Shown: one piece after another, positions 1 to 64,000 of the stretch
Position numbering within the stretch: the stretch's first letter is position 1
Layout: the number at the start of each line of letters is the position of its first letter
Source: Armatimonadota bacterium
Lineage (GTDB): Bacteria; Armatimonadota; Zipacnadia; Zipacnadales; UBA11051
Direction of reading: 5' to 3'
Assembly: GCA_013178155.1 (NCBI GenBank)
Contig: JABLXH010000003.1
Location: 62,001-126,000 of the forward strand
DNA length: 64,000 nt
Program-made: the position numbers and the translations under genes
Notes under the pieces: model-generated
What the model saw: only the letters and a program-made list of their open reading frames with translations
Databases searched by the model: none
What the model was told of the DNA's origin: nothing

Positions 1-2
1 AC

Positions 3-242
3 CTGCTACTGCTGCCCTTCGTTGGCGAGGGCATTGCCCGGGGCGCCACCCAGATGGACTTCATGTCGGGGGATCAGAGTCACAAGACCGCCTACCTGGC
101 TGGTCGGGGCCAGACGGTGACAGTCATCGTCTGCGACAGCAGTCTCTTGGGCCAGTGGCCCCTGTTGAAGCTGCTGAGCAGTCGCGCTCTGCGTCATACA
201 GCCAAACGACTGCTCAAGCGGGAAAGAGCATCCAGCGAATGA
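3..242 (+). CDS. C-terminal end of an unrecognised protein (partial)
   Basis: The frame is open from the left edge of the window and ends at a TGA at 240-242; only the last 79 residues are present. It begins with a leucine-rich stretch (LLLLPFVGEGIARG) and ends in a basic tail (RALRHTAKRLLKRERASSE). I do not recognise a family. It lies 46 bp upstream of a glycosyltransferase on the same strand, so it is probably the end of another polysaccharide gene. An internal ATG at 54 exists, but the reading frame continues upstream of it without a stop, so a longer protein running in from outside is more likely. Confidence 0.5.
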   Translation: MLLLPFVGEGIARGATQMDFMSGDQSHKTAYLAGRGQTVTVIVCDSSLLGQWPLLKLLSSRALRHTAKRLLKRERASSE

Positions 243-288
243 GGGCAACAGCCTGCTTGACCTTCCATTCCTGCGAAGGGGCACAGCG

Positions 289-1437
289 ATGACAGACCGG
301 TCCTCGCGCCCCGCCGTCTGCTTCGTCGGCACCGGGCCGGTCGTCCCGAAGGTGCTGGCAGCGGAGGCGCCCGATCAGATCGGTGGAGCCGAACTGCAAC
401 TCAAAGAGATTGCCTTTCGGCTGGCTGACCGCGGCTGGCCCATTAGTTTCGTGGTGGGTGACTACGGCCAGGAGGCCACGTGCCTGCACCCGGACATCCG
501 CATCATCAAGGCCCACGCGCCCCATGACGACAAATCCGGGTTGCAGTTCCTGACTCGTGACCTGCCACGGTTCTGGCGGGCGCTGGGAGCCGCAGAAGCC
601 GACATCTACTTCCAGTACGGTGTCGGTGGCCTGACAGGGCCCCTGGCATGGTTTGCCCGCCGTCGGCGACGCCGGTTCGTCTTCTGGATGGCCAGCGATT
701 CTGACCCCCAGTGCCGCGTGCCGGGAGCCTCGCGCCTGCCCCGGTCACAGCGGTGGCTGGCCTATCAGGGGATGCGACAGGCCGATGTTCTGCTGGCGCA
801 GACGACGGGTCAGCAGGCGCTGGCTCAACAGCACCTCGGAAGAGACAGTGAGATCCTGCCCAATATCTGGCCCGGACCGTATGAGCTCTCGCCGCCTGAT
901 CGCGCCCGGGAGAGCGTGCTTTGGGTAGGCAGCATCCGTTCGGTCAAGCGCCCGCTGCTGCTGCCGGAGATCGCCCGGGCCCTGCCTGACATTCCGTTCA
1001 TGATGGTTGGTGGCAAGTCGCGGGGCGACGAGGCGCTCTATGACCAACTGGTGGCTGCAGTCGCAGAAACGCCCAACCTGGACTTCCGCGGCTTCGTGCC
1101 CCCCAACGAGGTGGACCGGTACTACGCCAAGGCGGCGCTGCTGGTCTGTACCTCTGCGGTGGAGGGGTTCCCAAACACCTTCTTGCATGCCTGGGGACGA
1201 GGCCGGCCTGTGGTCACCACTTACGACCCCGGTAAGCTAGTGGAGCGGGAACGTCTGGGCCAAGCGGCAGAGTCCCTGGCCGAGGTGACGGCTGCCGTAC
1301 GGAGGCTGTGGAGAGATCCGGCGCTCTGCCTGGATATCGGAGCGCGCGCTGTTCAGTACGTCCAGACACATCACCATCCCGAAATCATCATCAGTCAGCT
1401 TGAGACGCTCTTCAGCCGGCTGAGCACCACTTCCTGA
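289..1437 (+). CDS. Glycosyltransferase family 4 (GT-B fold)
   Basis: A 382-residue retaining glycosyltransferase expected to transfer a sugar from a nucleotide-sugar donor to a growing lipid-linked glycan at the cytoplasmic face. The N-terminal half contains the acceptor-side motif IGGAELQLKEIAFRL near residue 31. The C-terminal half has the donor-binding domain with VLWVGSIRSVKRPLLLPEIA and the loop EGFPNTFLHAWGRGRPVV. In most family members this loop reads E-x7-E; here the second Glu position is His, which may alter donor phosphate contacts. The ATG has a GAAGGGG ribosome site about 7 bases upstream. It is followed 61 bp later by a sugar kinase fusion on the same strand. The family is clear; the sugar is not. 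Confidence 0.85.
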   Translation: MTDRSSRPAVCFVGTGPVVPKVLAAEAPDQIGGAELQLKEIAFRLADRGWPISFVVGDYGQEATCLHPDIRIIKAHAPHDDKSGLQFLTRDLPRFWRALGAAEADIYFQYGVGGLTGPLAWFARRRRRRFVFWMASDSDPQCRVPGASRLPRSQRWLAYQGMRQADVLLAQTTGQQALAQQHLGRDSEILPNIWPGPYELSPPDRARESVLWVGSIRSVKRPLLLPEIARALPDIPFMMVGGKSRGDEALYDQLVAAVAETPNLDFRGFVPPNEVDRYYAKAALLVCTSAVEGFPNTFLHAWGRGRPVVTTYDPGKLVERERLGQAAESLAEVTAAVRRLWRDPALCLDIGARAVQYVQTHHHPEIIISQLETLFSRLSTTS

Positions 1438-1498
1438 GCTTCCCGTGAGAGGATAGCGGCGGTTGCTCAGGAGGCTTAGCGAAAGTGAGAGAAGGCCC

Positions 1499-4177
1499 AT
1501 GAAGAAACAGGGGCTAGTTTCCATCATCATGGCGGCGGGCAAGGGCCAGCGCATGCGCAATCCTGGCGTCAACAAGGTCTGTCTGGACATCGGTGGCGTC
1601 CCGGCCATTGTGCGGGCCCTTGACACCTATGAGACTGCCGGTATCGGCCATCATGTGATCGTGGTCGGAGAGTTGGCCGACCAGGTCATGAAGGCAGTGG
1701 GGGAGAGGTTTCCCAACTGCAGTTATGCTTACCAGCCTGTGCCTCTGGGCACCGGTAATGCCGCCAAGGTGGGGGCACGCGTCCTGCAGGACATCGGCTA
1801 CGACGGCGCTGTGCTGGTGACCGCCGGTGACAAGTACACCGAGCCAGGCGTTATCGAACGCCTCATCCGCACCTTCACTGAAGGAAACTATGACCTGGTG
1901 CTGGTAGCCGGGAGCAAGGACGACTTTCCGACCTCCGGCCGTATCGTGATGGACAGTGAGGGAGCGCCCACCAGTATCGTCGAGGTCAGTGAGATCCGGC
2001 TGTCGCAGGCCGTGCAGGCTATCGAGGCCGCGCTTCCGGAAGCTCCCGAGGCCCCCACAGAAGCGCTGTTGGCAATCATCAACGAGTACTTCCCCAATGA
2101 ACGCAAGGCGCAGATCGCCTTCGGCGAGCTGTGGCATCTGCTGCAGGCCAATGGCAGCGTGTCCGTGCCCAAGGTGCGGCAACTGCTGGAGCCGTTGCGA
2201 GAGACTACCACCATCACCGTCTACACGGGGGACGGCGTGCGTGAGGTCCCGGCCTCAGAGATCGAGGGCATGACGGAACTGGCGAACATCTCCGTGTATC
2301 TCTACCGTGCTTCCGCGCTGTATCACAGCCTGTCGCAACTGACCCGGGACAATGCCCAGCACGAGGAGTTCCTGACCGACACCATCAAGGTCCTGGCGAA
2401 CGAACGGCGCCCCGATGGCACTCCTGTCTATCGTCTGGGGGTTCTGGCCATTGACAACCCCGAAGATGTCATGGGTTACAACACTCCGGAGGAGCTGGAG
2501 CAGATCCGGGAGGTGGTGCGGCGGCGGTCCCAGGCGGCAACGCTGGCTGTGCAGGAGGCGGTCCGCCAGATCCGCCCCCTGAGCGAATGGCACCACATAT
2601 TCACCGCTGACGGGCCAGAGATGCACGCTTTCATGGACCGTGTCTACGGTGAGGACCGCCGACTGCACGAGCAGAAACGCCAGGAGTACCTGAAGGTCAT
2701 TGAGCTCTATCGCTCCCGGCTAGGCACTGACGATGCCGTGATGCTGGTTCGCAGCCCGGGCCGTATAAACCTGATGGGACGCCACATTGACCATCGAGGC
2801 GGCCGCACCAACATGATCGCCCTGAGCGAAGAGGTGCTCATGGTGGTGGCGCCACGCGAGGACGACCAGATCCACCTGTACAATACCGCTGAGCATCTCT
2901 TCAGTCACAGTCACTTCTCCATCTCCAGCGACATCAGCACCCTGGACTGGGGCGACTGGTTGACCACGGTTCGCAGCCCCAAGACCCTGGCGATGGTCAG
3001 CGGGGGCCACTGGGCCAACTACGTGCGCGCCCCGGCCTTCCGGTTGCAGAAGGAGTTCCCGGAGGTGCCCTTGCGGGGAGCTAACATCGTGGCCCATGGC
3101 ACGATCCCCGTTGGCTCCGGCCTGAGTTCCTCATCGGCCGTCGTGGTGGGTGCCGCCGAGGCTCTTATCGCGGTCAACGACCTGCCGGTACGACCGGCGG
3201 CGATGGTGGACCTGTGCGGGGAGGGCGAGTGGTTTGTGGGCACCCGCGGAGGCAGCGGAGATCACGCCGCCATCAAGTTCGCCCGGCGGGGACAAGTGGC
3301 CCATGTCAGCTTCTTCCCCTTCGAGGTGGTGGGCTTCGCCCCGTTCTTCCCAGACCATGACCTGATCGTCTGCAACTCCGGAGTACAGGCGAAGAAGGCC
3401 GAAGGAGCCCGCGAGACCTACAACCGCAAGGTTCTGGGCTATGTGGCCGGTGAACTGCTGTTCAAGCGCTTCTATCCCCACCTGGCGGAACGGATCGAGC
3501 ATCTGCGTGACATCAATCCCCAGCGCCTGGGCATTCCGCTGGCCGAGCTCTATCGTCTGCTGAAGGCCCTGCCGGTGCGTATCCAGACCGAGGAGCTCTT
3601 TGACCGCTTCGGCCCCTTCTCGGCTGCCGAAACCGAAAAACTGCAGACCATTCTCTCGGGCATCACCAACCGCCACCTGCCCTTTGAGGTGCGGGGGTTG
3701 GTGCTCTACGGGATTGCCGAGTGCGAACGGGCGCGACGGTGCCCCGAGTTGCTCGAGGCGGGCGACGCCGCCGGGTTGGGGCAGTGGTGGAATATCTCCC
3801 ACGATGGCGACCGCGTGGTGACCTACGATAGCCACTGGCATCCGTCGCCCTACGAGGCGGATGTGTCTGACGAGTATCTGGAGCAACTAATCGCGGACCT
3901 GGAAAGCGGTGAGCCGCAGAGAGTGGCGAGAGCCCAGGTCCACCTGCAGCGTGGCTGCTATGCTTGCAGCACGCCGGAGATAGACCTGATCTGCGATCTG
4001 GCGCTGCGCCTGCCGGGAGTGAAGGGGGCTCAGATCTCCGGAGCCGGTCTCGGTGGATGTGTGATGATCCTGGTGGCGAAGGAACACACCGACGAGACCC
4101 TGCAAGCCCTGCAGTCCCGGGCGCTGGACGCCACGGCCTATGCCCCGGTGGAGGGCGCAGGCCCCGTCAGCATCTGA
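1499..4177 (+). CDS. Bifunctional sugar-1-phosphate nucleotidyltransferase / galactokinase-like GHMP kinase
   Basis: An 892-residue fusion. Residues 1-230 form a GlmU/RmlA-type nucleotidyltransferase with the P-loop AAGKGQRM (12-19) and LGTGNAAKV; an insert-rich middle follows. From about 415 the protein is a galactokinase-type GHMP kinase, with SPGRINLMGRHIDHRGG near 419-435, the ATP loop GTIPVGSGLSSSSA near 532-545 and the C-terminal motif ISGAGLGGC near 845. Together the halves would turn a free sugar into the 1-phosphate and then an NDP-sugar. In galactokinase the sugar-binding signature reads GEH-D-Y; here it is GRHIDH, so the substrate may not be galactose. I chose the ATG at 1499, which has GAGAGAAGG just upstream, over a TTG at 1463. 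The next gene is a nucleotide-sugar epimerase, which fits a precursor-supply role. Confidence 0.85.
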   Translation: MKKQGLVSIIMAAGKGQRMRNPGVNKVCLDIGGVPAIVRALDTYETAGIGHHVIVVGELADQVMKAVGERFPNCSYAYQPVPLGTGNAAKVGARVLQDIGYDGAVLVTAGDKYTEPGVIERLIRTFTEGNYDLVLVAGSKDDFPTSGRIVMDSEGAPTSIVEVSEIRLSQAVQAIEAALPEAPEAPTEALLAIINEYFPNERKAQIAFGELWHLLQANGSVSVPKVRQLLEPLRETTTITVYTGDGVREVPASEIEGMTELANISVYLYRASALYHSLSQLTRDNAQHEEFLTDTIKVLANERRPDGTPVYRLGVLAIDNPEDVMGYNTPEELEQIREVVRRRSQAATLAVQEAVRQIRPLSEWHHIFTADGPEMHAFMDRVYGEDRRLHEQKRQEYLKVIELYRSRLGTDDAVMLVRSPGRINLMGRHIDHRGGRTNMIALSEEVLMVVAPREDDQIHLYNTAEHLFSHSHFSISSDISTLDWGDWLTTVRSPKTLAMVSGGHWANYVRAPAFRLQKEFPEVPLRGANIVAHGTIPVGSGLSSSSAVVVGAAEALIAVNDLPVRPAAMVDLCGEGEWFVGTRGGSGDHAAIKFARRGQVAHVSFFPFEVVGFAPFFPDHDLIVCNSGVQAKKAEGARETYNRKVLGYVAGELLFKRFYPHLAERIEHLRDINPQRLGIPLAELYRLLKALPVRIQTEELFDRFGPFSAAETEKLQTILSGITNRHLPFEVRGLVLYGIAECERARRCPELLEAGDAAGLGQWWNISHDGDRVVTYDSHWHPSPYEADVSDEYLEQLIADLESGEPQRVARAQVHLQRGCYACSTPEIDLICDLALRLPGVKGAQISGAGLGGCVMILVAKEHTDETLQALQSRALDATAYAPVEGAGPVSI

Positions 4178-4219
4178 AAACAGCCACCAGCCCCGCGATG
4201 GGGGAAAGGGGAGAGCTAC

Positions 4220-5149
4220 GTGTATCTAGTTACCGGCGGCGCCGGCTTCATCGGCTCCAACATAGTGCGCGAACTGCTGGTCCAGGGGGAGAGGGTCCGG
4301 GTGTTGGACAACTTCGCCACCGGGCGGCGCGAGAACCTGGCCGACATTCTGGACCAGATCGAGCTGCACGAAGCCGATATATGCGACCTCGAGGCCATCC
4401 GCCCGGCGTTCGAGGGCGTTGACTATGTCCTGCACCAGGCCGCCTTGCCTTCGGTTCCGCGTTCGGTACAGGACCCAGTCGGCACCACGGAGGCCAATGT
4501 CAATGGGACCCTGCATGTCCTGATGGCGGCGCGCGACGCCGGAGTGAAGCGCTGTGTGCTGGCCTCCTCGTCCTCGGTCTACGGGGCCAACCCGGAGCTG
4601 CCCAAGCGCGAGACCATGCGCCTGCAGCCCATCTCGCCTTACGCCGCCTCCAAGTTCGCCAACGAGGGCTATGCCGCCGCCTTCAACCACGTCTATGGGC
4701 TGCAGACCGTCTGCCTGCGCTACTTCAATGTGTTCGGGCCACGTCAGGACCCGACGTCACAGTATGCGGCGGTCATCCCCCTGTTCATCACGGCCATGCT
4801 GGAGGGGCGGCGTCCGACCATCTTCGGCGATGGTGAGCAGTCCCGCGACTTCACCTATGTGGCCAATGTGGTGAGCGCCAACCTGAAGGCGGCAACGACG
4901 TCGGGCGGGGCTGGAGGGGCCTTCAACATCGCGTGCGGCGAACGGGCGACACTGAACGAACTGGTGGCCCACCTGAATGAGATCATGGGGACCAGCATCG
5001 AACCGGTGTATCTTGCTGAGCGCCCGGGCGACGTGAAGCACTCGCTGGCTGACATCTCCGCTGCCCGCGAAGCCTTCGGCTATGAGCCCGTTGTCAGCTT
5101 CCGTGAAGGCCTGGAACGCGTTGTGGAGTGGTATCGCAGCCAGGGATAA
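4220..5149 (+). CDS. NAD-dependent nucleotide-sugar epimerase/dehydratase (extended SDR)
   Basis: A 309-residue extended short-chain dehydrogenase of the UDP-glucose 4-epimerase type. The Rossmann motif GGAGFIG is at residues 6-12, the catalytic Tyr141 and Lys145 in SPYAASK, and the Ser cluster ASSSSVYG near 115-122. The sequence RYFNVFGPRQDP is typical of UDP-GlcNAc/UDP-Gal 4-epimerases of the WbpP/GalE-like group. It starts at GTG with AAAGGGGAGAG upstream. It lies 42 bp after the kinase/nucleotidyltransferase fusion and probably epimerises the NDP-sugar that enzyme makes. Whether it acts on UDP-glucose, UDP-GlcNAc or a uronate cannot be decided here. Confidence 0.88.
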   Translation: MYLVTGGAGFIGSNIVRELLVQGERVRVLDNFATGRRENLADILDQIELHEADICDLEAIRPAFEGVDYVLHQAALPSVPRSVQDPVGTTEANVNGTLHVLMAARDAGVKRCVLASSSSVYGANPELPKRETMRLQPISPYAASKFANEGYAAAFNHVYGLQTVCLRYFNVFGPRQDPTSQYAAVIPLFITAMLEGRRPTIFGDGEQSRDFTYVANVVSANLKAATTSGGAGGAFNIACGERATLNELVAHLNEIMGTSIEPVYLAERPGDVKHSLADISAAREAFGYEPVVSFREGLERVVEWYRSQG

Positions 5150-5187
5150 GGAGCCTGACGGGCTCCGGACAGGAAAAGCCGCCTTTG

Positions 5188-6684
5188 ATGAGCATGGAAC
5201 GCGGCAGGGATGTCGTCAGAGCTGGCGAGCGGCTGGTCTCCTGGGGGCAGGGGATGGGGCTGTTGGTCCTGGCCCTGGCCGTGCGTCTCTGGAATCTGGG
5301 CGGGCAGAGCTTGTGGGTTGATGAAGTTCTGCAGTTCAACATTTCCCGGGAACCCTTGTGGCGGCTGGTGCAAGCAGTCGCTGGCGGGGCGGACAACAGC
5401 CCTCCAGTCTACCACACGGTCCTGCACTATGTGATCGCCGCCGGTGGGACCAGCGAGTGGGCACTGCGGCTGCCTTCCGCCCTGTTTGGCAGCACCTCCG
5501 TCGTCCTGATCTACATCATTGCCCGCCAGCTTGGGCAAACGCGCGGGGCCCCGCTGGCGGGGTTGTTGCTGGCATTATCGCCCCTGCATGTCTGGTATTC
5601 CCAGGAAGCCCGCATGTACAGCCTGATGGTGATGCTGGTATTGGGGCAGACCGTGGTGCTGCTCAGAGCCCTGCGTCATCCCTCCTGGTCTGCCTGGAGT
5701 GCCTATTGCCTGCTCACGATTGTGGCCCTGTACACTTACCCGTATGTACTCCTGTCGTGTCTGGGACAGGGGTGCTGGCTTGCGCTTGGCCAGCAGCGAC
5801 GCCAGCAAGCCTTGAAACCCTGGTTGCTGGCTACTGGTGTCGCCGGCCTCTCGTTTGTGCCCTGGGTGCTCACCCTCTTACACCGCGAAGACCTCACGGC
5901 AGGCCTGGAAAAGGCGGTCAGCCCCGCTGTGGCCCTGGGGTACACCGCGCTGACTTTCATCGCTGGGTACAACATCGGCCCCTCCGTTGCTGAACTGCAT
6001 GTGAACCGTGGGGTGAGCGCTCTCTTGCCTCACTGGCCCTATTTGGCCGCCTACGGGCTTCTGGGTGCAGCGGGACTCGGCGCCACCGTGTGGCACTGGC
6101 GGCGCGAACGCTGTTCCCTCTCATTGGCCGCCTGCATGGTCTTGTGGCCAGTTCTCGGTGTCTTGGCTGTGTCTGAGGTCATGCCCTCCATCACCTACAA
6201 TGTACGGTACGCCCTGGCGGCCGTCCCTTTCCTGTGCCTGGGGTTTGGCGTGGGTCTGGGATCGCTGCGCAGCGGCCCTCGGGTCGTCCTGGTCATCGGG
6301 TTCATCGCGCTCTCGGGTCTTTCGCTATGGCGCGGACAGACGCTGCCCCAGTACCTTCGGGAGGATAACCGTGCGGCTGCTGCCTACGTCGCCCAGGCGG
6401 GCCAACCGGGAGAACTCGTTCTGCTGCAGGCCAGCGTGCCGTTCAAACACTACTTTCAGCGCCAGGACATTCTGCTGCAGGCCATCCCCCGGGGCCTGAG
6501 CAAGGAGGAGCGCGTGAGCCTGGCCCAGCGCCTGGCACGAGAGCATCCATCGCTGTGGTTGGTGGAATGTCGGAGCTGGACAGTGGACGCGAGCGGTGTG
6601 ATGGAAAAGACTCTGCGTCAGGCGCTGTCTGTTGAGAGTCGCATGGAGTTTGCGGGTGTGCGGGTAACTCACTATCGTCGTTGA
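5188..6684 (+). CDS. GT-C membrane glycosyltransferase (GT39/ArnT-like)
   Basis: A 498-residue multi-pass membrane protein of the dolichyl/undecaprenyl-phosphate mannosyltransferase superfamily. The first periplasmic loop has the acidic motif SLWVDEVLQFNISREPLW expected to hold the catalytic Asp-Glu pair, and the next helices carry LRLPSALFGSTSVVLIYIIA. Such enzymes take a sugar from a polyprenyl-phosphate donor and act on the outer side of the inner membrane. The ATG at 5188 follows AGGAAAAG; a GTG at 5128 would overlap the previous gene and lacks a ribosome site. It is the first of three consecutive GT-C genes. Confidence 0.8.
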   Translation: MSMERGRDVVRAGERLVSWGQGMGLLVLALAVRLWNLGGQSLWVDEVLQFNISREPLWRLVQAVAGGADNSPPVYHTVLHYVIAAGGTSEWALRLPSALFGSTSVVLIYIIARQLGQTRGAPLAGLLLALSPLHVWYSQEARMYSLMVMLVLGQTVVLLRALRHPSWSAWSAYCLLTIVALYTYPYVLLSCLGQGCWLALGQQRRQQALKPWLLATGVAGLSFVPWVLTLLHREDLTAGLEKAVSPAVALGYTALTFIAGYNIGPSVAELHVNRGVSALLPHWPYLAAYGLLGAAGLGATVWHWRRERCSLSLAACMVLWPVLGVLAVSEVMPSITYNVRYALAAVPFLCLGFGVGLGSLRSGPRVVLVIGFIALSGLSLWRGQTLPQYLREDNRAAAAYVAQAGQPGELVLLQASVPFKHYFQRQDILLQAIPRGLSKEERVSLAQRLAREHPSLWLVECRSWTVDASGVMEKTLRQALSVESRMEFAGVRVTHYRR

Positions 6685-6751
6685 CGTTGGGTCAAGGCCT
6701 CGAGCCTCGCAGGCGGCCGTGAGGCCGGAGAGGGGCGGGAGCAAACAAGTC

Positions 6752-8503
6752 ATGCCAAGGGAAACCACGGCCAGTTCCGAGGCGCGTCGCGTCCTGGGTG
6801 TGGCGCTTGTAGCCATCCTCCTGGGTCTGCTGAACTACAGCCCTGAGGTGAAAATGGGGGACGGCGCCGAATACCTGGTGCTCGCCCGCTCGCTGGCCGA
6901 CGGGGGCGGTTTCCGCTATGTCTGCTTTCCTGACCAGCCGCCCGCGACGTTACGTCATATCGGCTACCCTGTCATCCTGGCGATACTGGAGCGGCTACCG
7001 GGGGGCGCCATCCTGCCCAGCGCGATCTTTGGCCTGCTGTGTCTGGGAGTGGCCGCAGCCCTGGGCTACGTGCTGCTGAGGGGATATCCCGAATGGCTCC
7101 GTGTGGCAGCAGTGGCCCTGTTCTTGGCCAACCCGGTGGTGTTCTCGCTGGCCAGCCAACACGGCAACGATGTCCCTTACCTGGTCCCCACCTTCGCTGC
7201 CCTGCTGACCCTGCGATGGAGCACGGAAGCAGGCTCTCGGCAGCGCTGGCTCGCCGGTGTCATCGCCGGTCTGTGTATGGCGGCGGCGTACTACATCCGC
7301 CCCACAGGGATGCTCCTTTGGCCAGTCGCTCTGTTCTATCCGCTGTTCCGGCGCAAAGCCGCTCCCGGCTTGATAGCTCTGGTACTGGCAACAGCTCTGG
7401 TCCTGCCGTGGATGCTGCATACGCAGCGAACGAAGAGCGAGCCGAGCTATCTTGACCATTTCATCATGGGGACCGGGGGGCCAGATGCGCCGCTGGGGGA
7501 GCGCCTGCAGCGCCTGACGGCGATGGTGCGCTACAATGCCGCTGTCCAGCCCCTGGTGTTGGCCGATGCCATCTGGCAACGCCCGCGAAGCCTCTCACTC
7601 CGCGCCCGGCCGGAGGTCCCCGAGCCCGCGGAAACGGATGACTCGGCAGGCATTGAGACCGGCGCCTGGAGCGACGAGGACTTCTGGAAACAGGTCTCGC
7701 GTATCCCCAGGGTGACACCCGTGAGACTGGTCAAATACGCGGTCTGTGGTCTGCTTCTGTTGGGGCTGGTGCTGGCCTGGCGTCAGATTGGCGCCTCGTT
7801 TCACTACTACGTGCTTTTTGGCTTGCTCTCCCTGAGCATTGACCTGCATAGCCACAACGCCCGGATCGTCATGCATTTCATTCCCTTTCTGGCGCTGTAC
7901 GTTCTGCTGGCTGCCCACCGGGTGGGGGAGCGAGTGCTGCCGCGACGACAGGATGCCCTGCGGCGACTTCTGGTGGCGGGTGTGAGTGTGCTGGCCGTGC
8001 TTAGCGTCCTGTTCCCAACCAGCCAACGGCTGTTGCATAACTGGAGCGTCCGGGGCAGACCCTGGCATGCGCCGGAGCGGTATGGCATCTATGGCGCCGA
8101 CCAGGTATCCTACATGCGGGCTGTGGAGTGGTTAGCTACCCACTCCCCCCAGGGTGCCGTGCTGGTGTGCCGTCGGCCCTTTGTGCCCTATCTGGCCACC
8201 GGACGCCTGGCTACCTGGGAGCCGCTGCGTGACTCCGAAAACCCGGAGCAGTACTGGCGAGCGGTCAAGCAACTGGCTGCATCAGCGCCGGTGTTCCTGA
8301 TCCAGGACCCCCCCAGCTTCGGCGCCCGCTTTGCCGGCAATTTCACCGAACGCAACCTGAAGCCCGCCGTCGCGGCCCATGCCCGGGAAGTCCGGCAAGT
8401 GGCGACCACCAAGGCAGACGGGCATGTGACGATCGTCTGGCAGGTCGTGCCTAGCAAGCCAGACAGCCTGAGTAAGCAATCACCACCGTCGAAGCAGCCA
8501 TGA
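6752..8503 (+). CDS. GT-C membrane glycosyltransferase (GT39/ArnT-like)
   Basis: A 583-residue multi-pass membrane protein. After the first membrane helix comes VKMGDGAEYLVLARSLADGG, the acidic first-loop motif of ArnT/PMT-type enzymes, followed by RHIGYPVILAILERLPGG. The C-terminal soluble part (about 430-583) is a periplasmic domain. The ATG at 6752 is preferred over the GTG at 6719; a GGAGAGGGGCGGGAG tract lies just upstream. Its stop overlaps the start of the next GT-C gene by four bases, so the two are translated together. Donor and acceptor are unknown. Confidence 0.78.
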   Translation: MPRETTASSEARRVLGVALVAILLGLLNYSPEVKMGDGAEYLVLARSLADGGGFRYVCFPDQPPATLRHIGYPVILAILERLPGGAILPSAIFGLLCLGVAAALGYVLLRGYPEWLRVAAVALFLANPVVFSLASQHGNDVPYLVPTFAALLTLRWSTEAGSRQRWLAGVIAGLCMAAAYYIRPTGMLLWPVALFYPLFRRKAAPGLIALVLATALVLPWMLHTQRTKSEPSYLDHFIMGTGGPDAPLGERLQRLTAMVRYNAAVQPLVLADAIWQRPRSLSLRARPEVPEPAETDDSAGIETGAWSDEDFWKQVSRIPRVTPVRLVKYAVCGLLLLGLVLAWRQIGASFHYYVLFGLLSLSIDLHSHNARIVMHFIPFLALYVLLAAHRVGERVLPRRQDALRRLLVAGVSVLAVLSVLFPTSQRLLHNWSVRGRPWHAPERYGIYGADQVSYMRAVEWLATHSPQGAVLVCRRPFVPYLATGRLATWEPLRDSENPEQYWRAVKQLAASAPVFLIQDPPSFGARFAGNFTERNLKPAVAAHAREVRQVATTKADGHVTIVWQVVPSKPDSLSKQSPPSKQP

Positions 8504-10080
8504 TGTCTACTGAGTTAACTGCGAAGCACCGGGACACAGACAGCAGCAGGCCGGTCAGAGACAGGGCCTGGGGGGATGTGGCCCTGCTCGGAGTCCTCAC
8601 TCTCGTGTTGGGCCTGCCCAGCCTGTGGTTTCCCTTCGCCCGTGACCACGGGTACTTTGCCTATATCGGCCACACGATCCTCACCGGCGGGATGCCCTAT
8701 CGCGATGGCTGGGATGTCACCTCACCCGGAGTTTTCCTGATCTATGCCTGGGCTTTCCGGCTTTTCGGCGTATCCGAATTGGCGCCTCACCTGCTGGAGC
8801 TGCTCTTCATGCTGGTGACGGTGCCGCTACAGTACCTGGTCGCCCGCCAGGCCGCCGGTCGGGGGGCCGGACTGGTTGCCGCGGCTGGTCTTGCGGTCTG
8901 TTACTACGGTCTCAATGCCTTCAACATTGCCCGTCTTGATGGCTTTGGTTTTCTGCCGGCAGTCGGAGCGGTGGCTCTGCTGGGCCTCCGTTCCCCCGAC
9001 CGACCGCTGGCATGGTGGCGTATCGGGCTGGCAGGGCTGCTGCTAGGTGGGCTTGCGGTCCTCAAGTACCCTTACGCTCTCCTGTTCCTGGCCCTGACAC
9101 CGTTGGTGGTAGGCAGGTGCAGACCACTCCCGTGCGTGGGGCGAATCGCGGCTTGGGGTGCAGGCTTCGCCGTGCTGCCGCTGAGCACGGTGCTCTGGCT
9201 CACCGTCAGAGGAGCCCGGGAGGCATGGCTGGAGTCGGTGGCTTATGGCACTGGCTATAGCACAGCCGCCCGTGAGGGATGGCACTTCGTGTGGGAGGGC
9301 CTGCGGCGATTCGGTGAGGAGGCCGGTGGGCAGCCGCTGTTGTACCTGGGCGGCCTGGCGGCCGCGTTACTGGCAGTCAAGGCTGGTCGTCCCATCGGTC
9401 GCCTGTGCGCAGCCTGGCTTCTGGCTGTGGCGTTGGCAATCTTCGCCCAGGGCAAGTACTACAACTACCATTTCGTTGCCCTTCTGGCCCCGCTGACGGC
9501 ACTGGCAGGCATGTGGCTGGCGGAAGCCTGGGCCGAATTGCGTCACCGGACTCCACGCTGGAATGCCTTGACCCTGCTCATTCCCATCATCGTAATACAA
9601 AACACAGCAACTCTCGCTATTGCGTACAAGGAGCGCCTCAAGGATGTGCGCTCTCTGGTTGGGGGCGATTGGGGGCACTTCCGCGCCGGTACGCTGCCAC
9701 GGGATGAGGTAAACGAGATCAGCGCTTACATCAAGGCCCGGACCACCACGGACGATACTATCTACATCTGGGGCGCCCAGGCCGTGATCCACTTTCTGAG
9801 CGGACGGCGCAGCCCCTCCCGTTTCATGACCTGTGAGCCACTGGTTGTCCCGTGGGTGCCGCCGCACTTTCGAGAGGAGTATCTGGAAGCGCTGCGGCGA
9901 GCGCCTCCGAAGTACTGGCTGGTGACCCACGGGGATGGCACGCCATTCCTGCCCCAGTTCTACGAGTACTACCTGGACGAATGGCCGGAGTTGAAGCAGT
10001 TTGTGGCCAAGACGTATGTCTGGGAGACGAAGATCGGCCAGACGGACATTTACCGACGACAGCCAAATCTTGCCAGCTAG
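8500..10080 (+). CDS. GT-C membrane glycosyltransferase (GT39 family)
   Basis: A 526-residue membrane protein with a textbook GT39 first loop: FARDHGYFAYIGHTILTG followed by MPYRDGWDVTSPGVFLIYAW, where the RD and WD acidic residues are the presumed catalytic and metal-binding sites. About ten hydrophobic segments follow and a C-terminal soluble domain begins near residue 400. It starts with ATGATG overlapping the TGA of the preceding gene. The role inferred is transfer of a sugar from a polyprenyl-phosphate carrier onto the polysaccharide or a secreted protein. Confidence 0.82.
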   Translation: MMSTELTAKHRDTDSSRPVRDRAWGDVALLGVLTLVLGLPSLWFPFARDHGYFAYIGHTILTGGMPYRDGWDVTSPGVFLIYAWAFRLFGVSELAPHLLELLFMLVTVPLQYLVARQAAGRGAGLVAAAGLAVCYYGLNAFNIARLDGFGFLPAVGAVALLGLRSPDRPLAWWRIGLAGLLLGGLAVLKYPYALLFLALTPLVVGRCRPLPCVGRIAAWGAGFAVLPLSTVLWLTVRGAREAWLESVAYGTGYSTAAREGWHFVWEGLRRFGEEAGGQPLLYLGGLAAALLAVKAGRPIGRLCAAWLLAVALAIFAQGKYYNYHFVALLAPLTALAGMWLAEAWAELRHRTPRWNALTLLIPIIVIQNTATLAIAYKERLKDVRSLVGGDWGHFRAGTLPRDEVNEISAYIKARTTTDDTIYIWGAQAVIHFLSGRRSPSRFMTCEPLVVPWVPPHFREEYLEALRRAPPKYWLVTHGDGTPFLPQFYEYYLDEWPELKQFVAKTYVWETKIGQTDIYRRQPNLAS

Positions 10081-10094
10081 GAAGTCTAGGGGTG

Positions 10095-10658
10095 ATGCGG
10101 GTGCGATCCGTGCTCGGACGGCTGCGGCGGTGGTGCTCGGTGGTGCGGGAGCGCCGCTATTTGTGGGAGAATGACTGGGCACTGCCCGCCCTGCCAGTTC
10201 CCGATGGGGTGCATTTCCGTTGGGCAGACGCCCGCGACGAACAGGCCTATCTGGGGCTGGGCGAGGATACGGCAGAGAAGTTGGCTCGCCGGCGAGAGCG
10301 GGGTGACCTGCTGGTTCTGGGCGAGGTAGACGGAACACTTTGCTTCTTTGAGTGGGTGCGCCTGCGAGCAGCAGGCGAGCGAGGGGCCGGATGTGCCCAC
10401 CTGTACAAGGGGTACACGGCACCGGAGTTTCGGGGCCGAGGGATCAGTCCGGCCGGGCAGCAGTTCGCCCTGCGCTGCTTGGCCGCCGACGGGATCCAGA
10501 GTGTCACCACGGACGTGGCCGAGCACAATGTCGCTTCCATCCGGGCCATTGAGAAGGTTGGGTTTCGGCTTCTGGGCAGGTTCTGGATCCTCAGGCTAGC
10601 AGGGCGAAAACTGCTGCTGATTGCGCCATCTTTGAGCCGATATGGAGACAGTCCCTAA
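10095..10658 (+). CDS. GNAT-family N-acetyltransferase
   Basis: A 187-residue protein with the acetyl-CoA loop in YTAPEFRGRGISPAGQQFAL (near residues 111-130) and the C-terminal GNAT signature VAEHNVASIRAIEKVGFRLL. It probably acylates an amino sugar in the polysaccharide pathway, or may modify a protein. The ATG at 10095 is 14 bp after the preceding GT-C gene, with TCTAGGGG upstream; the same frame is open further upstream only as overlap with that gene. It is the last gene before the promoter at 10669. Confidence 0.75.
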   Translation: MRVRSVLGRLRRWCSVVRERRYLWENDWALPALPVPDGVHFRWADARDEQAYLGLGEDTAEKLARRRERGDLLVLGEVDGTLCFFEWVRLRAAGERGAGCAHLYKGYTAPEFRGRGISPAGQQFALRCLAADGIQSVTTDVAEHNVASIRAIEKVGFRLLGRFWILRLAGRKLLLIAPSLSRYGDSP

Positions 10659-10668
10659 CCCGATGCGA

Positions 10669-10696
10669 TTGACTCTGACGCTGGAGACGGTATAAT
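10669..10696 (+). promoter_or_regulatory. Near-consensus sigma-70 promoter for export module 1
   Basis: TTGACT at 10669-10674 and a perfect TATAAT at 10691-10696 are separated by 16 bp. Transcription would begin near 10703, which rules out the ATG at 10701 as the start of the Wza-like gene and supports the ATG at 10749. It should drive the wza-like, wzz-like and BY-kinase genes. Confidence 0.7.
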
Positions 10697-10748
10697 CCCC
10701 ATGTTCAAATCAGCATGGTCTTCAGAAGCACCGGGGGTGAGAGACCGC

Positions 10749-12593
10749 ATGAAGCAGTCTTCGCAGCCGTGTCTCAACGCCTTCGGGTTTGGGTGCAAGG
10801 GGTCGCTGCTCGTGGCGGCCCTGGTGTTCGTTCTGCTCCTGACCGGGCCGTTGTTCGCGGCTGACGAAAACCCCAGGTCTGGCCTACTCGCCCAGGCGGG
10901 CGACGCCGCCAACGCGCCCCAGCCATCCTCGTCAGCGACACCACCTGCTGCCATCTTTGGTATTCCCCTCCAGCCCGGCGATGTCATCTCGCTCACTGTG
11001 ATCGGTGAGCCGGACCTTACCGGTCAGTACACCATCCGGGAGGACGGCCTCATTGTTTTCCCGATACTGGGCGCCACCAAAGTCATTGGTTACACCCCCA
11101 CCCAACTCGCTGACCACCTGACCGAGTTGCTGGCCAAGTATGTGGTCAAGCCCGTCGTGGCCGTCAATGTCGTCTCGGCCATGCCCCGGGTGGTCTCGAT
11201 CTTTGGTGAAGTCGCACATCCCGGAGTATACACCCTCACCCAGTGTCCCACCCTGCTGTCGCTGCTGGCAGTCTCGGGGGGAGCCACTCCCAGCGGTGAC
11301 CTGGGTGAAAGCATCCTGGTCCGCAAGAACGAGACCGTTCGCCTCGTCCCGGAGGAAGCGACAGGACCACGTCTGCCGCGGGACATTCCCCTGGAGCAGG
11401 GGGATGCCGTATTCGTCCCCTCCAAACAGCTCAAGGGCGTCTACGTGATGGGCGCGGTGAAGGTGCCTGGCATCCTGGCGCTCACGGAAGCCCCTTCCGC
11501 AGGCCGCGCCATCGTTATGGCGGGTGGTCCCACCCCGGAGGGGGATGCGGCGGCCGCCTACGTCCTGCGCGGCGGCCAGCAACTGCCGGTGGATCTGACG
11601 CCCTACACGCAGGCCCTGCCCCCCAGTGGCTCTGCCCAAGACGTGCCACTCATAGCGGGCGATGTCCTGATGGTCCCGACCAAGAGCGACGCCATGGTGT
11701 ATGTGGTCGGACAGGTGATGACCCCAGGTCCCCAACCTTTCACCAAGTCGCCGACCGTTTCCGCCGCCGTGGCTCTGGCGGGTGGGATAACGGAGGCCGC
11801 CGACGGGCGGGGCAGCTATGTTTTGCGGCAGGGGGAGCGGGTACCGGTGGACCTCAAGGCCCTGCTCCAGGAGGGCAAGGCCGAGGCCGATGTAACTCTG
11901 CGGGCCGGTGACGTGGTAGTTATTCCGAAGCAGTTGCGGACCATCTATCTGGTGGGACAGGTTCTCAAACCCGGACCCTACCCGCTGGATGCGGCCGAGA
12001 ATGTGATGGCCGCCTGGTCTCAGGCCGGTGGGGCCACGCCGGAAGCCGATCTGCGCAATGTGATGTTGTTGCGCGGGGCTGAGGTCAAGCGCCTGGACCT
12101 CGAGGCACTGGTGGACAAGGGCGAGATGCAATACAACGTCGCACTGGAGCCGGGCGACCAGATTGTGGTGCCCCGGATCCTGACGCAGGTCTATGTGCTG
12201 GGCAGTGTCAACAAACCCGGAGCTCATCCCCTGCAGCCCGGCGACACGCTCATTGATCTCATCGCCCGCGCAGGTGGCCCCTCGCCCGCAGCCAACCCGA
12301 GTGCCATCCTGATCGCCCGCCGCGTTGAACCGTCTGCCGGCGAGGAGGCCGCGACGGGTACCGCAACCCCCGCCCCCAAGGGCCCTCCGACCCCCGCGCA
12401 GCGGGTGACCATGGCCATCGAGAAGGGCATTCGGGTGGATATGATGGACCTGGCCAAGGCCCAGGCGGGGGAAGAGGTTTTCGTGGCCCAGCCTGGAGAT
12501 GTGATTTTCGTGCCCGCCGTGCGTGCCGATCGAGGCATCAACTGGGTACAGACCCTGATTGGTATCGCCACAGGGCTGATCATTCGCAACTGA
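10749..12593 (+). CDS. Wza-like polysaccharide export protein with multiple SLBB domains
   Basis: A 614-residue outer-membrane/periplasmic export protein. A signal peptide with hydrophobic core LLVAALVFVLLLTG ends near LFAADE, and no lipobox cysteine is visible, unlike E. coli Wza. The Poly_export domain (about 70-150) begins FGIPLQPGDVISLTVIGEPD. It is followed by a series of SLBB-type repeats, each carrying a phrase like YVMGAVKVPGI, YVVGQVMTPGP, YLVGQVLKPGP and YVLGSVNKPGA. Around five repeats is more than the two seen in classical Wza and implies a longer periplasmic channel. The C-terminus WVQTLIGIATGLIIRN looks like the amphipathic or membrane-inserted end. The ATG at 10749 has GGGGTGAGAG upstream. 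It is first in an operon with the chain-length protein and BY-kinase. Confidence 0.88.
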   Translation: MKQSSQPCLNAFGFGCKGSLLVAALVFVLLLTGPLFAADENPRSGLLAQAGDAANAPQPSSSATPPAAIFGIPLQPGDVISLTVIGEPDLTGQYTIREDGLIVFPILGATKVIGYTPTQLADHLTELLAKYVVKPVVAVNVVSAMPRVVSIFGEVAHPGVYTLTQCPTLLSLLAVSGGATPSGDLGESILVRKNETVRLVPEEATGPRLPRDIPLEQGDAVFVPSKQLKGVYVMGAVKVPGILALTEAPSAGRAIVMAGGPTPEGDAAAAYVLRGGQQLPVDLTPYTQALPPSGSAQDVPLIAGDVLMVPTKSDAMVYVVGQVMTPGPQPFTKSPTVSAAVALAGGITEAADGRGSYVLRQGERVPVDLKALLQEGKAEADVTLRAGDVVVIPKQLRTIYLVGQVLKPGPYPLDAAENVMAAWSQAGGATPEADLRNVMLLRGAEVKRLDLEALVDKGEMQYNVALEPGDQIVVPRILTQVYVLGSVNKPGAHPLQPGDTLIDLIARAGGPSPAANPSAILIARRVEPSAGEEAATGTATPAPKGPPTPAQRVTMAIEKGIRVDMMDLAKAQAGEEVFVAQPGDVIFVPAVRADRGINWVQTLIGIATGLIIRN

Positions 12594-12654
12594 TACCGCA
12601 CAGGTCGCAGCAGCCGCGACACGCACTACTTGAACCCTGGGCTAGGCGGCTCCG

Positions 12655-14106
12655 ATGGAGTTCATCGAATACTACCAGATCATCCGCAGCCGCATCTGGA
12701 TCGCGGTCATGATGGCGGCCGCCGCCTTTACGGTGGTGACCGTCTATCAGCTCCTGCCCAACACCTCCTGGTCGGCGGAGGGACAGTTGGGGGTGCGGCC
12801 GGAGGCCCTGGGCGTCGTGCAGTCCTCGGGGAATACCGCCAACGTCGTGCAGAACCGGGAGTTCTGGGGAACCATCGAGCAGTTTGTCACCAGCCGCGAC
12901 ATCCGCGAACGAACCATAGCCGCCGCGCAACAGCAGGCGATCATCGAACCCTACCAGGCGGCCCGTATCAAGCCCTTCGTCTTTGAGCGCAGTAAGCGGG
13001 GCGACCTCTTCGTCATCCGCGGGACAGGACCGTCCGCGGAGGCAGCCCGGCAGATCGTCACCCTGGGCATGGAGATCATCGAGCAGGGCTGGGATGCGGT
13101 GCGGAAGGCGCCGTGCTTGGCGACCACGGAGCGGCTCAAGCAAAAGCTCGCCAGCCAGCGCCAGCTCATCCAGTCACTGGAACGTCAGATGGACCGGGTG
13201 CAGACCGGAACCACCGCGGGCCGGCCCACCGATCGCGTGACCTGGATCATGAACCAGATCAACGCCCTCCAGGGCAGCATCGCCAACGCCCGGACAGAGG
13301 TCAGCATCGCCCAGGACCGGGTGACGGCGTGGGCGACGCAACTCCAGGAAGAAGAGCGCCAGCGAGCCCAGGGCACCCTCCCCGCGGCGCCGACCGGACC
13401 CGTGGCCGCTCTCGAGGCACGGAAGCTGGAGCTTGAGCTCTCGCGGTCGCAGATGCTGGCCCATCGGACTGCTGACCATCCCGAGGTGGTGGCGCTGGAC
13501 CAGCAGTTGCGGCAGGTGACCCGACAACTGGACCAGGAGAAGGCCAAGGCCGCGAAGTCTGGCGGGACCTCGCCGACCGCCGTGATGTCTCCCTCACAAC
13601 AGCAGGCGCGGCTGGCAGAGATTGAGTTGCGGGGAGCTCAGCGGCGGCTGGATGCCATTGTGGCCGAGGAAGCCCGGCTGCGGGCCCAGGTGCCCGGTCT
13701 GCTGGCCCAGGCGCGGCGCTATGAGGACCTGGAGAACGAGCTGAAGACGGCAATGACGGAGCGGGCCGAAATCACCGCCAGCCTGCGGCGCGTGGAGGAT
13801 GAGGCCAGCCGCCTGGACACCACCCAGGACATCTATCCCCTGGGCGAGGCCACCAGCCTGCCCTCACCGAAGACATGGTCCAAGTACGCACTCATGGCCG
13901 TGGCGGCCACGCTGGCCGGCCTGGTCATGGGCTGCATGCTCATCTTCGCCCTGCACCAGATTGACCTGACCTTCAAGAACGAGGCCGAAGCCGAGCACCT
14001 GCTGGGCTACCCGGTCCTTGCCGGCATCCCCCGGACGGACATCGCCCTGGTGCCGGCGGCCCCGGAGGGTGTCGCCGAAGGCCCGGAGCCCGATCGCGGT
14101 GGCTGA
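12655..14106 (+). CDS. Wzz-type chain-length determinant (polysaccharide co-polymerase)
   Basis: A 483-residue inner-membrane protein with one membrane segment near the N-terminus (IWIAVMMAAAAFTVVTV) and one near the C-terminus (YALMAVAATLAGLVMGCMLI). Between them is a long periplasmic region rich in Glu, Gln, Arg and Ala that should form coiled coils (residues about 150-390). It begins MEFIEYYQIIRSR, typical of this family. The cytoplasmic tail after the second helix includes EAEHLLGYPVLAGIP, the usual link to a BY-kinase. No kinase domain is attached; the kinase is the next gene, 12 bp downstream. It sets chain length and couples export to kinase phosphorylation. Confidence 0.87.
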   Translation: MEFIEYYQIIRSRIWIAVMMAAAAFTVVTVYQLLPNTSWSAEGQLGVRPEALGVVQSSGNTANVVQNREFWGTIEQFVTSRDIRERTIAAAQQQAIIEPYQAARIKPFVFERSKRGDLFVIRGTGPSAEAARQIVTLGMEIIEQGWDAVRKAPCLATTERLKQKLASQRQLIQSLERQMDRVQTGTTAGRPTDRVTWIMNQINALQGSIANARTEVSIAQDRVTAWATQLQEEERQRAQGTLPAAPTGPVAALEARKLELELSRSQMLAHRTADHPEVVALDQQLRQVTRQLDQEKAKAAKSGGTSPTAVMSPSQQQARLAEIELRGAQRRLDAIVAEEARLRAQVPGLLAQARRYEDLENELKTAMTERAEITASLRRVEDEASRLDTTQDIYPLGEATSLPSPKTWSKYALMAVAATLAGLVMGCMLIFALHQIDLTFKNEAEAEHLLGYPVLAGIPRTDIALVPAAPEGVAEGPEPDRGG

Positions 14107-14118
14107 TAGAGGAGAGCA

Positions 14119-14808
14119 ATGCTTCGCAGCAATGAGGTGTTGTTAGGGCAGGACCCGCCGCACTCCAACTATCTGGAGGCCTATCGCCGCCTGCGCACGA
14201 CGGTGTTTGCGCTGCGCGACGAGACCCCCTTCCGCTCCTTGCTGATCACCAGCGCCGCCCCCAATGAGGGCAAGTCCGTCATCTCCATGAACATCTCCCT
14301 GCTTATTGCCCAGGCAGGCTTCCGCGTCATCCTGGTGGATGGTGACTTTGCCCACCCGGGTGTCCACCTGGAATGGGAGCTGCGGGAGGCGCCGGGGATC
14401 ACGGACGCCTGTTTGACCAACATGGACCCGGAGGCGATTATCCAGCCCACCGAACTGGACACCCTGCGAGTGGTGACCGCCGGGGCCGCCGCCTCGCGAG
14501 GCCCGGACCTGGCCAGCAGCCCGCAGATGCCGGCCATCATGCAGGCTCTGGCGGAGCGCTGCGATCTGCTCATCGCCGACAGCGCCCCGGTGCTGGGCTC
14601 GGCGGGCACCCTGCAGTTGGCCCGCATGGTGGACTGCGTGGTGCTGGTGGCGCGGGCGCGGGGCAATGTGGCGCCGGTGCGCCGGGCCCTGAAGCTGCTG
14701 AAGGACGTGGGGCGGGACCCCCGGGGGATCATTGTCAATGACATCCTCGATCAGGACACGCCGGCCCATTCCTACTACTACTACGGCAGCAACCCCAAGA
14801 CCCTCTGA
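14119..14808 (+). CDS. BY-kinase (CpsD/CapB-type tyrosine autokinase)
   Basis: A 229-residue P-loop ATPase of the bacterial tyrosine-kinase family. Walker A is in SAAPNEGKSVISMN (near residue 50), Walker A' is VILVDGDFAHPG, and Walker B is CDLLIADSAPVLG. The C-terminus carries the autophosphorylation cluster SYYYYGSNPKTL. It pairs with the Wzz-like membrane activator encoded immediately upstream, the split arrangement common in Gram-positives. Cycling between phosphorylated and free states would regulate export and chain length. A GAGGAGA ribosome site precedes the ATG. Confidence 0.9.
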   Translation: MLRSNEVLLGQDPPHSNYLEAYRRLRTTVFALRDETPFRSLLITSAAPNEGKSVISMNISLLIAQAGFRVILVDGDFAHPGVHLEWELREAPGITDACLTNMDPEAIIQPTELDTLRVVTAGAAASRGPDLASSPQMPAIMQALAERCDLLIADSAPVLGSAGTLQLARMVDCVVLVARARGNVAPVRRALKLLKDVGRDPRGIIVNDILDQDTPAHSYYYYGSNPKTL

Positions 14809-14841
14809 GATAGCCCTCCTGCCGCCCCGTTGCCGAACCCT

Positions 14842-14905
14842 CTTGATTTTGGCTTGAGTTTTGCTTGAAAAGACCTTGACATTTGACTTGTGCTTTGGCT
14901 AGACT
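14842..14905 (+). promoter_or_regulatory. PEP-CTERM gene promoter with 11-bp-phased CTTGA repeats
   Basis: CTTGA occurs at 14842, 14853, 14864 and 14875, exactly 11 bp apart, with CTTGT at 14887. The copy at 14875 forms the -35 element TTGACA (14876-14881); TAGACT at 14900-14905 is an 18-bp-spaced -10. Equal helical phasing on one strand is typical of OmpR/PhoB-type regulators that bind direct repeats. An overlapping sigma-54-like match, TGGCTT-N5-TTGCT, lies at 14850-14865 with GG and GC at the correct spacing. The gene start is at 14995. The same design occurs at 15940 and, on the other strand, at 24409. Confidence 0.6.
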
Positions 14906-14994
14906 TTACCTAACTGGGAGAGCATGCCGCATTACTTCATCACTCCTGTGCTCCGAACAGCAGAACTCGTGCCGTTCCCGGGGAGGCCACTCTG

Positions 14995-15756
14995 ATGAGA
15001 AAGACGATGTTGTGGAGCACAATACTGGTGCTGTTGCTGGCCGTCGGGGGAGCGGCGCAGGCGACTTTCAACAGCAGTGATTGGTTCCTATGGGACACAC
15101 TCACCTGGAGTTCGACCAACTCCGAGATCTACGCAACTGATGGCTGGGCCAATGCGAACACATCGTTTACGTGGGGGCTGAAGTGGACCTACAGTACGTC
15201 GCCTGTCTTCACATACTACTATCAGTTCAGCGTTCCTGAGAAAGACATCAGCCACTTTCTGATTGAGGTATCTCCTCAGCCGGACGAGAACCCGCCTTTC
15301 CCATTGGCCGACATATTCGGGGATGATGGCAGCTCTAATCCAGGCATCCCGACAACAATGTGGTCCCTGAAGTACGATGGGACAAGCACGTTACTTGAAG
15401 TCAGTTTCACAAGCAATATCGGCCCCGAGTGGGGAGACTTCTATGCCAAGGATGGTACGGATAAGCAAGACGACGGTACCCACCTTGATGTTTATGCGTA
15501 CAACACAGGCTTCACTTCTAGCGATGTAGACAGCCTGTGGGTCTGGAGCGATGTGATCGCGAATTCGGGCTGGACATTTGCTGATCCTTATAGCAACCAG
15601 GTAACCCTCAAACCGAATGAGATCTGTCGGCCGGATACATCAACAAATGGTGAAAACTTGCCACCGGTGCCTGAGCCGTCGAGTGTGGCGCTGTTGATCC
15701 TGGCTCTGGGGGCGGGGCTGTACAGCGGCGGGAAGCGGCTGCGGCGGAAGGCCTGA
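14995..15756 (+). CDS. PEP-CTERM sorting-domain protein 1
   Basis: A 253-residue secreted protein. The signal peptide is MRKTMLWSTILVLLLAVGG with cleavage near AQA-TF. The mature part is rich in Trp, Tyr, Ser, Thr and Asp and matches no enzyme family I know. The C-terminus has the exosortase signal: VPEPSSVALL, then a hydrophobic helix, then KRLRRKA. After export the exosortase encoded at 19446-20339 should cut at or near the PEP motif. GGGGAGG lies upstream of the ATG. The tail and the following terminator are nearly identical to those of the next PEP-CTERM gene. Confidence 0.85.
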   Translation: MRKTMLWSTILVLLLAVGGAAQATFNSSDWFLWDTLTWSSTNSEIYATDGWANANTSFTWGLKWTYSTSPVFTYYYQFSVPEKDISHFLIEVSPQPDENPPFPLADIFGDDGSSNPGIPTTMWSLKYDGTSTLLEVSFTSNIGPEWGDFYAKDGTDKQDDGTHLDVYAYNTGFTSSDVDSLWVWSDVIANSGWTFADPYSNQVTLKPNEICRPDTSTNGENLPPVPEPSSVALLILALGAGLYSGGKRLRRKA

Positions 15757-15820
15757 CCGCCAGGCAGACATATCAGCAAAGAACCCGGGCAGGGGCCAGA
15801 CGGCTCCTGCCCGTTGCTTT
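15659..15820 (+). repeat. PEP-CTERM tail + terminator cassette, copy 1
   Basis: This segment covers the last ~30 codons of PEP-CTERM protein 1, its stop codon and the downstream hairpin. It is closely repeated at 17095-17254: about seven substitutions in the coding part, a short difference just after the stop, and an identical stretch of about 50 bases over the hairpin. Identity continuing into non-coding DNA shows recent copying rather than selection on the protein alone. Confidence 0.85.
15786..15813 (+). terminator. Hairpin terminator after PEP-CTERM gene 1
   Basis: CGGGCAGGGGCC at 15786-15797 pairs with GGCTCCTGCCCG at 15802-15813 (12 pairs, one G-U) around the loop AGAC, followed by TTGCTTT. 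Flanking AGCAA and TTGCT could extend the stem. The T run is weak, so it may act as a terminator or an mRNA-stabilising hairpin. An identical copy is at 17220-17247. Confidence 0.65.
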
Positions 15821-15939
15821 CGCCCCGGCCAAAGCGGGCCTTGACCAGGACCACCGGAGCTCGGGGATAGACCAGCCGCTGACCGCCGGGCGTGACAGGC
15901 GACCGGCACTACTGTTCCCACCTCGCCGCCGAGATCTTC

Positions 15940-15977
15940 CTTGACACAGCCTTGAGTTTTCCTTTAGTATTTCATGA
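15940..15977 (+). promoter_or_regulatory. PEP-CTERM gene promoter with 11-bp-phased repeats
   Basis: CTTGA at 15940 and 15951, CTTTA at 15962 and CATGA at 15973 are each 11 bp apart. TTGACA (15941-15946) and TAGTAT (15965-15970) form a promoter with an 18-bp spacer, so transcription should start near 15977. The spacer (CCTTGAGTTTTCCTT) is nearly the same as sequences in the promoters at 14842 and 24409. It should drive the gene at 16179. Confidence 0.6.
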
Positions 15978-16028
15978 GAGTGTGGAGGCCGCCTGCCCGT
16001 AAGGTCCGGGAGGAAGACCGCCACGCTC
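15978..16028 (+). other. Structured 5' leader of PEP-CTERM gene 2
   Basis: Starting at the predicted transcription start, GAGTGTGG (15978-15985) can pair with CCACGCTC (16021-16028), seven Watson-Crick pairs and one G-U. Inside, GGTC (16003-16006) pairs with GACC (16016-16019). About 150 further bases separate this from the start codon at 16179, making a leader of about 200 nt. No known riboswitch core was recognised. It may stabilise the message or regulate translation. Confidence 0.35.
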
Positions 16029-16178
16029 ATGATGGGGGTTCCGGGGGACTGACACTCACGCGATCTGCCACCACACCCCTCCCCAGCGGTCAGCCGAAGA
16101 CGTTACGGGCAACCAGGCACTTCATTGTCTCACATACGGCGTGATGCCACATTGTCACGCGCACGGGAGGGAGCGCGG

Positions 16179-17192
16179 ATGTACAGACTGGCAGCAGTGC
16201 TCACAGTGGTCGTGCTGCTCGCTGTGCCCCTGGTGGCGGTAGCAGCCCCATTCAACTGGGGGGCTTACTACGACTCCAGCACGAAGCAGTACAAGATCAA
16301 CCCAGCGGATCCGGTCTATTACGGGGTCAATGACAACAACAACCTCGCCCTTCCAGATGGCAGAACCAGATCGGGATGGGGTGGGGAATGGTTCGACATC
16401 GAACAGCTCTGGTTTCATCTGGAACGTGACGCCAGCAACAAGGTAACTCGGTTGGACTGGCTTTTGGTTACCAGCTATGCCGGTTTCGAACCCTATGAAT
16501 GGCACAGCATTGACTGGAGCAAGACAGATCCCTCGAGCAACGGGGCCATCAACCACGACACCAGCTATGCCATGGAGCGCGACAATCGCAGTACCGCCAA
16601 CAGCCACAACTGGGCGTACCGGTGCAATCCGGTGGTTGCCCTGAGCTTCGATGGGTCCTCAGCGTACACGTGGGCGCTAGTGCTTGACATGGGTGAACTT
16701 GCCAACGGTAAGACCGACTGGACCAACCAGAGCCGAGGCGACATCAGCACCTATGCCGGTCTCTACAAAGTCAACAACCCCACTGCGTGGCAGGGGGCGT
16801 GGATAAACGGAGAGTACCGCACGGATATTCCGGCAGACCTGGACACCATCAATGACGCCGCCCTGATCAAGAGCGGGTCTGCTGGCAGCTCCACTCGCAG
16901 CTTCGCGTACCTGGAGCTGGACGCCGACCAGGTATACACCAATGAGCTGTGGCGGCAAGACTACAACTGGGCCTGGCAGGGCTCCATTGACCTGACTGGC
17001 ACCAATATCGCCGCAACCGGCCTGGGGGCCAGTGTAGCCCCCTGGTGTGGTAACGACCAACTGAAGTTCAACACACCAATTGACTGGGAAACCGCGCCAC
17101 CGGTACCCGAGCCTTCCAGTGTGGCGCTGGTGATCCTGGCCCTGGGGGCGGGGCTGTACGGCGGCGGGAAGCGGCTGCGGCGGAAGGCCTGA
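16179..17192 (+). CDS. PEP-CTERM sorting-domain protein 2
   Basis: A 337-residue secreted protein with signal peptide MYRLAAVLTVVVLLAVPLVA and cleavage near VAA-PF. The mature region is again rich in Trp, Tyr, Asn, Asp and Ser, with no recognised catalytic motif. The C-terminus reads VPEPSSVALVIL, a short hydrophobic helix and KRLRRKA, the exosortase recognition signal. The ATG at 16179 has GGAGGGAG upstream and puts the signal peptide at the start; an in-frame upstream start at 16125 would add 18 non-hydrophobic residues. Its tail and terminator match those of PEP-CTERM protein 1, but the mature domains do not look alike. Confidence 0.85.
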   Translation: MYRLAAVLTVVVLLAVPLVAVAAPFNWGAYYDSSTKQYKINPADPVYYGVNDNNNLALPDGRTRSGWGGEWFDIEQLWFHLERDASNKVTRLDWLLVTSYAGFEPYEWHSIDWSKTDPSSNGAINHDTSYAMERDNRSTANSHNWAYRCNPVVALSFDGSSAYTWALVLDMGELANGKTDWTNQSRGDISTYAGLYKVNNPTAWQGAWINGEYRTDIPADLDTINDAALIKSGSAGSSTRSFAYLELDADQVYTNELWRQDYNWAWQGSIDLTGTNIAATGLGASVAPWCGNDQLKFNTPIDWETAPPVPEPSSVALVILALGAGLYGGGKRLRRKA

Positions 17193-17254
17193 CGGTCATA
17201 GACATATCAGCAAAGAACCCGGGCAGGGGCCAGACGGCTCCTGCCCGTTGCTTT
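17095..17254 (+). repeat. PEP-CTERM tail + terminator cassette, copy 2
   Basis: Partner of the repeat at 15659-15820. It covers the C-terminal PEP-CTERM signal of protein 2 and the downstream hairpin. Beyond about 17255 the two copies differ. Confidence 0.85.
17220..17247 (+). terminator. Hairpin terminator after PEP-CTERM gene 2
   Basis: Same hairpin as at 15786: stem 17220-17231 with 17236-17247, loop AGAC, followed by TTGCTTTGGG. It lies 28 bases after the stop codon. Confidence 0.65.
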
Positions 17255-17368
17255 GGGTCGGGGAGAGATCCACTCCGGGCACGAATGGCGTCGGGGAGAG
17301 CCCCTGGACCCACGCTGCAGACGCAGGCGATGGGGCAAAGGCGATGCTCTGGGCGGTGTGGGGGTGGA

Positions 17369-17656
17369 TCAGACAGCCAGGGCGATCGGGAAGGGCGCCT
17401 CGGCCGCGTAGGGGTCCTGGTCGGCACCAGACAGCGCGGCCTCGCGGCGCAGGAGATCGCGAAGTCCATGGAGAGTGACCTCGGCCACCAGGACGCGCTC
17501 CCGCGTTTCGCCCTCCGCCCGCATGCGATGCAGGGTGCGGGTCATCTGACGCTCGAGCTCCTCCAGATGGGCGATGGTGTCGCGCAGGTCGGCGACCTGC
17601 TCGCGGAAGGCGTCGCGGGCGGGCTGGGAGCTGTGGGATCGGTGAGCGGCAAACAT
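17369..17656 (-). CDS. Small coiled-coil protein of unknown function
   Basis: A predicted 95-residue soluble protein on the minus strand between PEP-CTERM genes 2 and 3. Residues about 15-70 (FREQVADLRDTIAHLEELER followed by QMTRTLHRMRAEGETRERVL) have a regular heptad pattern of hydrophobic residues with many Glu and Arg, so a coiled coil is likely; no signal peptide is seen. The ATG at 17656 with GGAG upstream is preferred; a GTG at 17686 would add ten residues. A promoter resembling those of the PEP-CTERM genes lies upstream (17716-17756) with a palindrome over its start site. I do not recognise the family. A cytoplasmic accessory or regulator of the sorting system is only a guess. Confidence 0.5.
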   Translation of the reverse strand: MFAAHRSHSSQPARDAFREQVADLRDTIAHLEELERQMTRTLHRMRAEGETRERVLVAEVTLHGLRDLLRREAALSGADQDPYAAEAPFPIALAV

Positions 17657-17689
17657 GGCTGCGAAGGCTCCGCGGGATGGTGTCACAAC

Positions 17690-17716
17690 TTGGCCACATT
17701 TATCATAGCACTGATA
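17690..17716 (-). promoter_or_regulatory. Candidate operator: shared 16-mer plus inverted repeat
   Basis: The 16-mer TTGGCCACATTTATCA (17690-17705, plus strand) is followed so that TATCA (17701-17705) and TGATA (17712-17716) form an inverted repeat with a 6-base spacer. The same 16-mer with TATCA-N5-TGATA occurs at 63840-63865. Here it covers the predicted transcription start of the coiled-coil gene, a good position for a repressor. Confidence 0.4.
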
Positions 17717-17756
17717 GCCTACTGTGCCAGCAACGCGACCTCAAGGTTTCCGCAAG
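17716..17756 (-). promoter_or_regulatory. Weak promoter with 11-bp-spaced CTTGA-like repeats
   Basis: On the minus strand, CTTGC (17756-17752), CTTGA (17745-17741) and GTTGC (17734-17730) are each 11 bp apart. TTGAGG (17744-17739), a 17-bp spacer and TAGGCT (17721-17716) make a weak promoter. It resembles the promoters at 14842, 15940 and 24409 and points at the coiled-coil gene. Confidence 0.35.
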
Positions 17757-17839
17757 TTTGGTGGGGATAGGGGGAATGGGGGAGGGTAACTGAAGCACCA
17801 ACCCGGATCTGAACGGGGAGATAGATAGGGGAATGGTTA

Positions 17840-17865
17840 GGGGCCACCTCGAGTGAGGTGGCCCC
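17840..17865 (-). terminator. Hairpin downstream of PEP-CTERM gene 3
   Basis: GGGGCCACCTC (17840-17850) and GAGGTGGCCCC (17855-17865) form a perfect 11-bp stem with a four-base loop, 29 bases after the stop codon of the minus-strand PEP-CTERM gene. No T run follows on either strand, so it may protect the 3' end or act as a weak bidirectional terminator. Confidence 0.6.
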
Positions 17866-17893
17866 TGGTCGTTACGTCAGGTGAGGTCGTGGC

Positions 17894-18613
17894 CTAGCTC
17901 TTGCGGCGGCGGAAGTAGAACGGCACTCCCAGCGCCAGCGCGAGCAAGGCATAGGTGCCAGGTTCGGGGAGGTAGAAGCCCTCCTCGGTCTCGATGGTGA
18001 TGTCAAACTGGATGCGCCGGCTCTCAAAGTAGCCAGGGTCAATGTCTGGGTCAAAGCCAAACGTGACGCCTCCATAGGCATTGAGAGAGGACTCAAGGTC
18101 CGATAACCAAGTCAAGCCACTAGCAATAGTTAGGTCCAGCTGACTTGGTTCAGACGGCCACGTAGTCCAGTCCAGCAGATTCACAGTTGTCCATCCCGTA
18201 CTATCGAAAAGATCTGCTGGAGGTGGTCCATCAGTTGTGTACCACGCGCTGTTAGAGCCTGTCCGGAAGCCAGCAGGAGGTGATGGGTCAGTAATGAGCG
18301 TCCAACTAGCAGCGTGAGTACCATTCAGAATGTCAAGGTACAGAACGTCAGTTGACCCGACACCGCCTGTAGCATTCCAGACACCATAGATTGTGAGCGT
18401 GGCAGCGGTCACGTTGTAGTGAGACGCATTGCCCTTTGTGTTGGGATAGAGCAACTCCCACTGAAAGGCCTCTGCCTGGGAGAGGCTGCGAAGATCCCGA
18501 TCGATGGGAATGTCGCTGAAGGTGTACACAGTGGAATAGGCGACCGTTGGCAGTAGTCCAACGATCATCGTGGCCACAGTAAGAAACAAAAGTCTTCCTC
18601 GCAAGAGTTTCAC
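17894..18613 (-). CDS. PEP-CTERM sorting-domain protein 3
   Basis: A 239-residue secreted protein. The signal peptide includes LLFLTVATMIVGLLPTVAYS. The mature part is rich in Thr, Asp, Trp and Tyr with a beta-sandwich look (LDLTIASGLTWLSDLE, RRIQFDITIETEEGFY) but no recognised domain. The C-terminus is LPEPGTYALLALALGVPF followed by YFRRRKS, an exosortase signal that differs from proteins 1 and 2. It starts at GTG with AAAGGAAAG upstream. It lies 212 bp downstream of epsI in the same direction and may be transcribed with the exosortase operon; no clear promoter was seen in that gap. Confidence 0.82.
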   Translation of the reverse strand: MKLLRGRLLFLTVATMIVGLLPTVAYSTVYTFSDIPIDRDLRSLSQAEAFQWELLYPNTKGNASHYNVTAATLTIYGVWNATGGVGSTDVLYLDILNGTHAASWTLITDPSPPAGFRTGSNSAWYTTDGPPPADLFDSTGWTTVNLLDWTTWPSEPSQLDLTIASGLTWLSDLESSLNAYGGVTFGFDPDIDPGYFESRRIQFDITIETEEGFYLPEPGTYALLALALGVPFYFRRRKS

Positions 18614-18825
18614 CTCGCTTTCCTTTCAGATTGCCGTTAAGTGGCGATCCTTCTCGTCTTGACCCCCATCTTGTCCCTGGCGCGGCCTGGGTCATTGGGC
18701 CCGGCCAGGTTTACAGCGTGCGGTGGGTGCCAGACGGGGCGCCCAGTGTCTGGGGCCCACCAGAATTGGGTATTGCTCGGGTCATTCCCCCTTTCGCCGT
18801 CCGCGTCGCGGCCTGCCAGTTCAGC

Positions 18826-19467
18826 TCAAGGGCGCAGGCACTGCTGGACATGGGGCAGGACCAGCGCCATGAACTCGGTCACCAGCCCCGTGGCCTTGCC
18901 CACGTCCGCCTCACCCAGGAGTTTCTGGTTCACCAGTATCAGGGCCGTGGTGTTGCCACCCTTGCGACCCTGCTGCAGCATCATCTGTAAGTGCCGATCC
19001 ATCCAGGTCGGGCTGGTCTGCCTGGCGTCGGTGAAGATGTAAAGTTCCACGATGCGTTCATTGTCATGCCTCAGGCCGTGCAGGATCGTGGCGTGAGCAG
19101 TCTGGCCCCTCGTCCCATAAGGGAACTCCAATGTGGTCTCGCGAGTGATCTCGTAACCCAGGCCCTTGAGGCAGTTTTGCGGCGGATGAAGCTGGTCCCA
19201 GCCGTCGCTGAAGACGACCGAGAAGCCCAGCTTCTCGCCCCTGGAATTGGTATAAGAACGCTGCACCAGCGTGGACTGTGACAGCACCTTGACGACCTTG
19301 GGGTCGGTCTCGAGGTCCTGGCCGGTCCAGTCGCCGATCTTCATCGGAATGGTGATTGCCTTGACGGTCCGGGCCGAGCCGGCAACGGATTGCCGGGCCA
19401 CCAGGCGGTCGCCGATGACCAGCAGGACCGGGAACCCCAGGGCGATCAGCCATCGGTAGGAGAGCAT
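18826..19467 (-). CDS. epsI: EpsI-family exosortase-associated protein
   Basis: A 213-residue protein with one N-terminal membrane segment (MLSYRWLIALGFPVLLVIG) and a periplasmic domain. It matches the exosortase C-terminal/EpsI family: IPMKIGDWTGQDLETDP near residues 39-55 and GWDQLHPPQNCLKGLGYEI in the middle, which contains the conserved His-Pro and Cys. The ATG at 19467 overlaps the end of the exosortase gene by 22 bases; an upstream in-frame start would lengthen the overlap without a better signal. In some lineages this domain is fused to exosortase; here it is separate. Its exact role in sorting is not established. Confidence 0.87.
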   Translation of the reverse strand: MLSYRWLIALGFPVLLVIGDRLVARQSVAGSARTVKAITIPMKIGDWTGQDLETDPKVVKVLSQSTLVQRSYTNSRGEKLGFSVVFSDGWDQLHPPQNCLKGLGYEITRETTLEFPYGTRGQTAHATILHGLRHDNERIVELYIFTDARQTSPTWMDRHLQMMLQQGRKGGNTTALILVNQKLLGEADVGKATGLVTEFMALVLPHVQQCLRP

Positions 19468-20339
19468 GGTGTCACCCACCTGGTGATGTAGAACAAGCCG
19501 ATAAGGCCGAAGACAAAGACGACGACTCCCGCCCACTCGTGATAGAGACCGCTGGCGGCCTGCGGCCCGAAGGTCTTGCCCATGAGCAAGGTGATGTCAA
19601 TGCGCAGGGTATTGATCAATACCGCGAGAGGCAGGCTGGAGAGGAAGATGATAGCTTTGCGCCAGGTAGAGACCTGGGCAAAGTACGCAAAGAGCGCCCC
19701 GCCGGCCATGAGGGCGACGACGGAGCGGATGCCGCTGCAAGGCATGTCCACCATCAGGCGGTAGTCACGCACGAGGATCTCGGTGCCGTTGACCGTGGTG
19801 GGCAGGCCCAGGGCGATGGGTAACCAGGCGGCCATGCGCGTGGCCAGCAGGCGCATGGAAAAGATGAAGGGATCGAGTGCCGACGACAGCGGCAGCATGA
19901 AGACCAGGAAGGCGATGGGGAAAGCCAGTTCCCGGGCGAAGGCGCGGCCAAGGAGCAGCAGGACCATGCCCCAGACCATGACCAGGAAGGAGAGGGCATA
20001 GGGGTAGTTGATTCCGGTCCAGCTACCCAGGAAGTAGAGCGCGGCAGCCAGGGCGAGGACCAGCAGGCCCCAGTTGGACCCATCGATGGGCAAGCTGCGC
20101 AGGTGGTCCTTCTTCAGCCAGATTATGTACGCGGACAAGGGCGGGATGAGCATGCCACCGCCCGAATAGGGCTCCAGGGGCCAGCGCATGATCATCCACT
20201 TGAGGGGCTGGAAGTAAGCAACGGCTAGCAGGACGATAAGCCCCACGGCCGGCGCCCAGGCAGCCCATGAGGCCCGCAGGTCGGGTTTTCGGATCATCTC
20301 GGCAGACTGTTCCATGCAGCAGTCACTCATTGGCAACAC
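19446..20339 (-). CDS. xrt: Exosortase (PEP-CTERM protein-sorting transpeptidase)
   Basis: A 297-residue polytopic membrane enzyme. The exosortase catalytic residues are visible: Cys201 in VDMPCSGIRSVVAL, Arg246 in LINTLRIDITLLMG and His267 in LYHEWAGVVVF. About eight hydrophobic segments place these near the periplasmic side. It should recognise PEP-CTERM tails, cut them and attach the proteins to a cell-surface carrier, by analogy with sortase. It lies 18 bp after a GT-C gene and overlaps epsI. Likely substrates here are the proteins at 14995, 16179 and 17894. The start could also be the ATG at 20330. The subtype is not assigned. Confidence 0.93.
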   Translation of the reverse strand: MLPMSDCCMEQSAEMIRKPDLRASWAAWAPAVGLIVLLAVAYFQPLKWMIMRWPLEPYSGGGMLIPPLSAYIIWLKKDHLRSLPIDGSNWGLLVLALAAALYFLGSWTGINYPYALSFLVMVWGMVLLLLGRAFARELAFPIAFLVFMLPLSSALDPFIFSMRLLATRMAAWLPIALGLPTTVNGTEILVRDYRLMVDMPCSGIRSVVALMAGGALFAYFAQVSTWRKAIIFLSSLPLAVLINTLRIDITLLMGKTFGPQAASGLYHEWAGVVVFVFGLIGLFYITRWVTPCSPTDG

Positions 20340-20357
20340 GCAGCGGCGAGCCGCCGC

Positions 20358-21974
20358 CTAGATACTGGGAGCAGGCACTCCGGGCGGAATGTACAGACTG
20401 CCCGGGAAGCGGGTCTTCTCGACACGCTTCAGGTTCAGAATGGCTTTCTGGCGAGTGACCAGGGCCCGCTGCCAGTCTTCCATACGCTCCTCCCGCGGGA
20501 AGCGGAGGAGTTGGGGCGAGAGGTAGACCAAGTCAAGCTTGATGCCAGCCTTCTGCATCTGCCCCAGCTCCGCAATGGAGTTGGGGAGGAAGATGGTGGT
20601 CTGGTTCGCATACCAGGTGGCCCACCAGGGGATGTCGGTAGCGACGACCTTGTACTGTTTCTCCTCGGCCAGAGCTTTCAGGATGGGCACTGCCGGGTGC
20701 TGGCGGGCCGCCGGCATGACGAACAGGTAGTTCAGGAAGGGATAGGCCAAGACGAGCATCCAGCCCAACAGGATGAAGAAGCGCTTGCGGTCCATGACCG
20801 ACGGCGAGGGAGTTCGCTCGGCATCCCGCTGCAGGTACTGGTCAATGAGCTCCACGAACCAGGAGACCGCGATGATGGCGACGATCGGCCCGAAGGCCAG
20901 GATGAGGTTGGTGACCGGGACGTAAAGACAAAGGACCAGCGCGGTCAGGACGATGGCCAGCGCCAGGCACCAGTGGAACACCACATAGCGTTTGCGGGCC
21001 CAGGCCAGCATGAGACCGGCCAGGAAGAAGGGCATGACGTACAGGTTCACGACGTTGGGCAGCGCGGCGTAGAAGGTGTTCATGCCCTGAATGAACTTCT
21101 TGAGCATATCCGGGCCGTTCCGCATGGCTTCCAGCAGGGGCGACGGTGGGACCGTTGAGAACTCGCGGTAGAGTACCTGCCGGGGCGAGAAGTCGGTGCC
21201 CATGATCATCTCGTAGCTCATGAGCGAGATGAATGGTTTCCCGACGATGAGGCTGGAGCGGATGATCCATGGCGCCACCACAATGACGAAGACCAGCACC
21301 GAGAGGCCGGCGAGCTTCCAGCGAGACGGTCTGGGCGCAAGGAGGACTAGATACACGATGACCGCGGGGAGGAGGGCAAGGGTCTCATAGCGGGTCAGGT
21401 AAAGCAGCCCGAGAAGCAGCCCAATCACTACCGGCCAATGCCAGGCGGTCTGCTTCTCGGACCGTCCCCACCAGAGCAGGAGACCACAGAGGCTGGTGAT
21501 GAGAAAGGCCAGGAGGGTGATTTCCAGGCCAGAGACCATCTGCTCCAGCAAGGGCACGGAGATGAGACAGATGACTACCCCGAAGATGCCCACGGGGTCG
21601 CTAAAGAAGAAGCGTCCGACTAAATAGACTACCACCAGAGTAAGCAGGTAGAAGAAGATGGATCCGAGGATAACCGTCTTGTCGGTGGCACCGAAGAGTT
21701 TCATGGCCCCTGCCAGGCAGGCAATATAGACCGGCCCACGGCCCAACTCCGGGGCGTTCTCAACACCCGGCTTGATCGCCAGTCGCAGAGGCGTCAGAGC
21801 GGACGTAGTGAAACCCTTCCCTTCGGCGAGGTTGCGGGCTATCTGGGCGTAGTCAGCCGCATTGACATCAGTCAGATGCTCAAACTTGGCGACAAAGACC
21901 ACCATCACCAGGATGAAGGTGCCAAAGACGAGCAGTGCGCGCCGCAAGAGGTAGTCGAACAGAGTGATGGACAT
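20358..21974 (-). CDS. GT-C membrane glycosyltransferase (GT39-like)
   Basis: A 538-residue membrane protein. The first loop contains DVNAADYAQIARNLAEGKGF, the acidic motif of ArnT/PMT-like enzymes, followed by APELGRGPVYIACLAG. About ten hydrophobic segments are followed by a C-terminal soluble domain (from about 430) with ILKALAEEKQYKVVATDIPW. It sits between the CapD-like gene and exosortase in the minus-strand operon. It may glycosylate PEP-CTERM proteins (which are rich in Ser/Thr) or the polysaccharide; this is inference from position. Confidence 0.78.
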   Translation of the reverse strand: MSITLFDYLLRRALLVFGTFILVMVVFVAKFEHLTDVNAADYAQIARNLAEGKGFTTSALTPLRLAIKPGVENAPELGRGPVYIACLAGAMKLFGATDKTVILGSIFFYLLTLVVVYLVGRFFFSDPVGIFGVVICLISVPLLEQMVSGLEITLLAFLITSLCGLLLWWGRSEKQTAWHWPVVIGLLLGLLYLTRYETLALLPAVIVYLVLLAPRPSRWKLAGLSVLVFVIVVAPWIIRSSLIVGKPFISLMSYEMIMGTDFSPRQVLYREFSTVPPSPLLEAMRNGPDMLKKFIQGMNTFYAALPNVVNLYVMPFFLAGLMLAWARKRYVVFHWCLALAIVLTALVLCLYVPVTNLILAFGPIVAIIAVSWFVELIDQYLQRDAERTPSPSVMDRKRFFILLGWMLVLAYPFLNYLFVMPAARQHPAVPILKALAEEKQYKVVATDIPWWATWYANQTTIFLPNSIAELGQMQKAGIKLDLVYLSPQLLRFPREERMEDWQRALVTRQKAILNLKRVEKTRFPGSLYIPPGVPAPSI

Positions 21975-22043
21975 GCGATCGTTTGGCCTCTGCTGTTGTG
22001 GTTTGGTAGGATGTGCGATGACTGCTCGTCAGACTTAGAGTGC

Positions 22044-23917
22044 TCAGGCTGTTGTCGCGACCAGATATTCCGGAAGCTCGATAGTCCCGTTCGTTGCCTC
22101 CTTCAATACACGGCGCACTCGCACCTCATCGCAGAAGGCGACGGCCTCGCGGAGGGTGCGGAGAGCAATGTTTAGCTCCAGACACTGCTCTCGATGCCCG
22201 TTCGGCACGATGCGGCGGATCCGGGGGTTGTTAGTGGGTTGGAGCACTTCCCAGGGACTGGATAGCGCTTCGTGCAGTTTTTCCCCCGGCCGGAGGCCGA
22301 TGAAGGCGATGGCGCCCGGCGCGTCCGGGTCCTTGCCCTCCATCTCCAGCACTGCCCGAGCGATGGAGAGTATCTTCAGGGGCTCTCCCATGTCCAGGAC
22401 GAAGATGTCGCCCCCTTGGCCCAGGGCCCCCGCCTGCAAGACCAGGAAGGAAGCCTCTTCAATATGGTCATGAAGAAGCGGTCTACATCAGGATGGGTAA
22501 CCTGTAGCGGTCGTCCCATGCGAGCACAGCGCTGGAAAATCGGCACGACGCTGCCAGCACTGCCCAGAACATTGCCGAAGCGCACCGCCATGAACTTGGT
22601 CTTCGAACTCCCGTTACGAGAGGCGACGATGCGCTCACACAGGCGCTTGGTGGCGCCCATGACGCTGGTCGGTTCGACCGCTTTGTCGGTGGACACGAAG
22701 ATGAAGCGCTCCACACCATAGTCAGACGCCAGGTTCACGACCAGTTCGGTGCCCAGAACGTTGTTCCGCGCCGCCTCGACCGCGTTGACCTCCATCAAGT
22801 AGACGTGCTTGTGTGCCGCAGCGTGGATGACGACTGCGGGGCGATAGCGGTCAAACATCTCCTCCATGGCCTCCCGCGAGGTGATGTTGGCGATGACCGG
22901 GACAAACTCGATGCGCGGCCACTTCTCGGTAAGCTCGTAATAGATGGAATGGACACGGTTCTCGCCACGGCCTAGCAAGACGACCCGTTCCGGCCCGTAG
23001 CGACAGAGCTGGCGGCAAATCTCGCTGCCGATCGAGCCTCCGGCGCCAGTCACCAGAATGGTGCGTCCTTCGATGTAGTTATCGGGCAGGGCCAGATTCA
23101 GGCAGCTGGTGTCCCGGCCAATCAGGTCACCCAGGTCAACATCGCGGACACTTACGGCCTGGTCCTCCCCGGTGAGCAGCTCCAGCAGCCGCGGGACCGT
23201 GCGCACACGAACGCCCAGCTCACGCCCCTGGTCCATAACGCGCTGGATTACTGTGCCCGCAACGGAGGGTAGAGCAAGGATGATCTCATCTACGTTGTAG
23301 CGAGCTACGAGCTCCGCAAGGTTGTCACCAGTGCCTAACACGCGCTTGCCGGCAATGATCATGCTCTGAAGGCAGCGATCATCGTCAACGAAACCAACGA
23401 TTTCAATGTGAGACTGGGGGTCATCGCGGGTCTGCCGGACCAGCATGACGCCGGTCTGGCCCGCTCCATAGACCAGGGCCCGAACGCGATCGGCCTTGGG
23501 CAGCGTGGACGCATGGTAGAGGTGGCGTCGGAGTGTGCGCCAGGCGAAGCGAGTGGCCGCCACAGCGAGGATCGCAAAGCCCCACGACATGGCCACGACA
23601 CTGCGGGGATAACCCAAGGGTGTGGTCATGACAACGAGGCCGAACAGACCAAAGGTGATCGTGGCGCCGGCCACGATGACCAGAAGAGCATCTGCAGAGG
23701 CATACTCCCAGATGCGGTTGTACAACCCCAGCAGAAGTGCTGTGGCCACGAAGATGCACGCAAGGGCTGGTGTGGTGTAAAGGTAGATGCGCCAGTAGGA
23801 GGCCGGGATGTCTCCATCAAAGCGAAGCCAGAAGGCACCGTATATGCACAGGTGCAGAATCGCGAGGTCAACCAACCCCAAGGCGATCCTGTGCCAGTTG
23901 AGCATGCGCGGCGTCAT
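22044..23917 (-). pseudogene. CapD/FlaA1-type nucleotide-sugar 4,6-dehydratase, frameshifted
   Basis: Two adjacent frames together give a complete protein of about 623 residues after removing two bases. The N-terminal part has four membrane helices and a CoA-binding-like domain (ALVYGAGQTGVMLVRQTRDD). The SDR domain follows: TILVTGAGGSIGSEICRQL, HAAAHKHVYLMEVN, and the active-site region FVSTDKAVEPTSVMGATKR. After HPDVDRFFMTI the frame breaks and resumes as QAGALGQGGDIFVLDMGEP and GLRPGEKLHEAL. The break is an extra AT at 22461-22466. This could be a true mutation or a sequence error. The product would make a 4-keto-6-deoxy UDP-HexNAc precursor. The ATG at 23917 with GAGGGAGA upstream is the chosen start. 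Confidence 0.82.
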
Positions 23918-24371
23918 CTCATTGTCTCCCTCAGAACAAGGAGTTCGTGTCCGCAACAGTGCTAGTTAGGCCGGCACCGAACCAGATCGGAAGTTGCAGT
24001 TTTCTGCCCCCTGATTGGCTAGGCCAGCTATGGATGCCAGCAGTGCCAATCCGGAAAGAAGTGGGTGGGAGAAGATCCTAAACAGGTAGAGGTCGGACTG
24101 GGCAAGTCCCCCCGAAAGGTTACCCGCGCATAGCGCCTGGAGAGGTTTGTTGCCCCGCAAGACCATTGTTCATTGCCCCCCTCGACAACGAGCAAATGGA
24201 TCGCATCACCTGGGCCCTGCTGGATACCGCACAGGCCAGGCAACGGCTCAACATGTGGGTAGCCCCTTGTCCTGCCAGGTCAGGCCAAAGCGCGATGAGG
24301 TGGGGATCAGACCGTGGTCACGGCGTTACCGGGATCTGAGCAGTAAGTAGACTGTAGACAACCCCCAATTC

Positions 24372-24409
24372 TCAAGGTAAGTATAAGCAACACTCAAGGA
24401 AGTGTCAAG
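24372..24409 (-). promoter_or_regulatory. Promoter of the capD-exosortase operon with 11-bp-phased CTTGA repeats
   Basis: On the minus strand CTTGA repeats end at 24405, 24394 and 24372, with CTTAT at 24383, all exactly 11 bp apart. TTGACA (24408-24403), a 17-bp spacer and TATACT (24385-24380) form a near-consensus promoter. It points toward capD, GT-C, exosortase and epsI with a leader of about 460 nt. Its sequence closely resembles the PEP-CTERM gene promoter at 15940: both read TTGACAC, then CCTTGAGT, then CTT. Confidence 0.6.
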
Positions 24410-24481
24410 TGCCGATGTCTCTGCTGCCTTCAGGCATGCCGCCGAATAGTGCCAACAGGTGGAACACGTGGCAGCAGACAC

Positions 24482-24510
24482 TTGCGAAGGCGCGGGATAT
24501 GTGGTATAGG
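24482..24510 (+). promoter_or_regulatory. Possible promoter for export module 2
   Basis: TTGCGA (24482-24487), a 17-bp spacer and TATAGG (24505-24510). The match is modest and the leader to the gene at 24975 would be about 460 nt. Confidence 0.22.
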
Positions 24511-24974
24511 TAAGAGCGCCCGTTGACTGACAACAGCACGTAACGCCGCCATGCTCTAGGGCAAGCTACTTACTCCGAGGAGTAGGTTGTCTTGGCCGGG
24601 TGAAAACGGGTTCGGAGATGACGCACACGGTTCCTGACGCTGCAGCCAAGGACGCTCCTGTGTCAGGCGGTAGTCTCCGCTTCGGGCGCAGCAGGACCTC
24701 CTACGCGGTTTCTTCCCCCTTGGCCATCCAACTGGCTCTCTGCGAGCAACCTATCTGCTCGTCGTCTGACTGCCCGGTAAGCAGTCCTTCTCACTGGGCC
24801 ATTGTTCCTCACTTGCCGGCGGTTTGTGGGACAACGAAGGCTCCGCGTGCTGCTGCCTGGCGAGCTGGACTGCATATGAAGCAAGAGGTTTGGGCTGAGG
24901 GCACTAGCCGCAACTAACCCTGGTGCTAAACAGCAGTCACTCAGGATGACGAACCCGGAGAACAAGAACAGCAA

Positions 24975-26366
24975 ATGGCCAACAATCTGCGCAACGCGGT
25001 GTTCACCATTACGGCCTTTTCGCTCTGCCTGGGAGTGGCGCTGGCAGCTCCAGCAGTGGACCAGTATGTCCTCGGGCCAGGCGACACGATCTCGATCACG
25101 GTGTTTGGGCTACCAGAGTACAGCGTGACAGGGGCGCAGGTCAGACCAGACGGCAAGATCTCTCACCCCTTCTTAGGCGAGATCATGGTGGATGGCATTA
25201 CGCCCCTGGCCCTGGCGGACAAGATCACGGAGGCGCTACGCAGTGAACTGAAAGACCCTCTGGTGACGGTCAGTCTGGTGGGCCTGCGGGAGCGGCGGGT
25301 CTATGTCATTGGCGAGGTGGCGAAACCGGGTGGGTTTGATACGGATGTGCCTCTGACCATCGCCAAGGCCATCGCGCTGGCTGGCGACCTGACGGAGACG
25401 GCGGACCGGTCGTCGGCCACACTGGTGCCCAAGGACGGTCCCCCTACCCGCATTGATCTGCAGGCCGCATTGACGAGCAACGGTGCCGGTCTGCAACTCA
25501 ATCCCGGTGATACCCTGATCGTGGCACCGGCGGACAACACAGTGATGGTGTGGGGGCCAGTGGCGCGACAGGGGCGATATGATCTGCCGCCCGAGAACAT
25601 GAAGCTCAGTGAGCTGTTGGCTGCAGCGGGTGGTCTGACTGCAAGAGCCAACGAGCGCACGGCGCGCCTGGTGCATGCTGACGGCAGCGAAGAGGTGGTG
25701 GACCTGTGGGGGCTGCTTCAGGAGCGGAAGGTCGCGGCGGACCTGCAGTTGCGGCATGGGGACATGCTCTTTATCACTGAGCAACGAAACGAAGTTCTGG
25801 TGCTGGGCGAGGGGGTGAAGCAGGGCAGCTACCCGCTGGTGAAGGGTGACCGTGTGAGTGACCTGCTGGCCCAGATCGGCGGCGTGCCCAGGACAGTGGA
25901 CCTCGATGATGTGAGACTGGTTCGGAATGGGGAGGTCAACAAGCTTGATGTCAGAGCCATTCTGAGAGACCAGAGCATGGCCGCGAACATCGAGTTGCAA
26001 CCCGGAGATGCCATCTTCTTTTCCGAACTTCGGCGCAGGGTGCTGGTCTTTGGCCATGTCGGAAGCCCCGGGGAGTACGAGCTGGAGGAGGGGGACCGCT
26101 TGCTGGACATCATCTCGCGGGCGGGCAGCCTCGTGCCCCGTGCGTCTGACGCCAAGAACGTAGCCGTGGTGCACAAGGCGGGTGAGACCTACGAGGTCAA
26201 GGTTGTGAATCTATTTGACGCCATGAATGGCAAGCGGCCTGACCACAATGTTGAGCTGCAGGATGATGACATCATCATCGTGCCGCACAAGAGTGTCCTG
26301 GACTGGCGCGAGTTCCTGGATGTCCTGTTCAAGGGTGCAGGGGTCTACAGGCTCTTCACTGACTAA
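24975..26366 (+). CDS. Wza-like polysaccharide export protein 2
   Basis: A 463-residue export protein with signal peptide (ITAFSLCLGVALAAPA, cleavage near LAA-PA). The Poly_export domain begins YVLGPGDTISITVFGLPEYS (about 30-110) and is followed by about four SLBB-type repeats with phrases RRVYVIGEVAKPGGF, VMVWGPVARQGRY, VLVLGEGVKQGSY and RVLVFGHVGSPGEY. No lipobox Cys at the cleavage site is evident. CGGAGAAC lies upstream of the ATG. It is followed by a fused Wzz-BY-kinase and an ABC transporter, giving a second complete export set in the window. Confidence 0.88.
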   Translation: MANNLRNAVFTITAFSLCLGVALAAPAVDQYVLGPGDTISITVFGLPEYSVTGAQVRPDGKISHPFLGEIMVDGITPLALADKITEALRSELKDPLVTVSLVGLRERRVYVIGEVAKPGGFDTDVPLTIAKAIALAGDLTETADRSSATLVPKDGPPTRIDLQAALTSNGAGLQLNPGDTLIVAPADNTVMVWGPVARQGRYDLPPENMKLSELLAAAGGLTARANERTARLVHADGSEEVVDLWGLLQERKVAADLQLRHGDMLFITEQRNEVLVLGEGVKQGSYPLVKGDRVSDLLAQIGGVPRTVDLDDVRLVRNGEVNKLDVRAILRDQSMAANIELQPGDAIFFSELRRRVLVFGHVGSPGEYELEEGDRLLDIISRAGSLVPRASDAKNVAVVHKAGETYEVKVVNLFDAMNGKRPDHNVELQDDDIIIVPHKSVLDWREFLDVLFKGAGVYRLFTD

Positions 26367-26402
26367 CCCAACCCACAACTCATCGCAGCAGGGAGCGGAT
26401 CC

Positions 26403-28451
26403 TTGGAACAGGTAAAGCGAGAGTTCGAAATCCGTGACTACGTCGTCATGCTCGGGCGACGCAAGTGGTGGTTCATCGTCGCCTTCGTGGCTGTGATGAC
26501 GGGGGGTATAGTCTACACCCTATCGCGTGAACCCATCTACCAGGCGACGGCTCAACTTCTGATCACCACCAGTCGCGAAAGACCCGCCGAACAGGGCACC
26601 GGGGAGATCATCGTCGAGCGCGAGGATATTCCCACCCAACTACAGATTCTCCGCAGCTCGGGCCTCTTTCAGAGGGCCTTTGAGAAGCTTCCTATCAACC
26701 TCAGGCGAGGTGGGATCAAGGACCAGCGTATCGATCAGGTCCGAAACACCAATATCGTTACGATCAACATTCAGTCCCCCAACCCTCAGACTGCCGCCGC
26801 CATGGCCAATGCGATGGCAGAGACCTATGTGACCCAGAGCCTGGAGCGCAATCGAGAGGCAACAGCCAATGCTTTGAAGTTCGTTCAAGCGCAAATCGCC
26901 ATTGCCCGGCGCGAGTTGACGGAGGCAGAGGACGCCCTGAAGGCCTTCCGGGAACGCACCGAGGTCATGGAGGCAGGCAGCGCCACAAGCCAGGCGGTGG
27001 GACGCCTGGAGAATGCGGAGGGGTCGTTGCGCCAGATGGAGATCGAGCGGGCAGCCGTGGCTGCGCAGCTTGACCGGGTCAGGCAGCAGAAGGCCCGTAC
27101 TGAGCCCACCCTGGTATCCGAGCGCGAGATGGCCACCAACCCGCTGGTGGAGACGCTGAAGAACCAACTGCTGCAACTACAGATGCAGCGGATGGCACTG
27201 GCCACGGAGTATGTGGACAGCAGTCGCAAAATCAAGCAGCTTGACGAGCAGATGGCTGTGTTGCAGGCGCGACTGAATGAGGAAGTGGACAAGGTCGTCG
27301 CCAGCGAGAAGACGGCCCCCAACCCCGTGGCCGAGGAACTGACGAAGCAGCAGAATCAGCTCGAGTCCAATCTGCTTTCAATCGAGGCGCGGATACGCAA
27401 GACACGGGCGGAGATGCCTGCTTTGCGTGCGGCTGTGCTCACCATGCCCAGAGAGCAAGTAGAGTATGATCGCCTGCAAAGGCGCGTGCAGGCCAGCGAG
27501 AAGATCTATACAGAGCTTCTGTCACGAGAGCAGGCGCTGCTGATTGCCCAGGAGTCCAAAGTGGCCAATGCCGCCATCGTCAGCATGGCCGCAACGCCGA
27601 CCCGGCCAGTCTCGCCAAACGTGCAACAGAACCTGATTGTCGCCGCTGTGCTGGGTCTGCTCATCGGTTTCGTGTTGGCCTTGTATGTGGACTATGTGGA
27701 CGAGAGTATCAAGGAGCCGGAGGAGGCAGAACAGCTCCTCGGCTTGCCGTTGCTGGGGACCATTGGCTATGTCCAGGAAATGGCCGGACTGACGGGACTG
27801 GACACTGACCGACCTTCGGGTCTTGAGGAGGCTTTTCGCAAACTTCGGGCCAACGTTGGCTTTGCCGGGCGGGAGAAAGGTGTTGTCTCCGTTGTTGTCA
27901 CCAGTTGTGGACCTGATGAGGGCAAGTCAACGGTGGCGACCAATGTGGCCATCGCTGCCGCCCATGCTGGACAGCGAACGGTGCTCATTGATGCTGACTT
28001 GCGAGCCCCCTCCTTGCACCAGGTCTTTGGTGTGGTGGAGGCAAAGGGCTTGACCAACCTGCTGGCAGAGGAGGCAACACTGCCGGAGGTCTTGGTGGAG
28101 ACCAGCGTCAGTGGCCTTAAGCTGGTGCCAGGCGGCCCGAGGACCAGCAACCCCGTGCAGTTGCTGGACTCCCCACAGATGCGGCAGATGCTGGCCACTC
28201 TTCGCGAACAGGCAGACTTTATCGTACTGGACACGTCACCGCTGGCGGCTGTAGTAGACGCACAGATAGTTGCCAGTCAGGCCGATGGTGTGGTATTAGT
28301 TTTTGAGAACAAGAGCACACCCAGAGACGCTCTGCGCAAGTCGTACCAGGCACTGCTTCGCTCGGGAGCTAACGTCCTGGGCACCGTGGCCACCAAAGTC
28401 CGGGGATTGGAAAAGGAATACTACTACCGGTACGGACAGTCAGACACCTAG
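26403..28451 (+). CDS. Wzc-like fused chain-length protein / BY-kinase
   Basis: A 682-residue inner-membrane protein. The N-terminus has the Wzz domain (YVVMLGRRKWWFIVAFVAVM as first membrane helix) and a long periplasmic coiled coil (about 130-400, with PAENGE-type repeats and the GNVR-like VASEKTAPNPVAEEL). The second helix is NLIVAAVLGLLIGFVLALY. The cytoplasmic kinase has Walker A in SCGPDEGKSTVATN (near 505), Walker A' in TVLIDADLRAP, Walker B in DFIVLDTSPL and the tyrosine tail EKEYYYRYGQSDT. It starts at TTG with AGGGAGCGG upstream. It combines in one chain the roles that are split in the genes at 12655 and 14119. Confidence 0.92.
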   Translation: MEQVKREFEIRDYVVMLGRRKWWFIVAFVAVMTGGIVYTLSREPIYQATAQLLITTSRERPAEQGTGEIIVEREDIPTQLQILRSSGLFQRAFEKLPINLRRGGIKDQRIDQVRNTNIVTINIQSPNPQTAAAMANAMAETYVTQSLERNREATANALKFVQAQIAIARRELTEAEDALKAFRERTEVMEAGSATSQAVGRLENAEGSLRQMEIERAAVAAQLDRVRQQKARTEPTLVSEREMATNPLVETLKNQLLQLQMQRMALATEYVDSSRKIKQLDEQMAVLQARLNEEVDKVVASEKTAPNPVAEELTKQQNQLESNLLSIEARIRKTRAEMPALRAAVLTMPREQVEYDRLQRRVQASEKIYTELLSREQALLIAQESKVANAAIVSMAATPTRPVSPNVQQNLIVAAVLGLLIGFVLALYVDYVDESIKEPEEAEQLLGLPLLGTIGYVQEMAGLTGLDTDRPSGLEEAFRKLRANVGFAGREKGVVSVVVTSCGPDEGKSTVATNVAIAAAHAGQRTVLIDADLRAPSLHQVFGVVEAKGLTNLLAEEATLPEVLVETSVSGLKLVPGGPRTSNPVQLLDSPQMRQMLATLREQADFIVLDTSPLAAVVDAQIVASQADGVVLVFENKSTPRDALRKSYQALLRSGANVLGTVATKVRGLEKEYYYRYGQSDT

Positions 28452-28475
28452 ACAATTTGACCACCAGGGGGGACC

Positions 28476-29336
28476 ATGACCACGACAGCCACGCCAGGGG
28501 ATGTGTCGGGAGGTCGTGTGCGCGAGGAATGGTCGTCAGACCGTGCATACGGCCTGCTGTACAAGCTGCGTGAACTGTGGCGCTTTCGCGACCTGCTCTG
28601 GGCGCTGTCGTTTCGTTCCATCAAGGGACGGTACAAGCAGTCCGTTCTCGGTATTGCCTGGGCGGTAGTACAGCCTCTCGCCATGATGGTGATCTTCACC
28701 ATCGTCTTCGGCAAGTTCGCCAAGGTTGATACTGGTACGATCCCCTATCCCATCTTCTCCTACGCCGCCCTGCTGCCGTGGCAGCTCTTCCAAAACGTCG
28801 TGACCAAGGGCACCACCAGCATCGTGGACAACGGCAGTATCGTCAAGAAGCTCTACTTCCCCCGTGAGGTCTGCGCGCTATCGGTCGTCTTCTCGTCTCT
28901 GGTGGACTTTGCCGTCGCGGGCATCATGTTGGGGATCCTGATGATCATCTTCCGCGTATCCCCCAGCGTCTACATACTGTGGCTGCCGGTTATCCTCCTG
29001 GTCCAATTGCTCTTCAGTCTGGGCCTGGCGTTCTTCCTCAGCGCAGTCAACGCCTTTTACCGTGACATCAGCTTCGGTGTGCCCCTGGTGCTGCAGGTCT
29101 GGATGTACCTTTCGCCGGTCGCCTACCCCATCTCCACTGTCCCGGAGCGCTACCGGGACCTTTACATGCTGAACCCGATGGCGCCCATCATTGACAGCTT
29201 CCGCCAGATCTTGGTCAACCGCCAACCCCCGGACTGGACCATGCTTTGGCCGGGGGTCGCCATCAGTGTCGTTGTCCTGGTCTTCGGCTACTGGTACTTC
29301 AAGCGCTCTGAGGGAACCTTTGCCGATGTGTTGTAG
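28476..29336 (+). CDS. wzm: ABC-2 polysaccharide transporter permease (Wzm/TagG family)
   Basis: A 286-residue inner-membrane protein with six hydrophobic segments. Typical features are LLWALSFRSIKGRYKQSVLG before the first helix, YPIFSYAALLPWQLFQ, and LQVWMYLSPVAYPISTVPER before the fifth helix. It forms the channel through which undecaprenyl-linked polysaccharide is exported, powered by the ATPase in the next gene. It starts at ATG with CAGGGGGGACC upstream and is 24 bp after the Wzc-like gene. Confidence 0.92.
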   Translation: MTTTATPGDVSGGRVREEWSSDRAYGLLYKLRELWRFRDLLWALSFRSIKGRYKQSVLGIAWAVVQPLAMMVIFTIVFGKFAKVDTGTIPYPIFSYAALLPWQLFQNVVTKGTTSIVDNGSIVKKLYFPREVCALSVVFSSLVDFAVAGIMLGILMIIFRVSPSVYILWLPVILLVQLLFSLGLAFFLSAVNAFYRDISFGVPLVLQVWMYLSPVAYPISTVPERYRDLYMLNPMAPIIDSFRQILVNRQPPDWTMLWPGVAISVVVLVFGYWYFKRSEGTFADVL

Positions 29337-29416
29337 GACGCTTGGCAGGAAGTTGATGGAAAAACGACAACATTAGTGGTACTTGGTTACCGTGGTGAAG
29401 TCGCAGGAGTGGATCC

Positions 29417-30700
29417 ATGTCGGAAGTGCTGGTTGAGGCCAAGGGAATAGGGAAGAGGTATCGCCGGGGGATGCTGGGCGGCATCCGCTTGCCGCGACTG
29501 TTTGGCAGGCGCTCGGGCGATGGCGCCGACGATGAGTTCTGGGCTCTGAAGGACATTGACCTGGAGTTGCGAGAGGGCGACTCCCTGGGCATCATCGGCC
29601 CCAATGGGGCGGGAAAGAGTACTCTTCTGAAGATCCTCTCCCGCGTCACGGCTCCCACGGAGGGGGTGTTGAAGGTCCGTGGGCGAGTTGGGGCGCTGAT
29701 CGAGGTTGGGGCCGGCTTCCATCAGGAGCTCAGCGGCCGTGACAACATCTTCATCAATGGCGCCATCCTGGGCATGTCGCGCAAGGAGATCCAGCGACGC
29801 TTCGACGAGATCGTGGCCTTCGCGGAGCTTGAGGACTTCATTGACACGCCTGTGAAAAAGTACTCGTCGGGCATGTATGTCCGTCTGGGCTTTGCTGTCG
29901 CCGCCCACATGGACCCGGACATATTGTTGATAGATGAAGTGCTGGCAGTGGGGGACATGTCATTTCAGCGTAAGTGTATCCAGTTCAGCCGTCGAGTGAA
30001 TGAGCGGGGCACAACCGTGGTACTCGTATCGCACAACCTTGCACAAGTAGAAGCGTTCTGCACCAACGCCGTCTTGCTCCGACAAGGAAACATAGTTGAG
30101 CGGGGACGGACACCCGAGGTAATCACTGTTTACGCTCGTTCGCAACGTTCGTTATCTGAGGAATGCATGGGCTCGGACTCTGAGAATGCACAGACGGGAC
30201 TGGTGAGAATCCACAGCGTGGAAGTTGCCTCCCAGGAAGGGGAGACAATGGCAAGTACGGTCAACTTTGGGAGCCCCGTTCTCTTCCGCATTGCGTACTC
30301 GCTCCTTGAGCCGATGGAGACCCCTCATTTTCAGATAATACTGTTGCGCTCCGATGGTCTTAAAGTCGGTTCCATCCACAGCCGTCTAGACTCAAACGCC
30401 GATGCCGCCACTCAGCAACCTGGTAGGTATATGGCCGAGGCACGTTTGGAGACGTGTCGGCTTGTTCCGGACAGCTATGCCATCGAGGTATGGGCGACAG
30501 ACAGCCAGCATACCATGGACTACGGTATGGATCGTAGCACACATTTCGAGGTAGTGGGGCCTGCCACGGTAGACAGCAAGCGATATGGGGCCTATGTTCC
30601 AAGGGGACTTTGGACCTTCTCCCTTGCACAGGAACAGACCACCGGTCGGAGTTTCATTGATACACAGAGTAACGCTAAGGGAGACGGTGCCGCAGTTTGA
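29417..30700 (+). CDS. wzt: Polysaccharide ABC transporter ATP-binding protein with Wzt C-terminal domain
   Basis: A 427-residue ATPase. Walker A is GPNGAGKST (61-69), the signature region is YSSGMYVRLGFAVA (148-161), Walker B is ILLIDE (168-173), and the H-loop is VSHNLAQ near 213. From about residue 260 a Wzt-type C-terminal beta-sandwich domain follows (VNFGSPVLFRIAYSLLEP, RLVPDSYAIEVWATDS); in O-antigen systems this part binds the end of the specific glycan. Base composition changes inside the gene: line 29461 has 44 G/C of 60, line 30301 has 31 of 60. This suggests the glycan-binding half was exchanged by recombination. A remnant of another glycosyltransferase begins at its stop codon. 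Confidence 0.92.
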   Translation: MSEVLVEAKGIGKRYRRGMLGGIRLPRLFGRRSGDGADDEFWALKDIDLELREGDSLGIIGPNGAGKSTLLKILSRVTAPTEGVLKVRGRVGALIEVGAGFHQELSGRDNIFINGAILGMSRKEIQRRFDEIVAFAELEDFIDTPVKKYSSGMYVRLGFAVAAHMDPDILLIDEVLAVGDMSFQRKCIQFSRRVNERGTTVVLVSHNLAQVEAFCTNAVLLRQGNIVERGRTPEVITVYARSQRSLSEECMGSDSENAQTGLVRIHSVEVASQEGETMASTVNFGSPVLFRIAYSLLEPMETPHFQIILLRSDGLKVGSIHSRLDSNADAATQQPGRYMAEARLETCRLVPDSYAIEVWATDSQHTMDYGMDRSTHFEVVGPATVDSKRYGAYVPRGLWTFSLAQEQTTGRSFIDTQSNAKGDGAAV

Positions 30701-30806
30701 GGATCCGAAGCGCTGGCAGGAGTGCTCGGACAACGCAGTGGCCTACATCCGTGACCACGCGACCTGGGACCGCGTGCTGCAGCCGTTGAGGGTGTTGTGG
30801 GAGTGA
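30687..30806 (+). pseudogene. C-terminal remnant of a GT4 glycosyltransferase
   Basis: About 39 codons reading FEDPKRWQECSDNAVAYIRD and ATWDRVLQPLRVLWE, then TGA. This is the usual last helix of GT4 enzymes (pattern D-P-x-R-W-x-E-x-S-x-x-A-x-x-Y). No start or body is present; it runs directly out of the end of wzt in another frame. It is GC-rich (line 30721: 40 of 60) like the left arm, unlike its neighbours. It is probably what is left of a native gene after the neighbouring region was replaced. Confidence 0.65.
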
Positions 30807-30830
30807 ACCAGACGGAGAAGGTACATTAAC

Positions 30831-32129
30831 GTGTCCAGTAGTCCGCCCCACGGCACCATTGTCTATACAACCGATTACCTGTCCAGGGCCGGAGGTACAG
30901 AGAGAGTCCTAACCTCGATGGCTGTGGCTGCCAAGCAGAGTGGTTATCGGGTAATTGTCTTGCTTAGGCGGCCGCCATCTTGTCCGAACCCATTTACAGA
31001 GAGCCTACGAACGAATGGCATCCTGTTTTGGATGCCGCCGCGCAGTATACTGACGGTAATTCGCGCACTGCTGTGGAGCTTGACCGTGATGGGCATGGGC
31101 CTGCTCCCTGTGTATGTGCTCTACAAGAGAGAGATGAGTTTTGGCACAAGCAAGCGTCTTTGGGCGGAGCTGCGCTATCTGATCGTTGGCGGATTGACCG
31201 ATCGGTGGCTTAACCGGTGGTTGTACCGGACTTTGGACAGGACGAATAGGCAGTCCCCAATTACACTCATACACGGCCATCGCTGCGACCGTGCCATGCC
31301 ACTGGTGGCCGCTTGGGCTGAACAGAATAGAGTGCCAATGATCTGCCATGTTCATTCCGGTATGAATGAGGCGAATGCTCTGCGAAGAGGGGCCTGGGCA
31401 TACACAGAGGAGCAGATCGCGCTCATACGCCGACACTGTCACATTCTGACGCTTTCGCCACTGCTCATCCCGAAGGCTATTGATGCTTTTGGTGAGCCTG
31501 TAAGAGCCAGTGGTCTGCCCAATTGGATCCCCGACAGAGGGGTTCGTCAGAAGGACGACAAGGCCAATGACACCTGTGTTATGGCAACCGTCTCCCGTCT
31601 GGTCCCGCGCAAGGGTTTAGAGATCTTTGTGGAAGCGATGGGTATCGTTGCGAAACAGGCCAAGGGGGCAACCGCAGTCGTAATCGGGGATGGGCCGCTT
31701 ATGGAGAATCTTCAGCGCATAGCAGCAGACTGCCAAGTCAGAGTTCAGTTCACTGGTCAGCTTACACCAGAGGAAGTGCAGGAGTTTCTCGAGACTGAGG
31801 TTGATGTGTTCGTGCTTGCCTCCGAAGACGAGGGTCTGCCGATGACGATCATCGAGGCGATGGCCTCCGGCCTCCCCATCATTGCCACCCCTGTAGGTGC
31901 AGTGCCGGATCTGGTACGCGATGCAGAGAACGGTTACCTTGTGCCAGTCGGCGATGTGAGCGCCTTAGCAGAAGCAATGTATCTCCTGGCAACGGATCCT
32001 GAGCGACGCTTGGCGATGGGAAAGGCCAGTCGGGAACGCTATCTAGCGCACTTCAGCCAGGAGGCAGTGTGGCCCAAGTTGGAGGCGTTGTACCAGAGCC
32101 TCGTGGCAGAAGCCGGAGCGAGAACATGA
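30831..32129 (+). CDS. Glycosyltransferase family 4
   Basis: A 432-residue GT-B enzyme. The N-terminus has YTTDYLSRAGGTERVLTSMA, the acceptor domain; the donor domain has VSRLVPRKGLEIFVEAMGIV and the E-x7-E loop EGLPMTIIEAMASGLPI. A hydrophobic stretch near residues 75-100 (VIRALLWSLTVMGMGLLPVY) may attach it to the membrane. It starts at GTG with GGAGAAGG upstream. It is the first gene of the low-GC block and its stop overlaps the next gene by four bases. Confidence 0.85.
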   Translation: MSSSPPHGTIVYTTDYLSRAGGTERVLTSMAVAAKQSGYRVIVLLRRPPSCPNPFTESLRTNGILFWMPPRSILTVIRALLWSLTVMGMGLLPVYVLYKREMSFGTSKRLWAELRYLIVGGLTDRWLNRWLYRTLDRTNRQSPITLIHGHRCDRAMPLVAAWAEQNRVPMICHVHSGMNEANALRRGAWAYTEEQIALIRRHCHILTLSPLLIPKAIDAFGEPVRASGLPNWIPDRGVRQKDDKANDTCVMATVSRLVPRKGLEIFVEAMGIVAKQAKGATAVVIGDGPLMENLQRIAADCQVRVQFTGQLTPEEVQEFLETEVDVFVLASEDEGLPMTIIEAMASGLPIIATPVGAVPDLVRDAENGYLVPVGDVSALAEAMYLLATDPERRLAMGKASRERYLAHFSQEAVWPKLEALYQSLVAEAGART

Positions 32130-33325
32130 AGGTTGCCTACCTGGTAGGGCACTTTCCGACGACTCGCGAGACCTTCATTATCAACGAGGTGAGCGACCTG
32201 GTCCGTCGTGGGGTTGACGTGGAGATCTTCTCCTGGAGACAGCCGACAGCAGACGAAGTGACGCATCCAGAAGTCGCAGAGAACAGACTGCTTAACCGCA
32301 CACGGTACTACCGAATCCGCTATCTCTGGCGTGTGGTTGGTAGTTGCTTCTTCTGGCGCACCTTGTGGGTGACACGACAACCAGTTAGCGGGTATACCTT
32401 CCGAACCTTCGAGGACCGCCTCAGAGCCGCGTACTTTGCCACACTCCTACGCTCGCACAGACACCGACACCTGCACGCTCATTTCGTTGGCATGCTCGGC
32501 GAGACGATGGCCCAACTGGCAGGCTTATCATACAGCTTCACTGCCCATTGCTATGAAGCAGATGTTAAGAGCGGTGGATACAGCCCCCAACTTGCAGAAG
32601 CACTCAAACGCGCTTCAACGGTGGTAGCAGCATCGGAGTTTGTTCGTAACGGACTGCGCAAGCACGCCGAGAAAGACAGGCAGGATGACATCCACGTGGT
32701 CCGCTGTGGCATTGATGCGGAGCGCTTTCTGCCGAATCAAAGGATCCCCAAAGATATCGATATCTTGTCAGTGGCTGGTTTTAACAAGTGCAAGGGGCTC
32801 GAGTACTTGATAGAAGCAGCAGGCTTGCTGAAGAGCGATGGGATAGAGACCAAAGTGGCGATCGCTGGTTGGGGCCCACCCGAGCGCGTCTCTGAGATGC
32901 TTGCCGCAAGGTCCAGAGCCGGTGCGGAGGGAGTTGTAGATCTGCTCGGGAGAGTGGACAGCCAGCAGGTGAGAGATCTACTCACCAGGAGCAAGATTTT
33001 CGTGTTGCCATCAATTGTTGATGATGACGGTCACATGGACGGCCTGCCGGTGGCGTTGATGGAGGCCGCGGCGATGGAACTGCCACTTATTTCCACCGAT
33101 GTCGCAGGCATACCTGAGCTGGTAATAGATGGTGTGACAGGCATCGTTGTGCCCCAGCGCGATCCCCGAGCCTTGGCAGGGGCCATTCAGACGCTGCTCC
33201 GGGATGACGAACTGCGTGAACGTCTCGGGAAGGCTGCCCGCCAACGCGTATTGGAGGAGTTCACCCGGGAGATGAATGGAGAGCGATTGTTGGCGGTGCT
33301 TAGGCCATACATCGAAGAGGCGTAG
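32126..33325 (+). CDS. Glycosyltransferase family 4
   Basis: A 399-residue GT-B enzyme. The start MKVAYLVGHFPTTRETFIIN and the phrase RHLHAHFVGMLGETMAQLAG are typical of the colanic-acid WcaL/AmsK-type group. The donor loop is DGLPVALMEAAAMELPLIS. The ATG at 32126 overlaps the previous stop (ATGA); the longer upstream frame is overlap only. It transfers a sugar to the lipid-linked repeat at the inner face of the membrane; specificity is unknown. Confidence 0.86.
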   Translation: MKVAYLVGHFPTTRETFIINEVSDLVRRGVDVEIFSWRQPTADEVTHPEVAENRLLNRTRYYRIRYLWRVVGSCFFWRTLWVTRQPVSGYTFRTFEDRLRAAYFATLLRSHRHRHLHAHFVGMLGETMAQLAGLSYSFTAHCYEADVKSGGYSPQLAEALKRASTVVAASEFVRNGLRKHAEKDRQDDIHVVRCGIDAERFLPNQRIPKDIDILSVAGFNKCKGLEYLIEAAGLLKSDGIETKVAIAGWGPPERVSEMLAARSRAGAEGVVDLLGRVDSQQVRDLLTRSKIFVLPSIVDDDGHMDGLPVALMEAAAMELPLISTDVAGIPELVIDGVTGIVVPQRDPRALAGAIQTLLRDDELRERLGKAARQRVLEEFTREMNGERLLAVLRPYIEEA

Positions 33326-33402
33326 TGCACGCTCGAACACTGTGAACCTGACATCACGTTGGGCACTTTGCATGATTAGCAGGAGGTCTGGGGTGTGGGC
33401 CT

Positions 33403-34539
33403 ATGGTAACGATCGTCGTATACCCAATCGGTTCGTGGGCGGGGTTTCATCGCCGGCCGATGTTAGAGGCCCTGGCGCGGAACCTCGAAGGACGGGCGCA
33501 GTTCATCATCGCCCAGCCTCCGGTTGCCCCACAGGACGCCTTGTTGCGCGGCGATTGGCGCGAGACGGGAAAGCTGTTGTTGCGCCCATTGGAACAACAC
33601 GCTTCTAACATCTGGGTTTTGCGTACCGCGCTACTGCCAGGGCAAGCACCCCTCCAAGCGCTTCGAAACGGAGTCAGGTGCGCTATGCGCCGCTTGCCTG
33701 CGGCAGAGTGCACAGTGGCATTCGTCTTTCGCCCCCAGCAACTACATTGCATCGGTCTCGCGGACGAGGATCATGTAGTCTATGAGTGCTACGATGAGTA
33801 TCGAGAGGAGCGCCCCGAGGGTCAACTCGATGAGGTCGTTGTTCTTCAAGAAAGAGAACTCATGAGCCGTGCAGCGATGGTGTTAACCACATCTCTGCCA
33901 CTTTATGATAGCCGAAGACGTGAGCACAGCAATGTTCTGTACACCCCTAATGGCGTGGACACCCGGCTTTTCCGTCGCGCACTGGAGGAGCTGACTGTCC
34001 CCTGTGATATGACAGACGTCTGTCATCCTATCGTAGGCTATGTTGGGAATGTGCGTTGGTGGCTTGACTGTGATCTTATAGAGACTGTCGTGGACGCAAT
34101 GTCCGACACTGAGTTTGTCTTCATTGGTCCGATCTCATGTCAGCAGGTTGTGGACCGTCTAAATACACGGACCAACGTGCGGTTCCTTGGTTTGAAGCCA
34201 AGAAACAGTCTGCCGACGTACCTGAGACAGTTTGATGTAACCCTTTGCCCATTTCGCAAAGACAACTACTTTCAGTGCGCACGTCCTCTCAAGATTCTGG
34301 AGTACCTGAGTGCTGGCAAGCCGGTCGTAACAACCCCTTTGCACGCTATTTCGGACCTTGCCGATGTTCTCTACTTGGCATCCTCGCCGGATGAAACCAT
34401 TGCTGCGCTGAAGAAGGCCTTGTCCGAGGCCTCGGACCCGGAGCTGATCAGTAGGCGCCTGCAACGCGCAGCCGAGAATGACTGGGACGTGTTGACGAGC
34501 AAAACGGCGGAAGCCATCCTGGCTCTGTGTAGAGCATAG
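33403..34539 (+). CDS. Glycosyltransferase, TuaH-like GT-B
   Basis: A 378-residue protein with a divergent N-terminal half (IVVYPIGSWAGFHRRPMLEA) and a C-terminal half with GYVGNVRWWLDCDLIETV, FVFIGPISCQQVV and RPLKILEYLSAGKPVVTT. The sequence HVVYECYDEYREERP matches the Y-x-C-x-D-D-like element of TuaH-type enzymes. The usual E-x7-E motif is replaced by K-I-L-E-Y-L-S-A-G-K. AGGAGG is found 17 bases upstream of the ATG, rather far. The gene at 35663 is of the same kind. Confidence 0.78.
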   Translation: MVTIVVYPIGSWAGFHRRPMLEALARNLEGRAQFIIAQPPVAPQDALLRGDWRETGKLLLRPLEQHASNIWVLRTALLPGQAPLQALRNGVRCAMRRLPAAECTVAFVFRPQQLHCIGLADEDHVVYECYDEYREERPEGQLDEVVVLQERELMSRAAMVLTTSLPLYDSRRREHSNVLYTPNGVDTRLFRRALEELTVPCDMTDVCHPIVGYVGNVRWWLDCDLIETVVDAMSDTEFVFIGPISCQQVVDRLNTRTNVRFLGLKPRNSLPTYLRQFDVTLCPFRKDNYFQCARPLKILEYLSAGKPVVTTPLHAISDLADVLYLASSPDETIAALKKALSEASDPELISRRLQRAAENDWDVLTSKTAEAILALCRA

Positions 34540-34612
34540 AGCGATGTTGGCGCCAAGTACGCATTCTGGACGACGTCAAGGTAGAGGGACACTGAGACGC
34601 GATAGGTCAGGC

Positions 34613-35629
34613 ATGCGACACCATCGGCAAGGTGACAGGCTCCTCTTCCTCCGTCCGGTGTTTGCCATCGGGTCCAGTTTTGTGAAGGTGGACCTGGAGC
34701 TGCTGGGACGGCACTTTGCGGTGACGCCGATGGCGGCTCGGCCGGGAGACCGCCTGCTGCCGCTGCGCCTGCTTCGCGCCGCCAGGAAACATGAGCTGTG
34801 CTTCGTCTGGTTCGCCGATGCGCATGCCTATCACGCGGTTAACGTCTTTCATCTACTCGGCAAGCCAGTGGTGATCGTTCCGGGCCAGTACGAGATCGCG
34901 TACCATCCGGAGGGGGACTATGGGCTGCAACTGGAGGACAAGAGACGCTGGCGGCAAGGGATGTCGGCCCTCCGGCGAGCGGACGCCGTGCTGGCCGTCT
35001 CGGAATTTCACCGGCAGAAGCTTCGTGAGCAAAAGGTAAGGGAGGCGCGGCTGAGACTCATCTATCACGGTTTTGTTGGTGAGCAGTTCGCGGCAGGTGG
35101 TGAGAAGGAACCGATTGTGGTGACCATCTCACACGTGGCGCAGCGGCAGCGCATATGGATTAAGGGACTGGAAGCCTTTGCACAGGCCGCAGCGCTGTTG
35201 CCGGAGACGCGGTTCGTGTTGGCGGGGGAGTGTGCGCCAGAGCATGCGGAGTACCTGCAGGGACTGGCTGATGGGCGGTTGGCACTGACCGGTGGCCTAT
35301 CCCAGCCCCAGGTAGCAGAGCTTCTGGCGAAGGCGAAGGTCTATGCCCAACTGTCTGCCACCGAAACCTTTGGTTGTGCCCTGGCCGAGGCCATGCTCAG
35401 TGAGTGCATTCCTGTGGTGACGAATCGCGGTTCGCTTCCCGAGGTGGTCGGCAACCTGGGTTACTGTGTTGAGTATGGCGATGCGGAGGGAACTGCCCAG
35501 GCCATACGCCAGGCTCTGCAGGCGGACCACGGGAGGCAATGCCGGCAATGGATCATGGAGCAATTCCCGATGGAGAAACGTGAAGCAAAGCTGCTTGAGG
35601 TGATCGAGGAGCTGTTGCGACGAAAGTAG
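34613..35629 (+). CDS. Glycosyltransferase family 4
   Basis: A 338-residue GT-B enzyme. The donor domain has VTISHVAQRQRIWIKGLEAF, FVLAGECAPEHAEYLQGL and the E-x7-E loop ETFGCALAEAMLSECIPVV. The N-terminal domain contains KLHELCFVWFADAHAYHAV-like sequence (starting KHELCFVWFADAH). The ATG at 34613 starts at a recognisable domain edge; an alternative ATG at 34544, five bases after the previous stop, would add 23 basic residues. GC is higher here than in the flanking genes. Confidence 0.78.
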   Translation: MRHHRQGDRLLFLRPVFAIGSSFVKVDLELLGRHFAVTPMAARPGDRLLPLRLLRAARKHELCFVWFADAHAYHAVNVFHLLGKPVVIVPGQYEIAYHPEGDYGLQLEDKRRWRQGMSALRRADAVLAVSEFHRQKLREQKVREARLRLIYHGFVGEQFAAGGEKEPIVVTISHVAQRQRIWIKGLEAFAQAAALLPETRFVLAGECAPEHAEYLQGLADGRLALTGGLSQPQVAELLAKAKVYAQLSATETFGCALAEAMLSECIPVVTNRGSLPEVVGNLGYCVEYGDAEGTAQAIRQALQADHGRQCRQWIMEQFPMEKREAKLLEVIEELLRRK

Positions 35630-35662
35630 AGACCTCTGGCAGGTAAGTGAGGGGGGCCGCGA

Positions 35663-36865
35663 TTGCTCAGGGATCAGTTCATCATCTGTGACTCCAACAT
35701 CCCCTGGCACCACAACCGCTACAGCAAGCATCATCTGATGTCGCGGCTGGCGCGGGAAAACGATGTGGTGTTCGTCAATCCACAAGTTGACGCCCTCAAG
35801 TACGCCCGCGAGCATGGTTGGAGTCAGACCAGGTTCGGCGCGCGGTTCAGCTATCCGGAGGGGGAGAAGCTGGAGGTCTTTCAGTCGCTGGCTGTGCCGC
35901 GCCGGGGCTCCGCGCAGACCCTGCTGAAGCTCGACGAGCGCTTCCTCTGCCGCCAACTGCGTGGGATCATCCGCCGGCATGGCGGACGCCCCCCGATCCT
36001 CTTCATCGGTAATCCCTGGAATGTCTTCCTGCTGGATGCCTTCCCCGAGAGCCCGTGCACGATCTACCATTGTTCGGATGACTTCCCAGCACTGTTTGGG
36101 GGAAACCTCGGCAAGCAGATCGCCGAGCGCGAAGCGAGGCTCGTGCCCCGGGTTGACCTGGTGCTCTGCTCTCACCCGAGGCTTGTCGAGAAGTGCCAAG
36201 GTCTGGGAGGGAGGGTGCACTATCTTCAGCATGGAGTCGACGAACGTCTGCTGCTGCCATCAGGCGATCACAGACCTGAACCACCACCTAGCGACATCAA
36301 AGCTTTGCCTAGACCCTTGGTTGGCTTTGTGGGTTCACTGGATGCCACCGTCGACTTTGCGTTACTTGGCGAGGTCGTAAGACTTCTGCCTGATCTGCAG
36401 TTCGTGTTCATCGGGCAGAGTGATAACGAACACAGGGAAGCCGTGCAGACCCTTGCAGAGCAGCCCAATGTCCACTGGCTTGGTCAGAAACCGTGGAATG
36501 AGCTTAGTGGGTACCTCTGGGCCTTTGATGTGGGTCTGATCCCCTTCGCCCAGACAGAGTTCACCGCCGCCGGTAGCCCTCTGAAGCTATTTGAGTATTT
36601 GGCAGCTGGCTTGCCCGTAGTGTCCACACGACTACATTTCGATGATGCCCTGCTACCCCTTGTGCGCATTGGTGAAACCCCGACGGAGTTCGCTGAACAG
36701 ATCAGGTCTGCGGTCGGGGAAGCGGGTGTCAGCGACACACGTTGGGAGCGGAGAACTGCAGTGGCCACTCAATACACTTGGGACAAGCGTGTGCAGGAAA
36801 TAGCGGACCTTATGGCGATGAAGCTTGCAGCTGGCCGAGAGGGGGCAAGCGATGAGATCAGATGA
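35663..36865 (+). CDS. Glycosyltransferase, TuaH-like GT-B
   Basis: A 400-residue enzyme. DQFIICDSNIPWHHNRYSKH and ENDVVFVNPQ are at the N-terminus; CTIYHCSDDFPALFGGNLGK gives the Y-H-C-S-D-D element of TuaH-type transferases. The donor half has GFVGSLDATVDFALL, FVFIGQSDNEHRE and SPLKLFEYLAAGLPVVST. It starts at TTG with GTGAGGGGGG upstream. Its last 14 bases overlap the next gene. Confidence 0.82.
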   Translation: MLRDQFIICDSNIPWHHNRYSKHHLMSRLARENDVVFVNPQVDALKYAREHGWSQTRFGARFSYPEGEKLEVFQSLAVPRRGSAQTLLKLDERFLCRQLRGIIRRHGGRPPILFIGNPWNVFLLDAFPESPCTIYHCSDDFPALFGGNLGKQIAEREARLVPRVDLVLCSHPRLVEKCQGLGGRVHYLQHGVDERLLLPSGDHRPEPPPSDIKALPRPLVGFVGSLDATVDFALLGEVVRLLPDLQFVFIGQSDNEHREAVQTLAEQPNVHWLGQKPWNELSGYLWAFDVGLIPFAQTEFTAAGSPLKLFEYLAAGLPVVSTRLHFDDALLPLVRIGETPTEFAEQIRSAVGEAGVSDTRWERRTAVATQYTWDKRVQEIADLMAMKLAAGREGASDEIR

Positions 36866-39146
36866 GGACCAGGCTATCGCTGTGGTGCTAGCGGCTGGAC
36901 ATGGACAACGCATGCAGCCCATCACTTCTTGGATACCGAAGCCCCTGGTGTCAATAGATGGCTGCCCCATACTAATCAGCAATGTGAAGCACCTCTATGC
37001 TGCAGGCTTCAGGCGCATCTACGTCGTCTATGGTCGGCCTACCTCTGTCATCCCTGACTTTCTCGCAACAACTGATCTCGCCGGAGCCCAGGTAGAGTGC
37101 GTCTTTCAGAAGGAACAACGTGGGACGGGCGATGCCCTCTTAACGGCGATGAACGCTTGTGGTGACTTCGAGCATTGCCTGTTGATGGTGGGTGATACGC
37201 TTTACCCGCAGGGATACATCGCTGATATCTGGAGCCATTATGCCTGCAGCAACCTGGATGCCTGTTTGCTACTGAAGGAGCTACCGTTCCACCAACTCGC
37301 CAGATCCTCACTCGTGGTTCTCGACGACCGCCGGATGGTCAGATCAGTGATACCGAAACCTGCCCCCAATACCATCCGTAGTCACAAGAGCCGTCTGGCA
37401 GATGCTTCTCTTCATGTCTACGGCTGTCTTTTCAAAGACTATCTTGAGCGCACGACCCTTTCGGGCACAGGTGAACTTGAGATCGCGGGCGCGCTGAGCA
37501 ACTGGATTGCCGACGGAGGGCGGGTTGGAGGGTTAGTTCGTCCCGTAGCCCAGCATGTCACAACTGTGCAGGACTTTGTCATCCACAACTTGCCCTTCGG
37601 TAGACGTCTTGTTGCACTGAGTGAGATCGAGAGAGCCATAGATGATGCTTCCGACGAAGACATATCAGGTCATGTGCGCTCCCTTAGCCAAGATGATCTA
37701 CCGTTTGCCTATCGTCGCTTGAAGGCACTGGCGAGTCAGCCCATGGACCACATACGGCGTGCCAGGACCTTGGCGATCATCAGTGAGTTGCTGAGGGTTC
37801 ATGCATGTCCTTTGGCCTCGGCCGCAGCCCACTGTTCTGACGACAACAACGGTACGCTCTCGCCCATCGAGCGGATCGCGCGACTTGAGCAAAGACTCGA
37901 AGACCAGGGTTTCTCGCCGGAGATATGTCATCACCTGGCAGTCTCCTACGCTCGCTACAGTAACGAGATCGTGAGCGAGAACGCTCTTGCCGCAGCTCTC
38001 TCGCGTGCCGTGGACACCGCGCAGTCGACCCATTTTGCCCAAATGGTCACGGTGGACATACCGGCTCGCATTGCTTTCTCAAGCTCACAGGGGTCTGACC
38101 TTTCCTATGTGATTGAGGAGAAGAGCGCGGTGATCCTCAACTGCGCGATCAAGGTAGGGGGGCAATACCCTGGCCATATCGTCATTGAGCGGATTCCTGA
38201 GAAGCGAGTTGATCTTTGGGCATGTGACAATGACGCAAGAGCAAGCATTACAGACTTTGATGATCTGTTGGCGCCGGTTGCTTGCGATGATCGAACCATC
38301 CTGCTCAGATCGGGCCTCCGATTCAGCGGGATAGTGACGCCTGAACGTTACCTGTCCTTGGAGCAGTGGTTGGCGTCGAGCGGCGGGGGTTTCCGTGTGG
38401 AGCTGCGTTGTAGTGTACGCCAGGGTTCAGGCTTGGGCTGCAGCGCAATCCTGGCTGCAGGCCTCATCCGGGGTTTGAGGGATTTCGCTGGGCTTGAGAC
38501 TTCTATGGAAGAGCTTCTGGCAAGGGCCTATTGCTGTGAACGGTCCTACGGCAGAAGTGGTTATCAGGATGTTATTGGCGGGGCTATGGGTGGCATGAAG
38601 TTGATCCAGGCCGATGCAACCACAGGGCTCTTCGCGCCGAAGATAGAACGTATTGAGCTGGTACCAGAGCTGTGCAAAGGTATAAGAGAACATCTTCTGA
38701 TCTTTTACACTGGACGTCCGCACCTCAACAGTCCCTACCTCCTGACGATACCCGCCAAGTACTTCACTCGCAGTGGTGATTACCTATTCGCTTACGAGAA
38801 CGGTAAGCAACTCACATATGCCATGGCCAAAGCACTGCACCGCGGTGACTGGAAGACCATGGGAAATCTTGTGAGTGAGTACTGGGATGACCGGGAGTAT
38901 TTTGAAGAGGGTGTTACGCCAGACTCTGCGGCAATCCATCGGGAGAGGTTGAAGCTATGGAGTCATGGCACTGCTCTCTGTGGCAGCGGCCATGGGGGGT
39001 ATATGATGGTTGTACTCAGGGAGGGGTGCCGTGAAGACGTAACGCGGTATCTCAGGTCATGCGGGGTCCAGCCAGAAGACATACTAGACTTCGAGATTGC
39101 TGAACACGGGATTCAGTCTCACGTAGATGGGGCAGCAGGGGTATAG
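36852..39146 (+). CDS. Bifunctional nucleotidyltransferase / GHMP sugar kinase (second fusion)
   Basis: A 764-residue fusion. Residues 1-235 are a RmlA/ManC-type sugar nucleotidyltransferase with LAAGHGQRMQPITSWIPKPL (13-32), YVVYGRP, RGTGDALL and LLMVGDTLYPQGY. A helical linker spans about 240-400. The C-terminal GHMP kinase (about 410-764) has QGSGLGCSAILAAGLI near 522-537 and CGSGHGGYMMVVL near 708-720, most like fucokinase or D-glycero-D-manno-heptose 7-phosphate kinase. The order resembles Bacteroides Fkp (L-fucose kinase/GDP-fucose pyrophosphorylase), but the N-terminal domain is of another family. It should salvage a free sugar or heptose into an NDP-sugar. The ATG at 36852 follows GAGAGGGGG. 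The next gene overlaps by 20 bases if its ATG is used. Confidence 0.82.
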   Translation: MRSDEDQAIAVVLAAGHGQRMQPITSWIPKPLVSIDGCPILISNVKHLYAAGFRRIYVVYGRPTSVIPDFLATTDLAGAQVECVFQKEQRGTGDALLTAMNACGDFEHCLLMVGDTLYPQGYIADIWSHYACSNLDACLLLKELPFHQLARSSLVVLDDRRMVRSVIPKPAPNTIRSHKSRLADASLHVYGCLFKDYLERTTLSGTGELEIAGALSNWIADGGRVGGLVRPVAQHVTTVQDFVIHNLPFGRRLVALSEIERAIDDASDEDISGHVRSLSQDDLPFAYRRLKALASQPMDHIRRARTLAIISELLRVHACPLASAAAHCSDDNNGTLSPIERIARLEQRLEDQGFSPEICHHLAVSYARYSNEIVSENALAAALSRAVDTAQSTHFAQMVTVDIPARIAFSSSQGSDLSYVIEEKSAVILNCAIKVGGQYPGHIVIERIPEKRVDLWACDNDARASITDFDDLLAPVACDDRTILLRSGLRFSGIVTPERYLSLEQWLASSGGGFRVELRCSVRQGSGLGCSAILAAGLIRGLRDFAGLETSMEELLARAYCCERSYGRSGYQDVIGGAMGGMKLIQADATTGLFAPKIERIELVPELCKGIREHLLIFYTGRPHLNSPYLLTIPAKYFTRSGDYLFAYENGKQLTYAMAKALHRGDWKTMGNLVSEYWDDREYFEEGVTPDSAAIHRERLKLWSHGTALCGSGHGGYMMVVLREGCREDVTRYLRSCGVQPEDILDFEIAEHGIQSHVDGAAGV

Positions 39147-40362
39147 GACATTGCGGGTACTCATAGTAACCAAAACCTATCCCCAGGGGCCCGAGGCCAG
39201 CGGCACTGGCGCCATGGCGCAGGTTATCGCCGAAGGATTGACGCAGCGCGGGCATGAGGTGGTCTTGCTGGCCTCAAGGCGTAACTCTGATGGACTCTAC
39301 CACGGTGTCCGGGTTCGCGGGCGCCTCATCATGGATCGTCCTGACCCCACCAAAGCACCGTCAGAATGGGGGACAGGTGACAAGGTGGCGTGGATCCAGA
39401 AGGCCCGGCACAACTACGCGACAGTCAGGCGAGAGATACGCCGTCACAAGCCCGATATTGTCTATCTGAATGACATCGAGCTGCTGACCGGATCGGTCTT
39501 TGCGGCCTGCCTGGATAGCGGAGTGAGGTGCATCTGGCACGCTCACGACTACATTCTGCACGATATGGTTGAGCGCAAGAGCCGTCTCTCAGCAGCAGGT
39601 GGCCTGCGGAGGCTGTTGGCGCATCTGGTGCATGATAAACCCAAAGCAGCCTTCGTCAGCACTCCGGTCATTGCCGTGAGTCACTTCATTGCCGGGCGAC
39701 TGATGGCACTGGGGTGGCCCACCGAGCTCGTTACCGTGGTGCACAATGGTCTGCCGGCGTACTTCTTTGGGACAGGTCGCCGCACGCCACCTCCGGCCGA
39801 GAACTGGCCACTGTTGTTTGTGGGCCGGTGCGTGGAGGAGAAGGGAGTAGGGCTCTTGCTGCAGGTGCTGGCCAAGTTGCGCCAACAGGGCATTGTGCTG
39901 CCGCTGATGATCGTTGGTAGCTTCCGCAGCGAGAGGGCTGCCGAGCAGTACCTGCAAGAGGCGGAGCGCGTCGGTGTGCGGGAGCAGATCATGCTGCGCG
40001 GTCTGATCCCCCGTGAGGGCCTCCCGGCCGTCTATCGGGAGGCCGGGTGTCTGCTGGCGCCTTCGCAGTGGGAAGAGCCATTTGGTCTGATGTCAGTTGA
40101 GGCCCAGGCTTGCGGGACACCCGTCGTCGTGTCACGCGTGGGAGGGTTGCCGGAGACACTTGACGATGGCAAGACGGGCTTTGTGTGTGCTTCCGGAGAC
40201 AGTGACGCGATGGCTGAGAGGATAGCTCAACTCTACGTCGACAGGGATCTCTGGGTGCGCATGAGCGAGGGGGGGAAGGAATTCGCCAAGCGAAGCTTCG
40301 CAAGTGAGGAGAAGATCGATGACATTGAGTCAATCCTGACGCGATGGGTAGATGAAACGTGA
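39127..40362 (+). CDS. Glycosyltransferase family 4
   Basis: A GT-B enzyme of 411 residues with YPQGPEASGTGAMAQVIAEG in the acceptor domain, LLFVGRCVEEKGVGLLLQVL in the donor domain and the E-x7-E loop EPFGLMSVEAQACGTPVV. The ATG at 39127 overlaps the previous gene and has no ribosome site; a TTG at 39151, preceded by CAGGGGTATAGG, is a good alternative and gives LRVLIVTKTYPQ as the start. Its stop overlaps the deacetylase start by four bases. Confidence 0.87.
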   Translation: MGQQGYRTLRVLIVTKTYPQGPEASGTGAMAQVIAEGLTQRGHEVVLLASRRNSDGLYHGVRVRGRLIMDRPDPTKAPSEWGTGDKVAWIQKARHNYATVRREIRRHKPDIVYLNDIELLTGSVFAACLDSGVRCIWHAHDYILHDMVERKSRLSAAGGLRRLLAHLVHDKPKAAFVSTPVIAVSHFIAGRLMALGWPTELVTVVHNGLPAYFFGTGRRTPPPAENWPLLFVGRCVEEKGVGLLLQVLAKLRQQGIVLPLMIVGSFRSERAAEQYLQEAERVGVREQIMLRGLIPREGLPAVYREAGCLLAPSQWEEPFGLMSVEAQACGTPVVVSRVGGLPETLDDGKTGFVCASGDSDAMAERIAQLYVDRDLWVRMSEGGKEFAKRSFASEEKIDDIESILTRWVDET

Positions 40363-41129
40363 TCGTATTGATGTACCATAACGTTGGGGATAGGGGAAGG
40401 CGGGATAGGTTCGTGGTCCCCGGCGAGCGGTTCGCCCAGCAGATGGCATGGCTGGCGGAGCATGGCTATCGTGGAACTGCAGTCAGGGAGTTGATGGAAC
40501 AGCGCTCGGTATCGAGCAACGGTGGGAAGAGACCGCACCCTAGGTCCATCGGACTGACTTTCGATGACGGGTACCTGGATAACTACGCGCAAGCATGGTC
40601 GGTTCTGAAACAGCACCAGTTCACAGCGACGATCCTACTCGTCACAGACTTCGTGGGGAAGCACGCCGCCTGGGAGGAGCCGAGTAAACAGTGTTCACTG
40701 CTGGACTGGGCACAGGCTGTGGAGATGATCACCGGAGGAATGGAGGTTGGCAGTCACACGGCCACTCATCTGGATATCCGACAGGCGACCATTGAGCAAA
40801 TCCGCGAGGAGTTGCTGCGCTCACGAGATGCCATTGCTGAGCATACCGGCCAGGCACCGAAGACTTTTGCCTATCCCTACGGGTACTGGCGACCTGAGAT
40901 GCCCGGCCTACTGGCCGAAGCGGGATACCAGTGGGGTCTCTTGGCTGCCACCTGGGGATGCAATGGACCAGATACCGATCCCTATTGTCTGCACCGCGTT
41001 CCGGTTTGGGGTGATGACACTTTGCTCCAGTTCGCGGCCAAGGTGAGGGGTTGGTACCGGTGGCGACACTATACGGACAAGATGCGTGATGAGGCGCGCT
41101 GGTTGTTGAAGAAGCTCTCCAGGGGCTAA
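40359..41129 (+). CDS. Polysaccharide deacetylase (NodB/CE4 family)
   Basis: A 256-residue enzyme. The catalytic Asp and metal ligand are in LTFDDGY (FDD at 68-70). The metal-binding His133 and His137 lie in GSHTATH, and FAYPYGYW supplies the third motif. It removes N- or O-acetyl groups from a sugar of the glycan. It has no signal peptide, so it probably acts on lipid-linked intermediates or precursors inside the cell. It starts at GTG overlapping the TGA of the previous gene; two bases separate its stop from the FemAB-like gene. Confidence 0.9.
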   Translation: MIVLMYHNVGDRGRRDRFVVPGERFAQQMAWLAEHGYRGTAVRELMEQRSVSSNGGKRPHPRSIGLTFDDGYLDNYAQAWSVLKQHQFTATILLVTDFVGKHAAWEEPSKQCSLLDWAQAVEMITGGMEVGSHTATHLDIRQATIEQIREELLRSRDAIAEHTGQAPKTFAYPYGYWRPEMPGLLAEAGYQWGLLAATWGCNGPDTDPYCLHRVPVWGDDTLLQFAAKVRGWYRWRHYTDKMRDEARWLLKKLSRG

Positions 41130-41131
41130 GA

Positions 41132-42205
41132 GTGGATATCGAAGTTGTCAGGGATGTGGAGCAGTTCGCTGCGCTGAAGGACGAGTGGAATGATCTACTC
41201 GAGCGCAGTGCGACCAGGCATATCTTTCTCACGCACCAGTGGCATTACACCTGGTGGGAGCATTTCGGCACCGGCAATGAGGGGCTTCTGATCCTGTTGG
41301 CGCGGGACAACGGCAGGCTGATGGGAATAGCGCCTTTGCGTCGGCAGCGACAGCGGGTGAAGGGCCTGCCGCTGTTTCGAGTGCTCACGTTCCTGCTGGG
41401 TTACGAGGCTGACTATCGCGACTTCCTGCTGCAAGAGGGTATGGAGTGGGAGTTGCTGGAGGTGTTCCTCCAGTACTTGAAGAGCGATGTGGAGGGATGG
41501 CAAGCACTGAAGCTGCAGGGAGTACATGGGGACTCGGTAACCAACCAGGTGCTGCCGGTGGTTGCCCGGCAACAGGGACTGGCCCAACACGGCCAGATGG
41601 GCGCGTCCTGTCCATACATAGCGCTGCCACCAACCTATGATGAGTTTCTCGGAAGAATGTCCCGGAGCACTCGACGCAAGTTTGAGCAGAAGCTACGCAA
41701 GCTGGGGAGAGAGCAAGGAACCATCAGCTTGGAGGTGCACTGCGGGAGTGACGTGACCAGCAAAGATATGGACGACTTCCTTCATCTGCACGAGCAGAGT
41801 TGGGCAACACGCGGAGGTTCCAGAGCTATCTGTGCCAGCTCAACTGCAGCGTTCCATCGAGAACTTGTTGCTGCAATGAAGGAAACGCCATGGCCGTTCG
41901 TAAGCCGCTTGTGTGTTGGTGATAGGACGGCGGCCATCATCTATGGCTATGTAGTACACGGCGTTTTCTATGACTATCTACCCGGGTCCGATCCTGCCTT
42001 CGAGCAGTACTCGGTCGGGGCCCAAGCTCTGATGCTTACGGTTGAGTGGGGCATTACCGCGGGTTGGAGAGAGTTTGACCTGTTACGGGGGGATGAGCGG
42101 TATAAGTTCCATTTCACACGACACTTGAGACACACCGTAGGCCACACTATCGGAGTTGGTAGGCATCTGAGAACCTTCCGTCTGTTAGAGACATTCACTG
42201 TGTGA
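41132..42205 (+). CDS. FemAB/CelD-like acyltransferase (GNAT fold)
   Basis: A 357-residue protein of the BcsL/CelD-type Acetyltransf_6 family. The phrases FLTHQWHYTWWEHFG and LLILLARDNGRLMGIAPL near residues 32-70 are characteristic; the C-terminal GNAT half includes SRSTRRKFEQKLRKLGRE and a closing DLLRGDERYKFHF. The family transfers acyl or aminoacyl groups to polysaccharide amines in cellulose- and exopolysaccharide-linked loci. It directly follows a deacetylase, which would expose an amine. It starts at GTG; the stop overlaps the next gene. Confidence 0.82.
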   Translation: MDIEVVRDVEQFAALKDEWNDLLERSATRHIFLTHQWHYTWWEHFGTGNEGLLILLARDNGRLMGIAPLRRQRQRVKGLPLFRVLTFLLGYEADYRDFLLQEGMEWELLEVFLQYLKSDVEGWQALKLQGVHGDSVTNQVLPVVARQQGLAQHGQMGASCPYIALPPTYDEFLGRMSRSTRRKFEQKLRKLGREQGTISLEVHCGSDVTSKDMDDFLHLHEQSWATRGGSRAICASSTAAFHRELVAAMKETPWPFVSRLCVGDRTAAIIYGYVVHGVFYDYLPGSDPAFEQYSVGAQALMLTVEWGITAGWREFDLLRGDERYKFHFTRHLRHTVGHTIGVGRHLRTFRLLETFTV

Positions 42206-43284
42206 ACATGGGGAACATCTACTTTGAAAGAGGACTAAACCTGTCACTACTCCTCAGAAAGGGTAACCATGATTGGCTTGCCGGAGTAGGTGCGATCGGT
42301 GAGCCTGTGTTGTTGTCGCGAGGAAGGGACTGTCTTTATGTCGCTCTCAGAGCCATCGGCGCAGAACAAGGGGATGCTATATCCGTTCCGGCATTCATCT
42401 GCGCGGAGGTGCCAAGGCTTATTGCTGAGTGGGGCTTCAGCCCGATTCCCTACGATATCGAACCAGACCTTAGCTTGTCGCCTGATCTGGTCAAGAAGTC
42501 TCTAACATCAAGGACTCGAGCTATTCTCTACGTGAACTATTTTGGTCTACAGCAGCCAGCGGCCTCTTTGGACAAGCTCAAGGGACTCGGCCTACCCCTT
42601 GTTGAAGACAATTGCCAAGCACCGATGGCGGGATCCAAGCGAGCAGTACAACCGGATTTCGCTTTCACCAGTATGCGCAAGTACCTGCCCGTGCCCGATG
42701 GAGCGGTACTGGATGTCATCGACAACAGATGGAGAGAACGGGTCGGGGGAGTAACCTTGAGGAGACGTACCAATGGCCAGTTGGTTCGTTGGCGCATTGC
42801 CGCATTACTCGTGCGTGGCCAGCAGGAGATACGTGACCGACGGGTGCTTCGCCTCCTGGCACAGGAGCTTTTCTCCAAAGCAGAGCAGGCACTGCGAGGC
42901 TATGATGTGCCGGTAGCCATGCATGGGGTCTCGCGTCGTCTTGCCGCTACGTTCGATATCGCAGCCATTCGCACCGAGCGACGCAGCGTGTATGAGAAGC
43001 TAGTCACAGCGATGAAGACACATCCGGCGTTGAGACCGTTGCGTCTCGAATTGGCGGCTACGGACTGTCCCCATTGCTGTCCTCTATTGACCGATGGCAA
43101 TCGGCTTTGGCGTGATGCGCTGAATCAACGAGGTATAGAGGCTGCGATACTCTGGAAGGTCGAACAGTTCAGCCAAGACCGCTCAATCTCTGCAGAACTG
43201 TCAAGAAGAATACTGTCATTGCCACTCCCTAGATTGGAGGCACTACGCTCTTGTGAGGAGCTGATGTCCTCGCTCGACGTATAG
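42202..43284 (+). CDS. DegT/DnrJ/EryC1-family PLP-dependent aminotransferase-like protein
   Basis: A 360-residue protein of the sugar aminotransferase family. LSRGRDCLYVALRAIGA resembles the substrate-binding start, SVPAFICAEVPRLI the cofactor loop, LVEDNCQAP the Asp that binds PLP (about 135), and FTSMRKYLPVPDGAVL the lysine region, with Lys160 a candidate Schiff-base residue. The usual S-H-P-T-K sequence is altered, so activity needs a test. The spacing from the next acetyltransferase gene is 15 bp. It may make an amino sugar for acylation. The GTG at 42202 overlaps the preceding stop; an ATG at 42208 is also possible. Confidence 0.78.
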   Translation: MNMGNIYFERGLNLSLLLRKGNHDWLAGVGAIGEPVLLSRGRDCLYVALRAIGAEQGDAISVPAFICAEVPRLIAEWGFSPIPYDIEPDLSLSPDLVKKSLTSRTRAILYVNYFGLQQPAASLDKLKGLGLPLVEDNCQAPMAGSKRAVQPDFAFTSMRKYLPVPDGAVLDVIDNRWRERVGGVTLRRRTNGQLVRWRIAALLVRGQQEIRDRRVLRLLAQELFSKAEQALRGYDVPVAMHGVSRRLAATFDIAAIRTERRSVYEKLVTAMKTHPALRPLRLELAATDCPHCCPLLTDGNRLWRDALNQRGIEAAILWKVEQFSQDRSISAELSRRILSLPLPRLEALRSCEELMSSLDV

Positions 43285-43299
43285 AGATGGCGGCTAACC

Positions 43300-44364
43300 A
43301 TGAACAGTATCGAGCTACGTCATCACGTTGAGACAGATATACCAGCTATACTGAGCCTACTGGCCGATAATGATCCGCCGAGAGCGGGAATGTTCTGCCT
43401 CGACTACTTCCGATGGCAGTTCGAGAACACACCAAGTGGCAAAGCGATTACCACGGTCGCAGATGATCGAGGTGAGGTTGTCGGCTTTGGGGCGTTGCTT
43501 CCCTTTGGGGCGATTGCCAATCTGGAAAAGGTGATGGTTTACGAGGGAGCCGAGTACGTTGTCAAAGCCTCTCATCGAGGAAGAGGGCTATTCGGCAGAA
43601 TGGTGCAGATGCAGTTGAACCAAGCCCGAATGCAGCGTGGTTTTCTTTCATACGCGTTTCCCAGCCATATGTCGTACCATAGCTATACCTCACGGCTTGG
43701 CTATCGCCACGTAACAGATATCCCGTATTGGTTATGTGTCACCGATCCACGCCTACTCGGAAGTGGTTGGAAGGCCGCTTTGGCTTGGTCTGTCAAGCTG
43801 GTTGGGAGGCATCCATTCCGTGTACGCCGCAGGCCGGCAATAGCAGGTGCCGTCGGTCTGCAAGTCGGCCAGGAGACTGCTCTGGACGAAGAGTTTCACC
43901 ACTGCTATGTTCATGCTATGGAGCATACTGCTCTGAGCTTGCTTCGAGACGTCGCTTTCATGGTTTGGCGCTACCAGACACATCCCTACCATCATTATGA
44001 CCTATGGACCGTGCGCTCGCGCGACGGATGGTTGTTAGGATATGCTTGGGTAAGAGGGGCAACGATCAGCGACTTGGTCTGTACCCCGGACGAGCGGATA
44101 TGTGAGACACTGCTAACTGCAATCATAGCTCACGCAGCGAACAATGGTATCCCGGTATTGAACCTATATTGCATGGCCAACGAGGATATCTGCGCAGGAC
44201 TTCGGCGGGCCGGATTCTTGTCCTGGAACCGTGCGCCTCGTCCCTTTGGCCTATATCCGCGCCAGCGCCTCTTGACGACACTACTCAACTGCGGACCGGG
44301 GGAAAGGGCTCTGTTGGGAGAGGGTTGGTATTTCACAACCGGCGACATCGACTGCAAGCTGTAA
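43300..44364 (+). CDS. GNAT-family N-acetyltransferase
   Basis: A 354-residue two-domain GNAT protein. Acetyl-CoA motif A is VVKASHRGRGLFGRMVQMQL (about residues 87-106), preceded by TVADDRGEVVGFGALLP. The phrase GFLSYAFPSHMSYHSYTSRL and the second domain resemble sterol-carrier-like Eis-type acetyltransferases. It follows the DegT-like gene, so acylation of an amino sugar is a fitting job. It begins at ATG. Third enzyme in a modification block from 40359. Confidence 0.78.
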   Translation: MNSIELRHHVETDIPAILSLLADNDPPRAGMFCLDYFRWQFENTPSGKAITTVADDRGEVVGFGALLPFGAIANLEKVMVYEGAEYVVKASHRGRGLFGRMVQMQLNQARMQRGFLSYAFPSHMSYHSYTSRLGYRHVTDIPYWLCVTDPRLLGSGWKAALAWSVKLVGRHPFRVRRRPAIAGAVGLQVGQETALDEEFHHCYVHAMEHTALSLLRDVAFMVWRYQTHPYHHYDLWTVRSRDGWLLGYAWVRGATISDLVCTPDERICETLLTAIIAHAANNGIPVLNLYCMANEDICAGLRRAGFLSWNRAPRPFGLYPRQRLLTTLLNCGPGERALLGEGWYFTTGDIDCKL

Positions 44365-44384
44365 GTATTGTCGGGAGACTGCAT

Positions 44385-45491
44385 ATGCGTGTTGCGTTGG
44401 TTCAGCATCCCTCAATAACGATGGATCTCAGTCACACAGGCGGTGTGGAAGTGGCTGAGCTAAACGAGCTCAGGCATCTTCACGACCGTGGCGTTGAAGC
44501 CCACCTTTATGTAGCTCGGTTGTTGGGTCAGAATCCTCATATCCATGAGATCAGGGATATCCACTGGCAGAACCGATATCTGCAGATGTTCTACTACTGG
44601 CAGTTTCAACAAGCTGAGCCTCTTGCCGACGTCTACCACGGGCACTTCACACCTGCTCTCGGAGTTTGGGCTCCCGACCGTGCTGTCGTGCATTACCATG
44701 GCCCCATACATTCCATTCTGCCTTTTCGTTGTCTGCTGAGGTCTAGCTATAGGCGGGTACACTATGTGTTCTGTGCTCGATGGCTGCAGCAGCGGTTCCA
44801 TGGTCTCTACCCGGACATACCTGAGAAACATTTGCACACCGTGTACTGCGGGAGCGACCATGTGAGTTTGGATCCGAAGTTAGCGGCCTGTCGCCCCAAT
44901 CGCCCTCCTCGGATCATTTTCTACGGGGGGTGGATCCCGAGCAAGGGTATCTTCGAACTGCTCGAGGCGATCAGACTCCTCGAACAGAAACGAACTGACT
45001 TCGAGGTCCATTTCGGTGGTTCAGCGTTCAGTCACTACAAGAGAGCAGATTCCCAGGAGATAGACAAGCGTGTACGCGCGCTGTCTCAGGCCCTGCGGAC
45101 AGTGCGGTTGATAGGGCACATCGATCAATCAGCGCTTACGGGCCTCCTCTCAACCATGGACATTGGTGTCTTCCCGTCCGTCTATGAGGAGCCTTTTGGG
45201 ATGGTAGTGACGGAGATGATGGCAGCCGGTCTGCCCGTAGTGGCGTTTGCAGTCGGTGGCCCAAGGGAGTCCATTGTTGATGGAGAGACTGGGCTGCTAG
45301 TGCAGAACAAGAACGTCCAGGCGTTAGCACGAGCACTAGAGAAGCTCATCGATGACGAGCAGCTTCGGCTTGCGATGGGAGAGAGGGCTCGCAAGCGTGT
45401 GGAGCAGTACTTCACCTGGGATCGGCATGTGGACCAGTTGCTGGAGATCTATGAGCAGATCATAAAGCGAAACCGGGACCGGAAGCGCTAA
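44385..45491 (+). CDS. Glycosyltransferase family 4
   Basis: A 368-residue GT-B enzyme with LSHTGGVEVAELNELRHLHD at the N-terminus, IIFYGGWIPSKGIFELLEAI in the donor domain and the E-x7-E loop EPFGMVVTEMMAAGLPVV. I chose the ATG at 44385 because the sequence from MRVALVQHP on is typical, and the longer frame overlaps the previous gene antisense to nothing useful. Its last base overlaps the next start. Confidence 0.86.
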   Translation: MRVALVQHPSITMDLSHTGGVEVAELNELRHLHDRGVEAHLYVARLLGQNPHIHEIRDIHWQNRYLQMFYYWQFQQAEPLADVYHGHFTPALGVWAPDRAVVHYHGPIHSILPFRCLLRSSYRRVHYVFCARWLQQRFHGLYPDIPEKHLHTVYCGSDHVSLDPKLAACRPNRPPRIIFYGGWIPSKGIFELLEAIRLLEQKRTDFEVHFGGSAFSHYKRADSQEIDKRVRALSQALRTVRLIGHIDQSALTGLLSTMDIGVFPSVYEEPFGMVVTEMMAAGLPVVAFAVGGPRESIVDGETGLLVQNKNVQALARALEKLIDDEQLRLAMGERARKRVEQYFTWDRHVDQLLEIYEQIIKRNRDRKR

Positions 45492-46504
45492 TGGATGTCA
45501 GTGTGGTGGTGCCAACCTACAACCGTCGGCCGGTGCTGGAGCGCACCATCCAGTGTCTATTGGCTCAGGACACCGAGGCCGTTTCGTTTGAGATTGTGGT
45601 CGTGGATGACCAGTCCACGGACGACACCTGGGCATGGCTGAAGGAGTTGGCAGCGAGAGAGGACAGGCTAATCGCTTTACGGAACCCGCGAAAGGGACGA
45701 GGGCAGGCTCGTAACGCTGGGACAGAGGCTGCGAAGGGGAGAGTCATCTGCTACGTGGATGATGATGTCTGGGTAGAGCCACGCTTCATTCGTGCCCACT
45801 GGTTGGCCCACGAAGAGCATGGTGAGGATACAGTGGCCATCGGCGGGCTGGCACCGGCTCCTGAGACCAAACGAACAGTCCCCAACCTCTATGACGATGC
45901 GCGGCTGATGCGGGCAGAACAGCGCTTGCGCGACCACCAGGGACCAATTCACCCTGGGCTGTTCCGCACCGGCAATGTATCGGTGTCAAGAAGCTTGCTG
46001 ACCCGGGTCGGTGGCTTTGATGAGAGCTTCACGGGCTATAGTTACGAGGATTCGGAACTGGGGCATCGGCTCCAGCGACACGGTGCCCGGTTTGTTTACG
46101 TGCCCGAAGCTGCCGGCGTGCACTTCACCGAAGCGACCATTGCTGGCATACTGCGAAAGAAGCGAGAGGCTGCCAGTTCGGCTATTCTCTTTCTCCAGCG
46201 TTGCCCCGAGGCTGCTGATCGGGTCTCGCATCCCTTTGAGATAGCTGGAGTACCCACCACAGCTCGTCACGACAGCTGGGCCAAGGCGCTGAGCATCCGG
46301 CTGTTCAGCACGAGGACAGTGGGAACAGTTTTGGCCCTCCCTCTGTACGCTGCGATAGGCTTGCGGATGGAAAGGGCCGCGTTGTTTTGGCTCAGTGTTT
46401 TGGGGCATCAACACTACTGCTGTGCTTTTCGCAGAGCAGTCCAGGAGCTGAGTAGTCCGCCAGAACAGCCAACACCTGAAGTGAAAGCTGAGACCCATGG
46501 GTAG
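45491..46504 (+). CDS. Glycosyltransferase family 2 (GT-A fold)
   Basis: A 337-residue inverting-type transferase. VVVPTYNRRPVLERTIQCLL begins the nucleotide-binding fold; the metal-binding motif is CYVDDDVW (VDDD at 89-92), and GGFDESFTGYSYEDSELGHR is the catalytic acidic region. A hydrophobic segment near 270-300 may contact the membrane. ATG overlaps the TAA of the preceding gene, and its end overlaps the O-antigen ligase gene. Confidence 0.87.
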   Translation: MDVSVVVPTYNRRPVLERTIQCLLAQDTEAVSFEIVVVDDQSTDDTWAWLKELAAREDRLIALRNPRKGRGQARNAGTEAAKGRVICYVDDDVWVEPRFIRAHWLAHEEHGEDTVAIGGLAPAPETKRTVPNLYDDARLMRAEQRLRDHQGPIHPGLFRTGNVSVSRSLLTRVGGFDESFTGYSYEDSELGHRLQRHGARFVYVPEAAGVHFTEATIAGILRKKREAASSAILFLQRCPEAADRVSHPFEIAGVPTTARHDSWAKALSIRLFSTRTVGTVLALPLYAAIGLRMERAALFWLSVLGHQHYCCAFRRAVQELSSPPEQPTPEVKAETHG

Positions 46505-47903
46505 AACCTACTCTCAGGCGATGCTGATCGTTACCAGCGTAGCGATCATGGCTACGGCACTGGGTATCGTGGTGCTGTATGGTCCAGACTACCTCTACGT
46601 CAGCATCGCCATCCTGACTGCGCTGCTTTCGCTGCTGCGCCCCGGATGGGCACTCATGGGTTATCTGGCCCTCAGCGCCAGCCTGCCCTCATCGGAGGGG
46701 GTAGACAATCGGGAGATTGCCACCTTCGGCCTCCTGATGTGGCTCTTCCTGCTTGCCAATCTGCACTGGATCATCAACCCCCCTGCAGATCGAAGGCTCC
46801 GCTCGCTTATCATCACAACGGACATCTTCTTTCTGACGGCTCTCGTCTCCCTCGGTATTGCTTTGACCAATGACCTAACCTTCACGGATTGGGCCAGGGA
46901 TCTGGTGCCCTTGTCCAATTTATCTCTCCTAGTTGTCATGCCGGCCCTGGTTCGTCACCCCAAGGACGTCCGGATCATGATCTGGCTGTTTGTGGGCGTC
47001 TTTGCGCTCGTGGGCTTTCACAGTGCTTGGACGCTCCTTGGAGAGATTCTCCCTGGCAGACCATACTTCAACATACCCTTTCGTATCGGAGGCACGTGGC
47101 TGCCGGTGTTGCTGATTGTGGCGGGGTTTGTTGGTATGGCGGAAAGTGATCGAGTGGACTGGCGGTTCGTTGGCCTCAGTGCTATCGGGATTGTTACGAC
47201 GGTCCTGACCAACACGCGAACCGTCTGGATCAGTTCTACCCTCGCGATCGGGTTGGTACTGCTAAGCAACCTCACTAACAGACGCATCAGTCTGAAGGGC
47301 AACGGGGCTATTCTCCTGCTGCCTGCCCTCTTGGCCGGGGGGATCATCGCGGTCATGTACGCACCGGGAAATGAGGAAGTACTGGAGAGGCATCAGTCGC
47401 GTTTCGAAACCCTGAAGGATCTTGGCAGCGACCAGTCTTATCAGATTCGCCAGAGCCAAATCCGCGAGGCAATGGCCATTTTCCGCGAGAGGCCCGTGTT
47501 CGGGATTGGACTGGGGTATCTGTACGAATATAAGGAATACGCTCAGCGCTACGACCAACCCAACAACTTCAACCACTGCGACCCGGCCAACTACCTGGCC
47601 AAGATGGGGATTGTGGGCACTGCCGCTCTGTACTTCCTGCTTCTCAGCGCCATTGCCTTTGCGGGACGACTGAAGAAAAGATCACCTGACCTGCTGCAGC
47701 GCTGGCTTGCCGGGTTCTCTCAGATCGGAATTGCTGCGAGCCTGGTGGTCGGTTACTCGACCCCTGTCCTGCAGTCCCGTGAGACGACCTTCTGTCTCGG
47801 GGTGCTACTCGGCCTGTTGGCCACCACAGTTGCCCAGGCCCAGGTGTCGGAAGCAGCACAAGAGCCCCATGAGACAGTGGCTGAGCAACTGGCGAGCGCC
47901 TGA
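46497..47903 (+). CDS. O-antigen ligase/polymerase family membrane protein (WaaL/Wzy-like)
   Basis: A 468-residue protein with about ten to twelve hydrophobic segments. The long periplasmic loop contains EVLERHQSRFETLKDLGSDQ, then REAMAIFRERPVFGIGLGYL and NHCDPANYLAKMGIVGTAAL, the R...H pattern of the Wzy_C/ligase fold. Such proteins join glycan repeats or attach chains to an acceptor on the outer face of the inner membrane. There is no Wzx flippase in the window, so chains may be exported by the ABC transporter instead; either a polymerase or ligase role is possible. ATG overlaps the preceding gene by eight bases. Confidence 0.85.
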   Translation: MGRTYSQAMLIVTSVAIMATALGIVVLYGPDYLYVSIAILTALLSLLRPGWALMGYLALSASLPSSEGVDNREIATFGLLMWLFLLANLHWIINPPADRRLRSLIITTDIFFLTALVSLGIALTNDLTFTDWARDLVPLSNLSLLVVMPALVRHPKDVRIMIWLFVGVFALVGFHSAWTLLGEILPGRPYFNIPFRIGGTWLPVLLIVAGFVGMAESDRVDWRFVGLSAIGIVTTVLTNTRTVWISSTLAIGLVLLSNLTNRRISLKGNGAILLLPALLAGGIIAVMYAPGNEEVLERHQSRFETLKDLGSDQSYQIRQSQIREAMAIFRERPVFGIGLGYLYEYKEYAQRYDQPNNFNHCDPANYLAKMGIVGTAALYFLLLSAIAFAGRLKKRSPDLLQRWLAGFSQIGIAASLVVGYSTPVLQSRETTFCLGVLLGLLATTVAQAQVSEAAQEPHETVAEQLASA

Positions 47904-47906
47904 ACT

Positions 47907-48809
47907 ATGGCATCTGACCTGGCAATCATCATTGTGTCTTACAACGTGGCTGATCTGCTGGCCGCCTGCCTGCGTTCGGTCTTTGCCACAACAGACAGTC
48001 TTGCCTATGAAGTGATCGTCGTAGACAACGCCTCTAGCGACCATACGGCCGAGATGATGGCGCAGGGATTCCCCGAGGTCAGGTTCATCGCAAACGACCA
48101 CAATGTGGGGTTTGCTGCCGCCAACAACCAGGCCATCCGCCAGAGCCAGTCGCCATTCGTCCTTCTTCTCAACCCGGATACGGAGGTAAGAGGCAACGCG
48201 CTACAGGCGCTTTGTGCGGCTATGCGTGACCACCCCGACATTGGTGTGCTGGGGCCGCGGATCATCAATCCGGACGGGACCCTGCAATCGGCGGCACGAC
48301 GCTTCCCTTCATGGCACTCAATCCTTACCGGACGACATGACTCTCCTCCTATCGAGATTCACCCTGGCATTCATCGGGCCGACTGGGTGCTGGGAGCAGC
48401 TCTCCTGGTTCGGAGACAGGTTATTGACCAGGTTGGCCTGTTGGATGAGGACTACTTCCTCTACGCTGAGGAAAGAGACTGGTGCTATCGCATCAAGCAA
48501 GCGGGGTGGGAAGTGGGCGTGCTGATGGATGCGGAGATCGTGCACTATGGGGGCCAGAGCACAGCACAATGTGCCCCCAGATCGTATGAGAATCTCATCC
48601 ATAGCCAGGTACGCTTCCTCAACAAACACTGCCGTCCAGGGCTGAAGTCCCTGTATCTGGTGACAACACTCGTGAACGCCGGGAGTAGGGAACTGGTGGC
48701 ACGCAGCCTGACCTTGGGCCCAGGCAATGGCAGCCAATGGCGAGAACGGACGGCTACCTATGCCGCGGGACGCAAGTTGGCTTGGTCCTACCTGTGTGGA
48801 AGGGAATAA
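47907..48809 (+). CDS. Glycosyltransferase family 2, WbbL/rhamnosyltransferase-like
   Basis: A 300-residue GT-A enzyme. IIIVSYNVADLLAACLRSVF, VDNASSDHTAEMM, NVGFAAANNQAIRQS and LLLNPDTEV are all diagnostic of the WbbL-type rhamnosyltransferase group; DEDYFLYAEERDWCYRIKQA is the acidic region. It lacks membrane helices. It lies three bases after the ligase gene. The donor may be dTDP-rhamnose, but this is family inference only and no rml genes are present. Confidence 0.87.
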   Translation: MASDLAIIIVSYNVADLLAACLRSVFATTDSLAYEVIVVDNASSDHTAEMMAQGFPEVRFIANDHNVGFAAANNQAIRQSQSPFVLLLNPDTEVRGNALQALCAAMRDHPDIGVLGPRIINPDGTLQSAARRFPSWHSILTGRHDSPPIEIHPGIHRADWVLGAALLVRRQVIDQVGLLDEDYFLYAEERDWCYRIKQAGWEVGVLMDAEIVHYGGQSTAQCAPRSYENLIHSQVRFLNKHCRPGLKSLYLVTTLVNAGSRELVARSLTLGPGNGSQWRERTATYAAGRKLAWSYLCGRE

Positions 48810-48868
48810 GGAACCTAGCGCCTGATCTCAACTCAATCCGTGAGAACTGACCTACTGGAGTACACAAG

Positions 48869-49720
48869 TTGAGTAGAGCGACGCTTACCGCACTGGTGCC
48901 GACCTACAACGAGGCTCACAACATCGAAGACTGCCTTTCCTGCTTGACTTGGGCAGACCAGATCATCGTGGTAGATTCTTTTTCGACGGACAATACCGTC
49001 GAGTTAGCTCGTAAGTTCACACCGCACGTGTACCAGCACGAGTACGTGAACTCGGCCACCCAGAAGAACTGGGCAATGGCCAATCTTCCCATCGAAGGTG
49101 ACTGGACACTGATCGTGGATGCCGACGAGCGGGTGGTTCCCGAGCTCGCAGAGGAGATCCGGGGGGTTCTCGAGCATGGCGACCCCGATGTCGTCGGCTA
49201 CTTCATCAACCGCCGGAACGTTTTCTTCGGGCGGTGGATAAGACATGCCGGTCTCTATCCCAGTTGGAATCTTCGCCTCTTTCGGACGGGCAGCGCACGC
49301 TATGAGACCAAGGAAGTCGACGCAGATGTCACACTCCTAGCCCAGGGGCAAGTTGCCTATCTGAGAAGCGACATGGTGCATTACTCATTCATGACGATTG
49401 ACGACTGCGTGCGCAAGTGGAACCGTTACTCAACGTGGGATGCTACTGAAAGATGCAAGCCGTTAGATCAAAGAGACGACAGTGCCGTTCACGTTGGTGC
49501 GGGTAGGTGGTACAGAACGACACTGCGCAAGCTCTATGAAAGACTGCCTGGAAAGCCCCTGATAGTCTTCACCTACTTGTATGTCCTGAAGGCAGGCTTC
49601 TTGGACGGCAAGGCTGGTTACTACACCTGTGGGCTTTTCGCATGGCGCGAGTTTCTGACTAACGCAAAGGTTTGGCAAAACCAGCACGGCCAGATGCTCA
49701 AGGCAGCAATGAATGACTGA
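48869..49720 (+). CDS. Glycosyltransferase family 2, WaaE/KdtX-like
   Basis: A 283-residue GT-A enzyme. TALVPTYNEAHNIEDCLSCL, ADQIIVVDSFSTDNTVELAR and the metal motif LIVDADERVVPEL match the LPS core transferase WaaE group; FFGRWIRHAGLYPSWNLRLF is a family signature. It starts at TTG with TGGAG upstream. The end overlaps the next gene by eight bases. Confidence 0.87.
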   Translation: MSRATLTALVPTYNEAHNIEDCLSCLTWADQIIVVDSFSTDNTVELARKFTPHVYQHEYVNSATQKNWAMANLPIEGDWTLIVDADERVVPELAEEIRGVLEHGDPDVVGYFINRRNVFFGRWIRHAGLYPSWNLRLFRTGSARYETKEVDADVTLLAQGQVAYLRSDMVHYSFMTIDDCVRKWNRYSTWDATERCKPLDQRDDSAVHVGAGRWYRTTLRKLYERLPGKPLIVFTYLYVLKAGFLDGKAGYYTCGLFAWREFLTNAKVWQNQHGQMLKAAMND

Positions 49721-50855
49721 AAGCAACCTTATCGCAGTCAACGCTCGCTCTCTTGTGCGCCCTCGTTCCGGCATTGGTGTCTACACGGAGAACGTGTTGC
49801 GTCATGCCCAGGGTTCGGGACTTCAGTTTCTGCTGCTTGCGGACAACGCATTGACTGAAGAACAGGCTTGTGGTTGGGAAAGCCGCACACTGACCTTGCC
49901 ATTCGTCTCTCTTGAGATGGGCAAGAACTATGCCGAGCCATTGTGGTTCCACTGGTTGTTACCGAAAGCCATATCTACCAGCAGAGCTCGCCTGTTCTGG
50001 TCTCCATACTTCTATGTTCCTTGGCGTTGCCCGGTTCCAACCATCGCAACGGTTCATGACACGAACCCCCTTGATGTGCCGGTTCGTGATCACCCTTGGC
50101 TCTGGCGGCGCTATTTCCTGGTGATGCTTGGAGTAAGTGCAAAACAAGCCAGACACATCATTGTGCCTTCGCGACGGATCGCTGACAACTTGATCGCTTG
50201 GTACGGCGTGCCTGCAGAAAAGATTAGCGTGATATACCACGGGGTAGGGGAGGAATTCGCTTCACCGCCCAACCCAAACACGGCGGCATCTCTTCGTGAA
50301 CGTGTTGGTCTGGAAAGACCGTTTGTGCTTTTCGTGGGGAATCTGGGCGAACGCAAGAACGCAATGACCCTGGTTCGCGCCTATGCGCAGCTTCCGCCCG
50401 CACTGCGCAACGAATACGCGTTGGTCATTGTGGGGCCGAGCGGTTGTGATGAGACGGCGATTAGAGAGTTTGTGACCAGTGAGAACCTCACCACGCAAGT
50501 GAAGCTCGTTGGTTATGTTCATCACAACGATCTTCCTGAACTCTACAAGATGGCAACTGTCTTCGCCATGCCTTCACTCTGTGAGAGCTTTGGTATCCCA
50601 ATCATTGAGGCAATGGCCGCCGGCATCCCCGTGCTTGCCGCTGACAACACATCCATTCCCGAAATCGCCGGTGATGCTGCCATTCTGCTCCCGGCTCGTG
50701 ACGTGAGCAAGTGGGCTAACGGCCTCGCGCTTCTATTGTCCGACAATAATGCCCGGGAGGATCTGCGGAGACGGGGCCTCAAGCGAGCAGCATTCTTCTC
50801 TTGGCCGAAATCAGCGGAAGAGCACATGAAAGTTTTTCGGGAGCACCTAGCTTAA
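49713..50855 (+). CDS. Glycosyltransferase family 4
   Basis: A 380-residue GT-B enzyme of the mannosyltransferase-like group. RSLVRPRSGIGVYTENVLRH at the N-terminus, FWSPYFYVPW, TVHDTNPLDVP, then FVGNLGERKNAMTLVRAYAQ and the E-x7-E loop ESFGIPIIEAMAAGIPVLA. The gene at 51934 is a related enzyme of the same type. The ATG lies in the previous gene's last bases. Confidence 0.88.
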   Translation: MTESNLIAVNARSLVRPRSGIGVYTENVLRHAQGSGLQFLLLADNALTEEQACGWESRTLTLPFVSLEMGKNYAEPLWFHWLLPKAISTSRARLFWSPYFYVPWRCPVPTIATVHDTNPLDVPVRDHPWLWRRYFLVMLGVSAKQARHIIVPSRRIADNLIAWYGVPAEKISVIYHGVGEEFASPPNPNTAASLRERVGLERPFVLFVGNLGERKNAMTLVRAYAQLPPALRNEYALVIVGPSGCDETAIREFVTSENLTTQVKLVGYVHHNDLPELYKMATVFAMPSLCESFGIPIIEAMAAGIPVLAADNTSIPEIAGDAAILLPARDVSKWANGLALLLSDNNAREDLRRRGLKRAAFFSWPKSAEEHMKVFREHLA

Positions 50856-50892
50856 GGCAGCGAGGGGTTTCCGGTATGATGTGTGGGGGACT

Positions 50893-51906
50893 ATGGAAGA
50901 GCTGAGTGATTGCGAGAGTAGGCATCATCATGAGGTGGCAGTCTCGATACTCGTTCCCGTGCGAAACGAGGCTTCCCACGTTCGCAGTCTGCTCTCGGCG
51001 ATTTGCTCGCAAGACTACGCTCACATTATCGAGATCCTGATGTTAGACGGCATGTCAACAGATGGAACGCGAGAGATCATCCGAGAATACCAGCAAGCAG
51101 ATTCGCGTGTTCTTCTGATTGACAATCTCGCCGGCATCGTGACCTCTGGCATGAATATAGGATTCAGCTTGGCGAGAGGAGACGTAATCATCCGCATGGA
51201 TGCCCATGCGGACTATGCAATTGACTATGTATCCCAGTGTGTTGAGATATTGCATCAGACCGGGGCTGGCAACGTAGGCGGTCCCGCCATCCCAGCCTCT
51301 GATGGTAGTCTCATCGGAGAGACCATCAAGGCCTTGCATGAGAGCCCATTTGGTATTGGTGCGGCGAAGTTTCGACAGCCAGGTGCTGAAGGGTGGGTAG
51401 ATACTCTCTGGCCTGGAGCATACCGACGGGAGGCTCTAGAGGCCGCTGGTATGTATTACGTGCAAGAACTCACACGCAGCGAAGACATCGAGCTGAACTC
51501 TCGCGTGCGAGCAGCTGGTTGGGGTATATACCTTAGCCCTCTGATCAAAGCAAGATACTACCCACGCAAGAGCCTCGTAGGTCTCTGCAGACAGAACTTC
51601 GGCAATGGCATGGCCATCGCTGACACAATCAGGTCAGGCCGTGAAGGAGTATCCTTGCGGCATCTTATACCCTTCGTCTTCTTGATGTCTCTCGTTCTCT
51701 CCACAGTGCTATCGGTCACGGTTCCCGGAGGAAAGTGGTTGCTGCTCGCTCTAGGGTTCAGCTACTTAGGAGCAGATTTGCTTTTTGCCACCAGGGCTGC
51801 AATGAAGAACGGACTACGGCTTTTCCCTCTGCTGATTATTGCATTCCCTATGCTCCATCTCTCATATGGTCTCGGCTCGCTGTGGGGGTTTGTTAGGAAG
51901 CGCTGA
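50893..51906 (+). CDS. Glycosyltransferase family 2, ExoA-like
   Basis: A 337-residue protein. VSILVPVRNEASHVRSLLSA and ILMLDGMSTDGTREII start the GT-A fold; the metal motif is IIRMDAHADYA; ELTRSEDIELNSRVRAAGWG follows. The C-terminus has two or three hydrophobic segments (LIPFVFLMSLVLSTVLSV), as in ExoA of succinoglycan synthesis, where they hold the enzyme at the inner membrane. The ATG at 50893 with GTGTGGGGG upstream is preferred to a GTG at 50881. Confidence 0.85.
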   Translation: MEELSDCESRHHHEVAVSILVPVRNEASHVRSLLSAICSQDYAHIIEILMLDGMSTDGTREIIREYQQADSRVLLIDNLAGIVTSGMNIGFSLARGDVIIRMDAHADYAIDYVSQCVEILHQTGAGNVGGPAIPASDGSLIGETIKALHESPFGIGAAKFRQPGAEGWVDTLWPGAYRREALEAAGMYYVQELTRSEDIELNSRVRAAGWGIYLSPLIKARYYPRKSLVGLCRQNFGNGMAIADTIRSGREGVSLRHLIPFVFLMSLVLSTVLSVTVPGGKWLLLALGFSYLGADLLFATRAAMKNGLRLFPLLIIAFPMLHLSYGLGSLWGFVRKR

Positions 51907-51933
51907 AGGCATTCTCGTGGAGATCGCTATACC

Positions 51934-53031
51934 TTGCACATCGGCATCGACGCCAGTGCGTGGCATAACCAACGTGGCTTAGGGCGCTATCTGCGGTCCA
52001 TCGCGAAGCACTTGGCAGAGCAACCAGAGGTGGATCTCACTCTGTTTGCCCCCATGGAGCTCGGTGAGGCGAAACCCACCTACTGCAGCGCTGTCGAGGA
52101 CAGCGGCCTCGGCCCCTGGCTCTCGTGGCGTCTGCCGCGGCTGGTACGCCAAAACCCCGTAGACGTCATGTTTTTCCCGACCAACGATGCCTGGTGGCAT
52201 GGCCCCGCTCCCATGGTGGTGACAGTCCACGACTTGGCAGCGGTGCATTTCGCGGATCGTATCTTTCGCTCGCGGTGGGAAGCCTGGCTTGAGATCGCAC
52301 GGCTGCGGCACACTGTGAGACAAGCCTCGATGATCGTAACGGATTCCGCAGCCACCAAAGACGATCTCGTCCAGACACTCGGCTGCCCTGCTGACAAGGT
52401 GACACCTGTGCCCCTGGCCGTGTCGCCCCCGTTCCTTTGCCCTTCCTCAGTCTCCATCGAGGAGATGCAAGCAACTATTGGTCTCCCTTCACGACCGTAT
52501 ATTCTCTATGCTGGAGGACTGGACTTCCGGAAGAACGTCTCCGCGCTCATTGAGGCGTTCATGTCTCTGGTTCCTGAACACCCTGAGCACATGCTCATCC
52601 TGGTAGGGGAGTATGGCGCCAATCGTCGATACTACCCTGACCTTGATCCGTTGCTCCACAGTCCCGAGCTGGCTGGCAGGGCGCTTCGTCTGTCGAACGT
52701 GAATGACGAACGGTTGCACGCTCTTTACACCCACGCGGATCTGTTTGTGTTTCCATCACTCTTTGAGGGCTTTGGTCTACCACCACTCGAAGCGATGGCC
52801 TGCGGCACACCAGTGGTCTGTTCCAACGCAGCCTCGCTTCCGGAGGTGGTCGGTGACGCCGCCGAGCTGGTGGATGCGCGGAGCACAGGGAACTTGGCTG
52901 ATGGCATGCGGCGTGTTCTCGGTGACCCTGACTGGGCGACAGAACTGCGCCAACGCGGGTTGGCCAGAGCCAAACAGTTCAGTTGGGAGAAGGCTGCTGA
53001 GCAACTGGTTGAGGCGCTCCGCGCCAACTAG
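51934..53031 (+). CDS. Glycosyltransferase family 4
   Basis: A 365-residue GT-B enzyme. IGIDASAWHNQRGLGRYLRS, VMFFPTNDAWWHGPAPMVVT and VHDLAAVHF form the N-terminal part; ILYAGGLDFRKNVSALIEAF and the E-x7-E loop EGFGLPPLEAMACGTPVVCS the donor part. It starts at TTG, with GTGGAG about 12 bases upstream. It is the last of the packed glycosyltransferase run before the VanZ-like gene. Confidence 0.88.
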   Translation: MHIGIDASAWHNQRGLGRYLRSIAKHLAEQPEVDLTLFAPMELGEAKPTYCSAVEDSGLGPWLSWRLPRLVRQNPVDVMFFPTNDAWWHGPAPMVVTVHDLAAVHFADRIFRSRWEAWLEIARLRHTVRQASMIVTDSAATKDDLVQTLGCPADKVTPVPLAVSPPFLCPSSVSIEEMQATIGLPSRPYILYAGGLDFRKNVSALIEAFMSLVPEHPEHMLILVGEYGANRRYYPDLDPLLHSPELAGRALRLSNVNDERLHALYTHADLFVFPSLFEGFGLPPLEAMACGTPVVCSNAASLPEVVGDAAELVDARSTGNLADGMRRVLGDPDWATELRQRGLARAKQFSWEKAAEQLVEALRAN

Positions 53032-53053
53032 CGGATAACAAGTCTGGCGGGCT

Positions 53054-53494
53054 ATGGGGGATGAGCTTGTGCTGAGATGGCTGCTATGGGCCACGGTTGT
53101 TGCTTACATGGTTGGCATCTGGTGCCTGTCGGCGATGGGCTCGCAAGTCACGCAGCCTGCAGATGCCACTGGCATTTCTGACTTCTGGCTGCACCTCATC
53201 CTCTACGGGGGGTTAGGCTTCCTGATGCGCCTCGCCATGGCCGTGACGTGGCCTGAGAGGCAAAGCTGGCTCCTGGGGTCGGCCGCAATAGGTCTCACCT
53301 TCCTCTACGGCCTGACTGACGAGTTCCACCAGTCTTTCACTCCCGGCCGGGGGACGGATCCTGAGGACATCATCGGTAATCTGGCAGGGGCGACAGTGGG
53401 GCAACTCGGGGCCGTCGTACTACTCGCTGTCTGCTCTGGTCTCATGAGGCGATGTAGTGATCGCACGAGAGTCATGACTGAGCCTCCGGTCTGA
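53054..53494 (+). CDS. VanZ-like membrane protein
   Basis: A 146-residue protein with four hydrophobic segments. The VanZ-family signature is complete: FWLHLILYGGLGFLMRLAM and LTDEFHQSFTPGRGTDPEDI followed by IGNLAGATVG. VanZ relatives occur in glycopeptide-resistance and polysaccharide loci, but their biochemical role is not established. Codon use is GC-rich, unlike the preceding genes. It starts with ATG, 22 bp after the GT4 gene. Confidence 0.85.
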   Translation: MGDELVLRWLLWATVVAYMVGIWCLSAMGSQVTQPADATGISDFWLHLILYGGLGFLMRLAMAVTWPERQSWLLGSAAIGLTFLYGLTDEFHQSFTPGRGTDPEDIIGNLAGATVGQLGAVVLLAVCSGLMRRCSDRTRVMTEPPV

Positions 53495-53559
53495 CAGACG
53501 AGCAAACATACAATCTGCGTCTGCAGTGGATTGAGGACATCTCAAAGAGGCGGTCAAAC

Positions 53560-55176
53560 ATGGAGGGCAACACGATCGCAGAGATGCACGAGGCAACGCC
53601 AAGTCCGTCTCGCGACGATACGAATCAGAGAACCGTAACCAACACTGTCCTCAGAGTAGTTCTTTGGGGTACTGCGCTACTCCTCGTAGTATGGGCAGTG
53701 TCGAGTTGCTGGTGGCCCTATGGACCGGACCAAGCGCAACTAGCGTGGGTTGCAGAGGAGATCACGACAGGAAAGGCTCTGTATCGTGATGTGTGGGACA
53801 ACAACCCACCGGGCGCCATACTCCAACACGCTCTTATGCACATCCTTTTGGGGGAGATCATGTGGCCTTCTAGGGTCATTGACCTTGTTTATCTCATGGT
53901 GACGGTCTGGGCCCTGGTCGCGATGTCCAAAGCTTTCGGTTCGCCAAGGGCTGGGCCTTGGGCAGCGATTCTGTTCCTGTCGTTCTATGCATTTCATGGC
54001 TTCGGTCCGTCGTGTCAACGTGATGGGTGGGCCGCCATGCAGATCACCTGGGCTATTGCTCTCGTCCTCACCCGGCCGACAACCCTGCGTTGCGCATTGG
54101 CTGGTCTTCTCCTATCCATCGCAGCTTGCTTCAAGCCTCCCTTCCTGCTTGCTATGGTTCCTGTGACGGTGCTGATCGCGAAATCGGGTGTATCAGCAGA
54201 AAGCCCAGGGCGCACTATCTCTCGGCTTGCTGCGCTCATACTACCCATAGTATGCGCTGCGTTTGTGTTGTTCGCTTGGCTCTCAAGCACCGGGGCACTA
54301 TCTGACGCCTTCGAACAAGTGGTTGTGTTCAACAAACGCATCTATGGTAGTCGGTCCTTTCCCTTCTCTACAGCGCCATTGGCGATATTGGAGCGTCTTG
54401 GTGAGATGCTCCATCTTCTGATCCTTGGAGTCGCTGGATCCACATATCTGTCTGCGCGAGCAGAACGCAGACAATACCTGTCCATAGGCCTTCTGTGGCC
54501 AATCATAGCCTTGGTGATCGTGTTAGTCCAGTACAGGTTCTTTACACATCACTGGTATGCTTTAGTCATCTCCCTGTCGCTGCTAGCCGGCATCGGTCTC
54601 CAAGGCCTAGTTGAAACCCTCAGAGGCGCTCCGACCACATCAAGACGTCTTTGGTCCAGTGTAGTCTTGGTCATTGTCTTTGCAGGTCTTCTTCGTCCAT
54701 GTCTGTTCTTGCTGAGAGATACTCAGCTGTGGCTTACGGACGTGGTGGTGAAGCGTGACTATGACCAGTATCTTTCTCGCTTTGGTCGGTTCCTTGATGA
54801 GCAGTCCACTGCGGAATACCTAGACGCCCACACCTCACCTCGTGACAGTTTCCAAGTATGGGGTCTGGCACCTATCGTAAACCTTTTGTCCCAACGACCG
54901 ATTGCATCCCACTTTGGGCACACAGTATACGTGTTCTCTGACTTCAACGAGGAGCTCAATCCCAAGCTATTCGCGAAGTACATCGATCAGTTTCTGCAGG
55001 ATATGAGCCTGAACCGCCCGACGTATCTGGTTGTTGACTTGAAGACAGAAGGTTGGTGGAAGCCAATAGAAGAGATTCCCAGGATTGACCAATATGTCAA
55101 ATCCAACTACGCACATGAGACTCAAATAGGGTCCCTATTGGTGCTGCGGTCTACAACGGCTGAACGGCAACGATGA
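53560..55176 (+). CDS. GT-C membrane glycosyltransferase (GT39-like)
   Basis: A 538-residue membrane protein. The first loop has GPDQAQLAWVAEEITTGKAL and YRDVWDNNPPGAILQHALMH, the GT39 motif with its acidic pair at RDVWD. About ten hydrophobic segments follow; the C-terminal soluble domain (from 400) includes EYLDAHTSPRDSFQVWGLAP. It starts at ATG with GAGGCGG upstream and is preceded by a 65 bp gap. It resembles the gene at 8500 in overall plan. Confidence 0.8.
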   Translation: MEGNTIAEMHEATPSPSRDDTNQRTVTNTVLRVVLWGTALLLVVWAVSSCWWPYGPDQAQLAWVAEEITTGKALYRDVWDNNPPGAILQHALMHILLGEIMWPSRVIDLVYLMVTVWALVAMSKAFGSPRAGPWAAILFLSFYAFHGFGPSCQRDGWAAMQITWAIALVLTRPTTLRCALAGLLLSIAACFKPPFLLAMVPVTVLIAKSGVSAESPGRTISRLAALILPIVCAAFVLFAWLSSTGALSDAFEQVVVFNKRIYGSRSFPFSTAPLAILERLGEMLHLLILGVAGSTYLSARAERRQYLSIGLLWPIIALVIVLVQYRFFTHHWYALVISLSLLAGIGLQGLVETLRGAPTTSRRLWSSVVLVIVFAGLLRPCLFLLRDTQLWLTDVVVKRDYDQYLSRFGRFLDEQSTAEYLDAHTSPRDSFQVWGLAPIVNLLSQRPIASHFGHTVYVFSDFNEELNPKLFAKYIDQFLQDMSLNRPTYLVVDLKTEGWWKPIEEIPRIDQYVKSNYAHETQIGSLLVLRSTTAERQR

Positions 55177-55259
55177 TGACCACAGACGGGCGATAGACAA
55201 AGAACTGCTAATCATCACCGGAAACTCTGTGCGGAGGAAACCTGCGTCGGAACCTTCAT

Positions 55260-56309
55260 ATGTTACCCCTAACTACAGCTATAGCCGCTCTTTGCATGGC
55301 CTTGCTCTTCACCCCTCTCTCCAAGATCATTGCCCGTCGGCTTGGGGCGATAGATGCTCCCGGGGAACTGAAGGTACACGCTACGGCTACGCCCAGATTC
55401 GGAGGAAGCGCGATCTGGGCGGCGACGGCGATTGCCTCCCTTCTTGGTGCTGTGTTTATGCCGGGCAAGGGAGACGGCTTGGGTCTGCTTATCGTGCTCG
55501 CCGGAGCAACGCTGATGGCCCTCCTGGGAGCTATGGACGACATTCGGGGGCTTGAGCCCAGGACCCGCTTCGGGTCGGGGCTTCTGATCTCAGGCACCAC
55601 GGCGGCCTGCGCCCTCTTCACCGCTGGCTACACGGGTCCTATGACCATCTTGGGTGTTCTTCTGCTTACCCTATGGTTGGCGGGGAGCAGCAATGCCATG
55701 AACATGCTAGACGGGCTCGATGGTCTCGCGGCCGGGGTGACGGCGATCGCAGCCGCAGCCATCGGCACCATTGCCCTCTTGGCTCACAACCACACCTGTG
55801 TCGTGCTCGCCTTTAGCCTCGCAGGAGCTTGCGCTGGCTTCCTGCGCTACAACTTCCGTCCCGCCAGCACCTTCATGGGAGATGTGGGCAGCCTCTTTCT
55901 CGGCTTCACGCTGGCCTCGCTGGTGCTCTTGTTGCTACGAGGAGTGGGGGAGAGCAGATCCATCGCCTCTGTTGTGGTAGCAGCCATGTTGGCTACGGGT
56001 GTGCCGATCGGCGACATGGTACTGGCGATGGTCCGCCGCTTCCTGAACCACAAGCCCCTGTTCCAGGGCGACCGCAGTCATTCATACGACCAACTCCGCG
56101 ACCGCTTCGGCTTCAGTGTGGTCAAGACGGTTCTCATCTGCTACCTCGCCGGACTGCTCCTGGGGGCCGTCGCGGTAGGGATCTCACTGCAATCACCCTG
56201 GTCTGCAGTCGCAGCCACCCTCATCGTCATCATGGCACTGGCTGCTATTCTGATAAGAGGCGGCTTCCTCTACATTCCTCCGACCGACTCAAGCCGATCA
56301 GCTTATTGA
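55260..56309 (+). CDS. WecA/MraY-family polyprenyl-phosphate sugar-1-phosphate transferase
   Basis: A 349-residue membrane enzyme that starts glycan synthesis by moving a HexNAc-1-phosphate onto undecaprenyl phosphate. Signatures: GAMDDIRGL with the Asp pair at 93-94, NAMNMLDGLDGLAAG (145-159), FMGDVGS (205-211), and DRSHSYDQLRDR near 268-279, the cytoplasmic His loop. About ten hydrophobic segments. ATG at 55260 follows GGAGGAAAC at a distance of about 20 bases. Its last 210 bases are copied at 57796-57980. Confidence 0.9.
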   Translation: MLPLTTAIAALCMALLFTPLSKIIARRLGAIDAPGELKVHATATPRFGGSAIWAATAIASLLGAVFMPGKGDGLGLLIVLAGATLMALLGAMDDIRGLEPRTRFGSGLLISGTTAACALFTAGYTGPMTILGVLLLTLWLAGSSNAMNMLDGLDGLAAGVTAIAAAAIGTIALLAHNHTCVVLAFSLAGACAGFLRYNFRPASTFMGDVGSLFLGFTLASLVLLLLRGVGESRSIASVVVAAMLATGVPIGDMVLAMVRRFLNHKPLFQGDRSHSYDQLRDRFGFSVVKTVLICYLAGLLLGAVAVGISLQSPWSAVAATLIVIMALAAILIRGGFLYIPPTDSSRSAY

Positions 56310-56329
56310 CAGAGGAGAGCCAACCAGCC

Positions 56330-57794
56330 ATGCCTATGTGCCGCCCATCCCGACCTATGCTTCTGCTTGTCTTTCTGGGATTGATAGCTACCTTGCTGGC
56401 GTACTTGCCCGCTATGCAAGGTGGGTTCTACCGTGACGACTACCGATGGCTATGCTATGGAGCGGAAGTGTGGAGAGGGAATAGTACTCTCGTGCAAACT
56501 CCTTTTTTCTTCCGACCCGTGGTAGGGCTATACTTTGCCGTTGCTCACAAGATACTTGGTGCAAGGCCGGATATCTACCACGCAGCCAACTTGGCTCTAC
56601 ATTTGGCGAATTCAGTGCTGGTGGGGCTTCTTTGCAGTCGTCTGTGGCGCAAGTTGGTGGGCAGGTGGCCTAGCTGTTGTCTGTTTCGCAAGCCTATATG
56701 GACCGAACCAAGCTGTGTTCTGGGTCAGCGGAGTCGCCGACCTACTTGTCACGTTATTTGCGCTGCTAAGTACGATGGCATCTCTGTCATTCGTGGCGAA
56801 TGGCCACGTCTTACACCTCCTAACAGCTTCCTTTGCCGCATTGGTGATGTTATTGGCAAAAGAGACAGGAATCGTCATTCCCTTGCTGACGCCTATGCTG
56901 TGCTATGCGGCCAACAACAATGTCTCTCACGAAATGCGCCTGAAAAGAACCCATACCCTATGTGGGGTGATTGGTGCTGTGCTGGTGTTGTATCTCGTAG
57001 TAGTGACAAGCAGGCTGCAAAGCAACTCCAGCATCATTGATGTTGGGATGCGAAACCTGCTTTTCATAACGTTTGGTGCTGTGAAGATTGCTGTTCCAGC
57101 TCCCATTCTCAACAGAATGCTGGCTGTCTTCTTTGGTATGGACCAGTCTCAGTTGGCAAACAAAGAGGCCTGGTCTATGTCCGTGCTGCTTGTCTCGTTT
57201 TTGCTCGTAGTGTTCCTCGGAGCTATGGCCACCACGATACTTTGGCGTCAGATGGACACGAGATTCCGCGATTCCAGATGGCTGTGCGCTTTCTCTTGGC
57301 TTGTTCTGGGCTTAGCGCCACCTAGCCTGGGTCTCGGCCACTACATTACCCCCTCCTCACGCTATCTCTATCTACCGAGCGTAGGAGGGGTAATGTTGGT
57401 GGCCGGGCTGGTTGCGGTTTTGGAGGCAGGGAGCAGAAGAAGGCTTTCTTACGTTGGTATATCGATGCTTGCGTCCATGGTTATCGCTCACCTACTGTTG
57501 GTCCGGATTACTGCTGTTGACGTGGCCTCATATGGTCACGAGAATCACAGGATCGCTGTGTATATAGCAGAGCAGACAAGAAGCATAAGAGACATCGGAG
57601 AGATCGTGGCCATAGCTCCACCGATCGGATTGAGAGACTATGTAAGAGAGGCCATTGTTGTGCATTCTAACAGTGGTTGGGACTGGCAGGTCAGAGAGAT
57701 CAGGGATTCAATGCCGAAGGAGCATACCACGGAACTCGGCAGAATCCTTGACTTCCGTTTGCTTGGACTTGGAGACGGGAGAGACATGCCATAG
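56330..57794 (+). pseudogene. GT-C-like membrane glycosyltransferase, frameshifted
   Basis: Two frames together give about 487 residues. The first runs from the ATG at 56330 (GAGGAGA upstream) with GGFYRDDYRWLCYGAE and FFRPVVGLYFAVAHKILGAR to LHLANSVLVGLLCSRLWRK; the second continues AGGLAVVCFASLYGPNQAVF and WVSGVADLLVTLFALLS to the TAG at 57792. The break lies in 56650-56690 and is repaired by removing one base (or adding two). The family is the PMT/TMTC-like membrane group. It may be a real mutation or a sequence error. The gene lies between two copies of the wecA 3' end. Confidence 0.75.
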
Positions 57795-57795
57795 A

Positions 57796-57980
57796 CCTCT
57801 GTTCCAGGGCGACCGCTTCGGCTTCAGTGTGGTCAAGACGGTTCTCATCTGCTACCTCGCCGGACTGCTCCTGGGAGCCGTCGCGGTAGGGATCTCACTG
57901 CAATCAGCCTGGTTTGCAGTCGCAGCCCCCCTCATCGTCATCATGGCACTGGCTGCTATTCTGATAAGAGGCACCTTCCT
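57796..57980 (+). pseudogene. Duplicated 3' fragment of the WecA-like gene
   Basis: This segment repeats 56055-56270 of the WecA-like gene, from PLFQGDR through LICYLAGLLLGAVAVGISLQ to AAILIRG. It lacks the 30 bases that encode RSHSYDQLRD plus flank. In the intact gene those bases lie between two copies of GCGACCGC, so the loss fits slippage between direct repeats. It has no start codon and is not expected to make a working protein. Confidence 0.85.
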
Positions 57981-58091
57981 ACGGAGCGAAGACTGAAGAG
58001 TGATGCTGTAGCTCACACGGATAGGTCGGCCCATGGGGGTGCGGGCATTGTACACCACGCCCTCTGTGTTTCACTCCTGGGGGTACATGCT

Positions 58092-59507
58092 ATGGACCCT
58101 GAAGACCGCGGTCTTGCACTGCGCGTTCCCACGTTCTCCCTTCTCCTGGCACTGATCATTGCCATCGCGATGTTGTGGTTCCTTCCAGAGGATGGTAACG
58201 CGCTGCGAGCGTTGTCAGGAGGCGGTTTTGTCCCCTGGTGGGTAATCCAGGGAATCATGTGGCTTTGGCTCTTTTCCCTGTGTGCCTGGGGCTGCCGACA
58301 CCGAGCGAGGCATGCCGGGATTGTGGCATTGCTCCTGGTAATCGCCCTAGGCATCATCTATGCCCGCCCTGGTGGATGGTATGCCATGGCAGTCCCTGAA
58401 CCGTCCTTCGAAGGCATGAAGGTGGGTTACTGGGATGGCCAACTCTACTGGGACTCGGCCATCGCCTATCGGAACGGTGATAATCCGTTTCGCATCAACT
58501 GGTACCCTCCAACGTTTCTGAAGACGTTCGCCCTGCTTACGCATACTACTCCGACCAGTGCCTTTGCGATATGGTGGCTGGTCGTTGTTGCAAGCTTTCT
58601 TGCCTCCGTGATCTTCAGCTATGAGTTGCTTCTCCGATGGCACGTGACACCGCTCGCAGCGACGGTGCTCTGTGGTCTTCTGTGGATCGCCAACTCTCCT
58701 GCTGTGCTGACCATCGGTGCTCTGCAGGCGAGTCTTACGATGCTCTGCCTTATGCTCATGAGCTACGTGTGGTTGTCTCGACGCCCCATACTGTCAGCGC
58801 TCAGTCTAGCCGCTGCAATTGGCGTGAAGGTTAGTCCACTCCTGATCGGCCCAATGCTCGGTTTGGTAAGACGATATACGTGGCTGTTTCTTCTCATCCT
58901 TGGTTGTCTCTTGGTCGCTTGTTCATCTCTCCCTGGTGATGGTCTCACACTGTGGCGCGACTTTCTGTTTGAAGTGTCGGGTAAGGTCTGGCAATCAGAC
59001 TCAATTGATACGCTCGCCAGAAGGCTCATGGGGCCGAAGTTGGGCAGTGTCATGTCCATCGTGGTCAAAGTGACGATTCTGATTGCGGCTGGCATTCTGC
59101 TCTGGGCGTGGCGCAACTGTGGTTGGTCAAAGGATGATAGTGAGAGTAGAGACGACGTCATACAGGACGCCGCCTTCGCAGTAGGATGTGTCTGTATAGT
59201 ACTGATTGCTCCTGTTATCTGGGCTGGTCACCGCGTATGGTTCGTACCGCCCCTCTTGTTTTGCTGGGTGCACTCGCACTACCGTTGGCTCCCCTTACTG
59301 TGGGTGTCCACGGCGCTGTTGCTCTGGCTACCGATGATCCCGCATCTTGGCATTGCCAATGTCCTGCCCCCCGGACTCATTCTCCTGTGGTGTCTGCGCC
59401 CCGATACCATGGCTGACGACCATGAAGACTCCGCGCTGGGTCATCTAATGGAGGCGTTGACCACCCATATGGCCGGGCGCGGGGTAGGCCGTATCATGTC
59501 GCAATGA
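58092..59507 (+). CDS. GT87-like (DUF2029) membrane mannosyltransferase family protein
   Basis: A 471-residue multi-pass protein. KVGYWDGQLYWDSAIAYRNG and NPFRINWYPPTFLKTFALLT are the first-loop acidic motif and Y-P-P sequence of the GT87 group; AAAIGVKVSPLLIGPMLGLV matches the K-x-x-P motif. GT87 enzymes are polyprenyl-phosphate-mannose-dependent alpha-mannosyltransferases in actinobacteria; the donor here is unknown. It starts at ATG; the gap of about 110 bp after the wecA fragment holds nothing I recognise. Confidence 0.82.
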   Translation: MDPEDRGLALRVPTFSLLLALIIAIAMLWFLPEDGNALRALSGGGFVPWWVIQGIMWLWLFSLCAWGCRHRARHAGIVALLLVIALGIIYARPGGWYAMAVPEPSFEGMKVGYWDGQLYWDSAIAYRNGDNPFRINWYPPTFLKTFALLTHTTPTSAFAIWWLVVVASFLASVIFSYELLLRWHVTPLAATVLCGLLWIANSPAVLTIGALQASLTMLCLMLMSYVWLSRRPILSALSLAAAIGVKVSPLLIGPMLGLVRRYTWLFLLILGCLLVACSSLPGDGLTLWRDFLFEVSGKVWQSDSIDTLARRLMGPKLGSVMSIVVKVTILIAAGILLWAWRNCGWSKDDSESRDDVIQDAAFAVGCVCIVLIAPVIWAGHRVWFVPPLLFCWVHSHYRWLPLLWVSTALLLWLPMIPHLGIANVLPPGLILLWCLRPDTMADDHEDSALGHLMEALTTHMAGRGVGRIMSQ

Positions 59508-59520
59508 TATAATTATCATT
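59505..59520 (+). promoter_or_regulatory. AT-rich inverted repeat, weakly Fur-box-like
   Basis: ATGATA-TAAT-TATCAT, directly at the stop codon of the preceding gene. It is one base shorter than the TGATAAT-N-ATTATCA Fur core. It also includes a TATAAT. No intact gene follows within 850 bp, so a function is doubtful. Confidence 0.2.
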
Positions 59521-59799
59521 ATGTAAAGTAATGCCGTGTAAGTGGCCCAAAGCGCCTGTTTTCGGGCAGGTCCATCCTCTCTTCTGACAAGACAAGGCGC
59601 TCGTGAGCAATCCTGGCGCGTCGCGCTGGACTCTCGTCAGCCCGCGACTGCTCATGTGTCGAGAGGGCTCGCAGTGGAGCCACAATCCAACCCTGAGGCC
59701 TCCATCCGCAAGGCAGTCGGCAGCCCAAAACGGCAATGCCTGAGCTGCTCGCTCACCGAAGACACAGACTGGCCGGTACCGGGCAGGCCCTTTATTGAA

Positions 59800-59843
59800 A
59801 GGCTGTCAAAATGACACTATCATCTGTTCAGTTATGACAGCCT
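59800..59843. repeat. 9-bp inverted repeat
   Basis: AGGCTGTCA (59800-59808) and TGACAGCCT (59835-59843) form a perfect stem with a 26-base loop. It may be the end of the decayed insertion sequence next to it or a terminator; no T run follows. Confidence 0.45.
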
Positions 59844-59929
59844 ACCTCCACACGAGATCACGCCCCGCCTGGGGCGTATCATAAGACGACTGCCAGTAGT
59901 GGTGCTTTCCGGGCTTGGCAGACGGGTAA

Positions 59930-60075
59930 TCATACGCTGCTGCAGAATGGGCCGGCCTTCGACAGCGGCCACACCCACCGCACCCTTGACGGCTTCGCAA
60001 CTCTGCCGATAGCTCAGGCCAATCCCGAGTCTCTGCTTGAAAGCGCTGTGATCCTCGACGAAGTTCAGTGCAGGC
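59930..60075 (-). mobile_element. Transposase remnant (DDE family, decayed)
   Basis: The minus strand reads NFVEDHSAFKQRLGIGLSYR followed by QSCEAVKGAVGVAAVEGRPI. The pattern E-D/E-x-F-x-x-x-K-Q-x-L-G, then Y-R-x-x-S-x-E-A-V, is that of the C-terminal Glu helix of IS4-like DDE transposases. Upstream parts appear in other frames, so the gene is broken. The family could not be assigned. Confidence 0.4.
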
Positions 60076-60376
60076 CGGGGGCACGCTGTTTGGCGGCTTC
60101 GCCGTGGCGGTCGTAGTCGCCGATGGTCTGGACCGAGGCAGGGGCCGCGAGCTGGAGCACGGTGCTGACGTCGGCCCCCACGTAAGCACGACGAACAGCC
60201 ACTATGCGGGCAAGAGACGCATCGCCCCTCACTCCGCCCCAGACTCCAACGTTCCCCGACACGCAGGAGTACGAGACTGTCATCGCGAAACACTCTACGT
60301 CCCTGCCTATCTGGTTCTCTTGGCCGCCTGTCATCGATCTGGTCGTGCACCACTATCTCCGAAAGGACCGGGTACG

Positions 60377-61174
60377 ATGAAACTCCCCTGGACTGCCGTC
60401 TGGCTGGTCGCGATGGTCAGTACTGTAGCTGTGGCTGACAACTTCGAGTACTATTCAGAATTTCGCTACATGTCCGGCTTACCTGGTGGAGGTTACGGTG
60501 TCAGCCAGGACGGTCGTGTGGGATTTGACGGGGCAATGCAGATGAACATACCGGTGGGCTACACTCCCGGTGTCCGTCAGTATGCCCTCATGGCGAGCAC
60601 CAGTGCCACCAGTGGTGGCATCCCGACAGGCATTAATGACGATGATGCCAACAGCACCTTGGCTCTCGGCTTCGGTACGACGATCCAGGGACACGCCCTC
60701 TGGATTGCAGACATGGTCGTGGATAGCGGCTGGGAGGATGCCATTAATCTTCAGTTCCAGCTGATGCCCGAACGCGAGAACCGCCCTGCCATTTCTGTCG
60801 GCATCACCGACCTTACCAATGAGTTCTACTCCCTGTATTCCCAGTCAAATATCCACGACTCACGGTCGTTCTTTGTGGCTGCCACACGCCAGTTTGGTGA
60901 CGACGAACACCCCTTCTGGGGTACCGTTGGTTTCGGGAACCGACGTTTCAACGACCACCCCTTTGCGGGTCTGAGCTATCAGGCTAGCCCTCGTGTCAAG
61001 GTCATGGCGGAGTACGACGGCTGGAATGTCAACGCGGGTGCCGCCTACGGCATTAATGGGGGCTGGGATGAGGGGAAATGGCACTCGGTCTTTCTGGTCG
61101 GGCTGACGGACCTGGACCAGGTGACGTTGAGCCTGGGACTGACCTACAGCGGATCGCTCGTGGGCCGCGAGTAG
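60377..61174 (+). CDS. Outer-membrane beta-barrel protein (YjbH-like)
   Basis: A 265-residue secreted protein. The signal peptide is MKLPWTAVWLVAMVSTVAVA with cleavage before DNF. The rest is built of alternating strands such as RPAISVGITDLTNEFYSLYS, FWGTVGFGNRRF, PFAGLSYQASPRVKVMAEYD and QVTLSLGLTYSGSL, characteristic of an outer-membrane barrel; the AEYDGWNVNAGAAY phrase resembles YjbH/GfcD-type exopolysaccharide accessory proteins. It probably assists polysaccharide secretion. The ATG at 60377 is chosen for the signal peptide, with AAAGGA upstream. Its 3' half is duplicated at 61777-62094. Confidence 0.7.
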   Translation: MKLPWTAVWLVAMVSTVAVADNFEYYSEFRYMSGLPGGGYGVSQDGRVGFDGAMQMNIPVGYTPGVRQYALMASTSATSGGIPTGINDDDANSTLALGFGTTIQGHALWIADMVVDSGWEDAINLQFQLMPERENRPAISVGITDLTNEFYSLYSQSNIHDSRSFFVAATRQFGDDEHPFWGTVGFGNRRFNDHPFAGLSYQASPRVKVMAEYDGWNVNAGAAYGINGGWDEGKWHSVFLVGLTDLDQVTLSLGLTYSGSLVGRE

Positions 61175-61411
61175 CCCGTGTCCCCTAACACAGCGGGGAG
61201 TGTTTATCTCTGTCACATTTCACTATCGTAGATAGTATCTGTGGGGGCTATCCTACACAATATGAGCACCGACGAAAGCCGTCCGTCTCGCAACTTGACG
61301 CTGATCATACGCACGGCCTTGTTAATCTGCCCTGCAATATGGATTGCAGTCATCGTTCATCACCTGTTGAGATGGGGAAGCGTTCGTCGCTGGCTCGTGG
61401 CAGTTTCTGAC
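60857..61411 (+). repeat. 920-bp-period duplication, copy 1
   Basis: From within the beta-barrel gene, across its stop, the intergenic region and the first ~50 codons of the truncated membrane gene. It is repeated at 61777-62330, offset 920 then 919 bases. The intergenic and start part differs at roughly a dozen of 240 positions; the barrel part is more divergent. Confidence 0.85.
61222..61236. promoter_or_regulatory. Perfect inverted repeat ACTATC-GTA-GATAGT, copy 1
   Basis: A 6-bp palindrome with a 3-base centre, 26 bp before the start of the truncated membrane gene. It lies in the duplicated segment and is unchanged in the second copy at 62141-62155. It could be an operator. Confidence 0.35.
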
Positions 61412-61504
61412 AGTAGGGGTCAGCCCTCTGTGGAGGGAAACCTGGCTCCATCGTCGGTCCTATCTGAAGTGCCCGGTCCACAACACCCCGCTGGAGCCGA
61501 GTGA
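61262..61504 (+). pseudogene. Truncated copy of GT-C gene N-terminus
   Basis: About 50 codons match the start of the gene at 62181 (MSTDESRPSRNLTLIIRTAL, then VIVHHLLRWGSVRRWL). After that the sequence is unrelated and soon ends at a TGA (80 residues). It contains a single membrane helix. It is the left-hand product of the duplication and is not expected to function. Confidence 0.75.
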
Positions 61505-61540
61505 CAACCGCTGGATATATCTGTCACCATCGAATACAGG

Positions 61541-61566
61541 GGAGGACCATGGAAGGCTCCGTTTTT
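61541..61566 (+). terminator. Weak terminator-like hairpin
   Basis: GGAG (61541-61544) can pair with CTCC (61557-61560), with CC and GG pairing inside, followed by GTTTTT. Short stem but a clear T run after the truncated gene. Confidence 0.3.
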
Positions 61567-61776
61567 GGATAATTAGGTAACTTTATGTATAATAGGTGAA
61601 ATTAGCCTATCGAAACCAGAGCTTCCCCTGCAAAAGGGCGGCGACATAAGCTCCACCCTCCAGCAGGCTGTCAGCACCTGCAAAAGTGGGACTCAGTCTG
61701 ACATTTCTGAGATGACGTGGTGTCCGCCCAACGAGACGCCGTCCAGATAAATCACCAGCCGGCCCAACGCATCGAA

Positions 61777-62094
61777 GACTCCCGGTCGTTCTTTATCGCT
61801 GCCCCATGCCGGTTGGGCGACGACGAACACCCCTTCTGGGGCACCGTCGGCTTCGGGAACCGAGGCGGCAAGGATTACCTCTTGGCCGGGCTGAGCTACC
61901 AGCCTAGCCCCCGTCTCAAGGTCAGGGCGGAGTACGACGGCTGGAATGTCAACGCGGCTGCCGCCTACGACATGAATGGGGGCGGGGATGAGGGGAAATA
62001 GCACTCGGTCTTCCTGGTCGGGCTGACGGACCTGGACCGGGTGACGTTGAGCCTGGGACTGACCTACAGCGGATCGCTCGTGGGCCGCGAGTAG
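61777..62094 (+). pseudogene. Partial duplicate of the beta-barrel gene with internal stop
   Basis: The second copy of the barrel 3' half reads DSRSFFIAAPCRLGDDEHPF and AEYDGWNVNAAAAYDMNGGG. A TAG at 61999-62001 replaces the Trp codon TGG of the intact gene; the same frame then continues HSVFLVGLTDLDRVTLSLGL to the normal stop at 62092-62094. No signal peptide or start belongs to it. Confidence 0.82.
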
Positions 62095-62140
62095 CCCGTG
62101 TCCCCTAACATAGCGGGGAGTGTTTATCTCTGCACATTTC

Positions 62141-62155
62141 ACTATCGTAGATAGT
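62141..62155. promoter_or_regulatory. Perfect inverted repeat ACTATC-GTA-GATAGT, copy 2
   Basis: Second copy of the palindrome, 26 bp before the ATG of the intact GT-C gene. Confidence 0.35.
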
Positions 62156-62180
62156 ATCTGTGGGGGCTATCCTACACAAT

Positions 62181-63644
62181 ATGAGCACCGATGAAAGCCG
62201 TCCGTCTCGCAACCTGACGTTGATCATACACGCGGCCTTGTTAATCTGCCTTGCAACATGGATTGCAGTCATCGTTCATCACCTGTTGAGATGGGGAAGC
62301 GTTCGTCGCTGGCTACTGGCACTGTTCGCGGTATTACTTGCTACTTCTGCTGCATGGCTCTTCAGGAACACATTAAAGGTCTTCCATCGTCCTGCGAAGA
62401 CTCGTCATGGGATCCTGGTCTTTGTAGCTGTCTCACTATTGCTGCTCATTATCCGTCTGGCGCTTGTTGTCGCCTATTCCGTGCCCCAAACAAGTGATTA
62501 CGGAGACTACCGCCGGCTTGGCCACGACCTATCCACAGGCAAAGGCTATCATTTTGCGTGGTCCAATACTGGGTTGGAAGCAGGAAAGTCAACACGTCCC
62601 CCGGGCTATCCACTCTTGCTTGCCTTGGCCTACTACGTCTCTGGGCAGGAGGAGCTTGCCGCCGGAGTACTCGATGCACTATTGGGCACGGCACTGGTTG
62701 TGATGGCCAGCCTCCTTGTTTTTCACATGAGTGGACCAGTTGCTGGATTGGTTACGCTTGTGGCGCTGGGGCTGTCCCCCCTGACGTTGTTATACACGCT
62801 GACAAGCACCTCCGAGACAGCCTTTGGTGCGTTTCTCTTTGCTGGTCTGCTGTTCGCGCACTATGCATCTTCGATGCACAGCAATCGCTCTCTCGTTTCT
62901 TGTGCTATTGGGGGGGGGCTGTTGGGCTATGCCTGCCTGATTCGTCCGCCAGGTATCGTATCGTCACTGTTGTGTCTCCTATGGTTGATGACTACCCGTG
63001 AGACCCCATTGAGGCGCCTGTCGCGGGCTGCGCTGTTCCTGTTTGCCCTGGTTCTGTCAATCGCTCCATGGACGTACCGAAACTACCTTGTACATGGGAG
63101 GTTATTGCTGATCAGCTCGAACGGTGGTGAGGTGTTCTACAGCGCAAACGTCGTGCCCAACAAGATCCTTGGTGGAGCTTACATGCCGGACAACTACCGT
63201 ACACTACGACGGTTATTCCCCAACGAAGTAGAAAGGAATACCGCAGGCTTTCTGTTAGGGACTCGTTACATACTGGCAAATCCTCAGCTATTTCTCGCCT
63301 CCTTGCCTCACAGATACGCGATGATGCTTGAGACACATGATTGGATGGTTGGTAGTGCTTGGCGGGTGCCAGTGCCCAAAGAGGTGCTGCAGGCGCTCAG
63401 CAACCTGTTCTTCTGGTTCATTCCTTTGTTTGCCATCATCAGATCCGGCGGCATCTTTCGCCTTCTCGCCAGTTCACGTCTGAGCATACTGCTCGCGATC
63501 GTGTATGTCGCTTGGTTTCCTCTCTCTGCCCTTTTTGAGACTTTCCCCCGAGCTCAGTACCCCTACATTCTGTTGCCCCTTATATTGTCGATAGCCGCTG
63601 TGTTCAGAGATGCGCCAGAACATCGGCAACAATCACCATCCTGA
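62181..63644 (+). CDS. GT-C membrane glycosyltransferase (GT39/ArnT-like)
   Basis: A 487-residue multi-pass protein. The first loop QTSDYGDYRRLGHDLSTGKG, with acidic residues at DYGDY, and STRPPGYPLLLALAYYVSG match the ArnT/PMT-like family. About ten hydrophobic segments follow, and a short periplasmic part includes SSNGGEVFYSANVVPNKILG. I chose the ATG at 62181 over a GTG at 62160; a truncated copy of the same start occurs at 61262. It is the last complete gene in the window. Confidence 0.8.
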   Translation: MSTDESRPSRNLTLIIHAALLICLATWIAVIVHHLLRWGSVRRWLLALFAVLLATSAAWLFRNTLKVFHRPAKTRHGILVFVAVSLLLLIIRLALVVAYSVPQTSDYGDYRRLGHDLSTGKGYHFAWSNTGLEAGKSTRPPGYPLLLALAYYVSGQEELAAGVLDALLGTALVVMASLLVFHMSGPVAGLVTLVALGLSPLTLLYTLTSTSETAFGAFLFAGLLFAHYASSMHSNRSLVSCAIGGGLLGYACLIRPPGIVSSLLCLLWLMTTRETPLRRLSRAALFLFALVLSIAPWTYRNYLVHGRLLLISSNGGEVFYSANVVPNKILGGAYMPDNYRTLRRLFPNEVERNTAGFLLGTRYILANPQLFLASLPHRYAMMLETHDWMVGSAWRVPVPKEVLQALSNLFFWFIPLFAIIRSGGIFRLLASSRLSILLAIVYVAWFPLSALFETFPRAQYPYILLPLILSIAAVFRDAPEHRQQSPS

Positions 63645-64000
63645 TCATGCCCTAATATGAGAGTGTGCCCCGACCCCAGCTGAGGCTGAGAGGGAGACGA
63701 GCGTTTTCTTCTGCGCGTCTGCTGAGATCGTGTCAGACCCGTCCTAACTAGGGAGAGCCGCTGTGAATTGGGCGGGCGGCGACTGACGTGGTCTTCGGGC
63801 CTGTCAATAGGCGGCGACAACGATGAAAGGTGCAGCACTTTGGCCACATTTATCAGAAGGTGATACCTCTGACATTCTTGCCAGCTTCGACGCTCCGCTC
63901 CCCTGCCATCCCTCGGGAAACCATCCAGAAAGTTTTGGCGGAAAGGCAACACACTGTCCTGGCGACTTGGCTCCTCTACACCGATCCCCAGAAACGTGAG
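63645..64000. other. Right-edge region without a recognised gene
   Basis: 356 bases after the GT-C gene. Nothing is clearly coding. A frame without stops runs from 63827 to the window edge (possible GTG at 63830) and could be the start of a gene, but its 58 residues match no family I know. The candidate operator at 63840-63865 lies within it. Confidence 0.45.
63840..63865. promoter_or_regulatory. Second copy of the 16-mer with TATCA-N5-TGATA
   Basis: TTGGCCACATTTATCA (63840-63855) is identical to 17690-17705, and TATCA (63851-63855) with TGATA (63861-63865) again forms an inverted repeat, with a 5-base spacer instead of 6. Flanking sequence is unrelated to the other site. Confidence 0.4.

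Follow-up and report, generated by a model that had tools for sequence, protein, structure and literature searches.

Evidence for a tandem CTTGA promoter code common to exosortase operons and PEP-CTERM genes in an Armatimonadota bacterium

Introduction

The known regulatory element of PEP-CTERM genes is the sigma54/PrsR element of Proteobacteria (PMC1569441), for which RpoN dependence has been shown (PMC9850573). Haft (2006) described this element in Proteobacteria only and left other regulators and motifs elsewhere to be discovered (PMC1569441). In Desulfovibrio, the regulator DVUA0057 binds PEP-CTERM targets (PMC3333781). Regulators of the OmpR/PhoB family bind direct repeats in which 7-bp units are separated by 4 bp, and PhoP of M. 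tuberculosis has a higher affinity for triple and quadruple repeats (PMC4832192; PMC4415409). At Caulobacter pilA, the OmpR-family regulator CtrA reads a TTAA-N7-TTAA box lying over the -35, and additional upstream sites lower and delay expression (PMC11264516).

Here we analyzed a 64,000-nucleotide stretch of an Armatimonadota genome (the window), in which an initial annotation had noticed CTTGA direct repeats before an exosortase operon and PEP-CTERM genes. As in the PrsK/PrsR-sigma54 system, which in Proteobacteria couples PEP-CTERM genes to one two-component regulator, the genes share an upstream DNA element. However, the proteobacterial element combines an NtrC-type site with a -24/-12 promoter, whereas the element described here consists of an 11-bp direct repeat over a -35/-10 promoter and is also found at the exosortase operons. 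When we searched upstream of the PEP-CTERM genes for a sigma54 -24(GG)/-12(GC) site, the best matches had 2-4 mismatches and none was a convincing GG-N10-GC. With no -24/-12 site found, the suggestion of a PrsR-like, sigma54-dependent regulator is not supported.

Our search of the open-access literature did not turn up a paper on a CTTGA code for exosortase genes. The repeats are a candidate PEP-CTERM element outside the scheme of Haft (2006), one that covers exosortase operons as well as their substrates. If the proposal developed below is correct, it would show a sorting system and its cargo being kept in step without sigma54.

Results

The CTTGA arrays lie on the best sigma70-like promoters of the region. 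All arrays lie where the initial annotation had put them (Table 1), except that the step from 14875 to 14887 is 12 bp and not 11, the sole irregularity in the three arrays. One repeat in each was said to supply a TTGACA -35 with a -10 located 17-18 bp away. A consensus scan of 14800-24450 that was blind to the boxes returned arrays A, B and C as exactly its top three sigma70-like promoters (TTGACA-18-TAGACT, TTGACA-18-TAGTAT and TTGACA-17-TATACT, respectively), in full agreement with that claim. The -10 lies 23-25 bp past the first base of the box that carries the -35, and the second box occupies the spacer. The box at the -35 usually reads CTTGACA, while other positions read CTTGAG or CTTGAT. 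Each promoter therefore carries an operator of two or more units in phase with the helix. No RNA elements were found in the leaders.

Table 1. Boxes, promoters and genes of the CTTGA-marked region, in window coordinates; gene starts were set by eye.
Feature	Position	Strand	Details
Array A	14842..14891	+	CTTGA at 14842, 14853, 14864, 14875; CTTGT at 14887
Array A promoter	-35 14876-14881; -10 14900-14905	+	TTGACA within the 14875 box; TAGACT
PEP-CTERM gene after array A	14995..15756	+	Tail PEPSSVALLILALGAGLY..KRLRRKA
Array B	15940..15977	+	CTTGA at 15940, 15951; CTTTA at 15962; CATGA at 15973
Array B promoter	-35 15941-15946; -10 15965-15970	+	TTGACA; TAGTAT
PEP-CTERM gene after array B	16179..17192	+	Likely ATG 16179; longer open frame from 16125
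Weak box set	17730..17756	-	CTTGC/CTTGA/GTTGC; precedes coiled-coil gene; promoter geometry not shared
PEP-CTERM gene, end of exosortase operon	17894..18613	-
EpsI/DUF3485 exosortase-associated protein	18826..19536	-
Exosortase (Exosortase_EpsH)	19446..20339	-	TIGR02602 above cut-off; no named Xrt subtype above cut-off
PMT_2 glycosyltransferase-like membrane protein, exosortase operon	20358..21974	-
First gene of exosortase operon, polysaccharide-synthesis nucleotide-sugar enzyme (Polysacc_synt_2)	22376..23956	-	Likely start near 23917
Array C	24372..24409	-	CTTGA at 24409-24405, 24398-24394; CTTAT at 24387-24383; CTTGA at 24376-24372
Array C promoter	-35 24408-24403; -10 24385-24380	-	TTGACA; TATACT

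A weaker set of boxes had also been counted as part of the code. The three boxes, at 17756, 17745 and 17734, are present but match at 12/15 positions, and the best promoter nearby is a TATGAT with a different -35. We conclude that this set is probably due to chance.

We determined how unusual the repeats are on the 135,635-bp contig that contains the window (C135). CTTGA pairs at a spacing of 11 were seen 10 times versus 0.27 expected, making this the most over-represented combination among all 5-mers at spacings of 6-33. Pairs at spacings of 22 and 33 were also high (5 each). Under a 4th-order Markov null, the mean number of pairs was 0.25 and the maximum was 1. All ten pairs are intergenic, although the contig is ~90% coding. 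In the window alone, with one mismatch allowed, the excess was weaker (9 versus 3.7 expected, with 2 of 100 shuffles reaching 9). These data confirm that the repeats are real.

The contig makes up 2.45% of the 5.53-Mb draft genome, and its stretch from 100 to 120 kb has a deviating tetranucleotide profile. We scanned the genome with patterns rather than a matrix and used the reversed pattern as a control, an imperfect one since TTGA..TANNNT is promoter-like in its own right. CTTGAN6CTTGA had 16 matches versus 5 for the control, and 10 of the 16 fell on C135. When a -10 at the right distance was added, six matches were left, all on C135, versus none for the control. The exact string CTTGACAN4CTTGAG occurs three times in the genome, each time on this contig. 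Triple boxes with up to 2 mismatches gave 19 matches versus 1, with 11 on C135. The binomial chances of such clustering are 1e-8 to 1e-13. The motif was derived from the window's own sites, so its spelling does not count as independent evidence; its position elsewhere in the genome does.

Two trivial sources of clustering were rejected. The seven promoter regions have only the boxes in common, and the boxed promoters are therefore not recent duplications of one promoter. The contig is also not a contaminant, as the tetranucleotide profiles of most of C135 fit other contigs like those fit each other (0.66).

If the code serves exosortase and its substrates, hits should fall before other PEP-CTERM genes, as the initial annotation anticipated. 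Four CTTGA promoter sites lie on C135 outside the window, at contig positions 7348, 43464, 50618 and 50816. The first precedes two genes whose tails are PEP-CTERM-like, weakly so in one case, and the array at 43464-43501 precedes a PEP-CTERM gene. The promoters at 50816 and 50618 both belong to a second exosortase operon, which encodes a GHMP kinase, a glycosyltransferase, EpsI, PMT and exosortase. In the window, array C heads the operon of sugar enzyme, PMT, exosortase, EpsI and PEP-CTERM gene, so exosortase and EpsI genes are found together with PEP-CTERM substrates. The boxes are thus common to the exosortase operon and PEP-CTERM promoters, as had been claimed, but the target set extends beyond the window to another complete exosortase operon and additional PEP-CTERM genes. 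These data support one promoter code common to the exosortase operon and the PEP-CTERM genes, and it seems from the shared promoters that one regulator, probably of the PhoB/OmpR type, switches this surface-coat system, with two exosortase operons and most of the substrate genes on this stretch of the genome, as a unit.

The code does not extend to every such gene in the genome. A third exosortase locus (contig C171) is without arrays. PEP-CTERM genes found on several other contigs by a tail-profile search lack the box pair wherever the upstream region could be checked. On a further contig (C157), an array lies near a PEP-CTERM gene and a regulator, in reverse orientation and without a promoter match.

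We then asked how the two-box promoter is distributed among relatives. Across 41 genomes of the order, it occurred 23 times in relatives versus 8 for the control (p about 0.005). Flp pilins or TadE/TadG-like genes directly follow 7 of the 23. Four of these seven genes are pilins, one with a Flp_Fap match that falls short of the curated cut-off and three recognized by pilin-like sequence alone. At the order's sites, extra boxes are enriched at -11 and +33 (4 each versus 0.2 expected), while no enrichment is seen at +22, a position that would lie over the -10. Elsewhere in the phylum, beyond the order, the count was near background (47 versus 31 for the control). The relatives' exosortase loci showed no excess of arrays in 36 regions, barring one pilin promoter inside a region. 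One site in another genome (G033) appeared linked to an OmpR regulator; we rejected this as chance, since the site is inside a gene on the other strand. The description as a PEP-CTERM promoter code therefore holds in that the boxes stand before PEP-CTERM genes, but they are not specific to them and mark Flp/Tad pilus promoters in the order. Although the Tad link involves few sites, the distribution suggests that a surface-structure code of this order, here serving exosortase systems, is the better description.

Finally, we looked for regulators that might read the boxes. The statement that no regulator gene lies in the window needs to be widened, as the OmpR-family pair phoB-phoR is found on the same contig, about 49 kb before it. 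The phoB-like gene, whose best match is PhoB, is accompanied by genes for a PhoR-like kinase and a phosphate porin and by pstS/pstC. These phoB-phoR-porin-pst genes have their own 11-bp phased arrays, spelled CTTAA (CTTAACATGCCCTTAATGGGGCCATAACAATGGGTTAAA before pstS). CTTGA and CTTAA are therefore two codes of the same build on one contig, one at phosphate genes and one at surface genes. The OmpR-family DNA-binding domain PF00486 has 10 matches in the genome, including one on C135. Among the remaining OmpR-type regulator genes, roughly nine in number, none was linked to the sites or clearly carried CTTGA boxes.

Discussion

We propose that the repeats form a tandem operator joined to a sigma70 promoter (CTTGACA-N4-CTTGAG-N7to9-TAnnnT); additional CTTGA boxes extend it in 11-bp phase, either upstream or over the -10. 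The reader would be an OmpR/PhoB-family response regulator with a winged helix-turn-helix. Its subunits would bind head to tail, one per box and on one face of the helix, and would contact RNA polymerase at the -35. Binding would turn on both exosortase operons and the PEP-CTERM genes of the contig jointly, with affinity and timing adjusted by the extra boxes, as they are by the extra CtrA sites at Caulobacter pilA. An OmpR/PhoB-type reader, which the initial annotation had favored, fits best, given the head-to-tail direct repeats at 11 bp and regulators of the family in the genome. The CTTAA arrays at this contig's Pho genes further support it. The boxes very likely have a dedicated direct-repeat binder as their reader, whichever way it acts. 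The fuller proposal, in which an OmpR/PhoB-family activator on the tandem operator co-controls both exosortase operons and the contig's PEP-CTERM genes, we hold with moderate confidence. We infer three of its parts, namely the reader's protein family, its being distinct from PhoB itself, and a mainly activating role.

CtrA at Caulobacter pilA is the closest working parallel. It shares with the CTTGA promoters the 11-bp spacing, the overlap with the -35, the additional upstream sites, a Flp/Tad pilin target and, if the proposal is correct, a reader of the OmpR family (PMC11264516). The two differ in that the boxes here have TTGA and not TTAA, belong to a lineage unrelated to the Alphaproteobacteria, and form a regular 11-bp array where CtrA sites are scattered.

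The same geometry could instead describe repressor operators. An oligomerizing regulator, of OmpR type or other, would cover the -35, the spacer and in two cases the -10/+1, and would keep strong promoters shut until a signal arrives. The TTGACA/TATACT hexamers are near consensus, and near-consensus -35 elements argue against a strict need for an activator. Boxes cover the spacer at every site, and arrays B and C cross the -10 to about +2. However, arrays A, D and E (D and E being the contig arrays at 43501 and 50853) extend as far upstream as about -69, a layout more typical of activators, and the order's sites show no enrichment at the position overlapping the -10. We consider repression a serious possibility, somewhat short of even, and slightly favor activation.

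Could PhoB itself read CTTGA as a variant pho box, placing the exosortase and PEP-CTERM genes in the phosphate-starvation regulon? phoB-phoR and pst are on the same contig, and both codes are 11-bp phased CTTRA arrays, head to tail and frequently in runs of three or four. The spelling, however, does not overlap. The fourth base is A in 11/11 pho-site boxes counted and in no exosortase-site box (Fisher 1e-8 with rough counts); the CTTGA code has G at this position, which none of the counted pho boxes has. CTTGA boxes also lie on a near-consensus -35 and about 3 bp closer to the -10 (last box to -10 about 13 bp, versus about 16 bp at Pho sites), and their targets are exosortase, PEP-CTERM and pilus genes and not phosphate uptake. 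Because its own targets carry CTTAA, the PhoB on this contig is probably not the reader of CTTGA, and we regard a shared Pho regulon as unlikely. A paralogue of PhoB would be a reasonable, though not proven, candidate in its place.

It is equally unlikely that the promoters work without a dedicated regulator, either as strong sigma70 promoters of this lineage with TTGA recurring in the spacer or as promoters marked for an alternative sigma factor. In favor of this, the first box doubles as the -35, and the two-box promoter is also found at unrelated genes in relatives. Against this, exact full-length boxes in strict 11-bp phase reach 33 bp upstream of the -35, and boxes at -47, -58 and -69 are not readable by a sigma factor. 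Moreover, the genome has many promoters, yet the code is almost confined to this contig. Another kind of direct-repeat binder, such as the small MerR/excisionase-like protein whose gene (contig 52065-52514) closely precedes the second exosortase operon, is still less probable: it is linked to two CTTGA promoters, and BldC-type MerR-like proteins do bind direct repeats head to tail, but BldC reads 9-bp units (AATTNNNNC; PMC5859096) and not the 11-bp, CTTGAGTTTTG-like unit seen here, and no BldC match was seen for the protein.

Returning to an OmpR/PhoB-family reader, a broader reading can be put forward tentatively. A previously undescribed CTTGA regulon of this family may control surface assembly across the order, Tad/Flp pili in many members and two complete exosortase/PEP-CTERM systems here, and may be a sister of the pho box by the single base change CTTAA to CTTGA. 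We think this somewhat less likely than not to hold in full. The tie to pilus genes in relatives broadens the interest of the code, and the proposal names the exact bases to mutate. In the window's own genome, one Flp-like gene (contig C50) has a box pair, and at a Tad operon (contig C203) two CTTGAG boxes lie 33 bp apart, 16 bp before a TATAGT.

A second exosortase system and a Pho locus on contig C135

The contig that contains the window carries a second exosortase system, equipped with CTTGA promoters and a PEP-CTERM gene of its own. The HTH_36 protein and the MerR/excisionase-like protein encoded beside it are possible local regulators. Several genes of the Pho locus are preceded by textbook 11-bp CTTAA pho boxes.

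Features on contig C135
Feature	Position	Locus	Location
Complete Pho locus (phoB-phoR, phosphate porin, pst genes)	12331-21882	L017, L018	Outside window
Second exosortase system	42355-50853	L019	Same contig as window
HTH_36 protein gene	50969-51832		Directly upstream of second exosortase operon
Small MerR/excisionase-like protein gene	52065-52514		Directly upstream of second exosortase operon

Additional observations

On C157, another contig of this genome, a reverse-orientation CTTGA array (77466-77492, L266) lies immediately 5' of a PEP-CTERM-tailed gene, and an OmpR-type regulator gene is close by. In two relatives of one genus, a conserved copy of the two-box promoter precedes a Roadblock/LC7 gene (G016 C4:11258 and G020 C36:2967).

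The two adjacent PEP-CTERM genes in the window end in identical terminator-like hairpins (window 15786-15813 and 17220-17247), while their promoters are unlike each other except in the boxes. Within the polysaccharide region, C135 100000-120000 (window ~38000-58000) has reduced G+C and an atypical tetranucleotide profile, and this segment may be a foreign island.
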